Assembly (NCBI GenBank): GCA_021796835.1
Contig: JAKABO010000011.1
Coordinates: 1 to 64,000 of the forward strand
DNA length: 64,000 nt
DNA from: Pseudomonadota bacterium
Lineage (GTDB): Bacteria > Pseudomonadota > Gammaproteobacteria > Burkholderiales > Ferrovaceae
Direction of reading: 5' to 3'
Shown here: positions 1 to 64,000 of the stretch, piece by piece
How positions within the stretch are numbered: position 1 is the first letter of the stretch
How the letters are laid out: every line of letters starts with the position of its first letter
Position numbers and translations under genes: made by a program
Notes under the pieces: model-generated
Seen by the model: only the letters and a program-made list of their open reading frames with translations
Databases searched by the model: none
What the model was told of the DNA's origin: nothing

Positions 1-129
1 TTGCTGTGGGGTGTTCAGGGGGGGCAGATTGAAGTTCTGCGTGTAAAACTCGAAGGGGGCAAGAAAGTGGACGCGCGGCCCTTTGCGGAAGAGCAGGGAC
101 TGCAGGTCGGAACGCGCTTGGGGGGCTAG
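1..129 (+). CDS. fmt: C-terminal end of probable methionyl-tRNA formyltransferase (partial)
   Basis: An open frame runs from the window edge to a TAG at 127-129, giving the last 42 residues of a protein. The pattern (hydrophobic strand, then EGGKKVDARPFAEE, then GLQVGTRLG) resembles the C-terminal OB-like domain of Fmt, which usually ends with a GGK..A..F......G..LG pattern. Fmt formylates initiator Met-tRNA in the cytoplasm. The gene converges on holA and overlaps its stop by four bases. Only the tail is visible. The C-terminus of an RND-type adaptor (ending GL..G) is an alternative, so the call is moderate. Confidence 0.5.
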   Translation: MLWGVQGGQIEVLRVKLEGGKKVDARPFAEEQGLQVGTRLGG

Positions 130-1139
130 TGGAGGGGGGGCTGGGAGAACAAATCCAGAATGACCTGGCCCAGGGTTTCCCAGGGGTCTCCGTGGCCCAG
201 TCCCTTGATCAGTTGATCTACCTCGGCAGCACCCTGAAGGGCTCGAGCGCAGGCGCGACTGCTGGTTTTCTGGGAAAAACGTTCGAGCAATGGCCGGCGT
301 TCCCCCCATAGACGGGCTTCCTTGAAGGTTGACGGCGACGGGGTTCGTCCCTCTTCACGAGTGCGGCACAACAGGTACGCCGCGCGCCAGTCTTCGCTCA
401 GGGACCAGAGTACCAGAGGCAGGGCTTCGCCTTCCTGATTCAGGGAACGCAGGAGTAAAAGCATCTGGGCTCCGTTGCCCTGACTCAGGGCGCGGGTCAG
501 ATCCGTCAGGGTATGACGGCTCATGACCATGACGGCGGACTGCACTTGTTCCAGGGTCAGGGGGCCGGTGGGATAGAGCAGGGAAAGTTTGGCGATTTCC
601 TGGGCAGTGGCCAGAAGATTTCCCTCCGTGCAGTCCGCCAGAAACTCCAGGGCTTCGGCGCTGGCCTGGCAGGGGACCAGGCGCTGGGCAATCCATCGGG
701 TGAGTGCGCTCCGGGGTACGGGTTGGGTTTCCGTCCAGAGGGCTTTGGTTTGCAATTGGCTCAGCCAGGCGGCTTGGCGCGTCCGGTAATCCAGTTCGGA
801 CAGGAGAATCAGGAGACGTTTGTCCGCCTGCGGCGCGTTCGCCAGTTTCTCCAGTTGCCGGATGCCTTCGGGGCCCGGTTTTCCACTGGGGATATGAATC
901 TCCACGGCACTTCGTGAACCAAACAGGGAACCGCTGTTCCAGTGCAGGTCTACTTCGGCCCAGGAAAAGCGCGCTTCCACGGTCCAGACTTTGCGTTCCT
1001 CGTAGTTCTGGGCGCGGCAGGCCCGTCGCCAATGGTCCTGACATTCCAGGGAAAGAAAGGGTTCGGAACTGATCAACAGCGTGAGCGGCGGAACCTGACG
1101 GCTCAAATGGGTGGGCCACTGCTCGGGGGAGAGACGCAT
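126..1139 (-). CDS. holA: DNA polymerase III subunit delta
   Basis: This 337-residue protein matches HolA in length (E. coli 343) and in its N-terminal start (MRLSPEQWPTHL), followed by the weakly conserved clamp-loader fold. Delta opens the beta sliding clamp during clamp loading at the replication fork. It is the third gene of leuS-lptE-holA, a conserved proteobacterial order, and its ATG lies two bases after the lptE stop, indicating translational coupling. The degenerate Walker region expected of delta is not a strict motif, so the call rests on length, overall resemblance and gene order. Confidence 0.88.
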   Translation of the reverse strand: MRLSPEQWPTHLSRQVPPLTLLISSEPFLSLECQDHWRRACRAQNYEERKVWTVEARFSWAEVDLHWNSGSLFGSRSAVEIHIPSGKPGPEGIRQLEKLANAPQADKRLLILLSELDYRTRQAAWLSQLQTKALWTETQPVPRSALTRWIAQRLVPCQASAEALEFLADCTEGNLLATAQEIAKLSLLYPTGPLTLEQVQSAVMVMSRHTLTDLTRALSQGNGAQMLLLLRSLNQEGEALPLVLWSLSEDWRAAYLLCRTREEGRTPSPSTFKEARLWGERRPLLERFSQKTSSRACARALQGAAEVDQLIKGLGHGDPWETLGQVILDLFSQPPLH

Positions 1140-1141
1140 GC

Positions 1142-1684
1142 TCAGTGGGCAGCAGTGCCCAGGGCGGGATGCAGGGCAAGAACGCGGTGCAGCAACTGAT
1201 GGACCAGATCGATCTGCATGTCGTGGGTGAGTAATTGCTGTTCGGCGGGTTTGCCCAGAATCTGGATGACGTTGTAATTGTACAGACGGGTGACCGTCAG
1301 GGTAGAGGGCGGTATCAACTCATTCCCGAGGTTGTCCGACGCGCGATAGGATAAACGGGCGTAAAGGGTATATTGGGAAACGGTGCCCTCTGCATTGAGG
1401 GTCAGGATCTGCTGGGTGTTCTGGATTGGAGAGAGAGTCAAAACGACGTCGGCTTTGTCCGACTGCTTGACCAGGGTAATATGGGTCTGGTGCAGAATCT
1501 CTAGCTTGAGTTCCTGGTCAGCCACATCCCCCATTTTGCCGTCCACATACAGGGTGTGGAATTGCGCCTCGGGGAGACCGCGCAAATGAAAACCGCAGGC
1601 ACCCAGCGTGAGGGGAAAAAGGACGAAAAAAATGGTCTTCCACAGTCCTGAAAAATGGGGTGTGAGGGGGGCAAGTGAGCGCAT
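1142..1684 (-). CDS. lptE: LPS-assembly lipoprotein LptE
   Basis: The 180-residue protein has an N-terminal hydrophobic segment ending in a lipobox (LTLGACGFHLRG, Cys at about residue 30), and the GFHLRG start of the mature protein is characteristic of LptE/RlpB. LptE plugs the LptD barrel in the outer membrane and helps deliver LPS to the surface. Its ATG directly abuts the leuS stop, and holA follows two bases downstream, so the three genes form one transcription unit. The C-terminal Ala/His-rich tail is not informative. Confidence 0.92.
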   Translation of the reverse strand: MRSLAPLTPHFSGLWKTIFFVLFPLTLGACGFHLRGLPEAQFHTLYVDGKMGDVADQELKLEILHQTHITLVKQSDKADVVLTLSPIQNTQQILTLNAEGTVSQYTLYARLSYRASDNLGNELIPPSTLTVTRLYNYNVIQILGKPAEQQLLTHDMQIDLVHQLLHRVLALHPALGTAAH

Positions 1685-4105
1685 TCAGAGCACGATATTG
1701 ATCAGTCGTTGAGGGACCAGAATGATCTTGCGCGGGTTGTTGCCCGCCAGGAATTTTTCCACGACTGGGTGGTTCAGGGCCATTTTTTCGATCTCTTCCG
1801 CAGCCAGGTGGGTAGGGACAGAAAGCGTGCCACGCAATTTTCCATTGATTTGCAGAACCAGTTCCACAGATTCGCGCTCGAGTGCCCGTGGGTCGGGGAT
1901 GGGCCAGGGTTCATCCAGGATGGATTCGCCAAAGCCGAGTTGTTGCCAGAGGTCATCGCTGATATGCGGCGTGATGGGGGCCAGGATGCGTAACAGGAAA
2001 GACAGGCCTTCCTGAGCCAGAGAGTCATTGACTCCGGCAATTTTTTCCAGGGCGTTGAGCATTTTCATGGCCGCCGAGGTGACGGTATTGAACTGCTGAC
2101 GTTCCATGTCGTGGGTTGCCTGTTGCAGCAGGCGATGGACCTCATGGCGGACATGGGGCGTTTCGAGGGTTTGTCCGGCATGGGCCACCTGTCGTCGGGC
2201 CTGATATTGGGCGGCAAAATTCCACAGGCGCTTGAGAAAACGGTGAGCTCCCTGAACCCCGCTGTCCGACCATTCCAGGGACTGCTCCGGCGGACTGGTA
2301 AAGATGATGAAGAAACGGGCCGTATCGGCACCGAAGGTGTCGATCAGGGCCTGGGGATCCACGGTGTTGCCCAGGGACTTGGACATCTTGCTGCCCTCCT
2401 TGAGGACCATGCCCTGGGTCAACAGACGGGTGAACGGTTCATCTGTCCGGATCAATCCTTCATCGCGGAGTAACTTGTTGAAGAATCGGGCGTACAACAG
2501 GTGCAGGATGGCATGTTCCACGCCCCCCACATACTGATCGACGGGCAACCAGTAATCGACCCGTTCATCCAGCATGGCCAGCGCATCGGGGCAGGCGTAG
2601 CGGGCATAGTACCAGGAGGATTCAAAGAATGTATCCAGGGTGTCGGTTTCACGCTCGGCAGGTTTTCCGCAGGTCGGACAGGTCGTGGCGCGAAAGGAGT
2701 CACTTTGTTTGAGCGGGGAACCCGTGCCGGAGAGGGAAACTTCTTCGGGTAGGACGACCGGAAGTTGATCTTCCGGGACCGGGACGGTTCCACAGGAAGG
2801 GCAGTGAATCAGAGGGATGGGACATCCCCAATAGCGTTGGCGTGAAATTCCCCAGTCGCGCAGGCGAAATTTGGTCTGGCGCCGTCCACTGTCCAGGGCT
2901 TCCAGAACCAGGGCCATTTTTTCCCGGGCATCGGCAGAGGTGCGCCCATCAAAATCTTCGGAGTGACAGAGAATACCGTCCTCCGTAAAGGCAGCGCCGG
3001 AGGGGGCTTCTCCCGTGACTGGGCGGATCACGGTTTTCGAGGGCAGTCCGTGGTCGCGCGCAAATTCATAATCCCGCTGATCGTGGGCGGGAACCGCCAT
3101 GACCGCTCCTTCGCCGTAACTCATCAGGACGTAATTGGCCACCCAGATGGGGAGGTGCTGCCCGGTCAGGGGGTGAATGGCCTGCAACGAGGTAGGAAAG
3201 CCCTTTTTTTCCTGGGTAGCCAGATCGGCCTCGGCCACGCTGCCCTGGCGACATTCCACCAGGAAGGCAGCCAGCCGGGGGTCCTGCAGGGCGCATTCCT
3301 GAGCCAGGGGATGTTCGGCGGCAATGGCCAAATAAGTGACGCCGTAGAGGGTATCGGCACGAGTGGTAAAAACCTTCAGATCGGTTGCGCGGTCAGTCAA
3401 CTTGAAACTGAGGGTGACGCCTTCGGATCGTCCGATCCAGTGACGTTGCATGGTTTTGACCTGTTCAGGCCAGGAGTCGAGGCGCTCCAGATCCTGCAGC
3501 AACTCTTCGGCATAGGCCGTGATGCGCAGGTAGTACATGGGGATATCGCGCTTTTCCACCAGGGCTCCCGAGCGCCAGCCGCGTCCCTCGATGACCTGTT
3601 CGTTGGCCAGAACGGTTTTATCCACGGGATCCCAGTTGACGGTGCCGGTTTTCTGGTAGATCAATCCTTTTTTGAACAGCCGGGTAAACAGCCATTGTTC
3701 CCAACGATAATAATTCGGGCGGCAGGTGGTGATTTCCCGTTCCCAGTCGATGGCCAGTCCCAGGGCCTGCAACTGACTCTTCATGGTTTCAATGTTTTGA
3801 TAAGTCCACTCCGCAGGGGCCACGCCTTGCTTGAGCGCCGCATTCTCGGCGGGCAGGCCAAAGGCGTCCCACCCCATGGGTTGGAGGACGTTGAATCCCT
3901 TCATGCGGTGGTAACGGGCCAGCACATCCCCTAATGTATAGTTGCGCACATGCCCCATGTGCAACTTGCCGGAGGGGTAGGGAAACATGGACAGGCAATA
4001 ATATTTGGGACGGTTTGGCAACTCGCAGGCGCGGTACCGTTGCGTCCGGGTCCATGTCTCCTGACAGCGACGTTCGAGGGTGTGGGGATCGTACAAATCT
4101 TCCAT
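1685..4105 (-). CDS. leuS: leucyl-tRNA synthetase
   Basis: This 806-residue class I aminoacyl-tRNA synthetase charges tRNA-Leu in the cytoplasm. The HIGH signature appears as HMGH in [16 protein letters not shown] near residue 50, and the KMSKS loop is intact ([10 protein letters not shown]). The CP1 editing domain contains the T-rich stretch [10 protein letters not shown] zinc-ribbon-like CPSCG...CPTCG region is present before the KMSKS half. Length is slightly below the E. coli enzyme (860). It is the promoter-proximal gene of leuS-lptE-holA and is divergent from uvrD. Confidence 0.97.
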
Positions 4106-4131
4106 GGCAGCACAGGTCAGGCAAAGGGACG

Positions 4132-4173
4132 ATTATACTCGTGCATGGGTAAGGAAGGGGACTCCCGTATAAT
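4132..4173. promoter_or_regulatory. divergent promoter region between leuS and uvrD
   Basis: Two consensus -10 hexamers are visible in the 90-base gap. TATAAT at 4168-4173 reads toward uvrD, and TATAAT on the minus strand (ATTATA at 4132-4137) reads toward leuS. Neither has a good TTGACA at 17 bases, so the assignment rests on the -10 elements and the divergent arrangement. Confidence 0.5.
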
Positions 4174-4195
4174 GCAGGGAATCAAGTAGGCGGCG

Positions 4196-6361
4196 ATGGC
4201 AATACCCATGGAAAATTTACTGGAAGGACTGAACCCGCAGCAACGGGAGGCTGTGACCTGGGATCATGGGTCGGCCCTGGTTCTGGCGGGCGCCGGGAGT
4301 GGCAAGACCCGGGTTCTGACCACCCGGATGGCGTGGTTGATGGCAACGGGAAAGAATCGTCCAGAGGAGTTGCTGGCGGTCACTTTTACCAATAAGGCGG
4401 CGCGCGAGATGACGACGCGCTTGTCATCCATGGGGAACTGGCCCGTCCGCTCTCTTTGGGTGGGGACGTTCCACGGATTATGTCACCGCTTTTTACGTTT
4501 GCACGCCCTGGACGCGGGGCTGACGCCTCAATTTCAGATCATCGACAGTCAGGAGCAGTTGGCGGCGCTCAAGCGGGTCATGAAGGCGCTGAATCTTGAC
4601 GAAGAGCGGGTGAATCCCCGTCAGTTGCAGCACTTTGTCAACGGGCACAAGGAACAGGGGCTACGCGCAGAGAATGCCGTGGTTTCCCATTCTGCACAGC
4701 GCCCCTTGCAGGAAGCCTATGCGGCTTATGAGGTGCAGTGCCAACGGGAAGGGACCGTGGACTTTGCCGAACTGTTGTTGCGTTGCGTGGAATTATGGCA
4801 ACACCATCCCGTGTTGCGCGAACATTACCAGGCTCGCTTCAAAACCTTTCTGGTCGATGAGTTCCAGGACACCAATCCGCTCCAGTACCGCTGGTTACGC
4901 CTGTTGTGTGGGCCGACCAGTACGGTATTTGCGGTGGGGGATGACGATCAGTCCATCTATTCCTTTCGCGGCGCGGAAATCGAGAATATGCGCCATTTTG
5001 AGCGGGATTACGGGGTGACCCGAGTTCTGCGTCTGGAACAGAATTATCGTTCTCTGGGGACCATTCTGGAAGCGGCCAATGCCTTGATTCAAAACAACGC
5101 CGGGCGATTTGGCAAGACGCTCTGGACGGAGGGCGCGCAGGGAGAGCCGATCCGGGTCTACGAGGGAGAAACGGATGGAGATGAAGCCCGTTTCATTGCG
5201 CATACCGTAATACAGTTGCGCGAACAGGGGACTCGTCTGTCGGACATGGTCCTGCTGTACCGGTCCAATGCTCAGTCCCGTGCGCTCGAGCAGGCCCTGT
5301 TTTCTCTCAACTTGCCCTATCGGGTGCACGGCGGGTTACGTTTCTTCGAGCGCCAGGAAATCCGTCATGCACTGGCCTATCTGAGATTGGCGGTTTCGGC
5401 GGATGACGACGCGGCTTTTCTGCGCGTGATCAATTTCCCCCCCCGAGGCATCGGGGCCCGCTCCCTGGAAAATCTGCAGGTCGAGGCACAGACGCTCCGC
5501 TCCAGCCTGTTCCAGGCGACGCGTGCCAGTTCCTTGACCGGCAAGGCGGGACAGGGCGTGCAACGCTTTGTGCAGGGAATCGACCAATTGGCGGAACGGA
5601 TTCATCAGGGGCTGGACTTGCCCGGCGTGATCCAGGCCGTACTGGAGGTCAGCGGCCTCCTGGCGCATTACCGTCAAGACAAGGAGGGCACCGACCGGGT
5701 CGCCAATCTGGAGGAACTGGTGGCTGCTGCCGTGGCGTTCACCCAGGAAGAAGGGTCAGGGGACGTCCTGTCATTTTTGGCGCATGCCTCTCTGGAGGCT
5801 GGAGAACACGAAGCTGCGCCAGGGAGCGAAGCGATCCAGATGATGACGGTGCATGCGGCCAAGGGGCTGGAGTTTGAAGTGGTGTTTGTGGCAGGACTGG
5901 AGGATGGTTTGTTTCCCCATGAGAACGCCTTGCAGGAGGCTCGGGGCCTGGAAGAAGAACGTCGTCTGGCCTATGTCGCCCTCACCCGGGCCCGGCGTCA
6001 GTTGTATCTGACCCATGCCCAGAGCCGCGTGCTCCACGGACAGATGCGTTATGGCGTGCGTTCCCGTTTTCTTGAAGAAATTCCCGAATCCCTCTGTCAT
6101 ATTTTGAATCCACGCGCCAGAAGACCTGAACTTTCCTTTGGGTCACGGGCTCCCAGTTCTGTGCGTCCCCCGACTTTCTCCACAGAATCCACCCGAACCG
6201 GAAAGTTCCACATCGGGCAGCGGGTTCGGCACGACAAATTTGGAGAGGGCGTGGTTTTGGCGCGGGAAGGTCAGGGAGATGAGGGGCGGGTTCAGGTAAA
6301 TTTCAGGGATGTTGGCACGAAATGGTTGGCGCTGGCTTTTGCCCGGCTGATTCCTCTTTGA
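4196..6361 (+). CDS. uvrD: UvrD/Rep-family superfamily 1 DNA helicase
   Basis: The 721-residue protein has the full set of SF1A motifs: Walker A GAGSGKT at residues 32-38, DEFQDTNPLQY (motif II), GDDDQSIYSFRGA (motif III), QNYRS (motif IV) and VHAAKGLEFEVVF (motif V). The C-terminus carries a Tudor-like segment (FHIGQRVRHDKFGEGVV), as in UvrD/PcrA, which contacts RNA polymerase. UvrD unwinds DNA 3' to 5' in nucleotide excision and mismatch repair. MENLLEGLNP at residue 5 is an alternative start; no strong ribosome binding site decides between them. Rep is less likely because of the C-terminal Tudor segment. Confidence 0.92.
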   Translation: MAIPMENLLEGLNPQQREAVTWDHGSALVLAGAGSGKTRVLTTRMAWLMATGKNRPEELLAVTFTNKAAREMTTRLSSMGNWPVRSLWVGTFHGLCHRFLRLHALDAGLTPQFQIIDSQEQLAALKRVMKALNLDEERVNPRQLQHFVNGHKEQGLRAENAVVSHSAQRPLQEAYAAYEVQCQREGTVDFAELLLRCVELWQHHPVLREHYQARFKTFLVDEFQDTNPLQYRWLRLLCGPTSTVFAVGDDDQSIYSFRGAEIENMRHFERDYGVTRVLRLEQNYRSLGTILEAANALIQNNAGRFGKTLWTEGAQGEPIRVYEGETDGDEARFIAHTVIQLREQGTRLSDMVLLYRSNAQSRALEQALFSLNLPYRVHGGLRFFERQEIRHALAYLRLAVSADDDAAFLRVINFPPRGIGARSLENLQVEAQTLRSSLFQATRASSLTGKAGQGVQRFVQGIDQLAERIHQGLDLPGVIQAVLEVSGLLAHYRQDKEGTDRVANLEELVAAAVAFTQEEGSGDVLSFLAHASLEAGEHEAAPGSEAIQMMTVHAAKGLEFEVVFVAGLEDGLFPHENALQEARGLEEERRLAYVALTRARRQLYLTHAQSRVLHGQMRYGVRSRFLEEIPESLCHILNPRARRPELSFGSRAPSSVRPPTFSTESTRTGKFHIGQRVRHDKFGEGVVLAREGQGDEGRVQVNFRDVGTKWLALAFARLIPL

Positions 6362-6467
6362 GCCGCGGATTTGATCGTGTGCTTAATTTTTGGTGGGGGG
6401 GCATGATAGAATGGGACGATCGGTTTCCGTATCCCTCTCTGGCGAGTGAATTCAAGGAAATGACACC

Positions 6468-7088
6468 ATGAATAAATGGATGACTGGACTCCTGCTTGGT
6501 TGGCTGGTTCTTCCCGCCTGGGCACAGCCGGGGGATCCGGAAAAAGGCAAGGTCATTGCGGGTTCCATCTGCTATGCCTGCCATGGTCTGGATGGCGTCA
6601 GTCCGATCCCGACCCAGCCCCATTTGGCGGCACAGATTCCGGACTACGTGGTCAAGCAGTTGAATGACATGAAATCGGTCAACGGGGCTCCTCCCGCCCG
6701 GGACAATCCCATCATGGCAGGCATCGTGTCCATGCTCAGTGCAGAGGATATGCGCAATGTGGCGGCCTGGTATGCGATCCAGCCCCCCCATTTGACGCGC
6801 GCCAACGATCCAAAACTGGTGGCCATCGGACAGAAGATTTGGCGGGGTGGGGATGCGGATCGGGATGTGCCCGCCTGTTCCGGTTGTCATGGTCCCGCTG
6901 GCGCGGGGGTTCCTGCGCCTTATCCGCGTCTTTCGGGACAGTATCAGGAATATACCGAACTTCAACTGCAACATTTCAGGGATGGCACGCGCAGCAATGA
7001 TCCTGACGCCGTGATGCGTTCCATTGCACATCGCCTGACCAATGAGGAAATCAAGGCCCTTTCGGACTACGCTGCGGGCGTGTATTGA
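6468..7088 (+). CDS. diheme cytochrome c4
   Basis: This 206-residue periplasmic protein has a Sec signal peptide (residues 1-20, cleavage after PAWA) and two cytochrome c domains with CYACHG (about residue 38) and CSGCHG (about residue 139) heme sites, each followed by a later Met region. Length and two-domain layout fit cytochrome c4, which shuttles electrons to terminal oxidases. AAGGA precedes the ATG by about nine bases. A possible -10 (TAGAAT, 6407-6412) lies upstream. A second c4 gene is encoded at 11055-11795, on the other side of the oxidase-like genes. Confidence 0.88.
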   Translation: MNKWMTGLLLGWLVLPAWAQPGDPEKGKVIAGSICYACHGLDGVSPIPTQPHLAAQIPDYVVKQLNDMKSVNGAPPARDNPIMAGIVSMLSAEDMRNVAAWYAIQPPHLTRANDPKLVAIGQKIWRGGDADRDVPACSGCHGPAGAGVPAPYPRLSGQYQEYTELQLQHFRDGTRSNDPDAVMRSIAHRLTNEEIKALSDYAAGVY

Positions 7089-7138
7089 TCTGAGCTTTTT
7101 ATTTGACAAAGTGGTTGCTTGATTCAAGGAGTTCACGG

Positions 7139-8611
7139 ATGTTGGGTTTGCGGCAATGGGGTATGTTGGCCCTTCTGGTTTGGGCTGTGGCGACGTTTCT
7201 GGTTCTGCATCGGGGACCCTACGGAATAGAGGAAGAAGCCGCCAAGGCATTGCTGCTGGATTGGTCGGTGGCCGACCACGTGGCCAACTCCATCGTGACC
7301 CTGGGCGTTCCGGATTTTCGTGATCTTCTCTGGCTGCCTCTGGGATTCCTGTGGCCAGGGCAGGTCATGGCGGCCAAGGGGGTGATGATCGCCCTGGCTG
7401 CGCTCACGGCATGGGGGTTATACCGCTGGCAGTCCCTGGAAGGACAGGACGAGGCCGCTTTGCTGGCGACGGGATTATGGCTGCTGACGCCACTGACCCT
7501 GTTGCAGATCGATCATCTTTCGCCCGGACTGGGGATACTGGCTGCGTTCATGGGCGGATACTGGCTGGATCGTTCCTACCGGCAACGACCCCACGCATTG
7601 GGCGGACTGTATTTCGGGCAGTTGGGGCTGGTCGCCTTTGCCGTCAGCCTGCATCCGGTGGGGCTGGTCTATCCGCTCCTCCTGGCTTGGACCTGGCATA
7701 AAAACCCGGTGAATTCCCTGCAAAAAAAATCCTTCTTCATTGGACTGACGGTTTTTTCAGGGATTTCGATTCTTCTGCGCTGGGGTTGGAGCGGCGTTCT
7801 CTGGTTCCAGAATCCGGTGCGCGACTGGGCCCCCTTTTGGCGTCATTTTCCCGGTTTTGAGCCCGAAGTCACGGCGACTGATTGGGGGGCAGGGGTTCTG
7901 ATCCTGGCTCTGGTGCTTTGGGTCTGGTGGCACAAGCGGCAGATGCTCTGGAAAACATTGCTGGGCCAGTGTCTCTGGTGGGGGGTTCTGGTTTCATCCT
8001 TCAATGGGGATGCCACCTTTGCTCTGCTGGGCATGATCACGTTACTTTATGCAGGGATTCCGGCGTTGCTCGAATGGGGTGCCGGAAAAATCGGTTTTCT
8101 GGCTCAACGGGGCTGGGTCCTTCTGGGCGTTTTTCTGATCTCTACCCTCAGCATGCAGGATGACCGTGGCTGGTTCGAGTTGGGACAGGCACGTCAATTG
8201 ACCGAACAGGATCAGTTGATCCTGACGCTCACCCAGACGGTGGAACACTATCGCACCGATGCAGAAACCCGTCATTTGCCGGATCCGCGTTTGCGGGTAG
8301 CGAGCCAGTGGCCGGCACGGACCATGCTGGCCTGTCGGTGCGATGCCTTGCCCCTACCCCCAGCCGCCAAGGATCCCGCTGCCCAACTGGTCATGATGAA
8401 AGGATTGACCCATTTGATCATGGCCCCCAAAACCCCGGCCAATCTGGGGTTGGCTCAGAACCTGTCCCTGCTGGGGAACGAAGTGGAAACCATTTCCCTG
8501 CAAGCCGGGGGGGTCGTTCTGCAGATCCGTACCCCAAACCTGGCACCTGCGGCGCCGGCCCCGGTACTGGATGAGCCGCCGCCTCCTGCTCCTGGAGATC
8601 CCGTCAAATGA
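7139..8611 (+). CDS. polytopic membrane protein of unknown function
   Basis: The 490-residue protein has roughly ten hydrophobic segments in its first 350 residues and a soluble C-terminal part of about 130 residues ending in a Pro/Ala-rich tail (APAAPAPVLDEPPPPAPG). Its pattern resembles dolichol-mannosyltransferase-like (GT-C) glycosyltransferases, with an acidic EEE just after the first membrane segment (GPYGIEEEAAK), but no conserved catalytic motif is clear. The ATG at 7139 is preferred over a TTG 36 bases upstream because AAGGAG lies at 7126-7131. The stop overlaps the start of the next small gene (ATGA). I do not recognise the family with confidence. Confidence 0.7.
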   Translation: MLGLRQWGMLALLVWAVATFLVLHRGPYGIEEEAAKALLLDWSVADHVANSIVTLGVPDFRDLLWLPLGFLWPGQVMAAKGVMIALAALTAWGLYRWQSLEGQDEAALLATGLWLLTPLTLLQIDHLSPGLGILAAFMGGYWLDRSYRQRPHALGGLYFGQLGLVAFAVSLHPVGLVYPLLLAWTWHKNPVNSLQKKSFFIGLTVFSGISILLRWGWSGVLWFQNPVRDWAPFWRHFPGFEPEVTATDWGAGVLILALVLWVWWHKRQMLWKTLLGQCLWWGVLVSSFNGDATFALLGMITLLYAGIPALLEWGAGKIGFLAQRGWVLLGVFLISTLSMQDDRGWFELGQARQLTEQDQLILTLTQTVEHYRTDAETRHLPDPRLRVASQWPARTMLACRCDALPLPPAAKDPAAQLVMMKGLTHLIMAPKTPANLGLAQNLSLLGNEVETISLQAGGVVLQIRTPNLAPAAPAPVLDEPPPPAPGDPVK

Positions 8612-8808
8612 AAATCAGCCCTCGCGAAGCCCTGGTTTATGTGGTGGTGACTCTCAGTTCGCTGTTTCTGACTGCCTATACCGTGCATATGCTGGTGGGT
8701 GGCCTGATTCCGGCGGACAGGGAATACCACTACATGGGGCTGGCCTGTTCGGGGGTGGCGGTGGTGATCGGGTTCATGGCCTGGGATGTGGTGCGTCGCC
8801 GGCGTTAG
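8608..8808 (+). CDS. small two-helix membrane protein, unknown
   Basis: A 66-residue protein starting inside the stop codon of the upstream membrane protein (ATGA overlap), so the two are co-translated. It shows two hydrophobic segments (about residues 8-32 and 43-58) and an Arg-rich C-terminus (DVVRRRR), predicted to lie in the cytoplasm. No family is recognised. Its pairing with the 490-residue protein suggests a two-subunit membrane unit. Confidence 0.65.
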   Translation: MKISPREALVYVVVTLSSLFLTAYTVHMLVGGLIPADREYHYMGLACSGVAVVIGFMAWDVVRRRR

Positions 8809-8841
8809 AAACCGCCGGTTTCCCTCAGGTCCGAACGGCGC

Positions 8842-9309
8842 TCAGGGGAGAGGCGCCTTCTTTTTGGCAAAGAAATCCTGAAGGGACTGGTAATCCCGTT
8901 CAAGAGAAAACTGCCCTTTATGAAAAACGAATTGCAGGCGCTTGCCTGCTGCATCCAGTCCGGTCAATCCGATGGAACGGCCGGAATAATCACGATACAC
9001 GTGGATATCCTTGAGTAGTTCGAGGCTCGTCCCGTTTTTCAGGTGGACACGCACGCAGGGCGCCTGGGGGTCGGCTTCCAGTCGAACGGGCGCCGTGGGA
9101 AGGCACAGCAGACGAGTCTTCAGCACCCGATTGGCGCCTGCAAACAGGAAAAAACAGGCCATGAACAGGAGCAGATAGGTAAGATTCGGGTTCGACGCGT
9201 ACCAGGCATTGGCGGCAAAGGCCCCCAGAGCGGAAACCGTGGGAACATAAAGCAACAGATCCCAGGTCATGCCTCGGGGATCTTTTTTCAATTGATAGGA
9301 GCGCAACAT
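8842..9309 (-). CDS. small membrane protein with C-terminal soluble domain, unknown
   Basis: Starting at the ATG at 9309 (MLRSYQLKKDPRG) the protein has 155 residues: two adjacent hydrophobic segments (about residues 20-60) followed by a beta-rich soluble domain with an ending KKKAPLP. Longer upstream frames would run into the preceding thioredoxin-like gene, whose stop is at 9350, so this start is chosen although its ribosome binding site is weak. The layout resembles small two-helix proteins with a PH-like domain, but this is not certain. It is the last gene of a minus-strand run with 9350-9862 and 9869-10959. Confidence 0.6.
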   Translation of the reverse strand: MLRSYQLKKDPRGMTWDLLLYVPTVSALGAFAANAWYASNPNLTYLLLFMACFFLFAGANRVLKTRLLCLPTAPVRLEADPQAPCVRVHLKNGTSLELLKDIHVYRDYSGRSIGLTGLDAAGKRLQFVFHKGQFSLERDYQSLQDFFAKKKAPLP

Positions 9310-9349
9310 AGGGATCTCAGGGGGGCTGACAAATGGGTCGGCAGACTCT

Positions 9350-9862
9350 TTACGGGAGGGAAGCCTGATGAGGGGCGGGTAGAACGGCTCGAATGGCTGC
9401 ATCCATTTCCTGATAAAGCATGGGGCCTGCCTGTTGATACCGGACGATTCCATGCGTGTCGATCACAAAGGTCCAGGGATCGCCCATCACGCGATAGGTT
9501 TTGAATGCTTCGGGGTTTTCATACTGGTCCATATGCAGAAACAGGACATTGGGCTGATATTTGTCAAGCATGGCCTTGGTGATTTGCAGTTGCCGATCGC
9601 AGACAGAACAATGACCGGGGGTGGCAAATTCGAGCAGGATGGGTTTTCCTGTGGCCAACGCCTGATCCAGCGAATACTGATACATGCGCGGGTCAGGCTG
9701 GCGATAGGTGGTCATGCGGCTGAGGTCTCCGCCGACATCGGCCAAGGTCTTGGTGGCCAGTCGAGGGGCCTGGGTCCCCAGGGCCAGTCCCAGGTCCTGC
9801 CGATTGCAGCCTCCCAGGGCGACGACCAGAACGATCAGGGAATACCTCAATTTGGATGTCAT
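9350..9862 (-). CDS. thioredoxin-like lipoprotein
   Basis: A 170-residue protein with a signal peptide and lipobox (VVALGGCNRQ, Cys at residue 19), followed by a thioredoxin fold: the strand ILLEFATPGH precedes a CSVC redox pair, and DPWTFVIDTHG supplies the cis-Pro-like strand. It would act as a membrane-attached thiol-disulfide protein in the periplasm, for example reducing cytochrome c or Cu-site cysteines. It lies six bases downstream of a truncated oxidase-like gene, consistent with a role in building a nearby redox protein; the substrate is unknown. Confidence 0.78.
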   Translation of the reverse strand: MTSKLRYSLIVLVVALGGCNRQDLGLALGTQAPRLATKTLADVGGDLSRMTTYRQPDPRMYQYSLDQALATGKPILLEFATPGHCSVCDRQLQITKAMLDKYQPNVLFLHMDQYENPEAFKTYRVMGDPWTFVIDTHGIVRYQQAGPMLYQEMDAAIRAVLPAPHQASLP

Positions 9863-9868
9863 GGGAGG

Positions 9869-10378
9869 TCAGGCTCCGTGCTTGCCAGTCTTGAAGATAT
9901 TATAGCCCCAGATGATGTTGGCCAGCAGAACCAACGTTCCGAAGAAGCCCACCCCACCCATCAGATGGGTGACGGTTTTTTCTATTTCCGGACCGGGGTC
10001 ATAGCCTCCGATGCTGCCTGCAATGGAGAACAGAACCACCATGCCCATCAGACCGATGTTGTGCATCCAGAAATGGATCTTGACCAGTTTGAGGCTGTAA
10101 ATCGGGCGATTGACCAGACGCGGGACAAAGTAGTAAATGGCGCCGAAAATGGCCATTTCCACCCAGCCAAGCAAATTGATATGCCCGTGCGCCAGCAGGA
10201 TGAGGTGACCATGGGGGGCCGAATCCACGAACATGCGAAAGGCAGGAATTCCCCCCATCAGAGCCCCCCAGGAAAAACCAATGATGGCGTAGGTAATACA
10301 GGCATACACGAATAACAGGGTGAAGGTCGTGTATTCCGGGTCATCGATGCGTTGGTCAAAAGAGGCGGGCGAAGACAT
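9869..10378 (-). CDS. truncated heme-copper oxidase subunit I-like membrane protein
   Basis: The 169-residue protein has about four hydrophobic segments and resembles only the N-terminal part of heme-copper oxidase subunit I. AHGHINLLGWVEM (His64, His66) corresponds to the CcoN segment VHVHAVIFGWISM at 20805-22211, and YYFVPRLVNRPIYS corresponds to the region after it. His102/His106 and His138 lie at the next two helix starts. The catalytic Cu-B histidines of full-length oxidases are absent because the later helices are missing. It follows the monoheme cytochrome gene by two bases. A paralogue is encoded at 32289-32813. Heme b binding is plausible but inferred. Confidence 0.75.
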   Translation of the reverse strand: MSSPASFDQRIDDPEYTTFTLLFVYACITYAIIGFSWGALMGGIPAFRMFVDSAPHGHLILLAHGHINLLGWVEMAIFGAIYYFVPRLVNRPIYSLKLVKIHFWMHNIGLMGMVVLFSIAGSIGGYDPGPEIEKTVTHLMGGVGFFGTLVLLANIIWGYNIFKTGKHGA

Positions 10379-10380
10379 GC

Positions 10381-10959
10381 TCAGGGTTTCTCCTTCTGAT
10401 TTTGACCTGCATCCTCGCGCAGATCGTGATATTCGGTTTTCCAGGAACTGGGAGCCCAGACCTTGACCATTTCATCCACGAATCCGGAGCGTTCCGGCAT
10501 GGGCAGACGGGCATCCGCGGATCCTTGCGTGGCTTTCAACTCTGACAGAAACACGGCGATGGAATGGATTTCGTTAGCCGGCAAGGCCGCCACATAGGCT
10601 GCTTCCTTGTTCAGACCATGGTCGACGGTTTTGGTTTCATAGGTGGACTCGGGTTTTTTCAGGAATGATTCGATGTAGTCCAGGGTATGTCGAGAGCCGA
10701 TACCGTCCAGGCCAACGCCGTGATTGGTCCCGTTACGCACGGCTCGATGGCAGTCAGTACAGCCCCTTTCACGAAACAGACGGGAGCCTACCTTCCCTTC
10801 CGCAGTGAAGTCAAACTGGGTGGTATTGGGGTACATGGGGTGGTTGAGGTGAGAACGGTAGATTTCCAGCATCACAAAACTGGACACGGCAAAAACGACC
10901 AGCAGTCCAAAGATGCCGAACAATATCTTTTCGCCCAGTTTCAAGGAGTTGAATTTCAT
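10381..10959 (-). CDS. membrane-anchored monoheme cytochrome c
   Basis: The 192-residue protein begins with an uncleaved-looking hydrophobic anchor (residues 13-33) and contains one heme c site, ERGCTDCHRAV, near residue 68. The remaining sequence (GLDGIGSRHT...) is a small class I cytochrome domain. It resembles membrane-tethered cytochrome subunits of heme-copper enzymes, loosely NorC- or CcoO-like, but is not a clear member of either. It is directly followed by the truncated oxidase subunit I-like gene, so the two may form a b/c-type electron-transfer unit. Confidence 0.8.
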   Translation of the reverse strand: MKFNSLKLGEKILFGIFGLLVVFAVSSFVMLEIYRSHLNHPMYPNTTQFDFTAEGKVGSRLFRERGCTDCHRAVRNGTNHGVGLDGIGSRHTLDYIESFLKKPESTYETKTVDHGLNKEAAYVAALPANEIHSIAVFLSELKATQGSADARLPMPERSGFVDEMVKVWAPSSWKTEYHDLREDAGQNQKEKP

Positions 10960-10986
10960 TAGTCAGTTTCCTGTCAGGTAAATAGA

Positions 10987-11013
10987 AAACCCGCGCGCTA
11001 AGCACGCGGGTTT
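10987..11013 (-). terminator. rho-independent terminator after the cytochrome c4 gene
   Basis: A perfect nine-base-pair stem (AAACCCGCG at 10987-10995, CGCGGGTTT at 11005-11013) encloses a nine-base loop and, read on the minus strand, runs into TTTTCTATTT. It lies 41 bases after the stop of the c4 gene (11055) and only 28 bases before the start of the monoheme cytochrome gene (10959). Confidence 0.8.
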
Positions 11014-11054
11014 CAAGCATACTTCCCCGCTTCGCTGACTTAAGCCGACGATGT

Positions 11055-11795
11055 TTACCGGGTAGTATTCGGGACGCGTGTGTTCCCTTCCGTGGTGCGA
11101 GGGGCCGTGGCCAGATAGGTTGCGGCGTCGAGAATATCCTCGTCGCTCAACTTCTTGGCAATGGCACGCATCATGCCGTAAGGATCGTTGGCGCGGCTCT
11201 CATCCCGCCAGTTGTGCAACTGGTTGACCAGATAAGTGAACTTTTGTTCCCCGATGACCGGAAAAACTGGAGCTGCACCGCGACCGTTGTACCCGTGGCA
11301 AGACATGCAGGCCGAAACCTTGCCGCTGACGCCGTATTTGACCAGGATTTCACCCTTGTAACGGGTTCCGATGGGTTGGCCCCCATCTTTGATGGCCTGC
11401 AAATCCGACAATTCCTTGGGGTCAAGAGGAAGGGAATTGACGTAAGCCGAAACATCCCGCCGATCCTGGGGGGTGAGTTGCTGAGCAAACAAAGGCATGA
11501 CTGCCCCTGCCCCCGATGGGGTTCTCCGGCCTTCGGCCAAGTCCGTCAACTGCTTGACGATATAAGGAAAACCGAGATTGTTGAGACGGGGTGCCCCCAT
11601 GGCTTCCGTTCCCCATCCTGTGGCTCCATGGCAGGTCATGCACGCCGGAGCGGCGCCTTTCCCTTCCGTGAAGATCTTTTTGCCGTTGGCTGGGTCGCCG
11701 TTCATGACCCCTTCTTCTTCAGCCAGAGCCGTCATGCTCACCAGAGCCGCGGCCACAGCCAGCCCGGATGTGATCTTAGTGAATGACTTACGCAT
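11055..11795 (-). CDS. diheme cytochrome c4
   Basis: A 246-residue periplasmic cytochrome with a Sec signal peptide (cleavage after MTALA) and two heme c sites, CMTCHG and CMSCHG, in two similar domains (RLNNLGFPYIVKQL and FPVIGEQKFTYLVNQL are the matching helices). This is the cytochrome c4 family. It probably carries electrons between donors such as HiPIP or ACIII and oxidases. It is divergent from the HiPIP gene and ends in a strong terminator, so it is probably a separately expressed electron carrier. It is longer than the c4 at 6468-7088. Confidence 0.9.
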   Translation of the reverse strand: MRKSFTKITSGLAVAAALVSMTALAEEEGVMNGDPANGKKIFTEGKGAAPACMTCHGATGWGTEAMGAPRLNNLGFPYIVKQLTDLAEGRRTPSGAGAVMPLFAQQLTPQDRRDVSAYVNSLPLDPKELSDLQAIKDGGQPIGTRYKGEILVKYGVSGKVSACMSCHGYNGRGAAPVFPVIGEQKFTYLVNQLHNWRDESRANDPYGMMRAIAKKLSDEDILDAATYLATAPRTTEGNTRVPNTTR

Positions 11796-12220
11796 TTACC
11801 CCCCTCCAGAATGACATTGAATGACAGGACAGTAGACAGGACCTACCGTTCCATGAACCCGTACTGCTTTTTTTAATTGAACGGGCTGCAAAGATTCCCA
11901 AACGCGGCACGGTTCGCTGATTTTACCGCAGAATTTTGCGATGTCAGCGTTTCCATGTCGCATCGTAGCGGACTATATCATGGGCAAAACCGGCTTCGCA
12001 ACAGATTTTTGAGGCATGCCTGTCGAAGCCGCTGACGGGGCCGAAATAAGGGGAAAGATTAGACCCACTTGACAGTCTGTTTCAGGGGCGCTACGCTAGG
12101 CATATGGTCAGTCGGAGAAGGAGTTTGTCTTCCGGCCATGAGCGTCGTATCACAATAATAAAATATGTTTTTTGTTGGTTTTAACCTAAAACTATTTAAT
12201 CGATCTGGAGGGGTTACAAC
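11796..12220. promoter_or_regulatory. intergenic region between cytochrome c4 and HiPIP, with hairpin and promoter
   Basis: No gene is seen in these 425 bases. They contain an inverted repeat CGGCTTCG (11991-11998) / CGAAGCCG (12024-12031) nested within GTCAGCG (11943-11949) / CGCTGAC (12030-12036). Toward HiPIP there is TTGACA at 12069-12074 and, 17 bases on, a weak -10 TACGCT (12092-12097). The ribosome binding site GGAGGGG is at 12207-12213. The implied HiPIP leader is about 115 bases and AT-rich near its end. A minus-strand promoter for the c4 gene must also lie here but is not obvious. Confidence 0.5.
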
Positions 12221-12526
12221 ATGGAAAAAGGTATCAAACAATCGCGCCGTCAGTTGCTCAAGATGGGCTCCATCGCTATCGTGGCAGCGCCGATGGCAGG
12301 CTTTACCACTTCGGCCTTCGCCAAGAAGAACACCGCCGTGCGGACAGCCTTGCATTTTCAGGACCATCCCAATGGGGAAAAGCAGTGCAATCGTTGCATG
12401 AACTTCATTCCCAACAAGGACAAGCCGACCGATCCAGGTGCCGTGCACGGGTGTAAACTCTACCCCGGGGACGATGAAATTTGCCCGACCTGCTATTGCA
12501 ACGGCTTCGTCGCAAAACCCAAATAA
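12221..12526 (+). CDS. high-potential iron-sulfur protein (HiPIP)
   Basis: The 101-residue precursor has a twin-arginine signal (SRRQLLKM, cleavage near residue 34) as expected for a protein exported with its cluster. Four cluster cysteines fit the HiPIP pattern: CNRC, then GCKLYPG, then a Cys in the final CPTCYC region, which has two spare cysteines compared with the usual single one. HiPIPs bind one [4Fe-4S] cluster and carry electrons in the periplasm, including in iron oxidisers (Iro-like). It is transcribed alone, with a terminator 25 bases downstream, just ahead of the ACIII operon. Confidence 0.9.
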   Translation: MEKGIKQSRRQLLKMGSIAIVAAPMAGFTTSAFAKKNTAVRTALHFQDHPNGEKQCNRCMNFIPNKDKPTDPGAVHGCKLYPGDDEICPTCYCNGFVAKPK

Positions 12527-12550
12527 CTCAATAGTTCCAAGTCGTATTCG

Positions 12551-12580
12551 AAAAGGTGCCAAGGGCACCTTTTCGTTTCT
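12551..12580 (+). terminator. rho-independent terminator after HiPIP
   Basis: AAAAGGTGCC (12551-12560) pairs with GGCACCTTTT (12564-12573) around a three-base loop and is followed by a T-rich tail. It separates HiPIP expression from the ACIII operon. Confidence 0.85.
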
Positions 12581-12663
12581 GTTTCCGATCCGAATTTGGG
12601 GATGAAGAGCATGTTTTCTCAGTCCTTTCATTCTGGCTCGGGATGCGTGTGCGTACCGACTTT

Positions 12664-12765
12664 TTGACAGTGCTTGCCATTCCTCCACGGTCCTTGACAG
12701 TGGAGGGGCGGTCATGTTCGGGTTTCGGGTGGGTGCGTGGATGTCAATAAGGGATTGACCGTCAA
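12664..12765. promoter_or_regulatory. cluster of TTGAC motifs upstream of actA (putative operator/promoter region)
   Basis: Four copies of TTGAC occur in about 100 bases: direct repeats TTGACAGTG at 12664-12672 and 12694-12702 (30 bases apart, three helical turns), GTCAA at 12743-12747, and a palindrome TTGAC-C-GTCAA at 12755-12765. A seven-base stem CCTCCAC (12682-12688) / GTGGAGG (12700-12706) overlaps the second copy. The HiPIP promoter also contains TTGACAGT (12069). No good -10 follows either direct repeat, so they may be activator sites and not plain -35 boxes. Confidence 0.45.
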
Positions 12766-12822
12766 GACCTTCGTCAGTTGGGGCGAAGTCGCGGGTGAGT
12801 TTTTTCTGGGCAGGATTATTGA

Positions 12823-13437
12823 ATGAATTACGGAAAAAGAATTTTTCTCTGGATCGTGCTGTTCTGGATCGGGAGTGCGCAGGTCTTTGCGGAGCCCTTT
12901 GTTCAGGGTGGCCCCATTGGTTCGCAAACCAGTGATGGGTACGATGCGCTGGGCCCGGTGGTGGAGCAACCCATCGAGTTTCCACATAACACCCACGCCG
13001 GACGCATGCAGATCAACTGCATGTACTGTCATACCTACGCGCGGCGCAGCAATGTGTCTGGAATTCCTCGTCTCGACAAATGTATGGGGTGTCACAATTT
13101 GATCGAAGGCGTCAAGGATCGTCCGCGGATCAAGAAATTGTTTGAATATTGGGAAAACAAACAGCCGATTCCCTGGAAAAAAGTGCATGACTTGCCTGAT
13201 TTCGTTCGTTTCAACCACGAGCGCCATATCCAGCGTTTTTATTTCCAGGAAAAACGACCCGTTCGTGAAGTCTGTGGGTACTGTCATGGCGATATTGCTT
13301 CCATGACGACGGCGCGGCGTGTCAAAGCCTTGTCCATGGGTTGGTGTGTCAGTTGTCACCAAAAGGATCATCTGGAGAAGGCGGGGAGCACGGTGACCAG
13401 TCACGGTCCCAACGATTGCTGGCTCTGTCATAAATAA
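12823..13437 (+). CDS. actA: alternative complex III subunit ActA, pentaheme cytochrome c
   Basis: The 204-residue protein has an N-terminal signal/anchor (residues 1-22) and exactly five heme c sites: CMYCHT, CMGCHN, CGYCHG, CVSCHQ and CWLCHK. Five hemes, size and position as first gene of the act operon identify ActA. In ACIII this periplasmic subunit receives electrons from the iron-sulfur subunit and passes them to ActE or to soluble carriers. The next gene follows after 27 bases with a ribosome binding site AGGAG at about 13452. Confidence 0.95.
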   Translation: MNYGKRIFLWIVLFWIGSAQVFAEPFVQGGPIGSQTSDGYDALGPVVEQPIEFPHNTHAGRMQINCMYCHTYARRSNVSGIPRLDKCMGCHNLIEGVKDRPRIKKLFEYWENKQPIPWKKVHDLPDFVRFNHERHIQRFYFQEKRPVREVCGYCHGDIASMTTARRVKALSMGWCVSCHQKDHLEKAGSTVTSHGPNDCWLCHK

Positions 13438-13464
13438 AACGGCGACCAAACAGGAGACGATGAA

Positions 13465-15672
13465 ATGACAATGAGTAATTTGGATCGCCGAGATTTCCTC
13501 AAGGTGTTGGGGATCAGTGGGGCCGCTGCCACACTGGCAGGATGTGGTCATACTTCCATCGAGTCAGGGGTGGAAGAGGTCATGTCTTACGTCCATCCTC
13601 AGGACTTCGTGGTGCCCGGCATCGGAGTTTTTTATGCCTCGACCTGCGCCCAGTGTGGTTCCGGCTGTGGAATCATGGGCAAGGTGCGCGAAGGGCGGGT
13701 TCTCAAACTGGAGGGAAATCCCGAGTCCGGAATCAGCGGTGGAAAGATTTGCGGGCTGGGACAGGCGGGCGTGCAAGCCCACTACAACCCGGATCGGTTG
13801 CGTACGCCCATGTATAAGGGTGAAGGGGGCTTGACCCCCGTATCCTGGGAGACGGCCCATCAGATCCTGGAACAACGTCTGGGACCAAACAGTCCGCTAA
13901 AAGGCGAAGAGATCGCTTTTCTGACCGGTGGGGTCAGTGGACACCAGCGGGTACTTCTGGAAAATTTCCTGGAAACCTTTGATTCCACTCATCATGTGAC
14001 CTACGATGCGCTCTCCACTGCCACGGGGAGAGCCGCCAGCAAGGCCATTCTGGGCGCGGAGCAGCCCCTCTGGAATATCCACAAGGCACGCCTGATCCTG
14101 TCCTTTGGTAACGATTTCCTGGGCAGCGGCGTCTCGCCGGTTTACATGGCACGCCAGTACGCGCTGTTTCGAAAGGCACCACGCGGTACCTTGATCCAGA
14201 TCGAGCCGCGCATGACCCTGACGGGAGGAAATGCGGATCGCTGGTATCCCATCAAGCCAGGGACCGAAGGAATTCTGGCCTTGGGCATCGCGCATGACTT
14301 GCTGCAACACGAAGAGTTCTCCAGGGGCGTTCCGCAGGAAATTCTCGATCTGGTCAAAAATTACGATCGGGATGCCGTGAGCGACATCACAGGGATCGGT
14401 TCCGATGCGGTACGCCTGATTGCGGCTCAACTGTGGAACAATACGCCTTCTCTGGTGATTGCCGGACCTTCGGTTGAAGGACATTCCTATGGGTTCAGCA
14501 ATGCGGCGGCCGTACAACTGCTCAACGTGATTCTGGGGAATCGGGGACAGACGATGGAGGGTCAGGCCGAACATCCCTTCCCTCAATTGACGCCTACCTT
14601 GGGAAGTTACCATGCGCTGGCTGACCTGAACCAGAAAATGGCCGCTGGAAAGACCCAGGCCCTGCTGGTTTATGGTACCAATCCGGTGTTCACGGCGCCA
14701 TCGCATCTGCCCTTTGCAGAATCCTTGAGCAATGTTCCTTTCAAGGTGGCTTTTGTCACGCACATGGATGAAACGGCGGGACATTGTGATCTGGTTCTAC
14801 CCCTGCTGTCCGCACTGGAAGACTTTGGCACCCATGTGGCCGAATACCAGCCGGATGGCGTGGAGGTGATGCTGCAGCAACCCCTGATGGAAAAACTCTA
14901 TCCCGAGTCCAAGGGGTACGGCGACATCCTTCTGGAAATATTGAAAAAACGCAAGCCGGAGGCCTACGCTGCATTTCCTGACTATTACAGTTATCTCAAA
15001 ACCGCGATGGTCAAGGCCAAGCCGGTTTTCAAGGTCAGCGACAGCGATGATCATTTCTGGGAAGACGCCCTGCGCAATGGTCTCGTCAAGTGGGATGGAA
15101 AACCGACCTCTCTGGAGGCCAGGCTGCCGGCGCTGACCATGCCGAAGCCCGCAGAACTGACGACGGACTACCCCTTCTACTTCGTCCCCTCCATCCGACC
15201 GGACATGCGCGACGGGCGTCATGCCTACCTGCCCTGGCTGCAGGAATCGCCTGAAACCATGACCACGGTGGTCTGGGACAGTTGGGTCGAGATCCATCCC
15301 AAAACGGCAGAGGCGATGCAGATCAAGGAAGGGGACATTCTGCAAATTCAGTCTGCCACCGGATCCGTGCGCGCCAAGGCCTATCTGTTTCCCGGCATTC
15401 AACCCGATACGGTATCCATGCCGCTGGGGCAAGGGCATACCCAGCTCGGACGGTTTGCCACGGGGGTCGGGGTGAATCCCTACAAGATTCTCGACCCGAT
15501 TTTTGACGATCATACCGGGGAACTGGCCATGCATGCCACGCGTGTGGCCTTGAGAAAAACAGGCGAACATCAGGTGGTCGTGAAGGACGAGGGCCCCACC
15601 ACCTTCCAGAACGGGCAAAAACTTGTCGCCACCTTGTCCGCTGACCAAGCCAAATTGTCCAAGGAGATCTAG
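13465..15672 (+). CDS. actB1: alternative complex III subunit ActB1 (molybdopterin oxidoreductase-like)
   Basis: The 735-residue protein has a Tat signal (DRRDFLKVLGISG) followed by a lipobox-like LAGC, then a [4Fe-4S] site CAQCGSGC...GGKICG near residues 62-95 and the catalytic-subunit fold of the DMSO reductase family. In characterised ACIII this subunit holds no molybdopterin. Most ActB proteins fuse this part with the ferredoxin-like domain; here the frame ends at 15672 and the ferredoxin part is a separate gene starting one base later. ATG 13465 (MTMSN) is chosen for spacing to AGGAG; 13471 is possible. Confidence 0.93.
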   Translation: MTMSNLDRRDFLKVLGISGAAATLAGCGHTSIESGVEEVMSYVHPQDFVVPGIGVFYASTCAQCGSGCGIMGKVREGRVLKLEGNPESGISGGKICGLGQAGVQAHYNPDRLRTPMYKGEGGLTPVSWETAHQILEQRLGPNSPLKGEEIAFLTGGVSGHQRVLLENFLETFDSTHHVTYDALSTATGRAASKAILGAEQPLWNIHKARLILSFGNDFLGSGVSPVYMARQYALFRKAPRGTLIQIEPRMTLTGGNADRWYPIKPGTEGILALGIAHDLLQHEEFSRGVPQEILDLVKNYDRDAVSDITGIGSDAVRLIAAQLWNNTPSLVIAGPSVEGHSYGFSNAAAVQLLNVILGNRGQTMEGQAEHPFPQLTPTLGSYHALADLNQKMAAGKTQALLVYGTNPVFTAPSHLPFAESLSNVPFKVAFVTHMDETAGHCDLVLPLLSALEDFGTHVAEYQPDGVEVMLQQPLMEKLYPESKGYGDILLEILKKRKPEAYAAFPDYYSYLKTAMVKAKPVFKVSDSDDHFWEDALRNGLVKWDGKPTSLEARLPALTMPKPAELTTDYPFYFVPSIRPDMRDGRHAYLPWLQESPETMTTVVWDSWVEIHPKTAEAMQIKEGDILQIQSATGSVRAKAYLFPGIQPDTVSMPLGQGHTQLGRFATGVGVNPYKILDPIFDDHTGELAMHATRVALRKTGEHQVVVKDEGPTTFQNGQKLVATLSADQAKLSKEI

Positions 15673-15673
15673 C

Positions 15674-16522
15674 ATGTCACTGAGCAATCTGATTCAGAAC
15701 TGGAACTCGTTTCGGACGCGTCGTCCCTATGAGGGGCAGTACGACGATGCCCCCTACAAGTGGGCCATGGTCATCGACCTGGACTCCTGTATCGGCTGTA
15801 ACGCGTGCACCGTTGCCTGTTATGCAGAAAACAATCTGCCTGTGGTGGGCAAGGAACGCTTTGGCAAGGGGCAGGCCATGCACTGGATCCGCATCGAACG
15901 TTACTGGGGGGAGGGGGATACCATGACCTCCGAATTCCCCGATCATGGCGCGCAATACCTGCCCATGCTCTGCCAGCAGTGCGAGGCGGCTCCCTGTGAA
16001 CCGGTCTGTCCCGTCGGTGCCACGCACCACTCGCCGGATGGTCTCAATACCCAGGTGTATAACCGGTGCGTGGGGTCGCGTTATTGTTCGGCCAACTGTC
16101 CTTACAAGGTTCGTTACTTCAACTGGTGGAATTACCCTGATCGGGCCTGGCCCAATCCGCTGGAATTGCAATTGAATCCGGACGTGACGGTGCGGAGCAA
16201 GGGGGTCATGGAAAAGTGTACGTTCTGCATGCAACGGTTGCGCGCGGGGATGGACAAGGCCAAGACCGAAGGGCGTATCCTGGCCGATGGCGAAGTGCTC
16301 ACGGCCTGTGCGCAGGCCTGCCCCACCTCCGCCATCACCTTTGGAAACCTGGCGGATAAAAAGTCCAAGGTGGCCAGAATGTGGAAAAATCAGCAGGTCG
16401 ATCTGGCCAAGGACAGTCAGGAAAAATCCGAGGAGGGGATTCGCGGTTACCGGATTCTGGAAGAGTTGAATACCTATCCGTCCATCGTGTATCTCGAACG
16501 CGTTCGCAATCTCGAGGCTTGA
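15674..16522 (+). CDS. actB2: alternative complex III subunit ActB2 (ferredoxin-like iron-sulfur subunit)
   Basis: The 282-residue protein is the four-cluster ferredoxin domain of the PsrB/DmsB type: CIGCNACTVAC near residue 35, CQQCEAAPCEPVCPVGA, CVGSRYCSANCPYK and CTFC...ACAQACPTSA. In ACIII these are three [4Fe-4S] clusters and one [3Fe-4S] cluster that lead electrons from the quinol site to the hemes. AAGGAG at 15661-15666 sets the ATG at 15674; a longer frame begins inside actB1. It lacks its own signal peptide, so it would be exported together with ActB1, as is usual for such pairs. Confidence 0.93.
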   Translation: MSLSNLIQNWNSFRTRRPYEGQYDDAPYKWAMVIDLDSCIGCNACTVACYAENNLPVVGKERFGKGQAMHWIRIERYWGEGDTMTSEFPDHGAQYLPMLCQQCEAAPCEPVCPVGATHHSPDGLNTQVYNRCVGSRYCSANCPYKVRYFNWWNYPDRAWPNPLELQLNPDVTVRSKGVMEKCTFCMQRLRAGMDKAKTEGRILADGEVLTACAQACPTSAITFGNLADKKSKVARMWKNQQVDLAKDSQEKSEEGIRGYRILEELNTYPSIVYLERVRNLEA

Positions 16523-16566
16523 GTTGACCCGCGCGTTCACGAATACCACCATTCAGGGAAAAAACC

Positions 16567-18030
16567 ATGAGTCATAGTGTTCATAGCCATCCTCAGCTGG
16601 ATGTGCAAGTTGAAAGAAAGTTCATCCCCAAGCAGAAGGATCTGGGGGCGGACGTTACCTGGGCCAAGATCAACAAGGATGTGCTGAAAAGTCTGGAAAA
16701 GCCGCGCCCCGTTTTCTGGGTGATTTTCTTTTCTGCCCTGGCCTTGTTTTCCTTTGGCGTTTACTGTGAGGTTTATCAGTATCAGAACGGAATGGGGGTG
16801 GCAGATTTGAACAACCCGCAGGTCTGGGGTTTATATATTGCCACCTTCATTTTCTGGATCGGGATGGGTCACTCCGGTACCCTGCTGTCCGCTCTGCTTC
16901 ATATCATCCATGCGGACTGGCGAAAACCGATCTATCGGTATTCGGAAGCCATGACCACCTTTACCTTGCTTACGGCTGCCCTGTTCGTGCTGGTGCACAT
17001 GGGACGGCTCTGGCAGTTTTACTATGTGGTGGCCTATCCCAACGAACGCTGGACCTGGCCTAATTTCACCTCGCCCCTGGTGTGGGATGCCACGGCCATC
17101 GGAACCTATCTGACCTCGTCACTTCTGTTCCTCTACATGGGGATGATTCCCGATCTGGCGATCTGTCGTGACAATGCCAGGGGAGCACGGCGGGCACTCT
17201 ACCGCTTTCTTTCCATGGGCTGGCAGGGAACCGACCGGCAGTGGGCCAATTTCAAGGTGGCCTACATGACCATGGCCTGCTTTCTGATGCCGCTGGCAGT
17301 TTCGGTTCACTCCATCGTGTCCACCGACTTTGCCGTGTCCCAGAACCCCGGCTGGCACGTGACGTCCTTCCCGCCTTATTTTGTGTTGGGTGCACTGTAT
17401 TCAGGATGCTCGGGCATCATTACCCTGTTCATCGTGCTGCGTTATGTCTTCCGTTTCGAAGCCTACATGACCCAGCCCATCCTGAACAAACTGATCAAGA
17501 TGACCTTCGCCATTGCCATGGTATGGACCTATCTGGATCTGATCGAGTATGCCACCACCTGGTACGGCAGCGATGAAGTGGCCAAGGCCGACCTGATTTA
17601 CCGGGCGACGGGGGATTATGCCCTGCAGTTCTGGGGAATGATTTTCTGCGCCATGGTGATGCCCTTCACCTTGTTGATCCGTTTCGTGCGTCACAACTAT
17701 GTGGTCTTGCTGATCATTTCACTGATCCTCAATGTGGGGATGTGGCTGGAACGTTTCCAGATCATTACGCCCACCTTTGCGAAATCGCACTACCCATGGA
17801 CATGGACGGCGGGCTGGTGGCCGAGTTGGGTCCAGTGGGGCATCGTGGCCGGGAGTTTTGGCTGGTTCACCATGCTCTTCATGCTGTACTGCAAAATCTT
17901 CCCCAGCGTGTCCATGTATGAAGTCAAGGAAATGGTGCACGAACAGAACATGGAAGAAAAGGCGCTTGCGGCACAGACAGATGTCCATGAAGCAGGCTTG
18001 GTGCCAGAAATGAAGGGAGGACAGGCATAA
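16567..18030 (+). CDS. actC: alternative complex III subunit ActC (NrfD/PsrC-like membrane protein)
   Basis: A 487-residue integral membrane protein with about ten transmembrane segments and the NrfD/PsrC fold, preceded by a hydrophilic N-terminus. It is the main quinol-binding membrane subunit of ACIII, next to the ferredoxin subunit. Typical motifs include FWIGMGHSGTLLSALLH in the helix region facing the quinone site. The stop TAA shares one base with the ATG of actD (TAATG), so translation is coupled. Length fits known ActC proteins. Confidence 0.94.
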   Translation: MSHSVHSHPQLDVQVERKFIPKQKDLGADVTWAKINKDVLKSLEKPRPVFWVIFFSALALFSFGVYCEVYQYQNGMGVADLNNPQVWGLYIATFIFWIGMGHSGTLLSALLHIIHADWRKPIYRYSEAMTTFTLLTAALFVLVHMGRLWQFYYVVAYPNERWTWPNFTSPLVWDATAIGTYLTSSLLFLYMGMIPDLAICRDNARGARRALYRFLSMGWQGTDRQWANFKVAYMTMACFLMPLAVSVHSIVSTDFAVSQNPGWHVTSFPPYFVLGALYSGCSGIITLFIVLRYVFRFEAYMTQPILNKLIKMTFAIAMVWTYLDLIEYATTWYGSDEVAKADLIYRATGDYALQFWGMIFCAMVMPFTLLIRFVRHNYVVLLIISLILNVGMWLERFQIITPTFAKSHYPWTWTAGWWPSWVQWGIVAGSFGWFTMLFMLYCKIFPSVSMYEVKEMVHEQNMEEKALAAQTDVHEAGLVPEMKGGQA

Positions 18031-18557
18031 TGAAAAAATCTCATACTCTGGCACTGTATGCGGATATGGATGAAGCGGCCAATGCCCTCAGGGAACTCAA
18101 GTCCTCCGGCATGTCGGGTTTCAGGATGGAGGACGTGGTGGTCAAATCCCCCATCGACCATCCTGAACTGAGCGAGTTGCTGGGCCCTCGTCCCGTCTAT
18201 ATCCAGTGGTTTACCTTGCTGGGGGTCCTGTTGGGCCCCACTACCGGGTTGGTGTTGATTGCGTCTGCCCAGGCCAGTTTCATCTATCAGGTGCGGGGCG
18301 GGCGACCGGTGGTTCCGCTTCCACCGGATATGGTGCTGACCTATGAGCTGTTCATCCTGTCCGGGGTGCTCATGACGGTTCTGGCGACTTTTGTGGCCAT
18401 GAAGTTGCCGGGTAACCGGAGCCCGCTTTATAACGCCAGCGTGTCCGAAGACAAGATCGGTATCCTGGTGAAGGCAGACCCGCAAAGCATTCCTCAGATC
18501 AACGAAATTTTGGGGCGTCACAAGCCTCTCGAAATCATGGGAGACCAAGCACGATGA
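18030..18557 (+). CDS. actD: alternative complex III subunit ActD
   Basis: A 175-residue protein with two central transmembrane helices (about residues 60-85 and 105-127) flanked by soluble parts that include GPRPVYIQWFT and an ending with two alpha/beta-like segments. This is the DUF3341 architecture of ActD, a structural subunit without cofactor. Its start overlaps the actC stop and its stop overlaps the actE start (ATGA). Confidence 0.9.
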   Translation: MKKSHTLALYADMDEAANALRELKSSGMSGFRMEDVVVKSPIDHPELSELLGPRPVYIQWFTLLGVLLGPTTGLVLIASAQASFIYQVRGGRPVVPLPPDMVLTYELFILSGVLMTVLATFVAMKLPGNRSPLYNASVSEDKIGILVKADPQSIPQINEILGRHKPLEIMGDQAR

Positions 18558-19102
18558 AATCCTTTACTCGCTGGATACCCATTCTGGCTCTGGTTCCCTC
18601 GGTCGCCCTGGCATGGCCGTGGAGCAAGGATATGGCCAATCAGATCAGCGTCAAACCCCAGGAGGGGCCGGATGCGGTGCGACCTTTTCCGGAAAATTCC
18701 GTGCCGATGTCCGGAACGCCGACCACCCCTTATGTGCACGATGGGGATGCGGCCATGAATCTGCCCAACCCCAATCCGCCTACTGAAAAGTCGGTGGCTT
18801 ATGGGCGTGAGATGTTCAAGATCTACTGTGTTCCCTGTCACGGAGACTCGGGTACCGGAGATGGCCTGGTAGGCGAGAAACTGATCGTACGCCCCTTTGA
18901 CCTGACGGCCCCCCGGGTTCAGAAGGAAGTTCCCGAAGGCTATATCTGGGGACATATCACCTTTGGCGGGGCGCTCATGCCCTCCTACGGGAATGACATG
19001 TCGCCTTCCGAGCGCTGGGATGTGGTGAATTATGTGCGACATGGTCTGTTGACAGATCCTACCGCCAAAAAACGCGACATGACCACCACCGAAAACAAAT
19101 AA
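18554..19102 (+). CDS. actE: alternative complex III subunit ActE, monoheme cytochrome c
   Basis: The 182-residue protein has a signal peptide (cleavage after VALA) and one heme c site CVPCHGDSG near residue 95, followed by FGGALMPSYGND with the probable Met ligand. This is the class I monoheme cytochrome of ACIII that exchanges electrons with downstream carriers or an oxidase. In many organisms ActE is lipid-anchored; a clear lipobox is not seen here. Its start overlaps the actD stop by four bases. Confidence 0.93.
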   Translation: MKSFTRWIPILALVPSVALAWPWSKDMANQISVKPQEGPDAVRPFPENSVPMSGTPTTPYVHDGDAAMNLPNPNPPTEKSVAYGREMFKIYCVPCHGDSGTGDGLVGEKLIVRPFDLTAPRVQKEVPEGYIWGHITFGGALMPSYGNDMSPSERWDVVNYVRHGLLTDPTAKKRDMTTTENK

Positions 19103-19120
19103 ACCACAAGGAGCCGCGCC

Positions 19121-20125
19121 GTGATTCCATTTGCAAGTTGGTCAGTATTGACCGTGGACTTTCTGATCGTGCTGCACCTATGCCTGGCAGGCGTTGCCCT
19201 GCCTTGCCTGCTGCATCTGGTCAATGCCAAGTGGCGTTATGAAGTTCGCCACATTTCCGTTGCATTCTTTGCCCTGTATCCGCTGGCCGTGATACTTCTG
19301 CTGATCCTGCTGTTTGGGGGGGAAATGACCTTTCCCTGGGCGGGCACCTTCGAGCATCTGCCCAAGTGGAACAACCTGAAGTTTTTGCGGGTACGGGAGA
19401 TCGCCGGCATCATCATCGTGGGGCTGGCTTATGGCGCATTCGTCCGCTTGCAGCGCACCTCTGAAGATTCTCCGGAAAATCTTTCCCGCTTCAAGGCGCT
19501 CGCCGCGGCCATTCCCTTCATCCACGTCCTGTATTGCACCATGGTGGCGTGGGATTTCGAGATGACCCTCTTGCCTCATTGGGAAAGTTCCATGTTTTCC
19601 GTGAACTACATTGTCAGTGTCTCGGGCATGTTCCTGGCTTCCTTCGTGATCCTGCTCACCATTCTCCAGAACACCGGGGTGATCCGGCAAAAGATCCGCT
19701 TCCAGATTTTCAATTATCTGGCGCAGATGATGCTGGGCTTCACCATTTTATGGATCTATACCTTCTTCGGTCAGTACCTCATCATCTGGTACGGCAACAT
19801 TACGGAGGAAACGACCCGCATCTACCAGATGCAGTATGGGGATTACAGTCCGCTGTTCTGGCTGTTCTTTGTGATGAAGTTCATCATTCCCTTCGTGACC
19901 CTGGTTTTCCCCTTCAGTCGGCATAACCCCAGGGTGATTTTCTTCATTGCCTGCGACATCGTCCTGGGCAGCTGGATCGAGCGTTATACCTGGATTTCCG
20001 GTACTTACCCTACGCCGCACTTTCCGATGACCGGCAGTTTTGACATCGGCGTGACGGTGGTGGTGATGGTCACAGCATTCCTGATCGTACGCAGCCGGTT
20101 GAAAAACACCCAGGTGATCAAGTAA
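19121..20125 (+). CDS. actF: alternative complex III subunit ActF (membrane protein)
   Basis: A 334-residue polytopic membrane protein with about nine or ten helices, related to ActC. The segment FFGQYLIIWYGN is typical of ActF. The last helices are preceded by the Arg/Ser-rich SRHNPRV. ActF sits beside ActC in the membrane and may form a second half-channel. It is the last act gene; a ribosome binding site AAGGAG lies upstream of the start codon and a 185-base gap follows before the cbb3 oxidase region. It is somewhat shorter than many ActF proteins. Confidence 0.9.
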   Translation: MIPFASWSVLTVDFLIVLHLCLAGVALPCLLHLVNAKWRYEVRHISVAFFALYPLAVILLLILLFGGEMTFPWAGTFEHLPKWNNLKFLRVREIAGIIIVGLAYGAFVRLQRTSEDSPENLSRFKALAAAIPFIHVLYCTMVAWDFEMTLLPHWESSMFSVNYIVSVSGMFLASFVILLTILQNTGVIRQKIRFQIFNYLAQMMLGFTILWIYTFFGQYLIIWYGNITEETTRIYQMQYGDYSPLFWLFFVMKFIIPFVTLVFPFSRHNPRVIFFIACDIVLGSWIERYTWISGTYPTPHFPMTGSFDIGVTVVVMVTAFLIVRSRLKNTQVIK

Positions 20126-20310
20126 GAAAGAAGAATTTCCAGTGCGGATGTTGAAAACCGCACGGGATGCTGGTATAAAGTGGCATGAGAGGTTGAAACC
20201 GCAAGGAAACGACCCACAGGTAAGACAAGAGAGATAATCAGCAAAATAAAAAGTTTTGTAAGTTGCTGAATATCATTAATTTCAGTAAAAACGAAAGAGA
20301 GGGGGGAGGA
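20126..20310. promoter_or_regulatory. AT-rich gap between the ACIII operon and the oxidase region
   Basis: The gap holds a small inverted repeat GTGCGG (20142-20147) / CCGCAC (20158-20163) without a T-run. An AT-rich stretch around 20240-20285 probably carries the promoter of the oxidase genes. The purine-rich GAGGGGGGAGGA just before 20311 is a strong ribosome binding site. No gene is seen. Confidence 0.4.
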
Positions 20311-20586
20311 ATGCAAAAAAAATCCATCATGTCGCGCGGCTTTTGGTGCATGATCGTCGGCGGAATGCTGACGGGTATGGGCAATGGCAGCGTGTTCGGT
20401 GCAGCCTTGATGTGTTTCCTGGGGCGCGGTGACTTCAATAATTGGGGAGGATGGAACGGTCAGGCCTATGACCCTCACACCTTCACGGGATTCATCGACT
20501 GGTGTATGCTCGTTTTCGGTTTCGCCTACATCGGTATTCTTGCCATCGCCTTTCAACGGCATGATGCCATTGAAAACGCTGCCTGA
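20311..20586 (+). CDS. small membrane protein upstream of ccoN, unknown
   Basis: A 91-residue protein starting at the ATG at 20311, directly behind the ribosome binding site GGGGGGAGGA. A longer frame from 20263 has no such site. It has two hydrophobic segments (about residues 10-33 and 56-76) joined by a Gly/Trp/Asn-rich loop (FNNWGGWNGQAYD). No known cbb3 subunit is recognised. Its position as the first gene before ccoN, with further tiny membrane genes, suggests an accessory oxidase subunit. Confidence 0.65.
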   Translation: MQKKSIMSRGFWCMIVGGMLTGMGNGSVFGAALMCFLGRGDFNNWGGWNGQAYDPHTFTGFIDWCMLVFGFAYIGILAIAFQRHDAIENAA

Positions 20587-20633
20587 TCCTCATCCAACCA
20601 TTTGCGCGCCATTCGCGTCAAGGAGACATTGAA

Positions 20634-20777
20634 ATGATCGGTACCATCGCCGCAGTTTTGGGGATTGCCCTTGCCTTCTCCAGCATGCTTCTTTCCTGGT
20701 ATGTCCTGATGCCCCGCAAGCGTCAGGGTCACCATTAATTCATTCCAATAACACATTCATTTACTCACGTAATCTGA
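20634..20777 (+). CDS. tiny single-helix membrane protein, possibly frameshifted
   Basis: AAGGAG at 20620-20625 is followed by ATG at 20634. The frame encodes a hydrophobic helix (MIGTIAAVLGIALAFSSMLL) and then, as written, a 48-residue product ending at the TGA at 20775-20777. Moving one base near 20700 would instead give the ending SWYVLMPRKRQGHH with a TAA at 20737-20739, a natural positive-inside tail. The gene may therefore be frameshifted or contain a one-base sequence error. It lies 27 bases ahead of ccoN, where small CcoQ-like proteins would be expected. Confidence 0.5.
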
Positions 20778-20804
20778 TATAGAAAACAACAGGGGGGGTT
20801 CAAG

Positions 20805-22211
20805 ATGTTCAAGTACCTATTTGCGCGTAGCGAGGATATTCCGGAGGGATCGGCAGCGGTTTACTTCGGTTTCTCCGCGATTACCTGGTTTGTGATTGGA
20901 ACCGGGCTGGGTGCCTTCAATGCAGCCAAGTTGGCATTTCCTGATTTTGTCACGGGTCTCGAGTTCGTTTCCTTCGGTCACATGCGTCAGGTGCACGTTC
21001 ACGCCGTGATTTTCGGCTGGATTTCCATGGCTTTTGCCATGGCCATGATGTACATGACCCCGGCCCTGGGTAACACCAAGTTGTGGTCGGAAAAGTTGGG
21101 CATCTGGAATGCGTTTCTCTGGAATGTCGGGCTGTCGCTGGGACTGACGCTGTTGTGGTCCGGGATGACCTCGGGGCGGGAATATTCCGACTTCCCCTGG
21201 TTCATCGATCTGTACATTGCGACCTTCATGACCATTCCTTTGGGGATCAATGTCTGGATGACCGTCATTCACCGCAAGACGCAGGGGATCTACACCACCA
21301 ACTGGTTCTTTGCTTCTGCCGTGTTCATGGTCAGCATCGTGTTCATCGTGGGTAACCTGCCCGAGTGGTTCCATCTGACCGGGTTGACTGAAGCCTACCT
21401 GACCTGGTGGTTTGCGCACAATGTGCTGGGTCTGTGGATTACTCCGGTTGCAGCGGCCATTGCCTACTACACCATTCCCAAGGTGACCGGCAATCCGCTC
21501 TATTCACACCGGATCGGCCACCTGCACTTCTGGTCTGTGGTCGTGTTCTACTCCACCCCTGCTGCCCACCACCTGATGTCCGCTCCCCTGCCTGAATGGC
21601 TCAAGTCCTTCGCTTCGGTGGAAGGGGTGTTGATTCTGGTGCCAGCCGTTGCCTTCGTGTCCAACATTCTGTTGACCATGCAAGGGAAATGGAACATGTT
21701 CGTGGAAAACCTGGAAATCCGCTTCACGGTGACCGGCTGTCTGATGGCCATTCCGCTGAACATGCAAGGGGGCTTCCAGCAAACCCGTGCCATCAACTGG
21801 TACATTCACGGGACGGGCTGGATCGTGGCCCATGCCCACCTGGCTCTCCTGGGTTTCTCGACCTTCCTGGAAGCTGCCGCAGTCTACCTGGGTTTGCAAA
21901 CCCTGATGAAGCGTAAACTGTACTCTCTGACCCTGGGGAATCTGCATTTCTGGTTCCTGCTGATCGGATTCACCACCTACTGGGTGTCCATGACCATTGC
22001 CGGATTGATTCAGGGGGCTGGAAAGATTTACGAAGTCCCGTACATCGATGTGGTCATGGCTGAGCATCCCTACATGATTGCGCGCTGGATCGGTGGTTCC
22101 CTGGTGTTCACAGGAAACTGCTTCTGGCTCTACAACATGTGGATGACCGCACGCGCTGGGACGGTGATTCCAGAGGGACGCATGGCCCACGAACTGGCCT
22201 ACGAACGTTAA
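20805..22211 (+). CDS. ccoN: cbb3-type cytochrome c oxidase subunit I
   Basis: The 468-residue protein has about twelve membrane helices and all histidine sites of a cbb3 catalytic subunit: HMRQVHVHAVIFGW (low-spin heme), WWFAHNVLGLW (Cu-B and the Tyr region), STPAAHHLMSAP (Cu-B pair) and AHAHLALLGFST near the C-terminal heme ligands. It reduces oxygen to water at the heme b3/Cu-B centre with high oxygen affinity. A G-rich ribosome binding site (AGGGGGGG) precedes the ATG. ccoO follows after 36 bases. Length is close to the usual 475. Confidence 0.96.
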   Translation: MFKYLFARSEDIPEGSAAVYFGFSAITWFVIGTGLGAFNAAKLAFPDFVTGLEFVSFGHMRQVHVHAVIFGWISMAFAMAMMYMTPALGNTKLWSEKLGIWNAFLWNVGLSLGLTLLWSGMTSGREYSDFPWFIDLYIATFMTIPLGINVWMTVIHRKTQGIYTTNWFFASAVFMVSIVFIVGNLPEWFHLTGLTEAYLTWWFAHNVLGLWITPVAAAIAYYTIPKVTGNPLYSHRIGHLHFWSVVVFYSTPAAHHLMSAPLPEWLKSFASVEGVLILVPAVAFVSNILLTMQGKWNMFVENLEIRFTVTGCLMAIPLNMQGGFQQTRAINWYIHGTGWIVAHAHLALLGFSTFLEAAAVYLGLQTLMKRKLYSLTLGNLHFWFLLIGFTTYWVSMTIAGLIQGAGKIYEVPYIDVVMAEHPYMIARWIGGSLVFTGNCFWLYNMWMTARAGTVIPEGRMAHELAYER

Positions 22212-22247
22212 TCGGCCACTGATCGCAGAACTGGAGGAGAATATCAA

Positions 22248-23204
22248 ATGGTCAATTTTAGAGAGTACAAGATCGGAGCGCGGTTTTTCGGTCTTGCCCT
22301 GGGTGGTTCGATGACGATCACCTTGTTTATGCCAAGTTTCGACTTGCGTAATGTGAATGCCACGGAGATGGCGCTGGACAAGCAACTGTGGGCCGGTCAC
22401 GAGTCCGGTTTCAGTCTGGATGATCCTTTCCTGACAGGAGAACATCGACCAGTCCGCGTGACCTTGAAGGTGGACCCGAAAACGGGGCAACCCATGGCGC
22501 CCACGGTCGCCTATGTTTATCCCGCAGGAACGCCCCTTCCCAATGGCGTGGACCACCCCGATAACCTCGGGAACATCGTGGAGCAATTGAGCCGGGACAA
22601 GGGTCGGATCGGTGAGGCGACCAAATCGCAAGGTGCCGTGTTCTTGCTGAGTTCCGAGCCTCAAGGAGATGGTTCCAAGCAGTTTTACATCGAAAATGCT
22701 TCGGCCACCAAGGGCTGGAATCCCGAAGAAGTCATGAAAGCGGCTGGAGATGAAAATACTTACCATGCTTCTTATGGAAAGAGCATTTTCGTGCGTGAAG
22801 GCTGCTGGTGGTGTCATACCCTGCTGCCGGAAGAAACCCAGGATTGGCAAGTGTTTGGTGCCCCTCCCATGTTAGGCGACTTCAATGGAGAATCCCCCAC
22901 CGCCTTTGGTTCTGACCGCAAGGCACCGGATATTCTGCATGTCGGGTCACGCAATTCGTCACGGGAATGGATGATGCTGCACTTCTTCAATCCCCGTCTG
23001 GTCCAGCCTCATTCCATCATGCCCCGTTTCGATTATCTGTGGGGACCGGTTGATGACAAGGGTCAGAAGATTGATTTTGACAAGTGGCGTGCCGAATACA
23101 ACGAGTATGTGGACGGAAAGCGGGTCACTCCGCCGGAAGTTCCCATGTATGCCAGCAATTCCGATGCCCGCGCGTTGATCGACTTCGTTCTGTCGCTCAA
23201 GTAA
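22248..23204 (+). CDS. ccoO: cbb3-type cytochrome c oxidase subunit II, monoheme
   Basis: The 318-residue protein has an N-terminal anchor (residues 12-30) and one heme c site in YGKSIFVREGCWWCHTL, matching the CcoO pattern EGCW.CH. Next comes the conserved HVGSRNSSREWMMLHFFNP and HSIMPRFDYLW segment with the Met ligand, all typical of CcoO/FixO. It passes electrons to CcoN. It is longer than many CcoO proteins (about 200-240 residues) because of an insertion of roughly 100 residues between the anchor and the heme domain (VDPKTGQPMAPTVAYVYPAG). Confidence 0.93.
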   Translation: MVNFREYKIGARFFGLALGGSMTITLFMPSFDLRNVNATEMALDKQLWAGHESGFSLDDPFLTGEHRPVRVTLKVDPKTGQPMAPTVAYVYPAGTPLPNGVDHPDNLGNIVEQLSRDKGRIGEATKSQGAVFLLSSEPQGDGSKQFYIENASATKGWNPEEVMKAAGDENTYHASYGKSIFVREGCWWCHTLLPEETQDWQVFGAPPMLGDFNGESPTAFGSDRKAPDILHVGSRNSSREWMMLHFFNPRLVQPHSIMPRFDYLWGPVDDKGQKIDFDKWRAEYNEYVDGKRVTPPEVPMYASNSDARALIDFVLSLK

Positions 23205-23277
23205 TTATCTGATACCAAACAGACTGCCCTTTTATCTTTGACGGGTATGGGGCAGTCGATAATAAGTGGAGGTCTCT

Positions 23278-23898
23278 ATGAGTAATTGGTCCTTTGATTC
23301 ACCCCTGCGCACCCTTTCTGATGAGGAAAAAGTCCGCAGAGATGAGAAACTGTGGGAGGATGACAACCTGGGTGGCGTGCATGAAGACAACAACCCGGTT
23401 CCCGCGCCTGTGGTCTGGTTGGTTGCTTTGACGGTGGTGACTGCGTTTGCCATTACCTTCCCACTCTGGGGACAACGTCCGACGGCGGCTTTGTATGAGC
23501 CTTACGTCAATTCCATGGACAAGCCCGAAGTTCTGGCTGCCAAGGATGACAAGGAAGCCATGGCCAAGATCGTGGAAATGAACAAGGGGACGCCGAATGA
23601 TGCCTTGCTGGAACGGCATCCCCTGACCATGGATGATCTGCGCATGATTGCCCCACAAATCAAGGCCCTGGAAGCCAAGGGTGCACACATGCATGATTTT
23701 GAAGTGGTGGGCGATCAGGTGGTCACGGCCAACTTCGAAGGGAATTATCGTCCGGATGGATCCCGTATTCGCCAGCAACCCTGGTGGGACAAGGGGTACA
23801 CCATCGATATTTTCTATCTGAGTTACTTCTTTTTGTCAGTATTTACCATGATCAAGCGGTTGCCCCCCACCACGTGGCAACCCAAGCATGATCACTGA
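23278..23898 (+). CDS. CcoP-N-like membrane protein without heme
   Basis: The 206-residue protein occupies the place of ccoP after ccoNO. It has a hydrophilic N-terminus (WEDDNLGGVHEDNNPVP) and one helix ending in FPLWGQRP, the pattern of the N-terminal anchor of CcoP, and a second hydrophobic segment near the C-terminus. It contains no cysteine at all, so the two heme c sites of normal CcoP are missing. GGAGG at 23269-23273 fixes the ATG at 23278. A shorter relative sits at 31447-31887. It probably replaces the structural part of CcoP. Confidence 0.75.
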   Translation: MSNWSFDSPLRTLSDEEKVRRDEKLWEDDNLGGVHEDNNPVPAPVVWLVALTVVTAFAITFPLWGQRPTAALYEPYVNSMDKPEVLAAKDDKEAMAKIVEMNKGTPNDALLERHPLTMDDLRMIAPQIKALEAKGAHMHDFEVVGDQVVTANFEGNYRPDGSRIRQQPWWDKGYTIDIFYLSYFFLSVFTMIKRLPPTTWQPKHDH

Positions 23899-23925
23899 AC
23901 CAGCCTATATTGAGGAGATGAGATC

Positions 23926-24033
23926 ATGATCGATCTGGATTACGGCCCCCTGGCCATTGCTCTGCCCATCAGTATCGCCTTTATTTGTCCGTTTCTCTAT
24001 AGTTTCTTTGTAGATAACTTCGACAAGAAATAA
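23926..24033 (+). CDS. tiny single-helix membrane protein, CcoQ-like position
   Basis: A 35-residue protein (start MIDLDYGPLA, end FFVDNFDKK) with one transmembrane helix and charged tail. GAGGAG lies about ten bases before the ATG. It is the last gene before a strong terminator, so it closes the ccoNO transcript. Small CcoQ/CcoH subunits of cbb3 oxidases have this size and layout, but sequence identity cannot be judged at this length. Confidence 0.65.
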   Translation: MIDLDYGPLAIALPISIAFICPFLYSFFVDNFDKK

Positions 24034-24080
24034 TGGGTTTTGATGGCAAGATGAAACCATAAGCGTTTAAATGACTCCTG

Positions 24081-24112
24081 GTGCCATACCTGACGGTATG
24101 GCACTTTTTTTT
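24081..24112 (+). terminator. strong rho-independent terminator after the ccoNO gene group
   Basis: GTGCCATACC (24081-24090) pairs perfectly with GGTATGGCAC (24095-24104) around a four-base loop, followed by eight T residues. It marks the 3' end of the ccoN-ccoO transcript. Confidence 0.93.
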
Positions 24113-24141
24113 GATTCCTTCTTGACGATATTCTCCCCCTC

Positions 24142-24423
24142 ATGATCAATGAAATCCTTCTTCTCGTGACCGCAACGACCTCTGGCAAAATCGATATGAG
24201 TATCGAAGGAATGAGAAGTCAACGGTTCAGCGTGTATATTTTTGTTTTTCTGATGATCGGAATTGCGGTTTTTTCCGGAATCATTTATTCCCTGTTGAAA
24301 GGAAAATATGCGCCTACCAAAATGCGCCTGGGGGAGCGTCTGATGTTCATCGCCATCATTCTGGGCGTGGTGGTGGCCACCGGATTTGGCGCCACACAAT
24401 TGTTGACCGGTTATCTGTTTTAA
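24142..24423 (+). CDS. small membrane protein, unknown
   Basis: An open frame of 93 residues with two hydrophobic segments (about residues 32-51 and 68-88). No ribosome binding site precedes the first ATG at 24142; later ATGs at 24196 (MSIEGMRSQRF) and 24211 would keep both helices, so the true N-terminus is uncertain. It stands between the ccoNO terminator and the CcoS-like gene. No family is recognised. Confidence 0.5.
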   Translation: MINEILLLVTATTSGKIDMSIEGMRSQRFSVYIFVFLMIGIAVFSGIIYSLLKGKYAPTKMRLGERLMFIAIILGVVVATGFGATQLLTGYLF

Positions 24424-24527
24424 TGGGGCTGAACGGCCCGAGTATTTTGAACCTTTGCAGGAAGGACAACTCCAATTCTGGCAAGAGAGTGTTAGAATGA
24501 CCAATGACCTTTATACAGGAGTCTGGC

Positions 24528-24809
24528 ATGGGCAATTACCTTGATACCTTACCCGATGGGTGGACGATCTACCTGTGGCTCGTGGCGGGAGGGCTCATCA
24601 TCGCCGTGAGTATTTATGGCATACGCTGGGGTTCCAAAAACGAACAATTCGACGAAGACATCAAGTATCTGGTGTTCAAGGAAAGCGACAAGGACAAGAT
24701 GAGTCCGGAGGAATATGCCAAAAGTCGCGAGGTGCTGGCAAAACAGGAAGCCCGGCGGGCTGAAGTATTGGCAGAACATGCAGCAGCCAGGACAACCAAG
24801 ACGACATGA
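24528..24809 (+). CDS. CcoS-like oxidase assembly protein
   Basis: A 93-residue protein with one N-terminal helix (about residues 15-33) followed by GSKNEQFDEDIKYLVFKE, which resembles the CcoS/FixS pattern of a helix, Trp/Arg, and then G.FDD.. before a short acidic tail. CcoS is needed for cofactor insertion into cbb3 oxidases. The C-terminal extension is charged and helical (EEYAKSREVLAKQEARRAEV), longer than in standard CcoS. CAGGAG at 24517-24522 selects the ATG at 24528. Its stop overlaps the next start (ATGA). Confidence 0.6.
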   Translation: MGNYLDTLPDGWTIYLWLVAGGLIIAVSIYGIRWGSKNEQFDEDIKYLVFKESDKDKMSPEEYAKSREVLAKQEARRAEVLAEHAAARTTKTT

Positions 24810-25300
24810 AACGGGGTGAATGGGTCGTGCTGGGCCTGATTGGGGCGCTGGCGCTGGCGGGTGTCGTGCAAAATATCATCCATCATGAAAAAGGTGCCCA
24901 GGACGTCGATCGTGGCCTGCCTTTTTATACGACGGCCACACCGGAACTGGCACGGGAAGGGTCGGATTTGATCCGGCAGAATGACTGCCGTCAGTGCCAT
25001 TCGCTTTGGTCCGTTCGCAATGTCATGCAGTCGGTTCCTTCCCCTTCACTGGATGGCATGGGCGATTTACGGAGTGAGGCCTGGCTTTACCAGTATCTCT
25101 CCTCCCCACACCCCCAGGCTATTTTACCCAGCCGCCTCAAGCCCGAGTATCGGATGCCCTCCTTTGCCTCGCTGCCCGAACAGGAAAGAAGGACACTGGC
25201 CCATTATCTGGCCAGCCTGCATGTCAAGGACTGGTATCTGGATGACATCAAAAAGAGTGAATATGAAAAACTCACGGGGAAGGATGACTACAAAAAATGA
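24806..25300 (+). CDS. membrane-anchored monoheme cytochrome c
   Basis: The 164-residue protein has an N-terminal hydrophobic anchor (residues 5-23) and one heme c site, NDCRQCHSLW, near residue 61. Met-containing segments follow (EYRMPSFASL). It is translationally coupled to the CcoS-like gene before it and to the membrane protein after it (ATGA overlaps at both ends). Because the nearby oxidase has no heme-bearing CcoP, this cytochrome is a candidate electron donor or third subunit; that role is inferred. Confidence 0.8.
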   Translation: MKRGEWVVLGLIGALALAGVVQNIIHHEKGAQDVDRGLPFYTTATPELAREGSDLIRQNDCRQCHSLWSVRNVMQSVPSPSLDGMGDLRSEAWLYQYLSSPHPQAILPSRLKPEYRMPSFASLPEQERRTLAHYLASLHVKDWYLDDIKKSEYEKLTGKDDYKK

Positions 25301-25806
25301 CGGAAGCAGTCCCACAGGAAAAAGATACGGGTAAGTGGGGGCGGGCGCTGATCGGGTTGGGCGTCGCCTCTGCCATCAATCACTTTGGGGACCGTCTGCT
25401 GGGTGTCACCATCGAAGTTTTTACAAGCGCGCTGGATTATTTTTCTTTTCGGTGGATGCTGGATGTTTTTCTGGTCCCCATGGTGGCGAACTTTTTCCTG
25501 GCGTTGATTTTTGGCAAGGGAAGTAAATGGTTGTGCTATGCCACTCCCTTGATCGTCCGGGGCATCAGTTATTTCAATGTGGCGGAAATTACCGGAGTAC
25601 CGGAGTATGGCCATCTGATTCCTTTGGGGTGGTGGGGATTCTTCATCATTCTGGCCATGGAAACCGGCATGGTGGGAGCGGTGCTTGGTGAAGCCATGAT
25701 CAAACGTTATTACGGACGCAAGACCGTCGAGATGGTCTATCAGGAGCGTCTGGCCCGAGAAGAACGTCAACGCCAGCGTCGGCGCGCGCAAGAACCCAAG
25801 GAGTAA
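25297..25806 (+). CDS. membrane protein, unknown
   Basis: A 169-residue protein with three or four hydrophobic segments (about residues 18-33, 50-72, 80-90 and 108-132) and a highly charged C-terminus (EERQRQRRRAQEPKE). The start overlaps the stop of the cytochrome gene. No family is recognised. It is conserved in neither sequence nor position with a standard cco gene that I know. Confidence 0.6.
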   Translation: MTEAVPQEKDTGKWGRALIGLGVASAINHFGDRLLGVTIEVFTSALDYFSFRWMLDVFLVPMVANFFLALIFGKGSKWLCYATPLIVRGISYFNVAEITGVPEYGHLIPLGWWGFFIILAMETGMVGAVLGEAMIKRYYGRKTVEMVYQERLAREERQRQRRRAQEPKE

Positions 25807-25809
25807 ACG

Positions 25810-26868
25810 GTGGCACTTTCCCCTAAAATACCGTCCACTCCGGAAGAACGGCTCAAACGTAAAAAAATCCTGTCCGCCACCCTGGTGACCTGTATTGGTA
25901 TCGTCATGATCGGCAGTTCGTTGCATGTCATCAAGTTGGGGCAAGGGCGCATGGAGGATATGCGTCATCTGGTGTCCTACAACATCAAGGACTCCGACAG
26001 CCATATTCGTGCAGCGGGTGAGGACATTCAGTTACATGCGCAGCACGAGAGTGGACAGGTCAAGGGCAGTTATACGGTGGAAGAGGCCGACCGCCTGTTG
26101 AATCGCGAGCAATGGGAAAATCTGAACACGATGGTGACCATTCCGGCGGGACCTTTTTTGATGGGGACCAATCTTGATCGTGGCGATCCACCCGACAAGC
26201 CGGAACATAAGGTGGATCTTCCGGCTTACGCCATCGATAAATATCCTGTCACCAACGCGCAATATGCCCGTTTTGTGGCGGCCACCGGACATCGTCCTCC
26301 GCTCAACTGGAAGGATGGGCGGATTCCGCCGGGGGCGGCGCTGCTGCCCGTGACCCTGGTGACCTGGTACGACGCCAATGCCTATGCCAAATGGGCCCAT
26401 AAGCGACTGCCCACGGAAGCCGAGTTTGAAAAGGCCGGGCGAGGTACGGATGGGCGCCGTTGGCCCTGGGGGAATACCATGGATCCGACCAGATTGAACA
26501 CTTATTACAACCGCAATTCCCCGTCGCCTGTGACCGATTATCCCCAGGGGGCCAGTTCTTACGGGGTTTTTGATTTGTCCGGTAACGTGGACGAATGGAC
26601 AAGCAGCGATTTTGCACCTTATCCCGGATCCATTGCACCGACCATCGTGTTCCAGGGCAAGGTGGCGGTCCAGGAATCTTCCCAGGATCGTAACCTGGGG
26701 ATTTCCGATCAAAAACTGATCAAGCGCAGTTACAAGGTGCTTCGTGGGGGGTCCTGGAAAAGCGATCCCTTTTCCACCTCTCTTTTTCACCGCGATAATG
26801 CTTTTGCCAACATGACTTCCGATTTCTATGGATTTCGCTGTGCCAGTTCCCTTCCTTCCTCTCACTGA
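25810..26868 (+). CDS. membrane-anchored FGE-sulfatase-domain protein
   Basis: The 352-residue protein starts with GTG at 25810 (AAGGAG just before the upstream stop). A hydrophobic segment at about residues 20-38 anchors it, and the sulfatase-modifying-factor (FGE) domain follows from about residue 110: IPAGPFLMGTN, KRLPTEAEFEKAGRG, GNVDEWTSSD and LRGGSWKSD. The cysteine pair that serves copper-dependent catalysis in true formylglycine-generating enzymes, after RGGSW, is absent, so it is unlikely to be an FGE. The domain may bind a partner or a ligand. It sits inside the oxidase region, as does the paralogue at 33799-34575. Confidence 0.85.
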   Translation: MALSPKIPSTPEERLKRKKILSATLVTCIGIVMIGSSLHVIKLGQGRMEDMRHLVSYNIKDSDSHIRAAGEDIQLHAQHESGQVKGSYTVEEADRLLNREQWENLNTMVTIPAGPFLMGTNLDRGDPPDKPEHKVDLPAYAIDKYPVTNAQYARFVAATGHRPPLNWKDGRIPPGAALLPVTLVTWYDANAYAKWAHKRLPTEAEFEKAGRGTDGRRWPWGNTMDPTRLNTYYNRNSPSPVTDYPQGASSYGVFDLSGNVDEWTSSDFAPYPGSIAPTIVFQGKVAVQESSQDRNLGISDQKLIKRSYKVLRGGSWKSDPFSTSLFHRDNAFANMTSDFYGFRCASSLPSSH

Positions 26869-26878
26869 GTATTGACCC

Positions 26879-27121
26879 ATGTTGCGTCAACTTCGTATTC
26901 CAGCCTTGCTGGCGCAGTGCCTATGGATTTCCAGCGCCCATGCCGTGGACAGTTATCGTTACTTGCATGTGACCGTGGATACCCCCTGGAACATTTTTCT
27001 CTTCCTGCTGATAGGTATATTCGCCCCGTTCATCCTGATGGGCGTGCTGGCCTGGTATTTTTCCTTCAAAAAGAAACCGGCGCCGCCCCATCCGCCCGCT
27101 TCTCCAGAGGATCATCCATGA
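26879..27121 (+). CDS. small membrane protein with signal peptide, unknown
   Basis: An 80-residue protein: a signal-like N-terminus (cleavage after SSAHA), a short periplasmic segment, one helix (about residues 38-60) and a Lys/Pro-rich tail (KKKPAPPHPPASPEDHP). It begins eleven bases after the FGE-like gene and its stop overlaps the start of the next gene. No family is recognised. Confidence 0.6.
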   Translation: MLRQLRIPALLAQCLWISSAHAVDSYRYLHVTVDTPWNIFLFLLIGIFAPFILMGVLAWYFSFKKKPAPPHPPASPEDHP

Positions 27122-27510
27122 ACTTTCCTGGTCTTTTGGGATATCGTTGGACGGGACATCTATTGGCCGGGGTGATGCTCATCCTGGGACTGGCGTTCTT
27201 TCGACCGGCACTGGCCGCGTCGGATGCCCCGCAAAACCCCAATGCCGTCCAGATGATGGAGGCATTTCAGAAACAGCAAGGGGACAAGGACGATGGGGTG
27301 ACGCCGGTGGATGACCACAAGAAAAAAATCATCATGTTCATCATGGGGGTCCCGCTCATCCTGATGGTTCTGGTGACGGGGGTTCTGGGCATCGGCATGG
27401 GCATCTATGGCAAACCCTGGTTCGTTCCCCACATGATCATGGCGGGATTGACCATGACCCTGGCCCTGGTCCACGCCATCGTGGGGGTGGCCTGGTTCTT
27501 TCCCTTTTGA
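27118..27510 (+). CDS. three-helix membrane protein with two spaced histidines, unknown
   Basis: The 130-residue protein has a signal-like first segment (to about residue 33, AALAAS), a charged hydrophilic stretch and two helices (about residues 71-93 and 103-126). In the last helix two histidines (residues 105 and 119) are 14 apart, the spacing of the two heme ligands on one helix of cytochrome b. This is suggestive only, since a partner helix with matching histidines is not visible. ATGA and TTGA overlaps couple it to both neighbours. Confidence 0.6.
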   Translation: MNFPGLLGYRWTGHLLAGVMLILGLAFFRPALAASDAPQNPNAVQMMEAFQKQQGDKDDGVTPVDDHKKKIIMFIMGVPLILMVLVTGVLGIGMGIYGKPWFVPHMIMAGLTMTLALVHAIVGVAWFFPF

Positions 27511-30131
27511 ACACCTTCCTGATTCCGGCCCTGTACGGTTTGTCGGGCCTGGTGGGACTGGCCTATGAAGTTCTGTGGGTCCGCATGGTGACCCTCCAGT
27601 TTGGTCTGAGTGTCTTTGGCGTGGTCATTACGGTGGCCGCATTCATGGCGGGACTGGGGTTGGGCGCCTTGGCATTGTCCGGCCGCATCGTTCGACGCCC
27701 TTTGTGCCTGCTCGCCCTCCTGGAGGCGAGCGTGGCCCTCTTCTCCGCCCTTTTGCCTTTCTTGGCCCCCCTTGAAGAACATGCGCTTTGGGCGGGGTTT
27801 TCTCATCAAGGTGCGCTGGGTTGGCATTTGGGACTGGCCCTGATCTCTTTTCTCCTGCTGACCCTGCCCGCCGTGGCCCTGGGGGCCGGTTTTCCTCTGG
27901 TCCTGTCGCTCGGCCAACAGGTCTCCGGACGCCTGGGACTGCTGTACGGGGTCAATACGCTGGGCGCCGTGCTGGGCGCCTTGCTTCCCCTGGTTCTGCT
28001 GCCGATGTTTGGCTGGGTCCAGGCGTTGCGTGGAATCGCTCTGCTGGGTGCTTTGCTGGGAGTCGGGTGGTGGGTGCTGGATCGTCTCGAAGGGGGCTCC
28101 TCTGCGTTCGTTCAGGACCGGGGGGCGTGGGTGACCACGGATCGATCCGAAAGAACCGGTTCGATGCTTCTGTTTTTTTATGGAATCCTGGGGATGGCCA
28201 GCCTTTCCCTGGAAGTGGCCTGGACCCGGCTCTTCGGACTGTTGTTTCTGCGTACCGAGTATGTTCTGGCCTTGATTCTGGCTTCCTTTCTGGTGGGAAT
28301 CGGGTTGGGCAGCCTGGTGGCGACCCGCTGGCATTCCACGCTCCGACGATTCAGGGCGGCATTTCCATGGCTGGCGGCTGGCGGTGTCCTGGCAGGACTG
28401 GCCGTGTTGCCCATAGTGGCGGGGTGGGTCGAACATCCGCTGGGTCAGACCCTGACGCAGGCGCTTCTGCTGCAGGGGCTGATCCTGACCGTGCTCACTT
28501 TTCCGGTGACTTTCGTCCTGGGGTTATGGCTTCCTCTTCTGAGCGAAGAGCAGGGCAGTCTTCGGACCGGGGTGGAACTGTACGGAGCCAATTCGTTGGG
28601 AGGCGCCTTGGGCGCGTTGCTGACGGGTTTTGTCTGGATCCCCTGGCTGGGAACCACCGGAACCCTGGTCTGGAGTGCGCTGCTGATTCTGGGCGCCAGT
28701 CTGACCTGGACCCGTCCCTGGACGTTGCTGCAAGGGGGGATGATGGTGGGTTTTGTGGGGTTGGGGGCGGGACTCTGGGCCTTTCCGCCGGCACAGAAAT
28801 TACTGCCGGAAACGCTGGCTGGAAGTCGGGATATCTATCGTTATGAAGATGCCGTGGCCATGACCCAAGTGGTGGAACAACCCGATGGGCAGCGGATCCT
28901 CCTCACTGACCTGCAACGTCACGATGCCTCCTCGGACCCCACCGCGGCTTTCGTGCAACGAAATCAGGGACGTCTGGCCCTGTTGCTGCAGGGCCATCCC
29001 CAACGGGTGCTGTTTTTGGGACTGGGTACCGGGTTGTCCCTGGCTGGAAGTTCGGCATATCCCGGCGTGCGGCGGGTCGCTGTGGAATTGTCGCAGGGGT
29101 CCATCGAAGCGGCACGCCGTTACTTTGCGCCCGTGGATGGTCCGATCCTGAGCGAAACCGAACTGATTCAGGATGATGCCCGGCATTTCATGAATTCCAC
29201 GGAAGTCCATTATGATGTCATTGTGGGCGATCTCTACCATCCTGACCTGGCTGGCGTGGGCGCTTTGCTCTCCCTGGAACAGTTTGCGCGGGTACGGAAT
29301 CATTTGTCGGCCCATGGGGTGTTCGTTCAATGGTTGGCCTTGAACCAATTCGATCCTGCCGCTCTCCAGGTGGAGTTGAGAACCTTCCGGCGCGTATTTC
29401 CCGATGCCTGCCTGTTTCTGGATGGGATGCATCTGGCGTTGGTGGGGTTTCGTCAACCCTGGGCGGGTTGGCCCACGGTGGTGGCAGGTCAGGATCGCCT
29501 CAGCCCGGATCAACGGTTTGAAGCCACGGGCGGCGAGGGGGTGATGACCTGGATGGGGCGCTACTGGGGTAAAATTCCCGATACGCCGGGTCCCGTCCAG
29601 AAAGAGTGGGCACCGGTGATCGATTTTTCCCTGCCCCGACTGAAATATAGCGGTGGCACCCTGGATGTGATGTTGGCGACCCTGTGGCATCAACGGCCTT
29701 CCCTGGAGCAGGCGGCACGGGATCTGAATCTGCCCGAACGCCAGAATCCGGAATTTGCTGCCGCCTGGCATGCCACCCAATATCTGGTACAAAGTTGGCA
29801 GGATCGCATGACGGGGCGCGACGGTGAAGCCGAACGTCTGGTTCGCCTGGCGTTCGAGGCCAATCCGCGGGATCGCTGGGTGGGTTATGCGCTGGCCGAT
29901 GAGGTTCTGGCCCAACTGGCCCGTGCACCGCTGCCCGATGCCCAGAAGGAAACGGTGCTCAACAAACTGGCGCTTCGTTTTCCCTGGCATGTGGAGGTGC
30001 AAAGAGCGCTTTGGAAAATACAAAGGGAGCGCCATGAATACGCAGAAGCCGAAAAGACCCGTCTGAACCTGTTGCAGGAAGCGCCCCTTGACCGGGAAGC
30101 CGGAATGGCGAAGAATGAAAGTTTTCAGTAA
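27507..30131 (+). CDS. fused polytopic membrane / spermidine-synthase-like protein
   Basis: An 874-residue protein with about 12-14 hydrophobic segments in residues 1-430, in two halves, followed by a spermidine-synthase-like Rossmann domain: RVLFLGLGTG, then VAVELSQGSIEAARRYF, then DDARHFM and DVIVGDLYHPD. The C-terminal 150 residues are helical and TPR-like. Proteins of this layout are found as fused membrane/spermidine synthase-like proteins; the substrate is not established, and the aminopropyltransferase residues are only partly kept. TTG at 27507 overlaps the upstream stop. It joins the oxidase region to ccoG. Confidence 0.8.
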   Translation: MNTFLIPALYGLSGLVGLAYEVLWVRMVTLQFGLSVFGVVITVAAFMAGLGLGALALSGRIVRRPLCLLALLEASVALFSALLPFLAPLEEHALWAGFSHQGALGWHLGLALISFLLLTLPAVALGAGFPLVLSLGQQVSGRLGLLYGVNTLGAVLGALLPLVLLPMFGWVQALRGIALLGALLGVGWWVLDRLEGGSSAFVQDRGAWVTTDRSERTGSMLLFFYGILGMASLSLEVAWTRLFGLLFLRTEYVLALILASFLVGIGLGSLVATRWHSTLRRFRAAFPWLAAGGVLAGLAVLPIVAGWVEHPLGQTLTQALLLQGLILTVLTFPVTFVLGLWLPLLSEEQGSLRTGVELYGANSLGGALGALLTGFVWIPWLGTTGTLVWSALLILGASLTWTRPWTLLQGGMMVGFVGLGAGLWAFPPAQKLLPETLAGSRDIYRYEDAVAMTQVVEQPDGQRILLTDLQRHDASSDPTAAFVQRNQGRLALLLQGHPQRVLFLGLGTGLSLAGSSAYPGVRRVAVELSQGSIEAARRYFAPVDGPILSETELIQDDARHFMNSTEVHYDVIVGDLYHPDLAGVGALLSLEQFARVRNHLSAHGVFVQWLALNQFDPAALQVELRTFRRVFPDACLFLDGMHLALVGFRQPWAGWPTVVAGQDRLSPDQRFEATGGEGVMTWMGRYWGKIPDTPGPVQKEWAPVIDFSLPRLKYSGGTLDVMLATLWHQRPSLEQAARDLNLPERQNPEFAAAWHATQYLVQSWQDRMTGRDGEAERLVRLAFEANPRDRWVGYALADEVLAQLARAPLPDAQKETVLNKLALRFPWHVEVQRALWKIQRERHEYAEAEKTRLNLLQEAPLDREAGMAKNESFQ

Positions 30132-30154
30132 ATTTTAGGGAGGCACAGGGCTAA

Positions 30155-31450
30155 ATGAATGGGGCATTGGCACAGGTCTCGCGTTTTCATCTGCACCGTC
30201 GCATGGTCCAGGGAACTACCCTCCTGTTGGTCATTCTGGTGCCGGCCCTGGGGCTGTTTCGCATCGATCCGCGCGCCGGTGCCCTGGTCGTGCTGGATCG
30301 TCAGATCTGGTTCGCCGACTTCTTTCTGATCGCCGGACTGTGGATCATCCTGCTCAGTCTCCTGGTGATGCTCTATTCCACGGCGGGCACCGTATTTTGC
30401 GGGTGGGTATGTCCGCAGAACATTTTTTCCGAATGGGCCAATTACATGACCCATCGGCTGTTGGGCAAACGGGCCGAAGTCAGTCTGGACGGCCAGGCGC
30501 CGGTCATCGCCCCGGCCAAGAATCGGGTGTGGAACTGGGTGTTGCTGGGCCTCTCCTTCCTGCTGGCGTCCATGTTCCTGGGCGTGATTCCCCTGTTCTA
30601 TTTTTATGACCCTTCCACGATCCTGGCTTTTCTTCTCTGGCGGTCGGACCCTGCGCTGGCCAGTTCCCTGCATTGGATTTATGCGGTTTTTGTTTTGATC
30701 ATTCTGGTGGATATTGCGGTGATCCGCCACTTCTGGTGCCGTTTTGCCTGCGTGTACCGGGTTTGGCAGCACAGTTTCCGGACCCGTGAAACCCTTCATG
30801 TGCGTTATGACGCCAGCCGTGCCAGTGCCTGCGAGAAATGTAACTATTGTGTGACCTCCTGCTTCATCGAGATCGATCCGCGCAAGACGGACGTCTATGA
30901 CAGTTGCATCAATTGCGGCGAGTGTATCGATGCCTGTAACCGCCTTCAGGCGAAGAAAGGGAATCCGGGATTGCTGAGTTTTGAATTCGGCGAACATAAA
31001 ACCAAACGGGAGGCGCGGATTCACTTTCGCAACAACGCGGTCGGCCTGACTTCGCGCACCAGTTGGATGGCTGTCGTCATGATCCTGGGGCTGAGTTTTT
31101 TTGCCTGGGGATTGTGGACCTGGGAACCTCTTCATCTGGCCGCATACCGGGCCGAGGTGCAGGATGCTGCGAACGATCTGGATTACCGCATCGAAATCGC
31201 CAATAAACGTTACCGTCCTGAAACGGTGGAATTGTCGGTGCAGGGGTTGAAGCCGGGCGAGTATCATTTGTCCCGGACGCAACTGACGATTCCTGCGGCA
31301 GGGCGGCTGTCCGCGATCTTGTCCATCTCGCCGGCCCTGCCCCATGGCGTGCATTCCTTCAGAATTCTGGCCCGTGCCGTTCAGGAGAATTGGACCGACC
31401 AGTTTGCCATCCAGCATTTTTCAGAAGCCCCCAAAGGGAGGACTCCATGA
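30155..31450 (+). CDS. ccoG: cbb3 oxidase accessory iron-sulfur protein CcoG (RdxA/FixG)
   Basis: The 431-residue protein has an N-terminal membrane domain with VFCGWVCPQN, several helices, two ferredoxin-type [4Fe-4S] motifs (CEKCNYCVTSC and CINCGECIDAC) and an immunoglobulin-like C-terminal domain, the complete CcoG architecture. CcoG is implicated in reducing copper for insertion into cbb3 oxidase. AGGGAGG precedes the ATG. The heme-less CcoP-N-like gene follows with an ATGA-type overlap. A second ccoG is at 51659-52858. Confidence 0.93.
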   Translation: MNGALAQVSRFHLHRRMVQGTTLLLVILVPALGLFRIDPRAGALVVLDRQIWFADFFLIAGLWIILLSLLVMLYSTAGTVFCGWVCPQNIFSEWANYMTHRLLGKRAEVSLDGQAPVIAPAKNRVWNWVLLGLSFLLASMFLGVIPLFYFYDPSTILAFLLWRSDPALASSLHWIYAVFVLIILVDIAVIRHFWCRFACVYRVWQHSFRTRETLHVRYDASRASACEKCNYCVTSCFIEIDPRKTDVYDSCINCGECIDACNRLQAKKGNPGLLSFEFGEHKTKREARIHFRNNAVGLTSRTSWMAVVMILGLSFFAWGLWTWEPLHLAAYRAEVQDAANDLDYRIEIANKRYRPETVELSVQGLKPGEYHLSRTQLTIPAAGRLSAILSISPALPHGVHSFRILARAVQENWTDQFAIQHFSEAPKGRTP

Positions 31451-31887
31451 ATCAAACCCGTGAACCCGCGCCACCCCTGAGCGAGATTCAACCAGAATGG
31501 GGGCAACGAGACAAGGAACATTTCGGCTATGCGTCCGATGAGGAACGAAAGGCCAAGCGAGGATTGGAGGACTGGGAGTTGTTGGAGAGTGTTCCTTTAT
31601 CCCAGAAACCCGTGCCGTACTGGTTTTTTGCCGTGATCGTGGTGGTTTTGCTGGTGGCGGTCGGGCTCGCCTTTCCTTTTTGGGGAACGCGTTCCGGACA
31701 CCAGAAGCACTGGTTGGACTGGGGGTTTTTATTGGCGCTGGTATACATCGCGGGCGCTGGAACCTTTGTGTACTTCATGGTCCGGATGTACGGGGCTGCC
31801 CATCCCGGGCCATCGGAGGCGGTTTCTCAGAACGGAAAGGATCCTGCCGAAACCCAACCTCAAAAAACCACCGATGAAGTACGTTGA
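31447..31887 (+). CDS. CcoP-N-like membrane protein without heme (second copy)
   Basis: A 146-residue relative of the 23278-23898 protein. It has an acidic N-terminus and a helix ending in AFPFWGTRSG (compare ITFPLWGQRP), then a second helix (about residues 90-112) and a hydrophilic tail. It contains no cysteine. AGGGAGG before the ATG at 31447 decides the start. Placed right after ccoG and before a FixH-like lipoprotein, it looks like an oxidase-linked structural protein. Confidence 0.68.
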   Translation: MNQTREPAPPLSEIQPEWGQRDKEHFGYASDEERKAKRGLEDWELLESVPLSQKPVPYWFFAVIVVVLLVAVGLAFPFWGTRSGHQKHWLDWGFLLALVYIAGAGTFVYFMVRMYGAAHPGPSEAVSQNGKDPAETQPQKTTDEVR

Positions 31888-32275
31888 TTGGTGTCTGATT
31901 GGCGTGAGCGCCGTGCTGCTCCTGTCTGCCTGCGGAAAAACGGAACCATCCCTGCCGGATACGACGTCTCAAACCTGGAATGAGTGGACCGTGCGCGTGG
32001 AATCCCGTCCCAGCCCCCCTCGGGATGGAATGAATGAATTTCTGGTCATGGTCACCGGGGCCAATGGTCGTCCCGGTTCCCGCTGCCTGGTGGATATCCG
32101 GACGGCCCAGGCCGATCCCTGGAAGCAGGCGATCCAGGATGGACGGGTAGGGGTGTATCGGCGGGCCGCGCTGGTCGAACCAGGGGAACGGCGCACGGTT
32201 CAGGTTCGTCTGAACTGCGCGGATGAGGCGCAGAAGGACAGCGTTCTGTTTTTCCCGCTTCACGTTCCCGACTAG
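31874..32275 (+). CDS. FixH-like lipoprotein (possible oxidase assembly factor)
   Basis: From ATG 31874 the product has 133 residues with a lipobox (LLLSACGKT, Cys at about 20) and a beta-rich domain of the FixH/YtkA type (WTVRVESRPSPPRDGMNEFLV). FixH/CcoH helps assembly of cbb3 oxidase. The start lies inside the end of the preceding gene (14-base overlap) and lacks a strong ribosome binding site, so coupling is likely. The family call is tentative because the domain is short and divergent. It converges on the truncated oxidase-like gene at 32289. Confidence 0.55.
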   Translation: MKYVDWCLIGVSAVLLLSACGKTEPSLPDTTSQTWNEWTVRVESRPSPPRDGMNEFLVMVTGANGRPGSRCLVDIRTAQADPWKQAIQDGRVGVYRRAALVEPGERRTVQVRLNCADEAQKDSVLFFPLHVPD

Positions 32276-32294
32276 GGTTCCGGCAAACCTAGTC
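32270..32294. terminator. inverted repeat spanning two convergent stop codons
   Basis: GACTAGG (32270-32276) pairs with CCTAGTC (32288-32294) around eleven bases. Each arm contains the TAG stop of one of two converging genes. There is no T-run, so a bidirectional terminator is only possible. Confidence 0.4.
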
Positions 32295-32813
32295 TTCGGC
32301 GCGGGTGCTTTCCACCGGACCCATCAGGGTCAGGACGATATTGGAGAAGTAGACCATGAACCCCACCGCCATGCAGGTGCCGGCAACGGCCACGATAGGG
32401 CCGTAGAAATGGTGTGCATGGGTCATGGCCGCGCGGTCATGGAGCATCAGGTACCCCTCCCAGATGCCAAAGACCATTTGGGTGGCATAAAACCCGTAGA
32501 CGCCGAGGAACAACCACCAGAAGGAATGCTGAACCAGACGCTGGGAATAGATGCGTTTGCCGCTCAAACGCGGAAGCAGGTAATAGGTGGTGCCCATGGC
32601 CAGGGTGACCACGCCGCCCACCAGATTCATGTGGGCATGGGCCAGGGGGTCGATCATGTGTCCCGGACCGCCGTAGGGGCTCCCGATGGAATCGAGCCAG
32701 GCCCGGATGGGGGGGAACACCTGGAGCATTCCGTGCATGGCTCCGATGAAGAGGGAAGTGGCAGAAACGATGAAGAATTTGACTAAACGGCGAAGGTCTG
32801 AGAGCGAATGCAT
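32289..32813 (-). CDS. truncated heme-copper oxidase subunit I-like membrane protein (second copy)
   Basis: A 174-residue protein paralogous to 9869-10378. It keeps the helix with AHAHMNLVGG (His59, His61) and YYLLPRLSGKRIYS, followed by His96 in QHSFWW and a helix starting with His132, His134 and His135 (MTHAHHFYGP). The ATG at 32813 is preferred because the 16 residues before it are not conserved. As in the other copy, helices with Cu-B ligands are missing. It is separated by a terminator from the SCO1 group upstream. Function unknown; heme b binding is plausible. Confidence 0.72.
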   Translation of the reverse strand: MHSLSDLRRLVKFFIVSATSLFIGAMHGMLQVFPPIRAWLDSIGSPYGGPGHMIDPLAHAHMNLVGGVVTLAMGTTYYLLPRLSGKRIYSQRLVQHSFWWLFLGVYGFYATQMVFGIWEGYLMLHDRAAMTHAHHFYGPIVAVAGTCMAVGFMVYFSNIVLTLMGPVESTRAED

Positions 32814-32863
32814 GCGCCAACCTGTATAAATAGAGTCCGAAAAAGGGAGGCCTAAAAACAAAG

Positions 32864-32887
32864 CACCCGGTGAGTAGACACCGGGTG
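32864..32887 (-). terminator. rho-independent terminator after the SCO1 gene group
   Basis: CACCCGGTG (32864-32872) pairs perfectly with CACCGGGTG (32879-32887) around a six-base loop. On the minus strand it is followed by CTTTGTTTTTAGG. It closes the minus-strand transcript of the FGE-like gene, SCO1 and the tiny membrane gene. Confidence 0.85.
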
Positions 32888-32935
32888 TTTGAAGAATTTC
32901 CCTCCGGCCAGCAAGGACCCAGGGATCAATCCGGA

Positions 32936-33064
32936 TTATTTGCCTTTCTTTTGATCATTGGCCAGGATGTCGACGCCCAGGCCACCAAGGGACAGGGACA
33001 CCAGAATACCGCCAACGAACAGGATCACGGGAATGATCATGTAACCTTTATCCATAATTTCCAT
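32936..33064 (-). CDS. tiny single-helix membrane protein downstream of SCO1
   Basis: A 42-residue protein (start MEIMDKGYMIIPVILFV, end DQKKGK) with one helix of about 22 residues. A G-rich ribosome binding site (GGGGGGAG) lies a few bases before the ATG. It belongs to the same size class as the peptides at 20634 and 23926, small one-helix proteins near oxidase genes. No family can be assigned at this length. Confidence 0.62.
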   Translation of the reverse strand: MEIMDKGYMIIPVILFVGGILVSLSLGGLGVDILANDQKKGK

Positions 33065-33163
33065 ATTTCTCTCCCCCCGTTAAAATTTTAAGTGGACGAC
33101 GTCAAGATCCAGCAGACATGACACTGGGATGGTAACAAAAGACTTGGGTTCTTGGCAAACATT

Positions 33164-33802
33164 TTATTCGCTCGCCAGAATGGCCTGGGTATCGCGGAAC
33201 AAACCGTCCGGGGTCTGAGGCATCTGAAAGGATGCCTGGAGGCGGCCTGCGGGGTTGAACAGGAAGATCGTGCTGCTGTGATCCACCGGATAGTTTCCCC
33301 GCCCATCCCGCTCCTGGTCATGCAGGACGGCATAAACCCCCAAACTCTGGGTGAAGGGCTTGAGTTGGGCAGCGGTGGCCTGGGCACCGATGAAAGAGGG
33401 GTCGAAGGCGGGGACATACTGCCCCAGAACGGACAGGGAATCGCGCCCGGGGTCCACGGAAACGAATATGACCTGAGGTGCGGGGTGCCCTCCCTTTTTG
33501 AAGGATCGGGAGACCGAGGCCAACAGGGCCAGATCGGTGGGGCAGACATCAGGACAGTGGGTATAGCCGAAGAGCAGATAGGTCCAGCGTCCCGTCAGGG
33601 ATTCCTGGGTCAGGATGCCCTGGGTGGAAGGCAGGGAGAAGGGGGGCAAGGAGGGCCCCCGAGCCAGCCACTGCGTCCGGTCCCCCAATCCCTGGGGCGG
33701 GGCGGGTTGGTGCCAGAAGAAGAACCCCAGCCCCCCCAACACGAGGAGTGCCGCGCCGAACAGAAAAATGACGGATGGAGAGGATCGGCTGCCTGTCCTC
33801 AT
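33164..33802 (-). CDS. SCO1/SenC-type copper chaperone
   Basis: The 212-residue protein has an N-terminal membrane anchor (about residues 12-33) and a thioredoxin-like domain with GYTHCPDVCPTD (CxxxC copper-binding site) and the third ligand His in NYPVDHSSTIFLF. SCO proteins deliver copper to oxidase Cu-A sites or reduce thiols. The cbb3 oxidase here has no Cu-A, so it may serve another oxidase or act in Cu-B loading. The start at 33802 overlaps the stop of the FGE-like gene by four bases; longer frames are not supported. Confidence 0.9.
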   Translation of the reverse strand: MRTGSRSSPSVIFLFGAALLVLGGLGFFFWHQPAPPQGLGDRTQWLARGPSLPPFSLPSTQGILTQESLTGRWTYLLFGYTHCPDVCPTDLALLASVSRSFKKGGHPAPQVIFVSVDPGRDSLSVLGQYVPAFDPSFIGAQATAAQLKPFTQSLGVYAVLHDQERDGRGNYPVDHSSTIFLFNPAGRLQASFQMPQTPDGLFRDTQAILASE

Positions 33803-34575
33803 TGATCTCGAACCACACGGAATCCAATGGTATCGACCCGCACGGTGGGGGCATCGGCTGTGCGCCGACTCAAGGCGAGATCGTGGGCGTTGTTGTTCCA
33901 TGACCCCCCTCGCACGACCCGTGACAGGCATTCCCCATCCTGCTCGGCCGCATCGCCTTCCCAGGCCGCCCCGTTGTCTGGAACGCTGCGCCGATCATCC
34001 TGGTTGATGAACCGGGTACTCTGATAGCAATCTTCCATCCACTCCCACAGATTACCGCTCATGTCATACAGTCCCCAGGCATTGGGGGCCTTGGTGGCCA
34101 CGGGATGGGGGTGATTGGCGCTGTTCTCCCCATACCAGGCGATGGGATCGAGGGTATTGCCCCCGCAATAGGGGGTGGTGAGCCCGGCTCGACAGGCATA
34201 TCCCCATTCGCTTTCGGAGGGCAAGCGGTAATGCCGTCCGGTCCTGGCGTTGAGGCGCAGGATATACACCTGGGCATCCTCCCAACTGACGCGGTCCACG
34301 GGACAGTTGTCGCCACAGAGGGGAAAGGAACTGGGATTGCGGTGCATGAGTGCGCGCCATTGCCCCTGGGTGATCAGGGTGGTGCTCATCATGAAGGGTT
34401 TGGAAAAAGTAACTTTTCCCCCGCCGTTGAGAACGAAACTTCCCGCTGGAATCAGGGTCATCCCCGGGCAGTCAGGGCAGTCCTGCGCCTGGGTGGGTCT
34501 GGAAGGGGAAGCCGCGCTGGCGAGGGAAAGGACGAGTAGCAGTCCCCCCAATGCTTTGGAACTCAAACTGACCAT
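33799..34575 (-). CDS. exported FGE-sulfatase-domain protein
   Basis: From the ATG at 34575 the product has 258 residues: a signal peptide (cleavage near SLASA or TQAQ), then an FGE-type domain with IPAGSFVLNGGG, YRLPSESEWGYACRAG, MSGNLWEWMED and VVRGGSWNNN. Eight cysteines (DCPDC, CGDNC, YAC, YC, DC, EC) suggest disulfides in the periplasm. The catalytic Cys pair after RGGSW is absent, so a true formylglycine activity is unlikely. It is translationally coupled to SCO1. The paralogue at 25810 lies in the ccoNO region. Confidence 0.85.
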   Translation of the reverse strand: MVSLSSKALGGLLLVLSLASAASPSRPTQAQDCPDCPGMTLIPAGSFVLNGGGKVTFSKPFMMSTTLITQGQWRALMHRNPSSFPLCGDNCPVDRVSWEDAQVYILRLNARTGRHYRLPSESEWGYACRAGLTTPYCGGNTLDPIAWYGENSANHPHPVATKAPNAWGLYDMSGNLWEWMEDCYQSTRFINQDDRRSVPDNGAAWEGDAAEQDGECLSRVVRGGSWNNNAHDLALSRRTADAPTVRVDTIGFRVVRDQ

Positions 34576-34690
34576 AGGACTTCTCCCCAAAAGAACCGAA
34601 CGGGTGAATCCGTTCCGTGGAGGTTTCAGTTTATCCCACTCCCGTTGGGATGAAAAGAGGGCGGCAACGCAAAGAAGGGATGGGTGAAAG

Positions 34691-35461
34691 TCAGGGGGTG
34701 ATGGGGGGAAGCGGGGTTTCATGAAAGACATCGCGGTAAGACGCATAGACGCTGGCGATGATGAGGGCCACGATGAAAAAACCGATCAAGCCGCTGATCC
34801 AGGGGAGCGCAAAACTGAGGAAAGTGGCGATGGCCAGGAGGCTTCCCATGATCAGGGTGAACAGCAGGAAGGCCGGCAGATTGAGCAGACAGCCCTGGGT
34901 ACTGAGGGTCAGTGCCTCCAGCGTGGACATGGCAGTAAAGCGCAGGAGCGCCGGAGCAAACCAGCCCATCATGAGCAGGGCCAACTGAAGAAGCACGAGG
35001 GTGATGAACAGGGGGGTCAGGGAGAACAGGGCTTCCCGTAATTGTTCCAGATTCCCTGAACCATCCAGGGACAAATTCTGCAGGTCGATCATCTTTTGTC
35101 CTCCCCACAGGACCAATACCAGAGTCAGCAAGGTTTCGCCCGCAATATTGACCATCCCCAACTGAAATAACCGTCTGGAACTGTTTTTGAATCCGCTGAG
35201 CAGATGCGGGATCCTGAGGGAGCGGCCTTGTTCGACGGCTGCGCAGCCAGCCATCATGCCGGCAAACAAGGCCGGGAGTGACAGGGAAAAAAAGACAGGG
35301 CCCAGCATGGGGAACAGGCTGCAGATCAGGATGAAGGCGAACCACAGCGCCAGACAGGTCGTCCAGCCGACGGGGCTGTGCAGGACCGTGCTGGCCCCCT
35401 GACGAATCCACAGGGCACCATGCCACAGCGGCACCTGACGAGGGGGGGTCAGAGAGGCCAT
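34691..35461 (-). CDS. BPSS1780-like integral membrane protein
   Basis: A 256-residue protein with about six helices, common in betaproteobacteria as a BPSS1780-family membrane protein of unknown role. Its start overlaps the end of thrB by 13 bases, indicating coupling. The segment MMGWFAPALLRF in the middle and the C-terminal YASYRDVFHE are typical. No motif indicates a substrate. Confidence 0.72.
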   Translation of the reverse strand: MASLTPPRQVPLWHGALWIRQGASTVLHSPVGWTTCLALWFAFILICSLFPMLGPVFFSLSLPALFAGMMAGCAAVEQGRSLRIPHLLSGFKNSSRRLFQLGMVNIAGETLLTLVLVLWGGQKMIDLQNLSLDGSGNLEQLREALFSLTPLFITLVLLQLALLMMGWFAPALLRFTAMSTLEALTLSTQGCLLNLPAFLLFTLIMGSLLAIATFLSFALPWISGLIGFFIVALIIASVYASYRDVFHETPLPPITP

Positions 35462-36387
35462 GGGCAGGGCTGCTCGAGGTGATGGCTGAGGATCTGCTCG
35501 AACCAGGCGGGGTCATGGGGATTGAGGAGTGAACCGGGACGGGGCTGAAATTGGTCGTGCAGGCGCGAAAGCCAGAAGCGTAAAGCGGCCGTCCCCAGCA
35601 TTCGGGGCCAGAGCCCGATTTCCGCCGCAGTGAGGGCACGCTTCTCATGATAGGCGCCCAGCAGGGCAGAGAGCCGGAGGGGATCGAGGCGTGCCTGCGG
35701 AGTCATGCACCAGTCATTGGCGACGATGGCCAGATCGTAGGCCCAGTTGTCGGTCCCGGCAAAGTAGAAATCGATGAGGCCGCTGATACGCTCTCCCTCG
35801 AACAGGACATTGTCCCGGAACAGGTCTGCATGAACGGGACCCTGGGGGAGAGTGGCGTCGAACGACACGGCTTGTGCCAGGGCATGGTCCAGCAGGGTCT
35901 GTTGGGCGGCCGTCAGAAAAGTCCGGACCTCCTGAGCGGTCCGGATGCGCCAGTCCTGGCCCCTGGGATTGCCCTGTGTCCCTTCAAAAGTGTGGGCGGC
36001 CTGATGCATGCGGGCCACCATATGCCCCAGGGCGGCGCAGTGGTGGACGGTGGGCTGGGTCTGGGACTGCCCGCTCAACCGCGTCACCAGACTGGTGGGT
36101 TTGCCTTTGAGCAGGGCGTGGAATTGATGTTGCCGGTTCGGAATAGGGGCGGGGCAAGGCAGACCCTGGGCAGCCAGATGATTCATCAGGCCCAGATAGT
36201 AGGGCAATTCCCGGGCCTGGAGTTTTTCGAAAATCGTCAGGACGTAATGCCCCGTGGTGGTGCGGACAAAGTAATTGGTATTTTCAATGCCCGCAGCAAT
36301 GGGCACGAGATCCTGCAGCGTCCCCACCGGATAGTGTTCGAGCCATAGCGAGAGTTCCTCTGGAGAAACCGTGGTAAAGACAGCCAT
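35449..36387 (-). CDS. thrB: homoserine kinase, ThrB2 type
   Basis: The 312-residue protein belongs to the aminoglycoside phosphotransferase/choline kinase-like homoserine kinases found in betaproteobacteria. MAVFTTVSPEELSLWLEHY begins the conserved domain, ENTNYFV holds the nucleotide loop, PVHADLFRDN is the catalytic loop with Asp, and GLIDFYFAG the metal-binding Asp. It phosphorylates homoserine in threonine synthesis. DUF2782-like gene 36407-36865 precedes it, a common linkage near polA. Confidence 0.92.
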   Translation of the reverse strand: MAVFTTVSPEELSLWLEHYPVGTLQDLVPIAAGIENTNYFVRTTTGHYVLTIFEKLQARELPYYLGLMNHLAAQGLPCPAPIPNRQHQFHALLKGKPTSLVTRLSGQSQTQPTVHHCAALGHMVARMHQAAHTFEGTQGNPRGQDWRIRTAQEVRTFLTAAQQTLLDHALAQAVSFDATLPQGPVHADLFRDNVLFEGERISGLIDFYFAGTDNWAYDLAIVANDWCMTPQARLDPLRLSALLGAYHEKRALTAAEIGLWPRMLGTAALRFWLSRLHDQFQPRPGSLLNPHDPAWFEQILSHHLEQPCPWPL

Positions 36388-36406
36388 GAAGCGGTGATAT
36401 CCGTGC

Positions 36407-36865
36407 TTAAAATTCGAAAATGACCCACTGGGGGGGCTGAACGTAGTCTTCGATCACATCGCGCTGGTGCCAGATTCCGCTGCCATCTTCATCGATCAGG
36501 TAGTAGGGGGGGCCGACTTTGGGGGTGACTTTTATCTTGTACAGACGCCCGCGAATCCGGTATTCCTCGAAGGTTGCGCTGTTCCGTTCCACGATGGTGA
36601 CTTGAGCATTGACATCATTGGCTTCGGCCGAACCGCTCTGGGGGTGCGGTTCCTGGGGCGGAGGCGGCGAAGGAGCCGCCTGAACGGGGCCGGGTGGAAC
36701 CTCCCGGGAGGGAGGGGGTTCCGGCCCGTCGGCGGGAGAATTGTCCAGAGTGGGGGGCAAAGGCGCATCGGTCCCCAAAGGGGGCAGAGGGTCTTCGGCG
36801 AAGGATCCCTGCGCACCCAGAACCAGGAGCCCAATCAAAACCAGCAGGCGAAAGAAGGAAGTCAT
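36407..36865 (-). CDS. DUF2782-like periplasmic protein
   Basis: The 152-residue protein has a signal peptide (cleavage after SFAE region), a long Pro-rich linker (about residues 25-75) and a conserved C-terminal domain with EEYRIRGRLYKIKVTP and PPYYLIDEDGSG. This is the DUF2782 layout, whose gene commonly lies by thrB and polA in betaproteobacteria. Function unknown. Confidence 0.83.
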   Translation of the reverse strand: MTSFFRLLVLIGLLVLGAQGSFAEDPLPPLGTDAPLPPTLDNSPADGPEPPPSREVPPGPVQAAPSPPPPQEPHPQSGSAEANDVNAQVTIVERNSATFEEYRIRGRLYKIKVTPKVGPPYYLIDEDGSGIWHQRDVIEDYVQPPQWVIFEF

Positions 36866-36941
36866 GGGTGAATTCTAACAGGTGTTGGGCGCTTGGTATA
36901 TCCTGTCCTCTGTTCAACCGGACAGGACCCGATCGATCGGC

Positions 36942-37514
36942 ATGGATGCACGCACGCGCGGATTGCGCACTTTTCTTGACAGGGGGGGGCTCATTGCCTA
37001 TCCCACCCGGGCCGTTTACGGCCTGGGCTGCGCCCCAGAAAATCACCGTGCCTTGCGCGCCCTGTTGCGGCTCAAGTCTCGTCCGGTTGATAAGGGTTTG
37101 ATCGTGGTTGCGGCGAGCCGCGACCTTCTGCGCCGTTTCCATGCGCCCTTGAGCGCGGCGGAAGAAGCGCGTCTGCAGGCCCGGTGGCCCGGCGCCCACA
37201 CCTGGCTGGTTCCTGCCCGTCGGCCTCTGACGACCTGGCTGAGGGGGCGTCGGCGGGGGTTCGGGGGGGATTTTCGACCGCGCATTGCCCTGCGTCAGGA
37301 TGACTATGGGCCTCTGGTCCGGTTATGCCGACGCCTCAACAGGGCGCTCGTCTCCACCAGCGCCAATCGCAGTGGGGGGAAACCCTTGAAAACGGCACGA
37401 GCCTGCCGCCTGGCTTTTGGTCCCCGGGTAAGGGTCATCGAAGGACGCTGCCAGGCCAATGCCCGTCCTTCTACGGTCGCTGATCTGATGACGGGCCGGA
37501 TTACTCGGGTTTAG
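36942..37514 (+). CDS. tsaC: threonylcarbamoyl-AMP synthase TsaC/YrdC
   Basis: From the ATG at 36942 (MDARTRGLRTFL) the product has 190 residues, the length of E. coli TsaC. Characteristic segments are GLIAYPTRAVYGLGC, LKSRPVDKGLIVVAA and STSANRSG. It makes threonylcarbamoyl-AMP for t6A modification of tRNA. A GTG 60 bases upstream is possible but adds residues unlike the family. The end overlaps purD convergently by 14 bases. Confidence 0.93.
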   Translation: MDARTRGLRTFLDRGGLIAYPTRAVYGLGCAPENHRALRALLRLKSRPVDKGLIVVAASRDLLRRFHAPLSAAEEARLQARWPGAHTWLVPARRPLTTWLRGRRRGFGGDFRPRIALRQDDYGPLVRLCRRLNRALVSTSANRSGGKPLKTARACRLAFGPRVRVIEGRCQANARPSTVADLMTGRITRV

Positions 37515-38787
37515 AGGGGGCGTGGGGTTTCAGCGCGCGCCAGCCGATATCCTGTCGGTATTGCATGCCGTCGAAGTGCAGGAGCTGGATTTGTTCATAA
37601 GCCTGATGACGGGCGGCTTTCAGGGTATCGCCGAGGGCGGTGACACACAATACCCGCCCTCCCTGGGTCACCCATTGTTTCCCCTCCCGGCGTGTTCCGG
37701 CATGAAAGAGATGCGTGTCCGGCAAAGACGTATCCAGGCCCGTGATGGGAGAGCCCGCCACCGGATGCTCGGGGTAACCTGGGGCAGCCAGTACCACGCC
37801 AAGCGCGGGACGACGGTCCCAGTCGGCCACGACATTCCGCAATCGACCTTCCAGGGCGGCTTCGATCAGATCCACCAGGTCGGTTTTCAGACGCATGAGA
37901 AGGGGTTGGGTTTCCGGGTCTCCCAGGCGACAGTTATATTCCAGGACCTTGATCGTTCCCTGGGGAGAGATCATCAGGCCGGCATATAAAAATCCCGTGT
38001 AGGGGCGCCCTTCCTGAAGCATGCCCTGCAGTGTCGGTTGGATGATTTCGCGCATGATGCGTCCGTGCAGGGTGGGGGTGATGACGGGCGCCGGGGAATA
38101 GGCCCCCATGCCCCCGGTATTGGGGCCTTCATCATGGTCGCGCAGACGCTTGTGATCCTGGCTGGTGGCCAGAGGCAACACCTGTTCGCCCTCCGCCATG
38201 ACGATGAAACTGGCTTCTTCCCCCGTCAGGAACTCTTCGATCACCACTCGCCGTCCTGCCTCCCCCAAACCCCCGCCCAGCATGGCATCGACCGCGTGAT
38301 GGGCTTCTTCCAGGGTCTGGGCGACCACGACTCCCTTGCCAGCCGCCAGCCCATCGGCTTTGATGACGATGGGAGCCCCCACCTGTTCGAGGTGGGCATG
38401 GGCCAGTGCCGGGTCTTCGAAGGTGGAAAAATGCGCGGTGGGGATACCATGCCGGTGCATGAAGCGTTTGGCATAATCCTTGGAGATTTCCAGTTCGGCG
38501 GCTTCCAGGGTGGGGCCAAAAATGGCTTGCCCGGCATCCCGGAACCGGTTCACGATCCCTGCTGCCACAGGGGCTTCGGGGCCGACCACGGTAAACGCCA
38601 CCTGCTCCCGGCGCGCCAGGTCCAACCAGGCGTCGATCCCTTGTACGGGGACGCAATGGACGCCTTCTTCCTGGGCCGCGCCGTCATTGCCCGGGGATAA
38701 AAATACGTGGGAAACCCGGGGGGACTGGGCCAGACGCCATGCCAGCGCATGTTCCCGTCCCCCGCTACCGATGACCAAAATCTTCAT
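37501..38787 (-). CDS. purD: phosphoribosylamine-glycine ligase
   Basis: The 428-residue ATP-grasp enzyme starts with the signature MKILVIGSGGREHALAW and contains the KADGLAAGKGVVVA ATP-binding segment and EYNCRLGDPETQP (standard FNVRFGDPE, with CRLG variant). It catalyses the second step of purine synthesis. It follows purH after 12 bases in the dusB-fis-purH-purD operon. Length matches the E. coli enzyme (429). Confidence 0.97.
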   Translation of the reverse strand: MKILVIGSGGREHALAWRLAQSPRVSHVFLSPGNDGAAQEEGVHCVPVQGIDAWLDLARREQVAFTVVGPEAPVAAGIVNRFRDAGQAIFGPTLEAAELEISKDYAKRFMHRHGIPTAHFSTFEDPALAHAHLEQVGAPIVIKADGLAAGKGVVVAQTLEEAHHAVDAMLGGGLGEAGRRVVIEEFLTGEEASFIVMAEGEQVLPLATSQDHKRLRDHDEGPNTGGMGAYSPAPVITPTLHGRIMREIIQPTLQGMLQEGRPYTGFLYAGLMISPQGTIKVLEYNCRLGDPETQPLLMRLKTDLVDLIEAALEGRLRNVVADWDRRPALGVVLAAPGYPEHPVAGSPITGLDTSLPDTHLFHAGTRREGKQWVTQGGRVLCVTALGDTLKAARHQAYEQIQLLHFDGMQYRQDIGWRALKPHAPSKPE

Positions 38788-38799
38788 GATTCAGTTTGC

Positions 38800-40359
38800 T
38801 CAATGACGAAAATGACGAATGCCTGTCAGTACCATGGCGACCCCTTGCTCGTCCGCAGCGGCGATGACTTCGCTGTCGCGCAGGCTGCCGCCGGGCTGGA
38901 TGACGGCACGAGCGCCTGCGCGTGCCAGGACATCGAGGCCATCCCGAAAGGGAAAGAAAGCATCGGAGGCCGCCACGCTGCCTTGCAGGGAGAGTCCCGC
39001 ATCCTCGGCTTTCCGTTGGGCAATGCGGGTGCTGTCCACACGGCTCATTTGCCCGGCGCCAATCCCCAGAGTCCGACCCTGACCGCAGAACACCACGGCA
39101 TTGGATTTGACGTAATGGGCGACATGAAAGGCCAGACGCAGATCAGTCCATTGTTCCCCGGTGGGGGCGGCTTGCGTGACCACCTTGAGGGCGTCTTCGT
39201 CCAATCCGCCGGAGTCGGGGGTTTGAACCAGCAGTCCGCCCCCGACGCGTTTCATGTCCCACCGGTTCAGCCCTTTGTCCTGGGGCAGTTGCAGGACGCG
39301 TACATTGGCTTTCTGGGCGAGGCGTTGCAGGGCGGCAGAGGTGAATTCGGGGGCGATCAGCACTTCCACGAACTGACGTTGCAGGGCTTCCACCGTGGTT
39401 TCGTCCACTGTTCGGTTGAAGGCGATGATGCCGCCATAGGCCGAGGTGGGGTCGGTGGCGTAGGCGCGCTGGTAGGCATCCAGTGCCTGGTCGCCCAGTG
39501 CCACCCCACAGGGGTTGGCATGTTTCACGATGACGCAGGCGGGCGCGTCGAGGAAACGAACGCAATCCCAGGCGGTGTCTGCATCCGCGATATTGTTGTA
39601 GGACAGGGGTTTGCCCTGCAGTTGACGGTAATGGGACAACACCCCGGAAGGAGCGTCGGGATCGCGGTAGAACGCGGCTCCCTGATGCGGGTTTTCGCCG
39701 TAGCGCAGCGATTGATGCTTGACGAAGGACAGGTGCAGTCGTTCCGGGTAACCATCGGCCTGGGACTCGGTGTTCAAGCCGGACAGGTAGGTGGCGATGG
39801 CGCCATCGTATTCTGCGGTGTGGGAGAAGGCCTTGACGGCCAGATCGAAGCGGGTGGCGGCACTGAGGGATCCCCGGTTCTTTTCCAGTTCGTCGAGCAG
39901 GCGCGGGTAATCGGCAGGGTCCGTGACGACGGCGACATGGGCATGGTTCTTGGCTGCGGAGCGGACCATGGCGGGACCGCCGATGTCGATGTTCTCGATG
40001 GCTTCTTCCAGCGTGACGCCGGGCTGGGCGATGGTCTCCCGAAAGGGGTATAAATTGACCACCACCAGGTCGATGGGGTCGATCCCGTGCCGGGCCATGG
40101 CTTCCTGATGGCTGGGAATATCCCGATTGCCCAGCAAACCGCCATGAATCTTGGGGTGCAGGGTTTTGACCCGCCCATCGAGCATTTCCGGAAAGCCGGT
40201 AAAGTTGGAAACGTCCCGCACGGGGATTTTGGCCTCGCGCAGAACCTGCGCCGTTCCGCCCGTGGACAGCAATTCGATGTCGAGGCGATGCAAGGCCTGG
40301 GCCAATTCGATCAGGCCGGTTTTGTCAGAAACACTGAGGAGGGCGCGTTGAAGAGTCAT
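38800..40359 (-). CDS. purH: bifunctional AICAR formyltransferase / IMP cyclohydrolase
   Basis: From the ATG at 40359 ([16 protein letters not shown]) the product has 519 residues, close to the usual 529. [16 protein letters not shown] identifies the cyclohydrolase half and [13 protein letters not shown] and [13 protein letters not shown] the transformylase half. It performs the last two steps of IMP synthesis. The start overlaps the fis stop by four bases; longer upstream frames are not supported. Part of dusB-fis-purH-purD. Confidence 0.97.
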
Positions 40360-40595
40360 AGGAGTTGATATCGTTGCATTTTTTTTCGGAGGGTCGTTCG
40401 GTTGAGGCCGAGCAATTCGGCGGCGCGGGTCTGGTTCTGGGCGCAATGCGCCAGAACGACTTCGAGCAGGGGCTTTTCGACGCTGTGAATGACCAGGTCA
40501 TGGAGCGCGGAGCACCGCTCCCCCTCCAGGTGCTGGAAGTACATTTCGACCATGCGCCGGATGCAGGCAGACAATTCGGTTTCCACGGGCTTCAT
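40356..40595 (-). CDS. fis: DNA-binding protein Fis
   Basis: A 79-residue protein ending in a helix-turn-helix with [19 protein letters not shown], the Fis C-terminal domain. The N-terminal beta-hairpin region is shortened compared with E. coli Fis (98 residues). Fis bends DNA and regulates growth-phase genes. The dusB-fis linkage (overlapping ATGA) is the conserved arrangement. Confidence 0.93.
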
Positions 40596-41617
40596 GCCGC
40601 GAGATCCTTGAGCGCCGTATTTTCTTCATAGCACAGGGTGGGGTTATGGATGGCTTGCCCTTCAAAGAACGCGGTGACGGCCTGACGCTGCGCTTCGACG
40701 CTCTGGAGACGGTTCATGGTGTGCCGGAAATGGGCGGAGTTCGCCAGTCCCCGGGTATACCAACTGATATGCTTGCGTGCGACGCGCATGCCCAGTTCAG
40801 TTCCATAAAAATGATAGAGATCTTCCAGGTGCATCAGCAGAACCTGATGGATTTCGAGGACGCCCGGAGGCGGCAGCAGGGTTCCGGTGTCGAGGTAATG
40901 CTGGATTTCCCGGAAGATCCAGGGCCGCCCCTGGGCTGCCCGCCCGATCATGACGCCATCGGCGCCGGTCTGACGGAGCACGGCCTGGGCTTTTTGGGGG
41001 CTGGTGATGTCGCCATTGGCGAGGACGGGAATCGTCACGGCGGACTTTACGGCGCGAATGGTGTCGTATTCGGCATCCCCGGAGTAACCGCAGGCCCGCG
41101 TCCGGCCATGAATGGCCAGCGACTGGATTCCGGCATTTTGAGCCAGTCGTGCCACACTCAGGGCGTTGCGGTGTTCACGGTCCCAACCCGTACGGATCTT
41201 GAGGGTGACCGGTACCGACACGGCGGCGACCACGGCTTCGAGGATGCGCGACACCAGAGGTTCGTCCTGCAGCAGCGCCGAACCCGCCATGACGTTGCAC
41301 ACCTTTTTGGCGGGGCACCCCATGTTGATGTCGATGATCTGAGCGCCCTGATCGACGTTGTAGCGCGCCGCCTCCGCCATCATGCGCGGGTCGGCTCCGG
41401 CGATCTGTACGGTGCGCGGTTCCACTTCTCCTTCGTGATTGGCGCGGCGGCGGGTTTTTTCAGAACCCCAGAGCAGGGAGTTGGAAGAAACCATTTCCGA
41501 TACGGCCAGACCGGCGCCCATTCGCTTGCACAACTGGCGGAATGGACGGTCGGTCACGCCTGCCATAGGGGCGACCACGAGGGCATTTTTGAGCCGGTAA
41601 GGTCCGATCTGCATCAC
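40592..41617 (-). CDS. dusB: tRNA-dihydrouridine synthase B
   Basis: The 341-residue FMN enzyme starts with MMQIGPYRLKNALVVAPMAG and has DINMGCPAKKVCNVMAGSAL, with the catalytic Cys in GCP, as well as VTLKIRTGWD and the flavin-binding GANGD-like ANGDITS. It reduces uridines in the D-loop of tRNAs. It is the first gene of dusB-fis-purH-purD and is coupled to fis by an ATGA overlap. Confidence 0.96.
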   Translation of the reverse strand: MMQIGPYRLKNALVVAPMAGVTDRPFRQLCKRMGAGLAVSEMVSSNSLLWGSEKTRRRANHEGEVEPRTVQIAGADPRMMAEAARYNVDQGAQIIDINMGCPAKKVCNVMAGSALLQDEPLVSRILEAVVAAVSVPVTLKIRTGWDREHRNALSVARLAQNAGIQSLAIHGRTRACGYSGDAEYDTIRAVKSAVTIPVLANGDITSPQKAQAVLRQTGADGVMIGRAAQGRPWIFREIQHYLDTGTLLPPPGVLEIHQVLLMHLEDLYHFYGTELGMRVARKHISWYTRGLANSAHFRHTMNRLQSVEAQRQAVTAFFEGQAIHNPTLCYEENTALKDLAA

Positions 41618-41666
41618 ACGGGTTCGATGGGGATGGGAAAGCCGCCATTATACCCCCGCCATGGTT

Positions 41667-44396
41667 TTAGTGGGCTTCGTCCCAGTTCTTTCCTGTCCCC
41701 ACTTCCACGCTCAAGGGTACCCGCAGGGAGGCGACCCCTTCCATGAGGCGGGCGAGTTGGGGGCGCAACCGGGAAACTTCCTCTTCGGGGACTTCCAGAA
41801 TCAGTTCGTCGTGGACTTGCAGGATCAGGTGGCTCTGACTCCGGGTTTCATCCAGCCAGTCCTGTACCGCCAGCATGGCGCGCTTGATCAGGTCGGCGGC
41901 TGTCCCCTGAAGGGGGGCATTGATGGCTGCGCGTTCTGCGGCCTGGCGCCGTCCGGTTCCTGAGTTCCTGAGTTCGGGCAGGAACAGGCGCCGTCCGAAA
42001 AGGGTTTCCACATACCCTTTTTCCCGTGCCTGCTGGCGCGTTTCTTCCATGTAGCGGGCCACCCCGGGGTAGCGTTGAAAATAGCGTTCCATGTAGTGCT
42101 GGGCAGCGGAACGGGTAAGATTGAGTTGCCGGGCCAGGCCAAAGGCCGACATCCCGTAGATCAGTCCGAAGTTGATCGCCTTGGCCGCGCGACGCTGGTC
42201 CGTGCTGACCTGATCCACGGCCACGGCAAAGAGTTCGGCGGCCGTCGAGCGATGCACGTCCTGACCCAGGGCAAAGGCGTTCAGCAGTCCGGGGTCCCCG
42301 GACAGGTGAGCCATGAGACGCAATTCGATCTGGGAATAGTCGGCCGCCATGAGCACATGCCCGGGCGGGGCGATGAAAGCGGCACGGATGCGTCGCCCGG
42401 CGGCCGTGCGAATGGGGATGTTTTGCAGATTGGGGTCGCTGCTGGAGAGGCGTCCGGTGACAGCCACTGCCTGGGCGAAATGGGTATGTACCCGCCCCGT
42501 TCGGGGGTTGATCCGTTTGGGCAGGGCATCGGTGTAGGTGGATTTGAGTTTGGCCAGGGTTCGGTAGTCCAGAAGCAACTTGGGGAGAGGGAAATCGAGC
42601 GCCAGTTGTTCCAGCACGCTTTCGTCGGTGGAGGGCTGCCCGCCGGGGGTTTTCTTGAGAACAGGCAGACCGAGAGTCTCGAACAACAGGGTTTGAACCT
42701 GTTTGGGTGAGTTGAGATTGAAGGGTTGTCCTGCCAGGAGATGAGCCTGGCTTTCGAGTGCGATGAGTTGTCCGGAGAGTTCGGCACTCTGCTGGGTCAA
42801 AACGGCCGCGTCCAGCAGCACCCCGTACCGCTCCATGCGCCACAGGACTTGCTGGATCGGCAGCTCCAGGGTTTCATACAACTCGAGGAGACGGGGTTCG
42901 GCACAGAGTTGGGGATACAGGACTCCGTGTACCGCCAGCGTGACTTCCGCATCTTCGGCGGCATAGATCGTGGCCTGATCCAGCGCGACCTGTTCGAAGC
43001 CGATGGCGTTGGCTCCTTTGCCGGTCACCGTTTCGTAAGACAGGGTTTCCCGTCCCAGGTGGCGACGTGCCAAACTTTCCAGGCCATGGGGTTGGTGCGC
43101 CTCGAGTACATAGGACTGAAGCAGGGTATCGTGGCGGATCCCGCGCAGGGTGATGCCGTGATTGGCCAGAATGTGGGTGTCGTACTTGAGGTGTTGCCCT
43201 ACCTTGGCCGCGGCCGGGTTTTCAAGCCAGGGACGCAGACGCTGGAGGGTTTCTTCGAAAGGAAGCTGTGGAGAGGTGCCCAATGTCCGGTGGGCCAGAG
43301 GCAGGTAGGCGGCATGAAGGCCATCGCAGCAGAAGGAGAGCCCCACCAGAGTGTCCTGGAGCGGGTCGAGTCCCGTGGTTTCCGTATCGAAGGCGGTCAG
43401 TTCGGCCTGTTCCAGTTGAGCCAGCCAATGCGTCAGTTGCGCGGGAGTCAGCAGGGTTTCGTAATGCACGTCCGGGCGCGCTTCCGGGGCTGGCGCAGGC
43501 GGGGGGAGCGGAGCAGGGGAGGCGGAACTGGTCTGGGGCGGGTTTTTCCAGCGCCTGAGGTCATAGCGCTCTGCCAGGGCCGCCAGCGCGGCGTCATCGG
43601 GCGTTTGCCAGACCAGGGTTTTCGGGGATTCGGACAGTTGGACGGCGGTGTCGAGGGTGATCAGGAAGCGGGCCTGGGGTAACCAGTCGAGGCTTTGGCG
43701 CAGGTGATTGCCGACAACCCCGCCGATTTCGTCGGCGTGGGCCATCAGGTCGTCCAGTGTGCCGAACTGCTGGATCCATTTGACTGCGGTTTTGGGGCCG
43801 ACTTTGGGAACGCCGGGGACATTGTCTGCCGTGTCGCCCACCAGGGTCAGGTAATCCACGAACTGGGTGGGCGTCACGCCATACTTCTCTGTGGCTCGGG
43901 CCACATCCAGGCGCTCGTTGGAGAGGGTATTGACCAGGGTGACCCCTTCCGCCAGTAACTGGATCAAATCCTTGTCGCCGCTGGAGATGGTGACCTTCCA
44001 GCCCAGTGCCCGGGCCTGGTGGGTGAGGGTTGCAATGACATCGTCCGCCTCTACGCCGGATTCCTGGAGGAGGGGCCAGCCCAGGGCACGGATGGCCTGA
44101 TGCAGGGGATCGATCTGGGCGACCAGATCGGCCGGCATGGCGGGGCGCTGTGCCTTGTAGTCCGGAAAGGCCTGATGGCGGAAGGTGGGGCCGGGGGCAT
44201 CGAACACGCAGGCCACATGATCCGGCTTATAATCCTCTCTCAGCCGGGCCAGCATGTTCAGTACGCCGTACAATGCGCCGGTGGGTTCTCCATGGCGGTT
44301 GCGCAGGTCGGGCAGGGCATGAAAGGCGCGGTAAAGGTACGATGACCCGTCCACCAGCACCAGATGGGGGCGTTTTTCTTCACTCATGGATGACAT
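41667..44396 (-). CDS. polA: DNA polymerase I
   Basis: The 909-residue protein has all three domains: 5'-3' exonuclease ([28 protein letters not shown]), 3'-5' proofreading exonuclease with its catalytic DxE kept ([13 protein letters not shown]), and polymerase with [12 protein letters not shown] (motif A), [15 protein letters not shown] (motif B) and [12 protein letters not shown] (motif C). It fills gaps in repair and Okazaki fragment maturation. It is divergent from hemF, whose start lies two bases beyond its own. Confidence 0.97.
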
Positions 44397-44397
44397 T

Positions 44398-45324
44398 ATG
44401 GCAGAACAGACCCTCTCCCACCCTTCTTTCGATCCCGTACGTTTGAAAGCCTATCTGATGGACCTGCAGGAGCGCATTGTCACGGCTCTGGAAAAAGCCG
44501 ATGGTCATTCCTTTCGACGCGATGCCTGGACCCGTCCGGAAGGCGGTGGCGGAGTCAGCGCGCTCGTGGAAGAAGGGGCCCTCTTCGAACGGGGAGGGGT
44601 GAACTTCTCCCATGTCATGGGCCCCGGTTTGCCGCCTTCGGCCAGCGCCCATCGTCCCGAGTTGGCCGGACGACGCTTCGAGGCCATGGGGGTCTCTCTG
44701 GTACTGCACCCCCGCAATCCCCATGTTCCCACCGTTCATATGAACATCCGGTTTTTTGCGGCCTTTGCCGAGGATGCCGCGCCGGTCTGGTGGTTCGGGG
44801 GAGGCATGGACCTCACGCCTTATTATGGTTTCGAGGAAGATGCCCGCCATTTCCATCAAACCTGTCATGCTGCCCTGGCTCCCTTCGGGGCCGATTACTA
44901 TCCCCGCTTCAAACGTTGGTGTGACGAGTATTTCTTTCTCAAGCACCGGCAGGAACCGCGTGGGGTGGGGGGGATTTTCTTTGATGACTTCAACGAGTTG
45001 CCCCTGCCCCAGGCCGAGGCCCTCTGGCGCAGTGTGGGCGATCACTTTCTGGCGGCTTACCTGCCGATCGTCGAACGCCGTCGTTCCCTGCCCTACGGTG
45101 AACGGGAAAGGGATTTTCAGGCCTATCGGCGGGGACGTTATGTGGAATTCAATCTGGTCTATGATCGGGGCACGTTGTTCGGCCTCCAGTCCGGGGGGCG
45201 GACCGAATCGATCCTGATGTCCCTGCCGCCGATCGTGCGCTGGCGTTACGACTGGCATCCCGAAGCAGGATCGCCGGAAGCCGCGCTCCTGGAAGAATTC
45301 ATCAACGGTCGGGACTGGTTGTGA
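44398..45324 (+). CDS. hemF: oxygen-dependent coproporphyrinogen III oxidase
   Basis: The 308-residue enzyme contains [20 protein letters not shown], the segment [13 protein letters not shown], and [16 protein letters not shown], all family hallmarks. It decarboxylates coproporphyrinogen III with oxygen in heme synthesis, fitting the heavy heme demand of the cytochromes nearby. The ATG at 44398 is chosen; one at 44386 overlaps the polA start. Neither has a clear ribosome binding site. Confidence 0.95.
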
Positions 45325-45346
45325 GGTCAGGACGTTTTTGCCTCAC

Positions 45347-46270
45347 ATGGTGACGTTCCTGCAGCAAGTGCTCAACGGTCTGACCCTGGGGTGCATCTAT
45401 GCCCTGGTTGCCCTGGGGTACACCCTGGTGTACGGGATTCTGGAACTGATCAACTTTGCCCATGGGGATCTGGTCATGATCGGTGCACTGGTTTCCCTTT
45501 CTCTGGTGCGTGCCCTGCTGGGTTGGGGGGCGCCTCTTTCCGTGGCCCTGGCGGGGGGCCTGGCCGGGGCCATCGGGGTCTGTGTCCTGGTGGGGGTGGC
45601 TCTGGAACGGTTGGCTTATCGCCCCCTGCGCCACGCCCCCAAACTGGCTCCCCTGATCACGGCCATCGGGATGTCGATGGTGCTGGAGCAGGGGTCGGCC
45701 CTGCTCTGGGGGCGTGGCTATCACTCCTTCCCGGATTTGGGGTTGACCCATGCCCTGAGTTGGGGGGGGGTGGTCATCAGTCCCCTCCAGGGGGTGATCG
45801 TGCTGGGGAGCCTCTGTCTGTTGGGCGGTCTGCTTTGGCTCGTGCAGCGTTCGGCGCTCGGGCGAGCCATGCGGGCAACGGCGCAAAACCCCGTGGCCGC
45901 CCAGTTGCTGGGGGTGGATACGGAACGGGTGATTACCCTGGCTTTTGTGGTTGGGGCCGCACTGGCAGCCGTTGCCGGATTGATGGTGGGCGCTTACTAT
46001 CAGGTGGCCCACTACACCATGGGGTTCATGCTGGGGCTCAAGGCCTTTACGGCTGCCGTGCTGGGTGGGATCGGCAACCTGTCCGGCGCGGTGCTGGGCG
46101 GGATCCTGCTGGGTTTGCTGGAAGCCCTGGGGGCCGGATATCTGGGGGACTGGACGGGGAACCTGTTTGGCAGCAATTATAAGGATGTCTTTTCCTTTGC
46201 CACCCTGATCCTGGTTCTGGTGTTCCACCCCTCCGGTCTGTTGGGGCGCCATGCGCCGGAAAAGGTATGA
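45347..46270 (+). CDS. livH: branched-chain amino acid-type ABC transporter permease LivH
   Basis: A 307-residue permease (from ATG 45347; a TTG nine bases upstream is possible) with about eight helices and the LivH pattern GLTLGCIYALVALGYTLVYG and AAVLGGIGNLSGAVLGG. It forms the membrane channel with LivM. The substrate cannot be read from the permease; LivH relatives also import urea or amides. Its stop overlaps the livM start (ATGA). Confidence 0.88.
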   Translation: MVTFLQQVLNGLTLGCIYALVALGYTLVYGILELINFAHGDLVMIGALVSLSLVRALLGWGAPLSVALAGGLAGAIGVCVLVGVALERLAYRPLRHAPKLAPLITAIGMSMVLEQGSALLWGRGYHSFPDLGLTHALSWGGVVISPLQGVIVLGSLCLLGGLLWLVQRSALGRAMRATAQNPVAAQLLGVDTERVITLAFVVGAALAAVAGLMVGAYYQVAHYTMGFMLGLKAFTAAVLGGIGNLSGAVLGGILLGLLEALGAGYLGDWTGNLFGSNYKDVFSFATLILVLVFHPSGLLGRHAPEKV

Positions 46271-47313
46271 TCGCCGGTCTTGCCCGTTTCAAACGTTTGT
46301 GGATGCTTCTGGGCATCCTGATCCTGCCCTGGGCGGTCGAAGGACTGCTGGGACGGGGTTGGGTACGTATCCTGGACTTTGCCTTGCTGTCCGTTTTGCT
46401 GGCCATTGGCCTGAACATCGTGGTGGGCTATGCCGGGCTTCTGGACCTGGGGTTCATCGCTTTCTTCGGGGTGGGGGCGTATGCCTATGCCCTGCTGGCC
46501 TCGCCCCAATTCGGGGTGCACTGGCCTCTCTGGGCCATTCTGCCCACCGGCGTCCTGGTGGCGGCCAGTTTCGGGGTGGCGCTGGGTTGGCCGACCCTGG
46601 GGCTGCGGGGGGATTATCTGGCCATCGTGACCATGGGGTTCGGCGAGATCATTCGGGTCTTTCTCAATAACCTGACCGCGCCGATCAACATCACCAACGG
46701 CCCTCAGGGGATTACGATGATCGACGCACTTCATCTGGGAGGCTGGTCCTTTGCCCGCCCTCATCGGGTGTGGGGCATCCCGTTGCCCGCCCTGGTGGGG
46801 ACCTTCTATCTGTTTCTCCTGTTCGTCCTGCTGGCGCTTTTTCTGTCCAGACGGTTGGAATATTCCCGGATCGGCCGGGCCTGGATGGCCATTCGCGAAG
46901 ATGAGATTGCGGCGGCCAGCATGGGGCTGGACACGCGTCGCCTCAAACTGCTGGCCTATGCCCTGGGCGCCGCTTTTGGCGGTGTGTCGGGTGGCCTGTT
47001 CGCGGGGTTTCAGGGGTTTGTCAGCCCGGAGAGTTTTACCTTGCAGGAATCGGTCATGATCCTGTGCATGGTGGTGCTGGGCGGAATGGGTAACCTGCGC
47101 GGGGTCGTGGTGGGCGCCCTCCTGCTCGCTTTCCTGCCCGAGGTGCTGCGCCCCCTGGGGGATTGGCAGCAGCACTGGTTTCATCACGTCCTGATCGATC
47201 CGTCCACCTTGCGCCTGCTCCTCTTCGGGATCGCTCTGGTCATTCTGATGCGCTGGCGCCCTGAAGGGTTGTTGCCGTCCCGGGCACGGGCACGGGAATG
47301 GCATACGTCATGA
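46267..47313 (+). CDS. livM: branched-chain amino acid-type ABC transporter permease LivM
   Basis: The 348-residue permease has about ten helices and the LivM signature LDLGFIAFFGVGAYAYALL and RGDYLAIVTMGFGEIIR. It pairs with LivH. Both ends overlap neighbouring genes by ATGA, so the four genes livHMGF form one translation-coupled unit. Confidence 0.88.
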   Translation: MIAGLARFKRLWMLLGILILPWAVEGLLGRGWVRILDFALLSVLLAIGLNIVVGYAGLLDLGFIAFFGVGAYAYALLASPQFGVHWPLWAILPTGVLVAASFGVALGWPTLGLRGDYLAIVTMGFGEIIRVFLNNLTAPINITNGPQGITMIDALHLGGWSFARPHRVWGIPLPALVGTFYLFLLFVLLALFLSRRLEYSRIGRAWMAIREDEIAAASMGLDTRRLKLLAYALGAAFGGVSGGLFAGFQGFVSPESFTLQESVMILCMVVLGGMGNLRGVVVGALLLAFLPEVLRPLGDWQQHWFHHVLIDPSTLRLLLFGIALVILMRWRPEGLLPSRARAREWHTS

Positions 47314-48080
47314 ACACGTTGCTGGAAGCAAAGGGGATCAGCAAACGCTTTGGAGGGGTTCAGGCCTTGCACGACGTTTCCCTGACGGTCGAGCCAGCCA
47401 GCATCGTGGGCCTGATCGGCCCGAATGGCGCCGGAAAGACCACCTTTTTTAACGTGTTGACCGGGGTTTATGTGCCTGATGCGGGGACGCTGACCTTTGC
47501 CGGGCTGCCCCTGCCCGCAGGTCAGCCCCACCGGGTTGCCCGGGCGGGCCTGGTGCGTACTTTCCAGAATATTCGGGTATTCCCTCAGATGAGCGTCCTG
47601 GAAAACGTCATGGTGGGATTCCATGGGCGGACGCACTGCGGACTGCTGGGGGCCTGGTTCAAGGGCCCGGCCGTGCGGCGCGAAGAGCGGGAGATTCTGG
47701 AGGGGGCACAGGAACTGTTGGAATGGGTGGGGTTGCAGTCAATGGCGCAACGGGTGGCCAGTACCTTGTCCTATGGGGCGCAACGCCGCCTGGAAATTGC
47801 CCGTGCCCTGGCTACGGGACCCCGCCTGCTGGCGCTGGATGAACCGGTGGCCGGGATGAATGGAACGGAACGGGGGCACATGACCGAGTTGATCCTGCGC
47901 ATTCGTGCCGCGGGGATTGCCTTGCTGGTCATCGAGCATGATGTGCGCTGGATCGCGCAATTGTGCGAACGCATCACCGTCCTGGACTATGGGCAACGCC
48001 TGGCCGAGGGAACGCCCGCCGAAATTCAGGCCAACCCGCGCGTCATCGAAGCCTATCTGGGGCACTCGTCCCATGGCTGA
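47310..48080 (+). CDS. livG: ABC transporter ATP-binding protein LivG
   Basis: The 256-residue ATPase contains Walker A GPNGAGKTTFFN, the LivG-typical ARAGLVRTFQNIRVFPQMS, signature LSYGAQRRLEIARAL and Walker B LLALDEPVAGMN with its Glu. The ATG at 47310 overlaps the livM stop. The end overlaps livF by eight bases. Confidence 0.9.
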   Translation: MNTLLEAKGISKRFGGVQALHDVSLTVEPASIVGLIGPNGAGKTTFFNVLTGVYVPDAGTLTFAGLPLPAGQPHRVARAGLVRTFQNIRVFPQMSVLENVMVGFHGRTHCGLLGAWFKGPAVRREEREILEGAQELLEWVGLQSMAQRVASTLSYGAQRRLEIARALATGPRLLALDEPVAGMNGTERGHMTELILRIRAAGIALLVIEHDVRWIAQLCERITVLDYGQRLAEGTPAEIQANPRVIEAYLGHSSHG

Positions 48081-48777
48081 ACCGCTTCTGGAGGTACGTC
48101 ATTTGGCGGTGCACTATGGGGGAATCGAGGCCGTCTGCGATTTGTCCCTGCGCCTCGAAGAGGGAGAAAAGGTGGCTTTGATCGGCGCCAATGGCGCGGG
48201 CAAGAGCAGTACCCTGAAGGCTTTGGCCGGGGTGGTACCTTTTGCACAGGGTAGCCTGAGTTTTGACGGCGAGGATTGGACCCGCCGACCGGCCTGGCAA
48301 CGGGCGCGTGCCGGCTTGATTCTGGTGCCCGAAGGGCGGGGGGTTTTTCCTCGTTTGTCCATTGCAGAAAACCTGCAGATGGGACAGATGGGGCGCCCCG
48401 ATCCGGCGGCAATGGAGAAGGTTTACGCCCGTTTTCCTCGTCTCTACGAGCGACGGGCCCAAGCCGCGGGCACGCTCTCCGGGGGGGAGCAGCAGTTGCT
48501 GGCTCTGGGGCGTGCCCTGCTGACCCGGCCCCGTCTCCTGATGCTGGATGAACCCAGTATGGGGTTGGCCCCCCAACGGGTGGATGAGGTTTTCGAGGTC
48601 ATCTCGGAAATGGTGCAGACCGGGGTAACCTTGCTGCTGGTAGAACAGAATGCCCGACGGGCCCTGGAACTGTGCGACCGCGCTCTGATCCTGGAGTCGG
48701 GGCGCGTGGTGTTTTCCGACCATGCAGCGGTCTGTCTGGCCAGTCCCGCGTTGCGCGCGGCCTATCTGGGAGAATGA
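48073..48777 (+). CDS. livF: ABC transporter ATP-binding protein LivF
   Basis: The 234-residue ATPase has Walker A GANGAGKSST, the signature LSGGEQQLLALGRAL and Walker B LLMLDEPSMGLAP. LivF is the second ATPase of Liv-type importers. The ATG at 48073 (MAEPLLEVRHLAVHYGG) overlaps livG; a much longer upstream frame lies inside livG in another reading frame and is not real. No binding-protein gene is adjacent. Confidence 0.9.
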   Translation: MAEPLLEVRHLAVHYGGIEAVCDLSLRLEEGEKVALIGANGAGKSSTLKALAGVVPFAQGSLSFDGEDWTRRPAWQRARAGLILVPEGRGVFPRLSIAENLQMGQMGRPDPAAMEKVYARFPRLYERRAQAAGTLSGGEQQLLALGRALLTRPRLLMLDEPSMGLAPQRVDEVFEVISEMVQTGVTLLLVEQNARRALELCDRALILESGRVVFSDHAAVCLASPALRAAYLGE

Positions 48778-50199
48778 ATGTCGTTTCTGCGCCGATATTA
48801 CTGGGGAATTCTGGGGGGGGTCCTGGCGATCTACGTGTTTTCCCTGTTTCATGCCTATGTGGGCGAGGAGGCCAACTACACCATCATGTCCATGGAAATG
48901 TGGCAGCGCCAGATTTTCCGCAGTGTGGTGGCGCTCGGGGGGGTGGGCGGGCGACCCCCGCTGTACAACTGGTTGATGATTCCCGTGGCGCGTCTGGTGG
49001 GTTGGGCCCAGGTGTTGCTGGCAGCCCGCCTGGTGACCCTGGGGGCAACCTTGGGCACTGCTCTGACCCTGGGCTGGTGGGCACGCAGCCTTTGGCCGGG
49101 CGTGGGGGCAGGAAAGTTGGCTGGGCTGCTCTATCTGGTGACGGCTGATGTCCTGTTTTATCGAGGCTGGCTGGCCTATGCGGACCCACTTTTCGCCTTT
49201 TTCATGGTGCTGTCGGCTTATTTGCTATGGAGCGCGGTTCAACGGCGCAACCTGTTCTGGCTTGTTCTGTCGTTATGGGTGATCTTTGCGTCCTATCTGA
49301 CCAAGGTGATGACGGCCTATGCCTATTATGGCGGCGTCTGGCTGGTCCTGTCGAGCCAGCGCTCCGGCCGGGAGTTTCTGTGGTCCCGTCGGGCTCTGGG
49401 CATCTATGTTCTGGGCCTGATGCCCATGGGGCTCTGGCTCGGAGTCGTGGGACATCAGGATACCTTGCAGGTGACCGGACAACTGGACGATGTGAGCAAC
49501 AAGTTGCTGTCCTTCGATGATTTGGGTGCCTGGTTCCTGAAATTGGGCGAATTTCCCCTTTCCATCCTGGCGGGGCTTCTGCCTTCTTCCCTGTGGGCGC
49601 TTTGGGGGATGGCCGCCCAGCATCGTCAGGGCATCCCCTGGCCCATGCCGGTCAAGTTGCTGTCCGGCATGGCGCTGCTCAATTTTCTCCCCTACTGGGT
49701 TGCGCCGCACAGTGCTCTCCGCTACGTTTTGCCCGAATATGGCCTGGTGGTGCTGGTGGCAACCTATTACCTGATCCACGAGCCGGTTCTGTTCCGGAGC
49801 GGAATCCTGAGCCCGGAACGCTGGGTGGTGGGGCTGGCCCTGCTCGGACTCGGTGTTTCGGCGGTGGGGTACCCCCTCTATCAACAGCGGGTGCGCGGGG
49901 ACAATTACGCGCGCATGGCGACTCAGATCGAAGTGCTGGCGGGTCCCCATCCCGTTTATACTCTGAACTGGACCTCGGCAGGCCTGTCCGTGGTGGCACT
50001 CATCGACAGTGAGCATTTCGACCGACCAGCCATTGTCACGCCCCCACCTTGCTTTGCGGACGGGTTGGTCATTGCTTCTGCCCCTAGAGATCTGCCGGGT
50101 GAGGCATGGGCAAAACTCGAGGGGCAAGCCGAACAACTGGTTCTGATCTGTCGGGGAAAGGTTTGTGCAGCCCCGTTCTTTCATTCAGGGAGACCATGA
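48778..50199 (+). CDS. ArnT-like (GT-C) integral membrane glycosyltransferase
   Basis: The 473-residue protein has about ten to twelve helices. An acidic EE (HAYVGEEANYTI) lies in the first extracytoplasmic loop, the place of the catalytic acid in GT-C enzymes, followed by GRPPLYNWLM, typical of ArnT/PMT-family proteins. Such enzymes transfer sugars from polyprenyl phosphates to lipid A or proteins in the periplasm. The start lies directly at the livF stop, with GGGAG upstream, so it is co-transcribed with livHMGF without an obvious link. Confidence 0.8.
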   Translation: MSFLRRYYWGILGGVLAIYVFSLFHAYVGEEANYTIMSMEMWQRQIFRSVVALGGVGGRPPLYNWLMIPVARLVGWAQVLLAARLVTLGATLGTALTLGWWARSLWPGVGAGKLAGLLYLVTADVLFYRGWLAYADPLFAFFMVLSAYLLWSAVQRRNLFWLVLSLWVIFASYLTKVMTAYAYYGGVWLVLSSQRSGREFLWSRRALGIYVLGLMPMGLWLGVVGHQDTLQVTGQLDDVSNKLLSFDDLGAWFLKLGEFPLSILAGLLPSSLWALWGMAAQHRQGIPWPMPVKLLSGMALLNFLPYWVAPHSALRYVLPEYGLVVLVATYYLIHEPVLFRSGILSPERWVVGLALLGLGVSAVGYPLYQQRVRGDNYARMATQIEVLAGPHPVYTLNWTSAGLSVVALIDSEHFDRPAIVTPPPCFADGLVIASAPRDLPGEAWAKLEGQAEQLVLICRGKVCAAPFFHSGRP

Positions 50200-51098
50200 T
50201 GGCAGTGGATCTGGCGGGAAAATTGAGGGTGGGAATTTCATCGCGGGCATTGTTTGAACTGGGCGAAAGCCATTCCTTGTTTGAAAAGCGAGGGGTAGAG
50301 GAATACAGCAATTACCAGATTGCCCATGAAAACGAACCCCTGGGCGAAGGGGTGGCGTTTGGACTGGTGAAGAAATTGCTGGCCCTCAGGAATCAGCACG
50401 AGGAAGCCAGCGTGGAGGTCATTTTATTGTCCCGGAACAGTGCCGATACGGGGTTGCGCATTTTCAATGCCATCGAGCAACATGGGTTGAACATCACGCG
50501 GGCCGTTTTTTCGCGAGGGGAAACGCCCTGGAAGTATGCCGAAGCGCTGGGTGTCCATCTGTTTTTGTCGGCAGATGCGGGCGATGTGCGACTTGCCCTG
50601 CAGGCGGGGATTGCTGCCGCGACCATTTTGCCCTCCACGGTGGGAGATAACCCATCTTCCCAGTTACGAATTGCTTTTGACGGGGACGCTGTGGTGTTTT
50701 CTGATGAAGCGGAATTGATCTACAAGACGCGCGGTCTGGAAGCGTTCATCGAGCATGAGCGATCAAAGGCCAATACCCCTTTGGCCAGCGGCCCTTTTCG
50801 CCCCTTCCTGGAGGCGTTGCATCGCATTCAACGGGACAGCAACCCGCAGGACAGCCCCATTCGTACTGCTCTGGTGACGGCACGCAATGCGCCGACCCAC
50901 AAGCGCGTGATCCATACCCTGCGCGCCTGGGGCGTGCGGATCGACGAGGCCGTGTTTCTGGGGGGGGTGGAAAAAGGCCCGGTACTCAAGGCCTTCGGCG
51001 CGGACATCTTCTTTGACGACCAGACGACCCATTGCGACTCGGCGCGTCAACACGTGGCCACAGGGCATGTCCCCATTACTTCGGTTCAGCGCGCCTGA
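50196..51098 (+). CDS. cytosolic 5'-nucleotidase, NT5C1 family
   Basis: The 300-residue protein matches the 5'-nucleotidase family related to eukaryotic NT5C1: LRVGISSRALFELGESH, VEVILLSRNSADTGLRI, RAVFSRGETPWKYAEALG, LRIAFDGDAVVFSDEAE (DGD aspartates) and DIFFDDQTTHC. It would dephosphorylate nucleoside monophosphates in the cytoplasm. The ATG at 50196 overlaps the upstream stop and follows a GGGAG box; a longer frame lies within the glycosyltransferase gene. Confidence 0.9.
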   Translation: MMAVDLAGKLRVGISSRALFELGESHSLFEKRGVEEYSNYQIAHENEPLGEGVAFGLVKKLLALRNQHEEASVEVILLSRNSADTGLRIFNAIEQHGLNITRAVFSRGETPWKYAEALGVHLFLSADAGDVRLALQAGIAAATILPSTVGDNPSSQLRIAFDGDAVVFSDEAELIYKTRGLEAFIEHERSKANTPLASGPFRPFLEALHRIQRDSNPQDSPIRTALVTARNAPTHKRVIHTLRAWGVRIDEAVFLGGVEKGPVLKAFGADIFFDDQTTHCDSARQHVATGHVPITSVQRA

Positions 51099-51109
51099 GC
51101 CGTGTTCAC

Positions 51110-51340
51110 TCAAAGTCGCTGCTGCAAGGCTCGGGCATTGTCCAACAGGCCCTGATAACCATCACGCAGTTGATCGGGCAAGGCGGGGTCGCCGAGCAGA
51201 ACCCCCAGGGTTTCCGTCAGACCATACAATAATCCCTTGGCCGCTCCACTGGCCAGGTGCCCCTGATCGAGGGCCTGCTGAATGTGGGTCAGGCCCGCAT
51301 CGAGGTGTTCGTGTTCCGGATAGTGACGTGGTGAATTCAT
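51110..51340 (-). CDS. small hypothetical protein
   Basis: From the ATG at 51340 a 76-residue, mostly helical and acidic protein (start MNSPRHYPEHEHLDAGLTHI) is encoded. It converges on the 5'-nucleotidase gene. It has no membrane segment and no recognised domain; the ribosome binding site is weak. It may be real because the helical pattern (GLLYGLTETLGVLLGD) continues throughout. Confidence 0.5.
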   Translation of the reverse strand: MNSPRHYPEHEHLDAGLTHIQQALDQGHLASGAAKGLLYGLTETLGVLLGDPALPDQLRDGYQGLLDNARALQQRL

Positions 51341-51350
51341 GGAAGATCTC

Positions 51351-51536
51351 TCAGTGGCGCGGGTGCCGGAAACGCCAGGCCATATGCCACATGCCAGCGG
51401 CACAAGCCCAGGAGATGACTTTGGCGGTATCGGAATCGATGGTCAACAGGTCCATCTGAACGGCAAGGGCAAAAACCGTCAGGTTCAGTGCCAGGATGGC
51501 GAAGACCGCAAAGAGAACGTTGAAGGAACTGAACAT
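51351..51536 (-). CDS. small membrane protein, unknown
   Basis: A 61-residue protein (start MFSSFNVLFAVFAILALN) with one or two hydrophobic segments and a basic end (AWRFRHPRH). GGAG lies before the ATG at 51536. The next minus-strand gene begins ten bases downstream of its stop. It is divergent from the second ccoG. No family recognised. Confidence 0.55.
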   Translation of the reverse strand: MFSSFNVLFAVFAILALNLTVFALAVQMDLLTIDSDTAKVISWACAAGMWHMAWRFRHPRH

Positions 51537-51658
51537 GAGGGCTCCGTGTCTAGTCGCCATGATACTATAGAATGACTGAACCTTGGGTGTAATGCAAGCG
51601 TCATGAAGGGGATGGGGAGAAGAATGTCGGAGGGGGGTAAAGTTCGGAGGACTCGGCG

Positions 51659-52858
51659 GTGAAGCCCTACCATGCCAAGCGTCGGGTCGTCCAGGTGGCG
51701 GTTCTGATCCTGTTGTGTGCGATCCCCATCCTGGGCGTATTCAGAATCGATCTGGCTTCGGCCAGTTTCGTGTTTTTTGGGCGTCCGGTCTGGTGGGACA
51801 ATTACCGGTTTCTGAGCGGAATGGTGTTGGCGATCCTCAGTGCGCCCCTGCTGACCTATGTCACCATCGGTTCCCTGTGGTGCGGCTGGGCCTGTCCGCA
51901 GAACCTTCTGACCGAATGGGCCGATGCCCTGACCTTCAAATGGTTGGGGAAACGTGCCGACGTGCGGGTGGACGGCCAGGGTCTGGTGGTGGCGCCAGCC
52001 AAGAATCGCTGGTTGAACTGGTTCAAACTGGGTGCCACCTTGCTGGTTGCCTCCTTCTTTCTCGGTTTGGTCGTGCTCAAGTTGTATTACCCGGCGCAGG
52101 ACGTCTGGGGGTTTCTGTGGGGGACCACGCCCCGTCAGGCCAATTTTGCCATCATGCTGGCATTCGTCGTTTTTTTTGTGTTCATCGATCTCGCGGTGGT
52201 CCGTTATTTTCTCTGCGACTATGCGTGTTTCTACCGCATGGGGCAGCGTCTGTTCCAGACCCGGGCGGCCCTTCATATCGAGTATGACGGGGCCAGGGAG
52301 GCGGACTGCGAGAAATGCCATTATTGCGCAACCGTCTGCCCGACCCGGATCGAACCCAACCGTATTCAACAACATGACATCTGCATCGATTGCGGAGAAT
52401 GTATCGATGCCTGTGACCGCTTGCATCTCAAGGAGGGGACAGTGGGTCTGCTGGATTTCTCCACCCGTTCCTCCGCGCCCGAAGTGGCACGGCGACGTTC
52501 CGGGTTGCGTCTGACATTGCTGCGCAGTGGCGCGGGTTTTCTGTTTCTGGGGGGCTGCGCGCTCATGGGTTGGGGAGCCTGGACCCAGAAGACGGTGGAC
52601 TTCCGGAAGATAGAGGCGGATCAGGTGCGGCTGCAGGCGATTTCCCGCCACTGTCAGCCCCGTTGCGCGCCCCTGCAGGCCCAATGCCGAGGCGATCATC
52701 TGGCGGCCTGTTATCAGGCAGCCGCGTGTACCTGTGCCTGTTCTCTGGAGCAGGACCCCACCAACCCCCAGCGGGATACCTGGCAGCAATGCGTGCGTCT
52801 GAACCAGAAACACTTGCAGATGCTGGAAACCGCGTCTTTTCCTCAAGTCAGACCATGA
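51659..52858 (+). CDS. CcoG-like iron-sulfur membrane protein with cysteine-rich C-terminus
   Basis: The 399-residue protein has the CcoG membrane domain (LWCGWACPQNLLTEW) and two ferredoxin motifs (CEKCHYCATVC and CIDCGECIDAC). After the last helix the usual immunoglobulin-like FixG domain is missing. In its place is a stretch of about 70 residues with eight cysteines (PRCAPLQAQC, ACYQAAACTCACSLE). It starts with GTG at 51659 behind GGAGG. Its stop overlaps norD by four bases. It probably works in assembly or electron transfer for a heme-copper enzyme, distinct from the first CcoG. Confidence 0.87.
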   Translation: MKPYHAKRRVVQVAVLILLCAIPILGVFRIDLASASFVFFGRPVWWDNYRFLSGMVLAILSAPLLTYVTIGSLWCGWACPQNLLTEWADALTFKWLGKRADVRVDGQGLVVAPAKNRWLNWFKLGATLLVASFFLGLVVLKLYYPAQDVWGFLWGTTPRQANFAIMLAFVVFFVFIDLAVVRYFLCDYACFYRMGQRLFQTRAALHIEYDGAREADCEKCHYCATVCPTRIEPNRIQQHDICIDCGECIDACDRLHLKEGTVGLLDFSTRSSAPEVARRRSGLRLTLLRSGAGFLFLGGCALMGWGAWTQKTVDFRKIEADQVRLQAISRHCQPRCAPLQAQCRGDHLAACYQAAACTCACSLEQDPTNPQRDTWQQCVRLNQKHLQMLETASFPQVRP

Positions 52859-54690
52859 GCGATTTTTCCGGACCTGAAAAGTCCACCTGGGCCGATTTTT
52901 TTATTCGCTATCTGGGCTCGGGTCGTCTCGACCAGGATCATTTGCGCCCGCTCAAGGGGGTTCCCTTCGGGTCGGTGCGCCGTCGCCTTTACTTTTACGG
53001 GCGATCCTTCTGGGATGTCGAGGTGCGCCTGGCATCTACGGGTCATGCCTGGAGTGAACGGGAGGGACGACGTCCTCATTGGCAAGAGGGGGTTCTTTAC
53101 CTGCCGGAAACCTTCGAGTCGCAGGGGGCGGTGCCCGGCGCCGAAGTCTATCGTGCTGCCCTGGCTCATGCCCTCTGTCATCTGAAATATGGCATTCCTC
53201 TGGTGCAGGGTGGCCTGGATGCCTGGACCCGACGCGTGGTGGAAACGGTGGAAGATGCCCGCGTCGAAGCGCTGGCCCTGCACACCTGGCCCGGGTTGTT
53301 GCGGCTGTGGCAGGGGTTGCACACCATTACCCCGGCCGCACGGAATTCGGCGGGCCACTATCTGGAACGTCTGGCGCGCGCCCTGCTGGATCCGACCTAT
53401 GCAGACGAGGATGAGTGGATTCGACAAGGAAGGGCTCTGTTCGGTTCGATGCCCCTCGATCAGGAAGATTTTTCTGTACGGGTGGGTCGTGCGCTGGCGC
53501 AGTCCTTCCGGACCAAAAAAATTCCCGTCAAGGTCCAGAGCGGCCAGATTTTTCTGACGTATCGGGACGATAACCGCCAATGTTGGATCGCCCCTCTCAA
53601 GGGAGGAAAGGCCTCGGAATTCGCGCCAAAAAAAGTGGTCAGGAATCGCCGATTCAAACTTTTTGGGCTCAATTTCAGGGTGGTGGACGAGTCCGATAAT
53701 CCATCGGCCAAACAGTTTTCCCTGCTCGCGGCACTTTTCAATTTCAAACTGGATATCGGTGTTTCCGTCGAGGACAAGGATACCGATGCCCTGGGCGTGT
53801 ATCGTTACCCGGAATGGGACTATAAGGGGCAAATCGAACGCCCTTCCTGGGTTCGCATCCTGGAGAAGTTGCCCAAAAGCGGGGATGCCCAATGGGTGGA
53901 TGAGATCATTGCCGAGCACAAGCCCCTGATCTCGCGCATGCGCTTCGTGCTGGACGCCCTCCAGCCCGCCGAAAACCAGCGTTTGCGCAAGTTGGAGGAA
54001 GGGGATGAGATGGACCTCAATGCAGCCATTCGGGCTTACTGTGACATACGAATGGGCATTCCTCCCGATACCCGCATCATGATGCGCACTCTTCGTCAGG
54101 AACGGGATATCGCCGTGCTGGTATTGCTCGACCTGTCCCGTTCCACCAATGAAAAGGTTCCTGGCCAGAGCCACAGCGTGCTGCACCTGACCCAACAGGC
54201 ATGCGTGCTGCTGGCCGATGCCATCGGCAAGGTGGGCGATCCCTTTGCCATCCATGGATTCTGTTCGGACAGTCGGCACAATGTCAGTTATTACTGTTTC
54301 AAGAACTTCGACCAGCCCTACGACCAGTTGGCCAAAGCCCGCCTGGCAGGGATGCAGGGGCAATTATCGACGCGTATGGGGGCCGCCATCCGGCATGCCA
54401 CGACTCACCTGGAATGGCAGAAGAAGGGGCGCAAGTTGCTGATGCTGCTGACCGATGGGGAGCCCGCCGACGTGGATGTGCGAGATCGTAAATATTTGCG
54501 TTACGATACCCGCAAGGCAGTGGAAGATGCCGTTCGGGAAGGCGTGCAGGTTTATTGCCTGACTCTGGACCCCCGTGCAGACCAGTATGTCTCAACGATT
54601 TTCGGGGCGCGCAACTATCTGGTGGTGGACCATGTGGCCCGCCTTCCGGAGAAACTGCCGCTGCTCTATGCCGGGTTGACCCGATCTTAG
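52855..54690 (+). CDS. norD: NorD/CbbO-family von Willebrand factor A protein
   Basis: The 611-residue protein has a C-terminal VWA domain from about residue 400 with a MIDAS motif DLSRSTNE, then HGFCSDSRHNVSYY, STRMGAAIRHA and LLTDGEPADVD, matching NorD/CbbO. Such proteins work with MoxR-type AAA+ ATPases (NorQ, CbbQ) to activate NO reductase or Rubisco. No NorQ/CbbQ partner is adjacent here. The ATG at 52855 is coupled to the second ccoG; longer upstream frames are not real. Which enzyme it activates is open. Confidence 0.85.
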   Translation: MSDFSGPEKSTWADFFIRYLGSGRLDQDHLRPLKGVPFGSVRRRLYFYGRSFWDVEVRLASTGHAWSEREGRRPHWQEGVLYLPETFESQGAVPGAEVYRAALAHALCHLKYGIPLVQGGLDAWTRRVVETVEDARVEALALHTWPGLLRLWQGLHTITPAARNSAGHYLERLARALLDPTYADEDEWIRQGRALFGSMPLDQEDFSVRVGRALAQSFRTKKIPVKVQSGQIFLTYRDDNRQCWIAPLKGGKASEFAPKKVVRNRRFKLFGLNFRVVDESDNPSAKQFSLLAALFNFKLDIGVSVEDKDTDALGVYRYPEWDYKGQIERPSWVRILEKLPKSGDAQWVDEIIAEHKPLISRMRFVLDALQPAENQRLRKLEEGDEMDLNAAIRAYCDIRMGIPPDTRIMMRTLRQERDIAVLVLLDLSRSTNEKVPGQSHSVLHLTQQACVLLADAIGKVGDPFAIHGFCSDSRHNVSYYCFKNFDQPYDQLAKARLAGMQGQLSTRMGAAIRHATTHLEWQKKGRKLLMLLTDGEPADVDVRDRKYLRYDTRKAVEDAVREGVQVYCLTLDPRADQYVSTIFGARNYLVVDHVARLPEKLPLLYAGLTRS

Positions 54691-54791
54691 CAACTTGTCG
54701 GGTATGACCGTATACATTGGAAGATCGTACCTGGGACGCATATAACGCCAATCAGGTTTCATTTTTCCTTTGCGTTTTACGGAGATTGAGG

Positions 54792-55787
54792 ATGAGAACG
54801 TACATTTCCGCCAAAGATTACCGGTCTCTCCTGACCCTAATTGGTCAACTTTATACCCTTCCAGACCAGGAGACGATCATCCGTGCCGTGATCGAAGAAC
54901 TCGGGAAACTGGTGCCCTTCTCAAGTGCAATCTTTATTGCGATGGAGGCGTCCGGTCTGTTCAGTCCAGATGGTCATTTCTCTGTGGCCATCCCCCCGAA
55001 AGCATTGTCGGCATTCACAAACTACTATGCGACCGTTCATCCTTTCACTCTGACCGGATGGATCCGGCACACAAACGAGACGGCCCGGATTACCGATTTT
55101 GTTCCCGCATACCGCCTACAGGATACTGAATATGGGGGAGATTTTCTCCCGTTGACCCCCTGTTTTTACGAACTCGGCGTGATCATGGGAGCCCAGGGCG
55201 ATCGCGTGGGGGCCCTCTGTCTTCACCGCCAGAAAATAGATAGGGATTTTTCCGACCGGGAAGTTCAGATCATCAACTACCTGGCACCGCACATGGCACG
55301 CGCGATCAATTGTCTCCAACTGCTTGAGCGACTCAATGCCGGAGGATTTTCTTCCGAAACCGGAATTGTGAGAATGCAGGCGGACGGAGAGGTCACGATG
55401 AACGAGGCCGCTCGAAAAATTTCTCTCGAGAACCCCGGACCGTTTTACCCCAATCTTTTTAAAAAGTCGGATGCCTTGATTTCAGAACCATCCAAAAGCC
55501 GTTACCGGATCCGGACGACAAGCAGCAATCAGGGATCGGAGCATATCCTTCTTTTTGAGCCTCTGCCCTATACGGAAACATTGTTCCAGCGACTGTGCCG
55601 GTGGGATTTTACTGATCGTCAGGCAGAAATCGTTCTGAAAGTCATCAGGGGCGCATCAAATCGGGAAATTGCCATGGCCTTGTCGGTGTCGGAACAAACT
55701 ATCAAGGAGCACCTGCGGAATATTTTCGAGAAAGTGAAGGTCCGCCGCCGAAGCGAACTGATCTCAATAATCCTTTCCGATTCATAA
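54792..55787 (+). CDS. LuxR-type transcriptional regulator with GAF-like sensor region
   Basis: The 331-residue protein has a C-terminal LuxR helix-turn-helix (LTDRQ-like FTDRQAEIVLKVIRGASNRE, then VSEQTIKEHLRNIF) and an N-terminal region resembling a GAF/PAS sensor (about residues 25-170). It has no receiver domain, so it responds to a ligand or to cell state and not to a sensor kinase. The ATG at 54792 follows GGAG/GAGG. It lies directly upstream of the lectin-repeat and PEP-CTERM genes and may control them. Confidence 0.82.
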   Translation: MRTYISAKDYRSLLTLIGQLYTLPDQETIIRAVIEELGKLVPFSSAIFIAMEASGLFSPDGHFSVAIPPKALSAFTNYYATVHPFTLTGWIRHTNETARITDFVPAYRLQDTEYGGDFLPLTPCFYELGVIMGAQGDRVGALCLHRQKIDRDFSDREVQIINYLAPHMARAINCLQLLERLNAGGFSSETGIVRMQADGEVTMNEAARKISLENPGPFYPNLFKKSDALISEPSKSRYRIRTTSSNQGSEHILLFEPLPYTETLFQRLCRWDFTDRQAEIVLKVIRGASNREIAMALSVSEQTIKEHLRNIFEKVKVRRRSELISIILSDS

Positions 55788-56033
55788 CTTGAAACGCTTT
55801 CTTTGCCCACGGATATCCCGGATGCTTTCTTGCTGTCCGGAAAAATGATCTCATTCTAATAAAACTTCCCCCCAAGACCCACCTTTCGTCTAATTGTTAT
55901 CTATCATGTCAAAGACATAGAATTCCTGACATGCGAAAGAAAAACCCGGCGAACTCATACCTTGAGAAGTTGCACCAGGATTTTGAAATTACTTGGTTTT
56001 TTGAACCCGGCTTAGTTGAAAAGGAGAATTGCC
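55788..56033. promoter_or_regulatory. AT-rich intergenic region upstream of the lectin-repeat gene
   Basis: The 246 bases carry no gene. The middle part (about 55845-55925) is AT-rich with a TTGTTATCTATC stretch that could serve as a promoter. GTCAAAGACAT and CTGACATGCG nearby may be regulator sites. AAGGAG at 56021-56026 is the ribosome binding site of the lectin gene. The base composition is clearly lower in G+C than the housekeeping regions. Confidence 0.4.
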
Positions 56034-57248
56034 ATGACCAGTTATTTCTTTCTCATGAATAAGCTCAGCGGGGACACAATCAGCATTGCGGGTATGTCCT
56101 CGGCAGCCGGCGCGACTTTGCTTTCCTGGCCACAAAAGCAGACCGGGAACAATGACCAACTCTGGGGGTATGTCCCGGATCCTGCAGGTTCTGGATACTT
56201 CTTCATCGAAACTTTGCTTGATGGGAACGCGATCAGCATTGCTGGAATGTCTACAGCGCCTGGGGCAGATCTGGTTTCCTGGCCACAGAAGCAGAGCGGG
56301 TATGACGATCAACTCTGGCAATTTGTTCCAGATCCCTTGGGTTCGGGGTACTTTTTCATTAAGACCAAACTGAACGGAAATGTTATCAGCATTGCGGGGA
56401 TGTCCACAGCACCTGGGGCAGATCTGGTTTCCTGGCCACAGAAGCAGAGCGGGTATGACGACCAACTCTGGAAAATAGTTTCGGGTGCCCCCGTCTCCGT
56501 GGCTCCGCAGGCCCCAGTCATTGACTCCATAAATCCCTCGGAGGCAAGTCCGGGAAATCTCATTGTTCTTAACGGGAAAAATTTCGGTGCCCAACAGGGG
56601 ACCGGTTATGTGCTTTTTGCCGACAACGGAGTGAACTGGGGACAACCAGGGGATGTGGCCCCGTTTAGTATCCAAAATTGGAGCGACATGCAGATCGGTT
56701 TCCTCGTTCCGGTTAAAGGACAATCGAGTTATCAGGTAACACCCGGTACAACCGCTTCCGTGAGCGTAACAAATAGCAATGGCCTTACATCCAACACAGT
56801 AGAGTTGGCGCTCTGCTCTGCAGTCAGATGGCCTTTGAACATAGATAGCGGTCAAACCCAGATAGGAAAAACCGGCAATGGTTTTATGGACACTACGGTC
56901 ACAATCGACCAAGCCGGAAACTTGACCGCGAACACAAAAGTTTGGGATACGAGTGGTTGGGGGCCGTTTACAGGCTTCCACGGGGCTACGGTGGTCTGTC
57001 TGTACGACACTTTCGGCAATTTGCTCGACACATTTCCGGCCGGGCCCTTCGGTGTCGAGGGGGGGCAGACCAACGAGAACCCTTGGTCTGCCACCGTTCC
57101 TGCCGAGAAGTTGTGTGAACTTTATTCTGTGGCTGTTGTAAATTTCTACGATCCACAATATACCGTCCCGGGTGAAATCTTGAATTGGGCTATAGCGAAC
57201 GCGCCGGCAATCGCTGCGGCTGCAAAGGCAGTCGCCGCCGCTCTCTGA
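56034..57248 (+). CDS. ricin-type lectin-repeat protein with IPT/TIG-like domain
   Basis: The 404-residue protein begins with three tandem repeats of 51 residues (about residues 3-150), each with GYFFI...L.GN.ISIAGMS..AGA.L.SWPQKQ and DQLW, the pattern of a beta-trefoil ricin-B/RICIN-type lectin (QxW-like). An IPT/TIG-like immunoglobulin domain follows (about 160-262, INPSEASPGNLIVLNGKNFG). The remaining 140 residues are unassigned and end in an Ala-rich helix. No signal peptide is visible, although such proteins usually bind sugars outside the cell. AAGGAG sets the ATG at 56034. Confidence 0.78.
   Translation: MTSYFFLMNKLSGDTISIAGMSSAAGATLLSWPQKQTGNNDQLWGYVPDPAGSGYFFIETLLDGNAISIAGMSTAPGADLVSWPQKQSGYDDQLWQFVPDPLGSGYFFIKTKLNGNVISIAGMSTAPGADLVSWPQKQSGYDDQLWKIVSGAPVSVAPQAPVIDSINPSEASPGNLIVLNGKNFGAQQGTGYVLFADNGVNWGQPGDVAPFSIQNWSDMQIGFLVPVKGQSSYQVTPGTTASVSVTNSNGLTSNTVELALCSAVRWPLNIDSGQTQIGKTGNGFMDTTVTIDQAGNLTANTKVWDTSGWGPFTGFHGATVVCLYDTFGNLLDTFPAGPFGVEGGQTNENPWSATVPAEKLCELYSVAVVNFYDPQYTVPGEILNWAIANAPAIAAAAKAVAAAL
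56040..56477 (+). repeat. three tandem 153-base repeats within the lectin gene
   Basis: Units start near 56040, 56193 and 56346. Units two and three share an identical run of about 50 bases (from CCTGGGGCAGATCTGG to GCGGGTATGACGA); unit one is more diverged. This indicates recent duplication or gene conversion of the second and third units. Confidence 0.85.
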
Positions 57249-57617
57249 GTTGTGGGATAGCCGGGAACCAAGTCCGACCCCCGGCACATGGGTGGAAAGG
57301 AGACGAAATGAAGTACATCAGATATTCCTTCGTTGCTCCGTGGCGCAACACGCAACCACTGACCGCCGGATTGATAGCGCAATGGCTGCGCATGGAATTT
57401 ACCGGACTTGCGTTTCGGGACGGTTTCAACCGGAAGTCATCGATATTCACCTTCCCAGAACAGCGCGGCGACCCCAGATTACGGGTGTAGCACCGCTACC
57501 AGCATCAACAGCATGGGTTTGTATCGTTTCAGTCTCGATTGTGCCACTGCTCCGGTGACGCAAGGATGAGGGCCGAATCTCTAAAGTTGAGTCAAGGTCA
57601 TTACGAAAGGAAAAATC
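57249..57617. other. gap between lectin-repeat and PEP-CTERM genes
   Basis: This stretch holds one doubtful small frame (57308-57490) and otherwise no gene. AAGGA just before 57618 is the ribosome binding site for the PEP-CTERM gene. No clear terminator or promoter is visible. Confidence 0.35.
57308..57490 (+). CDS. doubtful small ORF
   Basis: A 60-residue frame (MKYIRYSFVAPWRNTQPLTA...) with GGAGACGA seven to twelve bases before the ATG. It shows no domain or membrane segment. It could be a small gene or a relic of a longer gene. Evidence is limited to the ribosome binding site and an open frame. Confidence 0.3.
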   Translation: MKYIRYSFVAPWRNTQPLTAGLIAQWLRMEFTGLAFRDGFNRKSSIFTFPEQRGDPRLRV

Positions 57618-58355
57618 ATGAGTAAGAAAAAACAATGGGATGAAATATGGGCCAACGGTCGTCGCTTTTTATGCCTGGCTCTTGTTTATGCGAATCCTCT
57701 TTATGCCAATCCGCTTACCTTTGGGCCGGGGACGGGATCCTTTTCCGTAACGAGTTACGCTAATTTAGCCACCGGCTACAACGGGTTGGAATGGGGCGGG
57801 TATGTGTACGGAAATGATTCTCTTGGGCAAAGTTATTACATTTTTGACGAACCAGGAAACGGCCCCAGCAACGGAGCCTATCTGGCTTATGATCATAATG
57901 CCAACGATTGGACTCTTTCGTCAATGACCACGGCTTATGGGGCCCGTTATTCCTGGTGGGACAGTTCTATTTTATTTGCCGACTCCAGCCTGTCCGCTCT
58001 TGGTATAAGGCAAGGTACCAACTCTACGGAAACCCTCAGCCAGGCTTCAAACGGGGCGATCTCTTTAGCCATCGAGGTCGCTATGGGTTGCATGACGCGG
58101 TATCCCTACTACTGTACGGGGGGAGGGACGGAAAACTTGGTCTTGAACCTTCAGGACGATCCGGTCATGCTCTCTTCGCTTGCTAATGGGCAGTCGGTGG
58201 CTCTCTCTGTGACCGGAGGATGCGTGACAAGTGGCACCAGTTGTGATGGGACATCACCTGTTTCAAGCATCCCCGAACCCCCCACGCTCGTTCTCTTCGG
58301 GCCCAGCCTTTTCCTGATAAGCTATATCTACCGGAGAAAGAAAGCCGCCGCCTGA
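57618..58355 (+). CDS. PEP-CTERM sorting-signal protein
   Basis: The 245-residue protein has an N-terminal signal region (about residues 14-31) and a C-terminal PEP-CTERM signal: IPEPPTLVLFGPSLFLISYI followed by YRRKK. Such proteins are processed by an exosortase (EpsH) and often sit in extracellular polymer or biofilm. The body is rich in Ser, Gly, Tyr and Asn, with four cysteines. No exosortase gene is in the window. It lies two genes after the LuxR regulator and next to the lectin gene. Confidence 0.85.
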   Translation: MSKKKQWDEIWANGRRFLCLALVYANPLYANPLTFGPGTGSFSVTSYANLATGYNGLEWGGYVYGNDSLGQSYYIFDEPGNGPSNGAYLAYDHNANDWTLSSMTTAYGARYSWWDSSILFADSSLSALGIRQGTNSTETLSQASNGAISLAIEVAMGCMTRYPYYCTGGGTENLVLNLQDDPVMLSSLANGQSVALSVTGGCVTSGTSCDGTSPVSSIPEPPTLVLFGPSLFLISYIYRRKKAAA

Positions 58356-58555
58356 CCATTTTTTCCTTACCACCTTCCTCAATTACCTTCTTCCATGGCC
58401 CATGTTCTTCAGGGGCCTATGATATTCCTGATGAATATTTTTGTTTCCGGTAACGGTATTTCTTTCATTCCGTACGCGCGTTCAAGTTCGGTGACCGAGA
58501 CATTCGCTCGCTCAATAGCCAATCAAGTTCCAGACGGAGTGAAGCACACACTGGA

Positions 58556-59707
58556 TTACAGATTCCCCCGGATGATTTTATCGGCGGCTTTCTGGGCATG
58601 TTCCACTTCTTTTCCATAAAGCGTGGTGGCATAACTGGGGTCCGTGAGGACGACCTCGGTGGTCAGCGGTTGAAATTCGTCATGGCGACTCGTGTCGATT
58701 TTGACCTTGACGGACATCCCGGGTCGTAAGGGATGTCCGGTCAGTTCGGACCTGGACAGACTGATTCGGACAGGAATCCGTTCGACGATATGGATGTAGT
58801 TGCCCGTTGCATTATTGGGGGGAAAAAGGCTGAACGTGCTGCCTCCCGAAGGGTCCAGGCCGAGGACTTTTCCGTGGTAGGTATGCTCCTTGCCGTAGGT
58901 ATGGGAGACGATCTCGACGGTTTCTCCGGTTCGCACATCGGCGAGCCTGGTTTCCTTGATGTTGGCGGTGATCCACAGGTCATCCAGCGGAACGATCGCC
59001 ATGAGTTTCTGTCCGGTCCTGATCTGCTCCCCGGCCTGAACCTGCCGGTTGCTGATGTAACCCTCCACCGGTGAGTAAATATTGGCGCGTTGATTCTCGA
59101 TGTGGGCCTCCATGAACTCGGCCTTGGCCTTGGCCACGAAAGGGTTATCCAGTCTCGAGGTGCCCGTCACCAGAGCCTGAGCCTTGAGTAATTGGGCCGC
59201 CGCCTTGTCGAGAGTCCGGTTCAATTCATCCAGTTCGTCCTGAGTATCCGAAACCAGTTGGGCGGATACGGCCCCGGAGGGCTCGGCGCTGCGGTAGCGG
59301 GCGAGATCATGGGTCAAGCGCTCCTGTTTGGCTTGCAAGGCAGCGATTTCGGCCCGTTCCATTTCGACCTGGTGAAACAGGCCGCTGGTGGAACGGACGG
59401 CCTGTGCCAAAGACGATTCAGCCTTCAGTAGACGGAGTTGAGACAGATTGTGTTCTTCCTTGATCAGTAACTGTCCCCGGTGAACCGGCAGGGTATCCTC
59501 CACCAGGACATCGGAAACGATGCCGGTGGTCAGGGCCTGCACCGGAATGATGTTGCCGGTGACATAGGCATCATCGCTTTCCACCACGGGGCGCAAAAAC
59601 AGGTACCAGTAAGACAGCAGGGAGAACAGGGCGATGCCGCTGAGTATTCCTACGCCGCGCAGTCGATGATGGCGGATTCGGGCGTGTTTGACCGGACCCG
59701 TTTTCAT
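58556..59707 (-). CDS. EmrA/HlyD-type efflux adaptor protein
   Basis: From ATG 59707 the product has 383 residues with an N-terminal helix (about residues 18-38) and the HlyD layout: VESDDAYVTGNIIPVQALTTG, a coiled-coil hairpin (residues about 95-200) and a beta-barrel part with SPVEGYISNRQVQAGEQI. It links the inner membrane EmrB-like pump to an outer membrane channel. The start overlaps the stop of the channel gene. Confidence 0.9.
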   Translation of the reverse strand: MKTGPVKHARIRHHRLRGVGILSGIALFSLLSYWYLFLRPVVESDDAYVTGNIIPVQALTTGIVSDVLVEDTLPVHRGQLLIKEEHNLSQLRLLKAESSLAQAVRSTSGLFHQVEMERAEIAALQAKQERLTHDLARYRSAEPSGAVSAQLVSDTQDELDELNRTLDKAAAQLLKAQALVTGTSRLDNPFVAKAKAEFMEAHIENQRANIYSPVEGYISNRQVQAGEQIRTGQKLMAIVPLDDLWITANIKETRLADVRTGETVEIVSHTYGKEHTYHGKVLGLDPSGGSTFSLFPPNNATGNYIHIVERIPVRISLSRSELTGHPLRPGMSVKVKIDTSRHDEFQPLTTEVVLTDPSYATTLYGKEVEHAQKAADKIIRGNL

Positions 59708-61113
59708 GACGCCCACCCTCCGAATCCTCCCCCAAGGGCCGTGGCTGTGTCCGTGATACTGTTCAGCCAATCCAGACTCTCTTCGGTTTTTTTCATTTGT
59801 TCACTCTCCAAACGGATCAAGGCATCGAGATAGGGTAATTTCCCTGAAATTCCTGAGCCGAATTTTTCCTGGTCGATCTCCGTTTCTGCGGTGCTGGCAG
59901 TGACCGCAGCAGAAATTTCTTCAAGACGTTCACGGCGATGCTTCATGGTCGACAGACCATCGGCAATTTCGCGTACGGCCACGAGCAAGGCATGGTTGTA
60001 GGCATCGATGGCACTGTTTCGGGCCGCTTCCGTCGCGTGCAATTGTCCCTCCAGAGCCCCTCCCTCAAAGATGGGCAAGTCAAAGGCCGGACCGTAGGCA
60101 TAGGTTCCTCCGGCCGGGGTCACCAGATCGGAAATGCCGATACTGTTGAACCCCATCAGACCAACCAGATTGATATTGGGGTAAAAGGCGGCCCGTGCTG
60201 CTTTTTCCAGATGTTGGTTGCGTCTGATGTTCCATAGGGCGGCCTGCACATCCGGGCGCTGGGAAACGAGGTTCAGATCCACCCGGGCTGGAAGAGGGAA
60301 TTGGTCCGGCCTCGACGGGACGGTTGGCGTCAGGGTGTCTTCAGGGCTTTTTCCGATCAATTCATAGAGTGCATAATTCAGGGAGGAAAGTTGACGCTGC
60401 AACTTTTCCAGTTCGTTCCGGGCTTCATGCCATTGGGTCTGACTGGTCAGCACGGGCGGTCTGGGTCCGATGCCCGTCTGAAAAGAGGTGTCGAGAAGTT
60501 TCATCCTTTCTTCGCTCAACTGGACGATGCGGGTTTGTCGTTCGACCAGTTCCTTGGCGCTGTGCAGGGCAAAATAGGTTTTGATGACGGCGGAACTCAG
60601 CATCAGGGCGCTTTCCCGGTACCTGGCCCGGGTGATTTCTTCCGAGGCTTCGGAAGCCTGGATCAGAGCGTCATCCCGGCCCCATAAATCCAGGTCGTAG
60701 TTGACCATGAGGGGAAACAGGGTCGCCAGATTGGCGGTGACCCCGCTGTACGGTTCGGTGGGACCGTTGCGCGAGATGCGCGTATGGATGATGGCCCCCC
60801 CGGAATTGACGTGGGGGTAAAGCAACGACTTGGATTTGAATACCAGGGCCTGGGCTTCCAGGAGGCGATTGCGCGCTTCGTCCAGGCCGGGATTATGCGC
60901 CAGCGCTTGCGCCACCAGCCGGTCGAGCGCAGGGTTGTGGAAGGATTCCCACCATTTGTCCGGAAGTGCGACATTTTCCTGGGGCTGCACGGCGGCATTG
61001 GCTTTCGTGAGCGCGGTGGGGACGGAGACCCCGCCCAGGACGGGGACGCTCGGGCTGACGGCGGGGACGCAACCCGCCAACGAACAGGCAAGTAGGAACG
61101 ACAGACGTCTCAT
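59704..61113 (-). CDS. outer membrane efflux lipoprotein (NodT/OprM family)
   Basis: From ATG 61113 the product has 469 residues with a lipobox (SFLLACSLAGC) and the two outer-membrane-factor domains; PDKWWESFHNPALDRLVAQAL and NYDLDLWGRDDALIQASEAS are typical. It forms the TolC-like exit duct. A longer frame upstream belongs to another reading frame of emrB. ATGA overlaps join it to emrB and emrA. Confidence 0.9.
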   Translation of the reverse strand: MRRLSFLLACSLAGCVPAVSPSVPVLGGVSVPTALTKANAAVQPQENVALPDKWWESFHNPALDRLVAQALAHNPGLDEARNRLLEAQALVFKSKSLLYPHVNSGGAIIHTRISRNGPTEPYSGVTANLATLFPLMVNYDLDLWGRDDALIQASEASEEITRARYRESALMLSSAVIKTYFALHSAKELVERQTRIVQLSEERMKLLDTSFQTGIGPRPPVLTSQTQWHEARNELEKLQRQLSSLNYALYELIGKSPEDTLTPTVPSRPDQFPLPARVDLNLVSQRPDVQAALWNIRRNQHLEKAARAAFYPNINLVGLMGFNSIGISDLVTPAGGTYAYGPAFDLPIFEGGALEGQLHATEAARNSAIDAYNHALLVAVREIADGLSTMKHRRERLEEISAAVTASTAETEIDQEKFGSGISGKLPYLDALIRLESEQMKKTEESLDWLNSITDTATALGGGFGGWAS

Positions 61114-62672
61114 GGCTCTTCTCCAAGATTTTCGAGAATGATCAGGTCCGGATCGGGGAGGTGTGTCCGGGGCGGCGTCAGGAACCAGACGAGACAGGAA
61201 AAGAGCAGGGTGCCCCACGCCAGTAACTGAAAAAAGTCGTTGAAGGTCAAAAGGCCTGCCACTCTCTCCAGTTCGGTGTGCGCCGTATGGGAGTCGATCG
61301 GCGAAAACGACAAAAAACGCAAGGAATTGGAAGGATCCGGGGTGGTGAAAAGATTCCATTGATGGGCTTGCAGGCGATCCCAACCGATATCCGAGAACGT
61401 GATGGCCAAACCGGCAGCGATGTTTCTTGCCCCATTGAGCAGATCGAGCGCGTTCAATTGCTGGCTCTTCGGTACATGGCCCAGGGCGAGGGTCGTCATG
61501 GACGAAAAGAAGGGGCCGATCGCGGCGCCCAGGAAAAGTTGGGGGAGAAGCAGCAATTCCCAGGTTGCAGGGCGCAGATAACTGGAAATCCACCAAAAAT
61601 TCAAGGCCATGGCCAGAAGGGACAGACTGGCTGGAATTCTTGGGTCCCAGCCGTTCTGGATGCGGTTCTGGGTCAGCAGGCTGAAGGGTTTGGAAAAAAT
61701 GAATAGAGGCATAAACAACAGTCCCACGTGCCAGGCGGTATAGCCCTCCACCAACTGGAACCGGATGATGTACTGGACGATGCCCCCCTGCAGGAGCATG
61801 AAGGAGAGACAGAACAGGAGAGTGCCTGACCCAAAGTTGCGATGGGAAAAAAGAGAAAAGGAGAACAGGGGATTCTTGCTGCGGGCATTCCGAATCTGGA
61901 ACAAGGCGAAACCGGTGAGTGTGAGGAACAGCATTCCCCATAACTCCTGAAAACGGCTGGAAAGATCGCTCAGCAGACCGACATCGAAGAACTCCTGCAA
62001 CATCAGGGCAGAGGCGAAAAACAACCCAAAGGTCAGACTCTGGTCGAGGATGGGATAGGATCGGTCGATCACATCTTCCCAGTCGGCCAGCAACCCCCAG
62101 AGAATTCCGGCGATCAGGAGCGAAATCAGGAAGGAGGCGAAGAACAGCAACCGCCAATCTCCCAGTACGTAAGCGAACCAGCCGCCCAGCGCAGGTCCGA
62201 CGGAAAAAGGGATGAATACCGCCAATCCCCAGAGAGCGGTGGCGGTGGGCTGGCGTTCGGTCTTGTAATATTCCAGGAGCAGAAAGAAGGAAGGAATGAT
62301 GCCCAGCCCGGCGGCAAAGCCCTGAACGACCCGGAAACTGGTGAACAGGATCAGATTGTGGACGACGAACAAGGCCCCCAGGCTGGCAAAGGAAAACAGG
62401 AGAAAGGACGCGATGACGGTGACCTTGGGACCGAATCGTTTCATCAATGGGCGCGCGAAGAGGAAGGCGCATCCCAGCGCGGTAAAGTAATCACTCTGTC
62501 CCCATACCACGTAGGGTAGTCCTTCGTCCATCGAACCGGTGACATAGGGCAGCATGGGTAAATACGCGCCCGTATTGAGCAGGACCAGAAAGTGCCCGAT
62601 GCCCAGGGCGAGGTTGAACAGGACGAACTGGGCGGGGGTGAGGAACCGCGAATAACCGGAAATTTTGAACAT
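61110..62672 (-). CDS. EmrB/QacA-type MFS drug exporter
   Basis: The protein has about 14 hydrophobic segments and features of the DHA2 family (VVWGQSDYFTALGCAFLFARPL, RVVQGFAAGLGIIPSF). The start at 62672 (MFKISGYSRFL) gives 520 residues and lies eleven bases after the regulator stop. An ATG at 62723 would add 17 residues but would overlap the regulator; neither has a clear ribosome binding site. It exports hydrophobic compounds or siderophore-like molecules, with adaptor and channel encoded downstream. Confidence 0.86.
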   Translation of the reverse strand: MFKISGYSRFLTPAQFVLFNLALGIGHFLVLLNTGAYLPMLPYVTGSMDEGLPYVVWGQSDYFTALGCAFLFARPLMKRFGPKVTVIASFLLFSFASLGALFVVHNLILFTSFRVVQGFAAGLGIIPSFFLLLEYYKTERQPTATALWGLAVFIPFSVGPALGGWFAYVLGDWRLLFFASFLISLLIAGILWGLLADWEDVIDRSYPILDQSLTFGLFFASALMLQEFFDVGLLSDLSSRFQELWGMLFLTLTGFALFQIRNARSKNPLFSFSLFSHRNFGSGTLLFCLSFMLLQGGIVQYIIRFQLVEGYTAWHVGLLFMPLFIFSKPFSLLTQNRIQNGWDPRIPASLSLLAMALNFWWISSYLRPATWELLLLPQLFLGAAIGPFFSSMTTLALGHVPKSQQLNALDLLNGARNIAAGLAITFSDIGWDRLQAHQWNLFTTPDPSNSLRFLSFSPIDSHTAHTELERVAGLLTFNDFFQLLAWGTLLFSCLVWFLTPPRTHLPDPDLIILENLGEEP

Positions 62673-62682
62673 GAAGAAGGGG

Positions 62683-63345
62683 CTAGCGTTGTCCTTGGGT
62701 GACTGCCCAGACGGCCGCTTCAAGGCGTGAATGGAAGTTGAGTTTCTTGAGGAGGTTGCGAATATGGACTTTGACCGTGCTTTCCATGATGCCCAACTCG
62801 CGGGCGATCAACTTGTTGGACAGGCCCTGTGCCAAACACTGGACGATGCTGTCCTCCCGTTCGGTCAGGGCAGACGGTTGGCGCAATGTTTTCATCGAAT
62901 CATCGCGCAAGGCAATGGCCAGGCAATGGGTCAACGTATCGCTGATGACGGTACGGCCGAACATGACTTCATTCAGGTGTCCGATCATCTGTTCGGGATC
63001 CGTGTCCTTCAGCAGGTACCCCTCTGCGCCGGCCCGAATGGCGGTCACCAGATCCTGGGGGTCGTCAGATACCGTGAGAATGACGATCTTGGTGTCCAAC
63101 TCGGCCCCTTGCAGATGCTGGAGTGTCGCGATGCCGTCCAATCCTTTCTTCATGTTGAGATCCAGCAGGATCAGATCCGGTTTCAGTTCCAGGGCCTGAA
63201 CGATGCCATCGTCGCCGGTATCGGCTTCGCCCACGGTCTTGAAATGAGGGGTGCTGGCCAGCAACTGGAGGACCCCGCGGCGAAACAGTGGATGGTCGTC
63301 GATGACCAGAACGCGAATCTCGTGCGGGGGGAGGGGCGGTGGCAA
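62683..63345 (-). CDS. NarL/FixJ-family response regulator
   Basis: The protein has a receiver domain (IRVLVIDDHPLFRRG, phosphoacceptor Asp in ILLDLNMKKG, Lys in GYLLKDTD) and a LuxR-type helix-turn-helix (LTEREDSIVQCLAQGLSNKL, STVKVHIRNLLKKL). TTG at 63345 is preferred over TTG at 63381: GAGG lies five bases before it, and it starts eight bases after the kinase stop. The partner kinase is encoded just upstream. It may control the exporter operon. Confidence 0.88.
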   Translation of the reverse strand: MPPPLPPHEIRVLVIDDHPLFRRGVLQLLASTPHFKTVGEADTGDDGIVQALELKPDLILLDLNMKKGLDGIATLQHLQGAELDTKIVILTVSDDPQDLVTAIRAGAEGYLLKDTDPEQMIGHLNEVMFGRTVISDTLTHCLAIALRDDSMKTLRQPSALTEREDSIVQCLAQGLSNKLIARELGIMESTVKVHIRNLLKKLNFHSRLEAAVWAVTQGQR

Positions 63346-63352
63346 GAGAACC

Positions 63353-64000
63353 TCAGCGGGCGGTGTAAGGGGTTTGGGCAATGAAGGTCAGGGTAATGCG
63401 CGCGCCGTCGTCAGGGCGGCTATCGAAGGTCAGCACCCCGTTCAGGAAGGCAGCGCGTTCGCGCATGATCGTCAGGCCGAAATGTCCTCCGGAAGGGGCC
63501 GTTGACGGCCATCCCTGACCATTGTCTTCGATGCAGAGTTCCACCTGACGCAGGCTGTTGGCTTCCAGCGTGACCCGCGCCCAGGTGGCCTTGGCGTGCC
63601 GTTCAATGTTGATGAGGGCCTCGCGGATCAACCGCATCAGGTGAATTTCCTCGTTGGCCCCCAATTCCAGATTGTTCATGCGCTGCTCCAGAAGGATCTC
63701 GAAACCACAGCGCCGTTTGGCTTCCTGAACGACACTGGTCAGTTCTTCGGTGAAGGGCGTTTGACCTGGCGTGAGGCGGAAGGTGGTCAGAAGTTCGCGT
63801 AATTCCCGATAGGCACTGTTGAGGCCGGTCTTGAGTTCCTCCACGGTGGCCTGCAGTTCGGGCGAGGCCTTCGGTTCCAGATGGGTTTGCAGGAGCGAAA
63901 CCTGGATTTTCAGGTAGGAGAGCGACTGGGCCAGGGAATCATGTAGTTCACGGGCGATGACGGCCCGTTCCTCGTATACGGCCAAACGATGGCGTTCTTC
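63353..64000 (-). CDS. NarX/NarQ-like sensor histidine kinase, C-terminal part (partial)
   Basis: The frame runs off the window edge. The visible 215 residues contain the HisKA_3 H-box ERAVIARELHDSLAQSL, a DHp helix and an ATPase domain with LIREALINIERHA (N box), DNGQGW and GGHFGLTIMRERA. This is the NarX/NarQ/LiaS subfamily. The sensor part lies outside the window, so the signal is unknown. It is the first visible gene of the exporter operon. Confidence 0.88.
   Translation of the reverse strand, partial: EERHRLAVYEERAVIARELHDSLAQSLSYLKIQVSLLQTHLEPKASPELQATVEELKTGLNSAYRELRELLTTFRLTPGQTPFTEELTSVVQEAKRRCGFEILLEQRMNNLELGANEEIHLMRLIREALINIERHAKATWARVTLEANSLRQVELCIEDNGQGWPSTAPSGGHFGLTIMRERAAFLNGVLTFDSRPDDGARITLTFIAQTPYTAR

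Follow-up and report, generated by a model that had tools for sequence, protein, structure and literature searches.

The window, a 64,000-nucleotide stretch of contig JAKABO010000011.1, comes from a 2.1 Mb Ferrovaceae genome in 64 contigs and encodes two small membrane proteins, mini1 and mini2, each of which is a four-helix, single-unit homolog of the heme-copper oxidase (HCO) catalytic subunit, together with a cbb3-type oxidase (Table 1). The first-pass annotation had placed a four-helix protein with a conserved HxH helix at positions 9869–10378. The 169-aa open reading frame that fills this interval is real, but it is encoded on the minus strand (10378..9869), the plus strand having a stop codon in the matching frame. 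The protein carries the motif AHxHxNLLGW in keeping with the HxH helix described, and the codons of its conserved histidines fall at approximately 10189–10181 (H64/H66), 10075 (H102), and 10063 (H106). The genome is Ferrovum-like, and one of the closest named organisms in the genome collection, Ferrovum myxofaciens P3G, has a mini1 of 98% identity.

Table 1. Genes of the mini1 operon, the cbb3 oxidase, and the mini2 locus in the window.
Feature	Coordinates	Strand	Basis or remark
Small membrane protein (DUF), last operon gene	8842..9309	minus	
Thioredoxin-fold lipoprotein, invariant HCxxCD motif	9350..9862	minus	
mini1, single-unit HCO homolog, four helices	9869..10378	minus	ORF, Pfam, AF2, profiles
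Monoheme cytochrome c, membrane-anchored (N-terminal), one CxxCH	10381..10959	minus	
Diheme cytochrome c4-like protein, periplasmic, first operon gene	11055..11795	minus	
CcoN of distal-type cbb3 oxidase	20805..22211	plus	full-length alignment with solved CcoN
CcoO, monoheme	22248..23204	plus	
CcoP-like subunit without CxxCH heme motif	23266..23898	plus	
Second membrane-anchored monoheme cytochrome c, RMPS motif	24806..25300	plus	beside CcoNO
mini2, second four-helix single-unit HCO homolog	32289..32813	minus	
SCO/SenC-like thioredoxin-fold protein, upstream of mini2	33164..33931	minus	sequence only

The gene for mini1 is the third in a five-gene operon of nearly invariant order, encoding the diheme cytochrome c4, the membrane monoheme cytochrome c, mini1, the thioredoxin-like lipoprotein, and the DUF protein, whose likely start is Met49 of the listed reading frame 9453..8842. 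Gaps of 2 bases between the monoheme cytochrome and mini1 and 6 bases between mini1 and the thioredoxin-like gene suggest a single transcript. Neighbors were tallied at 80 named mini1 loci, with loci having enough flanking sequence as denominators, and were compared only to the window's own genes, such that an unrelated nor gene nearby could be missed. The membrane cytochrome was directly upstream of mini1 at all loci (75/75), which bears out the pairing proposed by the first-pass annotation, while the thioredoxin-like gene (79/80) and the DUF gene (75/77) followed downstream. The diheme c4 was present at 64 of 65 loci, the exception (L160) being a zetaproteobacterium.

In the region that usually supplies the axial methionine, the partner cytochrome has an invariant histidine, H114 (131/131), making bis-His ligation (H71/H114) likely. 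It is a clear paralog of the second membrane-anchored cytochrome encoded beside CcoNO (hhalign, 1e-42), which contains RMPS, a stretch characteristic of methionine ligation; as a relative of CcoO it was rejected, the match being weak (E = 1.3e-4) compared to that with its paralog. In the thioredoxin-fold lipoprotein, a possible chaperone for thiols or copper, H110 and D112 are kept in at least 95% of relatives. In Ferrovum, an alternative-complex-III-like gene set (12823–20125, plus strand), accompanied by a HiPIP-like protein (12221–12526), is directly divergent from the mini1 operon. Identity of the operon with the iron-responsive Slit_1321–1324 of Sideroxydans was ruled out by the gene content described for the latter (a cytochrome b, an extracellular hypothetical protein, a monoheme c, a diheme c, and Hsp33).

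By both sequence similarity to subunit I and helix fold, mini1 is a member of the HCO superfamily. It matches the Pfam COX1 profile above the gathering cut-off (E = 2.5e-14, positions 309–405 of 436), as do all 36 aligned relatives. Against the NCBIfam equivalog for cbb3 subunit I (ccoN, TIGR00780), it aligned to positions 333–406 of 474 and scored 42.1 bits compared to a cut-off of 583, and is thus not a CcoN by that model. Neither NCBIfam nor Pfam holds a dedicated model for the family, and no homologs were found in viral contigs or plasmids. The AF2 model built with 36 relatives (mean pLDDT, 91) has four transmembrane helices, as had been claimed, at residues 14–43, 58–88, 96–123, and 130–165, and Foldseek returned CcoN structures as its top match (probability, 1.00; TMq, 0.79), confirming the anticipated likeness to HCO helices. 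Compared to CcoN (3mk7), the model gave a Z-score of 16.3 and an rmsd of 4.6 over 161 residues, and VIA-align superposed it on helices IX–XII of CoxI (Rhodobacter sphaeroides CoxI 375–524). With 169 aa and four helices, mini1 lacks the 12-helix, three-unit core of an HCO catalytic subunit.

The earlier claim that the protein aligns only with the first third of CcoN does not hold, as both the COX1 and CoxI alignments place it on the last third. When the window's own CcoN was cut into its three units for profile-profile comparison (hhalign), mini1 matched the third unit best (E = 5.4e-16), followed by the second (1.5e-6) and the first (2.6e-6), and the three units hardly recognized one another in the same comparison. 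A PDB profile search gave CcoN (E = 3e-13) with three in-order matches, the third unit again the best, and NorB (4xyd) at E = 1.9e-8. As the profile matches all three thirds of CcoN in order, mini1 represents one of the units repeated in the HCO core with its threefold pseudosymmetry, and is most similar to TM IX–XII. The resemblance to the first third (E = 4e-8 in the CcoN of the same genome) is real and secondary, since the oxidase is itself built of three related blocks.

Amongst 134 distinct mini1 sequences, H64, H66, all residues from N68 to F78 (including E74), H102, H106, and N107 were essentially invariant, with H56 variable and replaced by phenylalanine in many Zetaproteobacteria. H64 and H66 correspond in the alignment to the HxH of CcoN helix X, the high- and low-spin heme ligands, and the alignment covers helices IX–XII, in agreement with the first reading that the histidines suited to heme are kept and the CuB helices missing. 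mini1 has neither the helix-II ligand of the low-spin heme nor the CuB/FeB ligands found on helices VI and VII, and therefore cannot act as an oxidase by itself. H106 is specific to mini1, and H102 has a counterpart in the ‘HFW’ of CcoN helix XI, a histidine that is no known heme ligand, so conservation alone is no proof of heme binding. By the positive-inside rule, R87, R91, and K100 between TM2 and TM3 and an acidic TM3–TM4 loop would put H64 and H66 near the periplasmic side. Residues 68–78 of TM2 have zero entropy throughout and are invariant on all faces, with TM3 conserved on one side. The absence of a variable, lipid-like face on this stretch suggests that TM2 is buried within an oligomer, like helix X in HCOs.

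Within the Ferrovum family, where most searched genomes have an ortholog, dN/dS for mini1 was 0.004–0.05 at synonymous distances from 0.4 to >2. The gene occurred in 34 of 369 genomes of the class sample, from 15 family groups, and in 45 of 398 genomes of the phylum sample (the window's own genome counted). The carriers are iron-, nitrite-, and sulfur-oxidizing bacteria, and those with names include Ferrovum, Gallionella, Sideroxydans, Candidatus Nitrotoga, metagenome-assembled genomes (MAGs) of the Chromatiaceae and Ectothiorhodospiraceae, and Zetaproteobacteria. This strong purifying selection and the spread through about 15 gammaproteobacterial family groups plus the Zetaproteobacteria agree with the proposal that mini1 is not a broken oxidase, and the gene was intact in almost every genome. 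In one incomplete MAG (G020; L027/L147), mini1 is spread over two frames, a frameshift or possibly an assembly error, and a 79%-identity match on a 5.5 kb contig in a bin labeled Rhizobiales (L125) is probably a binning error.

Distal cbb3 oxidases have been reported from iron oxidizers (PMC7029218, PMC8788666, PMC10734462), which are reported to carry proximal and distal types (PMC7029218, PMC8788666). The window's CcoN aligns over its full length with that of Pseudomonas stutzeri, with histidines at the ligand positions of helices II, VI, VII, and X, and is labeled distal-type on the basis of its ~31% identity to ordinary CcoN and the literature on iron oxidizers rather than placement in a published tree. 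The CcoP-like sequences of this oxidase had no CxxCH motif in any of 36 cases. Of the 369 class genomes, 31 have a CcoN of at least 78% identity (in one of them divided into two pieces), and mini1 is present in every one of the 31. Only three class genomes had mini1 without such a CcoN: one has an 80%-identical CcoN piece on a broken contig (G346), and the others are drafts of 780 (G136) and 410 contigs (G251). Genomes of the class sample possessing only a CcoN of 30–34% identity lacked mini1 (Fisher p ~5e-42 for mini1 and distal CcoN across 369 genomes, without phylogenetic correction). mini1 is thus obligately associated with the distal-type cbb3 of chemolithotrophic proteobacteria, and the stand-alone unit of the first-pass annotation has to be given up, as a full distal-type cbb3 and a second mini-HCO are always present where genome completeness allows a judgment. 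At 20 of 37 loci CcoN is no more than 9 kb away from mini1, and mini2 at 11 of 37. In Ferrovum the operon adjoins the alternative-complex-III genes instead of CcoN, and in three genomes (G337, G081, and G229) it is distant from ccoN yet kept.

The second homolog, mini2 (174 aa; AF2 pLDDT, 86; four helices), shares 37% identity with mini1 across 114 aa (profile E = 8.8e-17), and the best structural matches of its model are CcoN. Its motif GPGHMIDPLAHAHxN is invariant or nearly so, and neither family shows any variation in the HxH pair at the heme-ligand positions. mini2 was present in 35 of 35 class genomes tested (the 34 mini1 carriers and G095) and in 6 of 6 phylum-sample genomes, and in none of 25 control genomes with ordinary CcoN only. 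G095 has a 58%-identical CcoN beside its mini2 relative (contig C157, L195) and no mini1, a possible intermediate state that suggests mini2 may be the older partner. In the window the mini2 gene is convergent with a gene for a CcoG-like ferredoxin. An analogous pairing of SenC with a small reading frame occurs in norSY-senC-orf1, where the source gives no description of orf1.

Proteins of this kind are known. Single-evolutionary-unit HCO homology (HCOH) proteins of four helices, closest to HCO TMHs 9–12 and related to all three units, were reportedly described in 2014 by Pei, Li, Kinch and Grishin, who are said to have proposed homo- or heterotrimers and a link to NO and denitrification. mini1 shares with them the four TMHs, a gene of its own, the closest similarity to TMHs 9–12, and a relationship to all units, and it and mini2 may be amongst the families listed there; both differ in that their link is to a cbb3 oxidase and a cytochrome operon and not to denitrification. 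PMC4602095 cites the trimer proposal and presents MAPEG trimers and YgdD as four-helix homotrimers resembling the HCO core. The weak structural match of mini2 to a MAPEG protein (LTC4 synthase, 3leo; Z = 9.1) is within the range expected for helical bundles. Compared to CcoN (3mk7, 6xkw, 9g83), mini1 corresponds in sequence and fold to helices IX–XII and keeps HxH at the b3/b positions, but has four helices rather than 12. Weak matches to DUF2871 (PF11070) were found in 27 of 36 mini1 family members (best, 3.9e-5); the window's mini1 covers the 134-position model nearly end to end, with a score below the gathering threshold. Styrene oxide isomerase is a trimeric membrane enzyme with heme b bound at subunit interfaces via H58 (PMC11374702); like mini1 it is a small helical membrane protein, with H58 located early in its second helix, but it has no detected sequence match and performs epoxide isomerization, and Foldseek matched its structure (8pnu) to mini2 only, weakly (E = 0.48, TMq = 0.40). 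The strict coupling of two mini-HCOs and a presumed bis-His cytochrome to the distal cbb3 appears to be new, with no paper describing it found in a literature search that fell short of most subscription journals.

The tentatively preferred interpretation, held with somewhat less than even confidence, is that mini1 is a heme-b-binding oligomer which together with the membrane cytochrome forms an accessory b/c electron-transfer module for the distal cbb3. mini1 would oligomerize in the membrane, as a homotrimer or as a heterotrimer with mini2, and so restore the threefold layout of HCOs, and heme b would sit at the subunit interfaces, bound by H64/H66 of TM2 near the periplasmic side in a geometry that has a precedent in styrene oxide isomerase. 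This heme may exchange electrons with the upstream-encoded cytochrome, presumed bis-His, with the diheme c4 as a putative soluble carrier, and the module would serve an oxidase whose CcoP-like subunit is without c hemes. In a considerably more doubtful extension, both minis, possibly joined by a third copy, would assemble into a heteromeric, HCO-like b-heme complex split over separate proteins that, with the same cytochrome, is an unrecognized electron-transfer partner of the distal cbb3. The separate genes would then preserve an organization that could, by fusion, have given rise to the 12-helix subunit I.

The strongest rival, less probable than the electron-transfer module and on balance unlikely, casts mini1, and mini2 with it, as a maturation chaperone of the distal cbb3 that holds heme b or templates CcoN helices during heme/CuB insertion, partnered by the thioredoxin-like lipoprotein for mini1 and the SCO-like protein for mini2. 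Because both minis adjoin thioredoxin-fold proteins, that of mini1 with its invariant HCxxCD, assembly is nearly as good an explanation as electron transfer, and the strict co-occurrence with one oxidase type and the retention of the operon far from ccoN in three genomes are also consistent with it. However, the conserved operon consists mostly of electron-carrier cytochromes, not typical Cco assembly genes, and the membrane cytochrome is as conserved a neighbor as the thioredoxin-like protein. It is improbable that the minis are cofactor-free structural subunits that pack on CcoN, stabilizing the complex or docking cytochromes, with their histidines as relics: conservation on all faces of TM2 suggests tight packing on another protein and the obligate co-occurrence with the distal cbb3 would fit, but an invariant HxH at heme-ligand positions in both families is unexpected for relics. 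It is very unlikely that mini1 helps to detoxify or reduce nitric oxide, a function suggested for other HCOH proteins; the association of those proteins with NO and denitrification reportedly made by Pei et al. and the profile similarity to NorB point towards it, but mini1 follows the cbb3 oxidase in its distribution, lacks the FeB ligands, and has cytochrome and cbb3 genes as its conserved neighbors, as tallied against the window's own genes.

In a tree of repeat units, the third units of distal and proximal CcoN grouped together (94/83) with both minis outside, on long branches, so that the minis would predate the split between the two oxidase types' third units. An origin of mini1 from the distal third unit was not rejected by the AU test (p = 0.31; with mini2, p = 0.19), and the grouping of mini1 with mini2 had support of only 63/68. 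The minis may descend from an ancestral unit or from an ancient fission. That mini1 came from the neighboring CcoN by decay or by recent fission is scarcely credible: its closeness to helices IX–XII and the AU result would allow fission, but the low dN/dS, which excludes a decayed fragment, the intact gene in almost every genome, and, for a recent event, the position outside the third-unit clade in the best tree all argue against it.

Given the obligate mini-HCO pair and the cytochrome operon, the working distal cbb3 oxidase of iron oxidizers probably contains or needs more than CcoNOP, and the strict partnership gives the function of mini1 a concrete test. Living single-unit relatives likewise make the origin of HCO subunit I from a trimer of four-helix proteins testable. 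Other genes lie around the oxidase and mini2. Proteins resembling formylglycine-generating enzymes (SUMF1-type) were read from the sequence at 25810–26868 (plus strand) and 33799–34746 (minus strand), and a large membrane protein whose soluble half resembles spermidine synthase is encoded inside the cbb3 cluster at 27507–30131 (plus strand), by the same kind of reading. Most relatives for which the sequence extends far enough also have the SUMF1-type protein of 25810–26868 in their cbb3 cluster.

What the first reader, a model, noticed from the sequence alone, without database searches (positions are those of the whole stretch)
22248..23898. cbb3 oxidase without a heme-bearing CcoP
The gene after ccoO encodes a CcoP-N-like anchor (NNPVP, then FPLWGQRP) with no cysteine, so no heme c can be bound. 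No diheme CcoP is visible in the window. A second heme-less relative is at 31447-31887. Standard cbb3 enzymes use CcoP as electron entry; here another cytochrome (24806-25300 or CcoO itself) would have to take over.
Basis: partly seen in the sequence, partly recalled or inferred. Interest (0 to 1): 0.7.

Follow-up and report, generated by a model that had tools for sequence, protein, structure and literature searches.

The report
Iron-oxidizer oxidase with heme-less CcoP
A breathing enzyme used by iron- and nitrite-oxidizing bacteria has replaced its usual electron-receiving subunit with a stripped-down version that carries no heme, which suggests that one job has been split between different parts.

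Summary
The gene after ccoO (23278-23898) has no Cys and no heme site. The 99.5%-complete Ferrovum-like genome has no diheme CcoP. The protein is a short relative of the CcoP N-terminus: its FixP_N score is sub-threshold here, but 12 of its orthologs in other genomes pass the Pfam cut-off. It is no local oddity. It belongs to a conserved locus in Ferrovaceae, Gallionellaceae, Ca. Nitrotoga, Mariprofundaceae and gammaproteobacterial MAGs. In 150 genomes of the Nitrotoga family it occurs in exactly the 45 that carry the unusual long CcoO; 28 of those lack a diheme CcoP. The anchor keeps a Glu (58 of 59) in register with the CcoP Glu known, by recall, as the proton entry. CcoN keeps all metal ligands but lost two recalled K-channel residues. 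A membrane monoheme cytochrome (24806-25300) and an unannotated 35-aa membrane peptide (23926-24033) follow. Most likely CcoP's jobs were split: anchoring and proton entry stayed, electron entry moved to the monoheme cytochrome and CcoO. The missing subunit III was already printed for Ferrovum JA12 (PMC4725956); the heme-less stand-in appears new within my searches.

The parts
20311..20586 (+). 91-aa small membrane protein upstream of ccoN, no family
   Evidence: tblastn hit in 71 of 80 loci; no Pfam/NCBIfam hit
20805..22211 (+). ccoN, catalytic subunit of the subtype; all heme/CuB His and the cross-link Tyr kept, recalled K-channel Ser240->Gly and Tyr317->Ala, and Glu323->Gln (P. stutzeri numbers)
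   Evidence: COX1 E 2.4e-75; 3mk7 CcoN E 8.2e-62; residues in 88 subtype sequences
22248..23204 (+). ccoO, monoheme subunit with a ~100-aa extra alpha/beta domain between TM helix and heme motif
   Evidence: FixO E 1.3e-16; CxxCH at median residue 183 in 88 full-length subtype CcoO against 66-92 in 6 canonical; AlphaFold model pLDDT 84.1 with CcoO chains as the five best Foldseek rows
23278..23898 (+). heme-less CcoP-like anchor: cytoplasmic N-end with Glu36, TM helix, helical domain, beta hairpin, second TM helix
23926..24033 (+). unannotated 35-aa single-TM peptide gene directly after the anchor
   Evidence: 77 of 77 loci with enough sequence; 78 of 81 by a stricter pattern; Asp5, Pro22, Asp30 invariant; codon-position differences 15:2:46 to five close relatives; no convincing family hit
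24142..24423 (+). 93-aa two-TM protein
   Evidence: 75 of 80 loci
24504..24809 (+). CcoS/FixS-like assembly protein, sub-threshold
   Evidence: FixS 14.2 bits, cut-off 23.1; 75 of 80 loci
24806..25300 (+). membrane-anchored monoheme cytochrome c, candidate electron-entry subunit; start overlaps the preceding stop
   Evidence: Cytochrom_C E 1.6e-7; one CxxCH in 28 of 28 aligned, axial Met in 26 of 28; at the expected place in 75 of 80 loci; FixO hits in 17 of 28
25297..25806 (+). multi-TM protein of unknown family
   Evidence: 70 of 80 loci
25810..26868 (+). FGE-sulfatase-domain protein within the cluster
   Evidence: E 1.3e-54; 73 of 80 loci
27507..30131 (+). fused MFS/spermidine-synthase-like protein
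   Evidence: NF037959 E 3.7e-19; 63 of 80 loci
30155..31450 (+). CcoG-like accessory protein
   Evidence: TIGR02745 E 2.9e-39, below its cut-off; 58 of 80 loci
31447..31887 (+). second heme-less two-TM protein with a FPFWGxR motif
   Evidence: profile comparison E 4.5e-6 with the anchor family; 56 of 80 loci
11055..11795 (-). diheme cytochrome c, probable soluble donor (Cyc1/c4 type by recall)
   Evidence: Cytochrom_C E 2e-17, two stretches; homologs in 35 of 80 loci within the fetched flank

Best explanation
This is the terminal oxidase of a distinct cbb3 subtype in which CcoP's tasks are divided. SHOWN: CcoN and CcoO of this type are accompanied by a heme-less protein with a CcoP-like N-terminal segment, and most such genomes, the own one included, have no diheme CcoP. 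INFERRED: the anchor sits where CcoP's helix sits, stabilises CcoN-CcoO, and its Glu36 offers the cytoplasmic proton entry, as the equivalent CcoP Glu does. INFERRED: electrons enter through the co-encoded membrane monoheme cytochrome (24806-25300), fed by a soluble diheme cytochrome, then pass to the CcoO heme, heme b and the b3-CuB site. The extra CcoO domain may fill the docking surface left by the CcoP heme domains.
For: Own genome without CcoP. Anchor and long CcoO in the same 45 of 150 family genomes, 28 of these without CcoP. In other sets CcoP is absent from 42 of 63 and 34 of 50 anchor genomes. Conserved order ccoN-ccoO-anchor-peptide-...-monoheme cytochrome across classes. CcoN 75-78% identical between Ferrovum and the loci of other classes fetched, yet only 29-32% to canonical CcoN. 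Glu36 in 58 of 59 anchors, in register with a Glu kept in 19 of 19 canonical CcoP, the second Glu of GIEE in the solved CcoP chains. PMC7876108 passages: cyt c2 cross-links more to CcoO (8) than to CcoP (1), so CcoO offers a docking face. Recalled, not read: a V. cholerae cbb3 with CcoP cut down to its helices assembles and works with artificial donors.
Against: No biochemistry. The FixP_N match of this protein itself is below the cut-off, and profile comparison with canonical CcoP from these genome sets is not significant (E 0.087). Two recalled K-channel residues of CcoN (Ser240, Tyr317) are lost in all subtype sequences that cover them, so proton entry at Glu36 may not continue along the usual path. 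The monoheme cytochrome is closest to another cytochrome of the cluster, not to CcoP or CcoO. The anchor's periplasmic domain gave no convincing fold match.
Confidence: 0.5

Rival explanations
1. No replacement subunit exists: the soluble diheme cytochrome docks on CcoO directly, and the membrane monoheme cytochrome serves assembly or another route.
For: Diheme cytochrome homologs in 35 of 80 loci; CcoO has an added domain; published models name Cyc1 as partner of the cbb3 oxidase (PMC8788666, PMC5513912; passages read).
Against: The monoheme cytochrome is in the same gene run in 75 of 80 loci and overlaps the preceding gene.
Confidence: 0.25
2. The anchor is an unrelated accessory protein whose NNPVP segment only resembles CcoP by chance.
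For: Window protein below the FixP_N cut-off; comparison with canonical CcoP not significant; second TM helix and helical domain have no evident CcoP counterpart.
Against: 12 orthologs over the curated cut-off in one set and 5 in another; FixP_N is the only family hit repeatedly (40 of 59); same gene position and Glu register.
Confidence: 0.15
3. In Ferrovum the oxidase is fed inside a supercomplex by the adjacent alternative complex III, whose monoheme subunit (18554-19102) replaces CcoP.
For: act genes lie directly upstream in the window and in 13-14 of 80 loci.
Against: The other loci keep the same oxidase without act genes in the fetched flank.
Confidence: 0.06
4. A CcoP made elsewhere in the genome joins this CcoNO.
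For: A canonical ccoP exists in 21 of 63, 16 of 50 and 17 of 45 anchor genomes.
Against: It is absent from the own genome and from the majority; in the six fetched cases ccoP sits in a stretch with its own ccoN and ccoO.
Confidence: 0.03

Closest known systems
Canonical cbb3 oxidase ccoNOQP (P. stutzeri 3mk7, R. capsulatus 6xkw)
   Same: CcoN fold and all metal ligands, CcoO monoheme domain, CcoG-like accessory gene, CcoP-like N-terminal segment with Glu
   Different: no diheme CcoP; CcoN only ~30% identical to canonical CcoN of the same genome sets; K-channel substitutions; ~100-aa domain in CcoO; extra membrane monoheme cytochrome and 35-aa peptide
'Distal' cbb3 form of iron oxidizers (Ducluzeau 2008 subtree, cited in PMC8788666, PMC7029218, PMC10734462)
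   Same: found in the same organism groups, said to differ from the proximal form in subunit composition
   Different: identity of this locus with the distal subtree was not tested; no passage I read mentions a heme-less CcoP
cbb3 cluster of Ferrovum JA12 (FERRO_02570/02560; PMC4725956)
   Same: subunits I and II without subunit III; co-localised c-type cytochromes proposed as substitutes
   Different: the passages read do not mention the heme-less CcoP-like gene or the peptide
Engineered V. cholerae cbb3 with CcoP cut to its helices (recalled, Ahn et al. 2015, not read)
   Same: CcoNO plus heme-less CcoP membrane part
   Different: artificial and, by recall, inactive with its native cytochrome c4; here natural and accompanied by another cytochrome

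Membership tests
C-family (cbb3) heme-copper oxidase | CcoN with six His ligands and a helix-VII Tyr | tested here: met
   all ligands aligned and conserved
C-family (cbb3) heme-copper oxidase | monoheme CcoO | tested here: met
   FixO E 1.3e-16, one CxxCH
C-family (cbb3) heme-copper oxidase | diheme CcoP subunit | tested here: not met
   none in own genome
C-family (cbb3) heme-copper oxidase | K-channel residues (Ser240, Tyr317; recalled) | tested here: not met
   Gly in 87 (one gap) and Ala in 88 of 88 subtype sequences; Ser and Tyr in 6 of 6 canonical
CcoP/FixP | FixP_N domain over curated cut-off | tested here: inconclusive
   window protein 14.5 bits against 24.9; 12 orthologs over it
CcoP/FixP | two CxxCH heme sites | tested here: not met
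   0 of 59 homologs with CxxCH
CcoP/FixP | Glu six residues before the last Pro of the NPxP motif | tested here: met
   58 of 59 anchors; register, with the canonical Glu
Ducluzeau 'distal' cbb3 subtree | position of CcoN in that tree | not tested
   paper not held
C-family (cbb3) heme-copper oxidase | O2 reduction with high affinity by the purified enzyme | not testable with these tools
   needs biochemistry

The most novel reading that the evidence does not exclude
Iron- and nitrite-oxidizers of several proteobacterial lineages share an unrecognised cbb3 subfamily with a natural heme-less CcoP, a 35-aa membrane peptide, an added CcoO domain and a rerouted proton path (Ser240Gly, Tyr317Ala, Glu323Gln throughout), so that electron entry and proton entry are carried by different subunits and pumping may be tuned to high-potential, low-energy donors.
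Probability: 0.35. Interest if true: 0.75.

Novelty: new variant of a known kind. Interest (0 to 1): 0.57.

Why it matters
cbb3 oxidases are thought to end the respiratory chain in many microaerophilic iron oxidizers and in Ca. Nitrotoga, where genome papers describe them as high-affinity proton pumps. If this subtype lacks CcoP and part of the K-channel, electron entry and pumping stoichiometry cannot be copied from P. stutzeri, and energy budgets of iron and nitrite oxidation need a measured value. A natural heme-less CcoP also lets one separate CcoP's structural, proton and electron roles.

Tried and rejected
Trans-acting CcoP: rejected for the own genome. Anchor as a decayed cytochrome domain: the model (pLDDT 78.7) gave no PDB match at E<=0.001 and none with Z>=5, so neither supported nor excluded. 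PDB sequence search with the anchor profile: only unrelated rows with E>1. PDB search with the monoheme cytochrome profile: no match at E<=0.01. The monoheme cytochrome as a CcoO duplicate: best match is the other cluster cytochrome (E 3.4e-22), canonical CcoO only E 2.3e-5, so I do not claim it. Second anchor as FixP_N member: only 3 of 33; its profile comparison with canonical CcoP was not significant either (E 0.18). The ORF at 31874-32275, called ccoH in my scripts by position, has no family hit, so I do not claim it as CcoH. Literature: searches and the passages read found no mention of a heme-less CcoP; subscription papers and supplements were not seen, so priority is not established.

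Row choices: A2 uses 58 of 80 named loci plus the window; A3 32 of 56 hits plus the window; A4 27 of 77 hits plus the window; A5 19 of 20 CcoP loci (one gave no ORF by my pattern); A7 62 of 74 usable CcoO plus the window; one search took 50 of 80 loci, leaving out many Ferrovaceae already covered and some others. The 88 subtype CcoN include one contig twice (L117 and L197). Counts of relatives are not phylogenetically independent; the Fisher value ignores that.

Full report
WHAT IS THERE. Its nearest named matches include Ferrovum myxofaciens P3G (anchor protein 97% identical). ccoN (20805-22211), ccoO (22248-23204) and the gene in question (23278-23898) follow each other on the + strand. The third protein has no Cys. 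It matches FixP_N, the N-terminal domain of CcoP, at 14.5 bits, below the cut-off of 24.9.

NO DIHEME CCOP. In the own genome FixP_N has no match at E<=0.001 and only the anchor itself at E<=0.1. The ccoP model TIGR00782 gives 11 matches, best 35 bits against a cut-off of 180. The genome has four COX1 matches: this ccoN, a 687-aa open frame on C54 (a bo3-type subunit I by recall), and two short C-terminal fragments.

IT IS A CONSERVED SUBTYPE. Homologs of the anchor were found in 22 of 61 genomes of the relatives set, in 42 of 398 genomes sampled from the phylum (a few of these only as fragments or weak hits) and in 83 named loci, of which 80 were kept: Ferrovaceae, Gallionella-type MAGs, Ca. 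Nitrotoga, Mariprofundaceae and gammaproteobacterial MAGs. Group f62 is Mariprofundaceae by inference, because contig G203:C122 has the length and hits of the named contig of L117. By tblastn in the 80 loci the anchor and ccoO were hit in 80, ccoN in 77, the CcoS-like gene in 75, the FGE-sulfatase gene in 73 and the CcoG-like gene in 58. The monoheme cytochrome was hit in 77, of which two are its paralogue upstream. Loci are cut by contig ends and 10-kb flanks. Loci fetched from Mariprofundaceae and two other-family genomes show the same order, with ccoN 75-78% identical to the window's. Six canonical clusters fetched from genomes of the same sets have a CcoN that is only 29-32% identical.

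CO-OCCURRENCE. In 150 genomes of the family of Ca. Nitrotoga fabula (Gallionellaceae by recall) the anchor occurs in 45, and the long CcoO matches at E below 1e-69 in exactly the same 45. A canonical CcoP occurs in 106 of the 150: 17 of the 45 anchor genomes and 89 of the 105 others. Among the 63 anchor genomes have a canonical CcoP (68-86 bits) and 42 do not; of the 36 that are at least 90% complete and at most 5% contaminated, 10 have it. Among 50 genomes behind named loci 16 have it. The Ca. Nitrotoga genomes tested had no FixP_N match at E<=0.001.

IS IT CCOP-LIKE? For: 40 of 59 aligned homologs hit FixP_N at E<=0.1, best 3.9e-5, and no other family hits more than two. Twelve orthologous genes are over the curated cut-off and five. 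Against: this protein itself is below the cut-off, and profile comparison with 19 canonical CcoP gives only E 0.087, though in the expected register. In that register Glu36 of the anchor (58 of 59) meets a Glu kept in 19 of 19 canonical CcoP, the second Glu of GIEE in the solved CcoP chains shown. From memory this is Glu49 of P. stutzeri and V. cholerae and Glu25 of R. sphaeroides, reported as the entrance of the proton path; those papers were not read. The AlphaFold model (pLDDT 78.7) has helices 43-63 and 173-193 that fit membrane spans, with a helical domain and a hairpin between. No solved fold matched convincingly.

OTHER CHANGES IN THE ENZYME. CcoN keeps the six His ligands and the Tyr in every subtype sequence that covers them, apart from one unreadable residue. 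At positions that I recall as the K-channel, Tyr223, Asn289 and Thr293 (P. stutzeri) are kept, but Ser240 is Gly and Tyr317 is Ala; Glu323 is Gln; six canonical sequences have Ser, Tyr and Glu. There are 101 fixed differences between the two groups. CcoO carries its heme motif at median residue 183 against 66-92 in canonical CcoO. The added part is predicted with high confidence as an alpha/beta domain. The five best Foldseek rows for the whole CcoO model are cbb3 CcoO chains, though none reaches E 0.001. The added domain was not searched alone.

A NEW SMALL GENE. Directly after the anchor lies a 35-aa single-TM ORF (23926-24033), below the size limits of the ORF lists used. Every locus with enough sequence had a small membrane-like ORF there (77 of 77); a stricter sequence pattern finds it in 78 of 81 sequences including the window. 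Asp5, Pro22 and Asp30 are invariant. Differences to five close relatives fall 15:2:46 on codon positions 1, 2 and 3, as expected for a translated gene. It has no convincing family hit. I infer a small subunit comparable to CcoQ or CcoM.

WHO TAKES THE ELECTRONS? The product of 24806-25300 is a membrane-anchored monoheme cytochrome; CxxCH is in 28 of 28 aligned homologs and the axial Met in 26 of 28. It overlaps the preceding gene. Its closest relative is the cytochrome at 10381-10959 (E 3.4e-22). Similarity to CcoO is weak but recurrent (FixO in 17 of 28). A diheme cytochrome (11055-11795) is a plausible soluble donor; passages of PMC8788666 and PMC5513912 link Cyc1 to the cbb3 oxidase. I therefore favour donor -> monoheme cytochrome -> CcoO -> CcoN, with CcoO as a possible direct entry. 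This step is inference.

WHAT IS ALREADY KNOWN. The JA12 genome paper (PMC4725956, passages) states that only subunits I and II of the cbb3 oxidase were found and that a co-localised c-type cytochrome could substitute subunit III. Other papers report proximal and distal cbb3 forms, said to differ in subunit composition (PMC8788666; also PMC7029218; PMC10734462). The Nitrotoga paper describes a predicted proton-pumping cbb3 without comment on CcoP in the passages read (PMC6050957). None of the passages mentions a heme-less CcoP. The missing CcoP is therefore known, while the stand-in, its Glu, the 35-aa peptide, the CcoO domain and the K-channel substitutions appear undescribed within my searches (listed under Tried and rejected).

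VERDICT. Observation confirmed; interpretation supported and widened. A new variant of a known kind, with a testable division of labour.

Noticed in passing
window 9869-10378 (-) and 32289-32861 (-): Two short (169 and 190 aa) proteins that match only the C-terminal part of heme-copper oxidase subunit I and keep its HxH heme-ligand motif (His64/His66 and His59/His61, 95% or more conserved); short-ORF homologs in 46 and 53 of 99 sequences scanned. The first pairs with a monoheme cytochrome (10381-10959). Function unknown.
   Followed up: partly
window 25810-26868: A formylglycine-generating-enzyme (FGE-sulfatase) domain protein inside the oxidase cluster, conserved in 73 of 80 loci; its role there is unexplained.
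   Followed up: no
genomes G559, G520, G621, G501, G535, G568: FixO domain inside open frames of 1013-1055 aa in six genomes of the Nitrotoga family, suggesting fused cbb3 subunits as reported for Nitrospina (PMC3578206).
   Followed up: no
window 12823-20125: Alternative complex III genes directly upstream of ccoN; seen next to this oxidase in only 13-14 of 80 loci.
   Followed up: partly
G023:C85:13299-13436 (L182): One of the 22 anchor-bearing genomes also has a canonical ccoNOP cluster; contamination not excluded.
   Followed up: no
window 27507-30131: Fused MFS/spermidine-synthase-like protein within the oxidase cluster in 63 of 80 loci.
   Followed up: no
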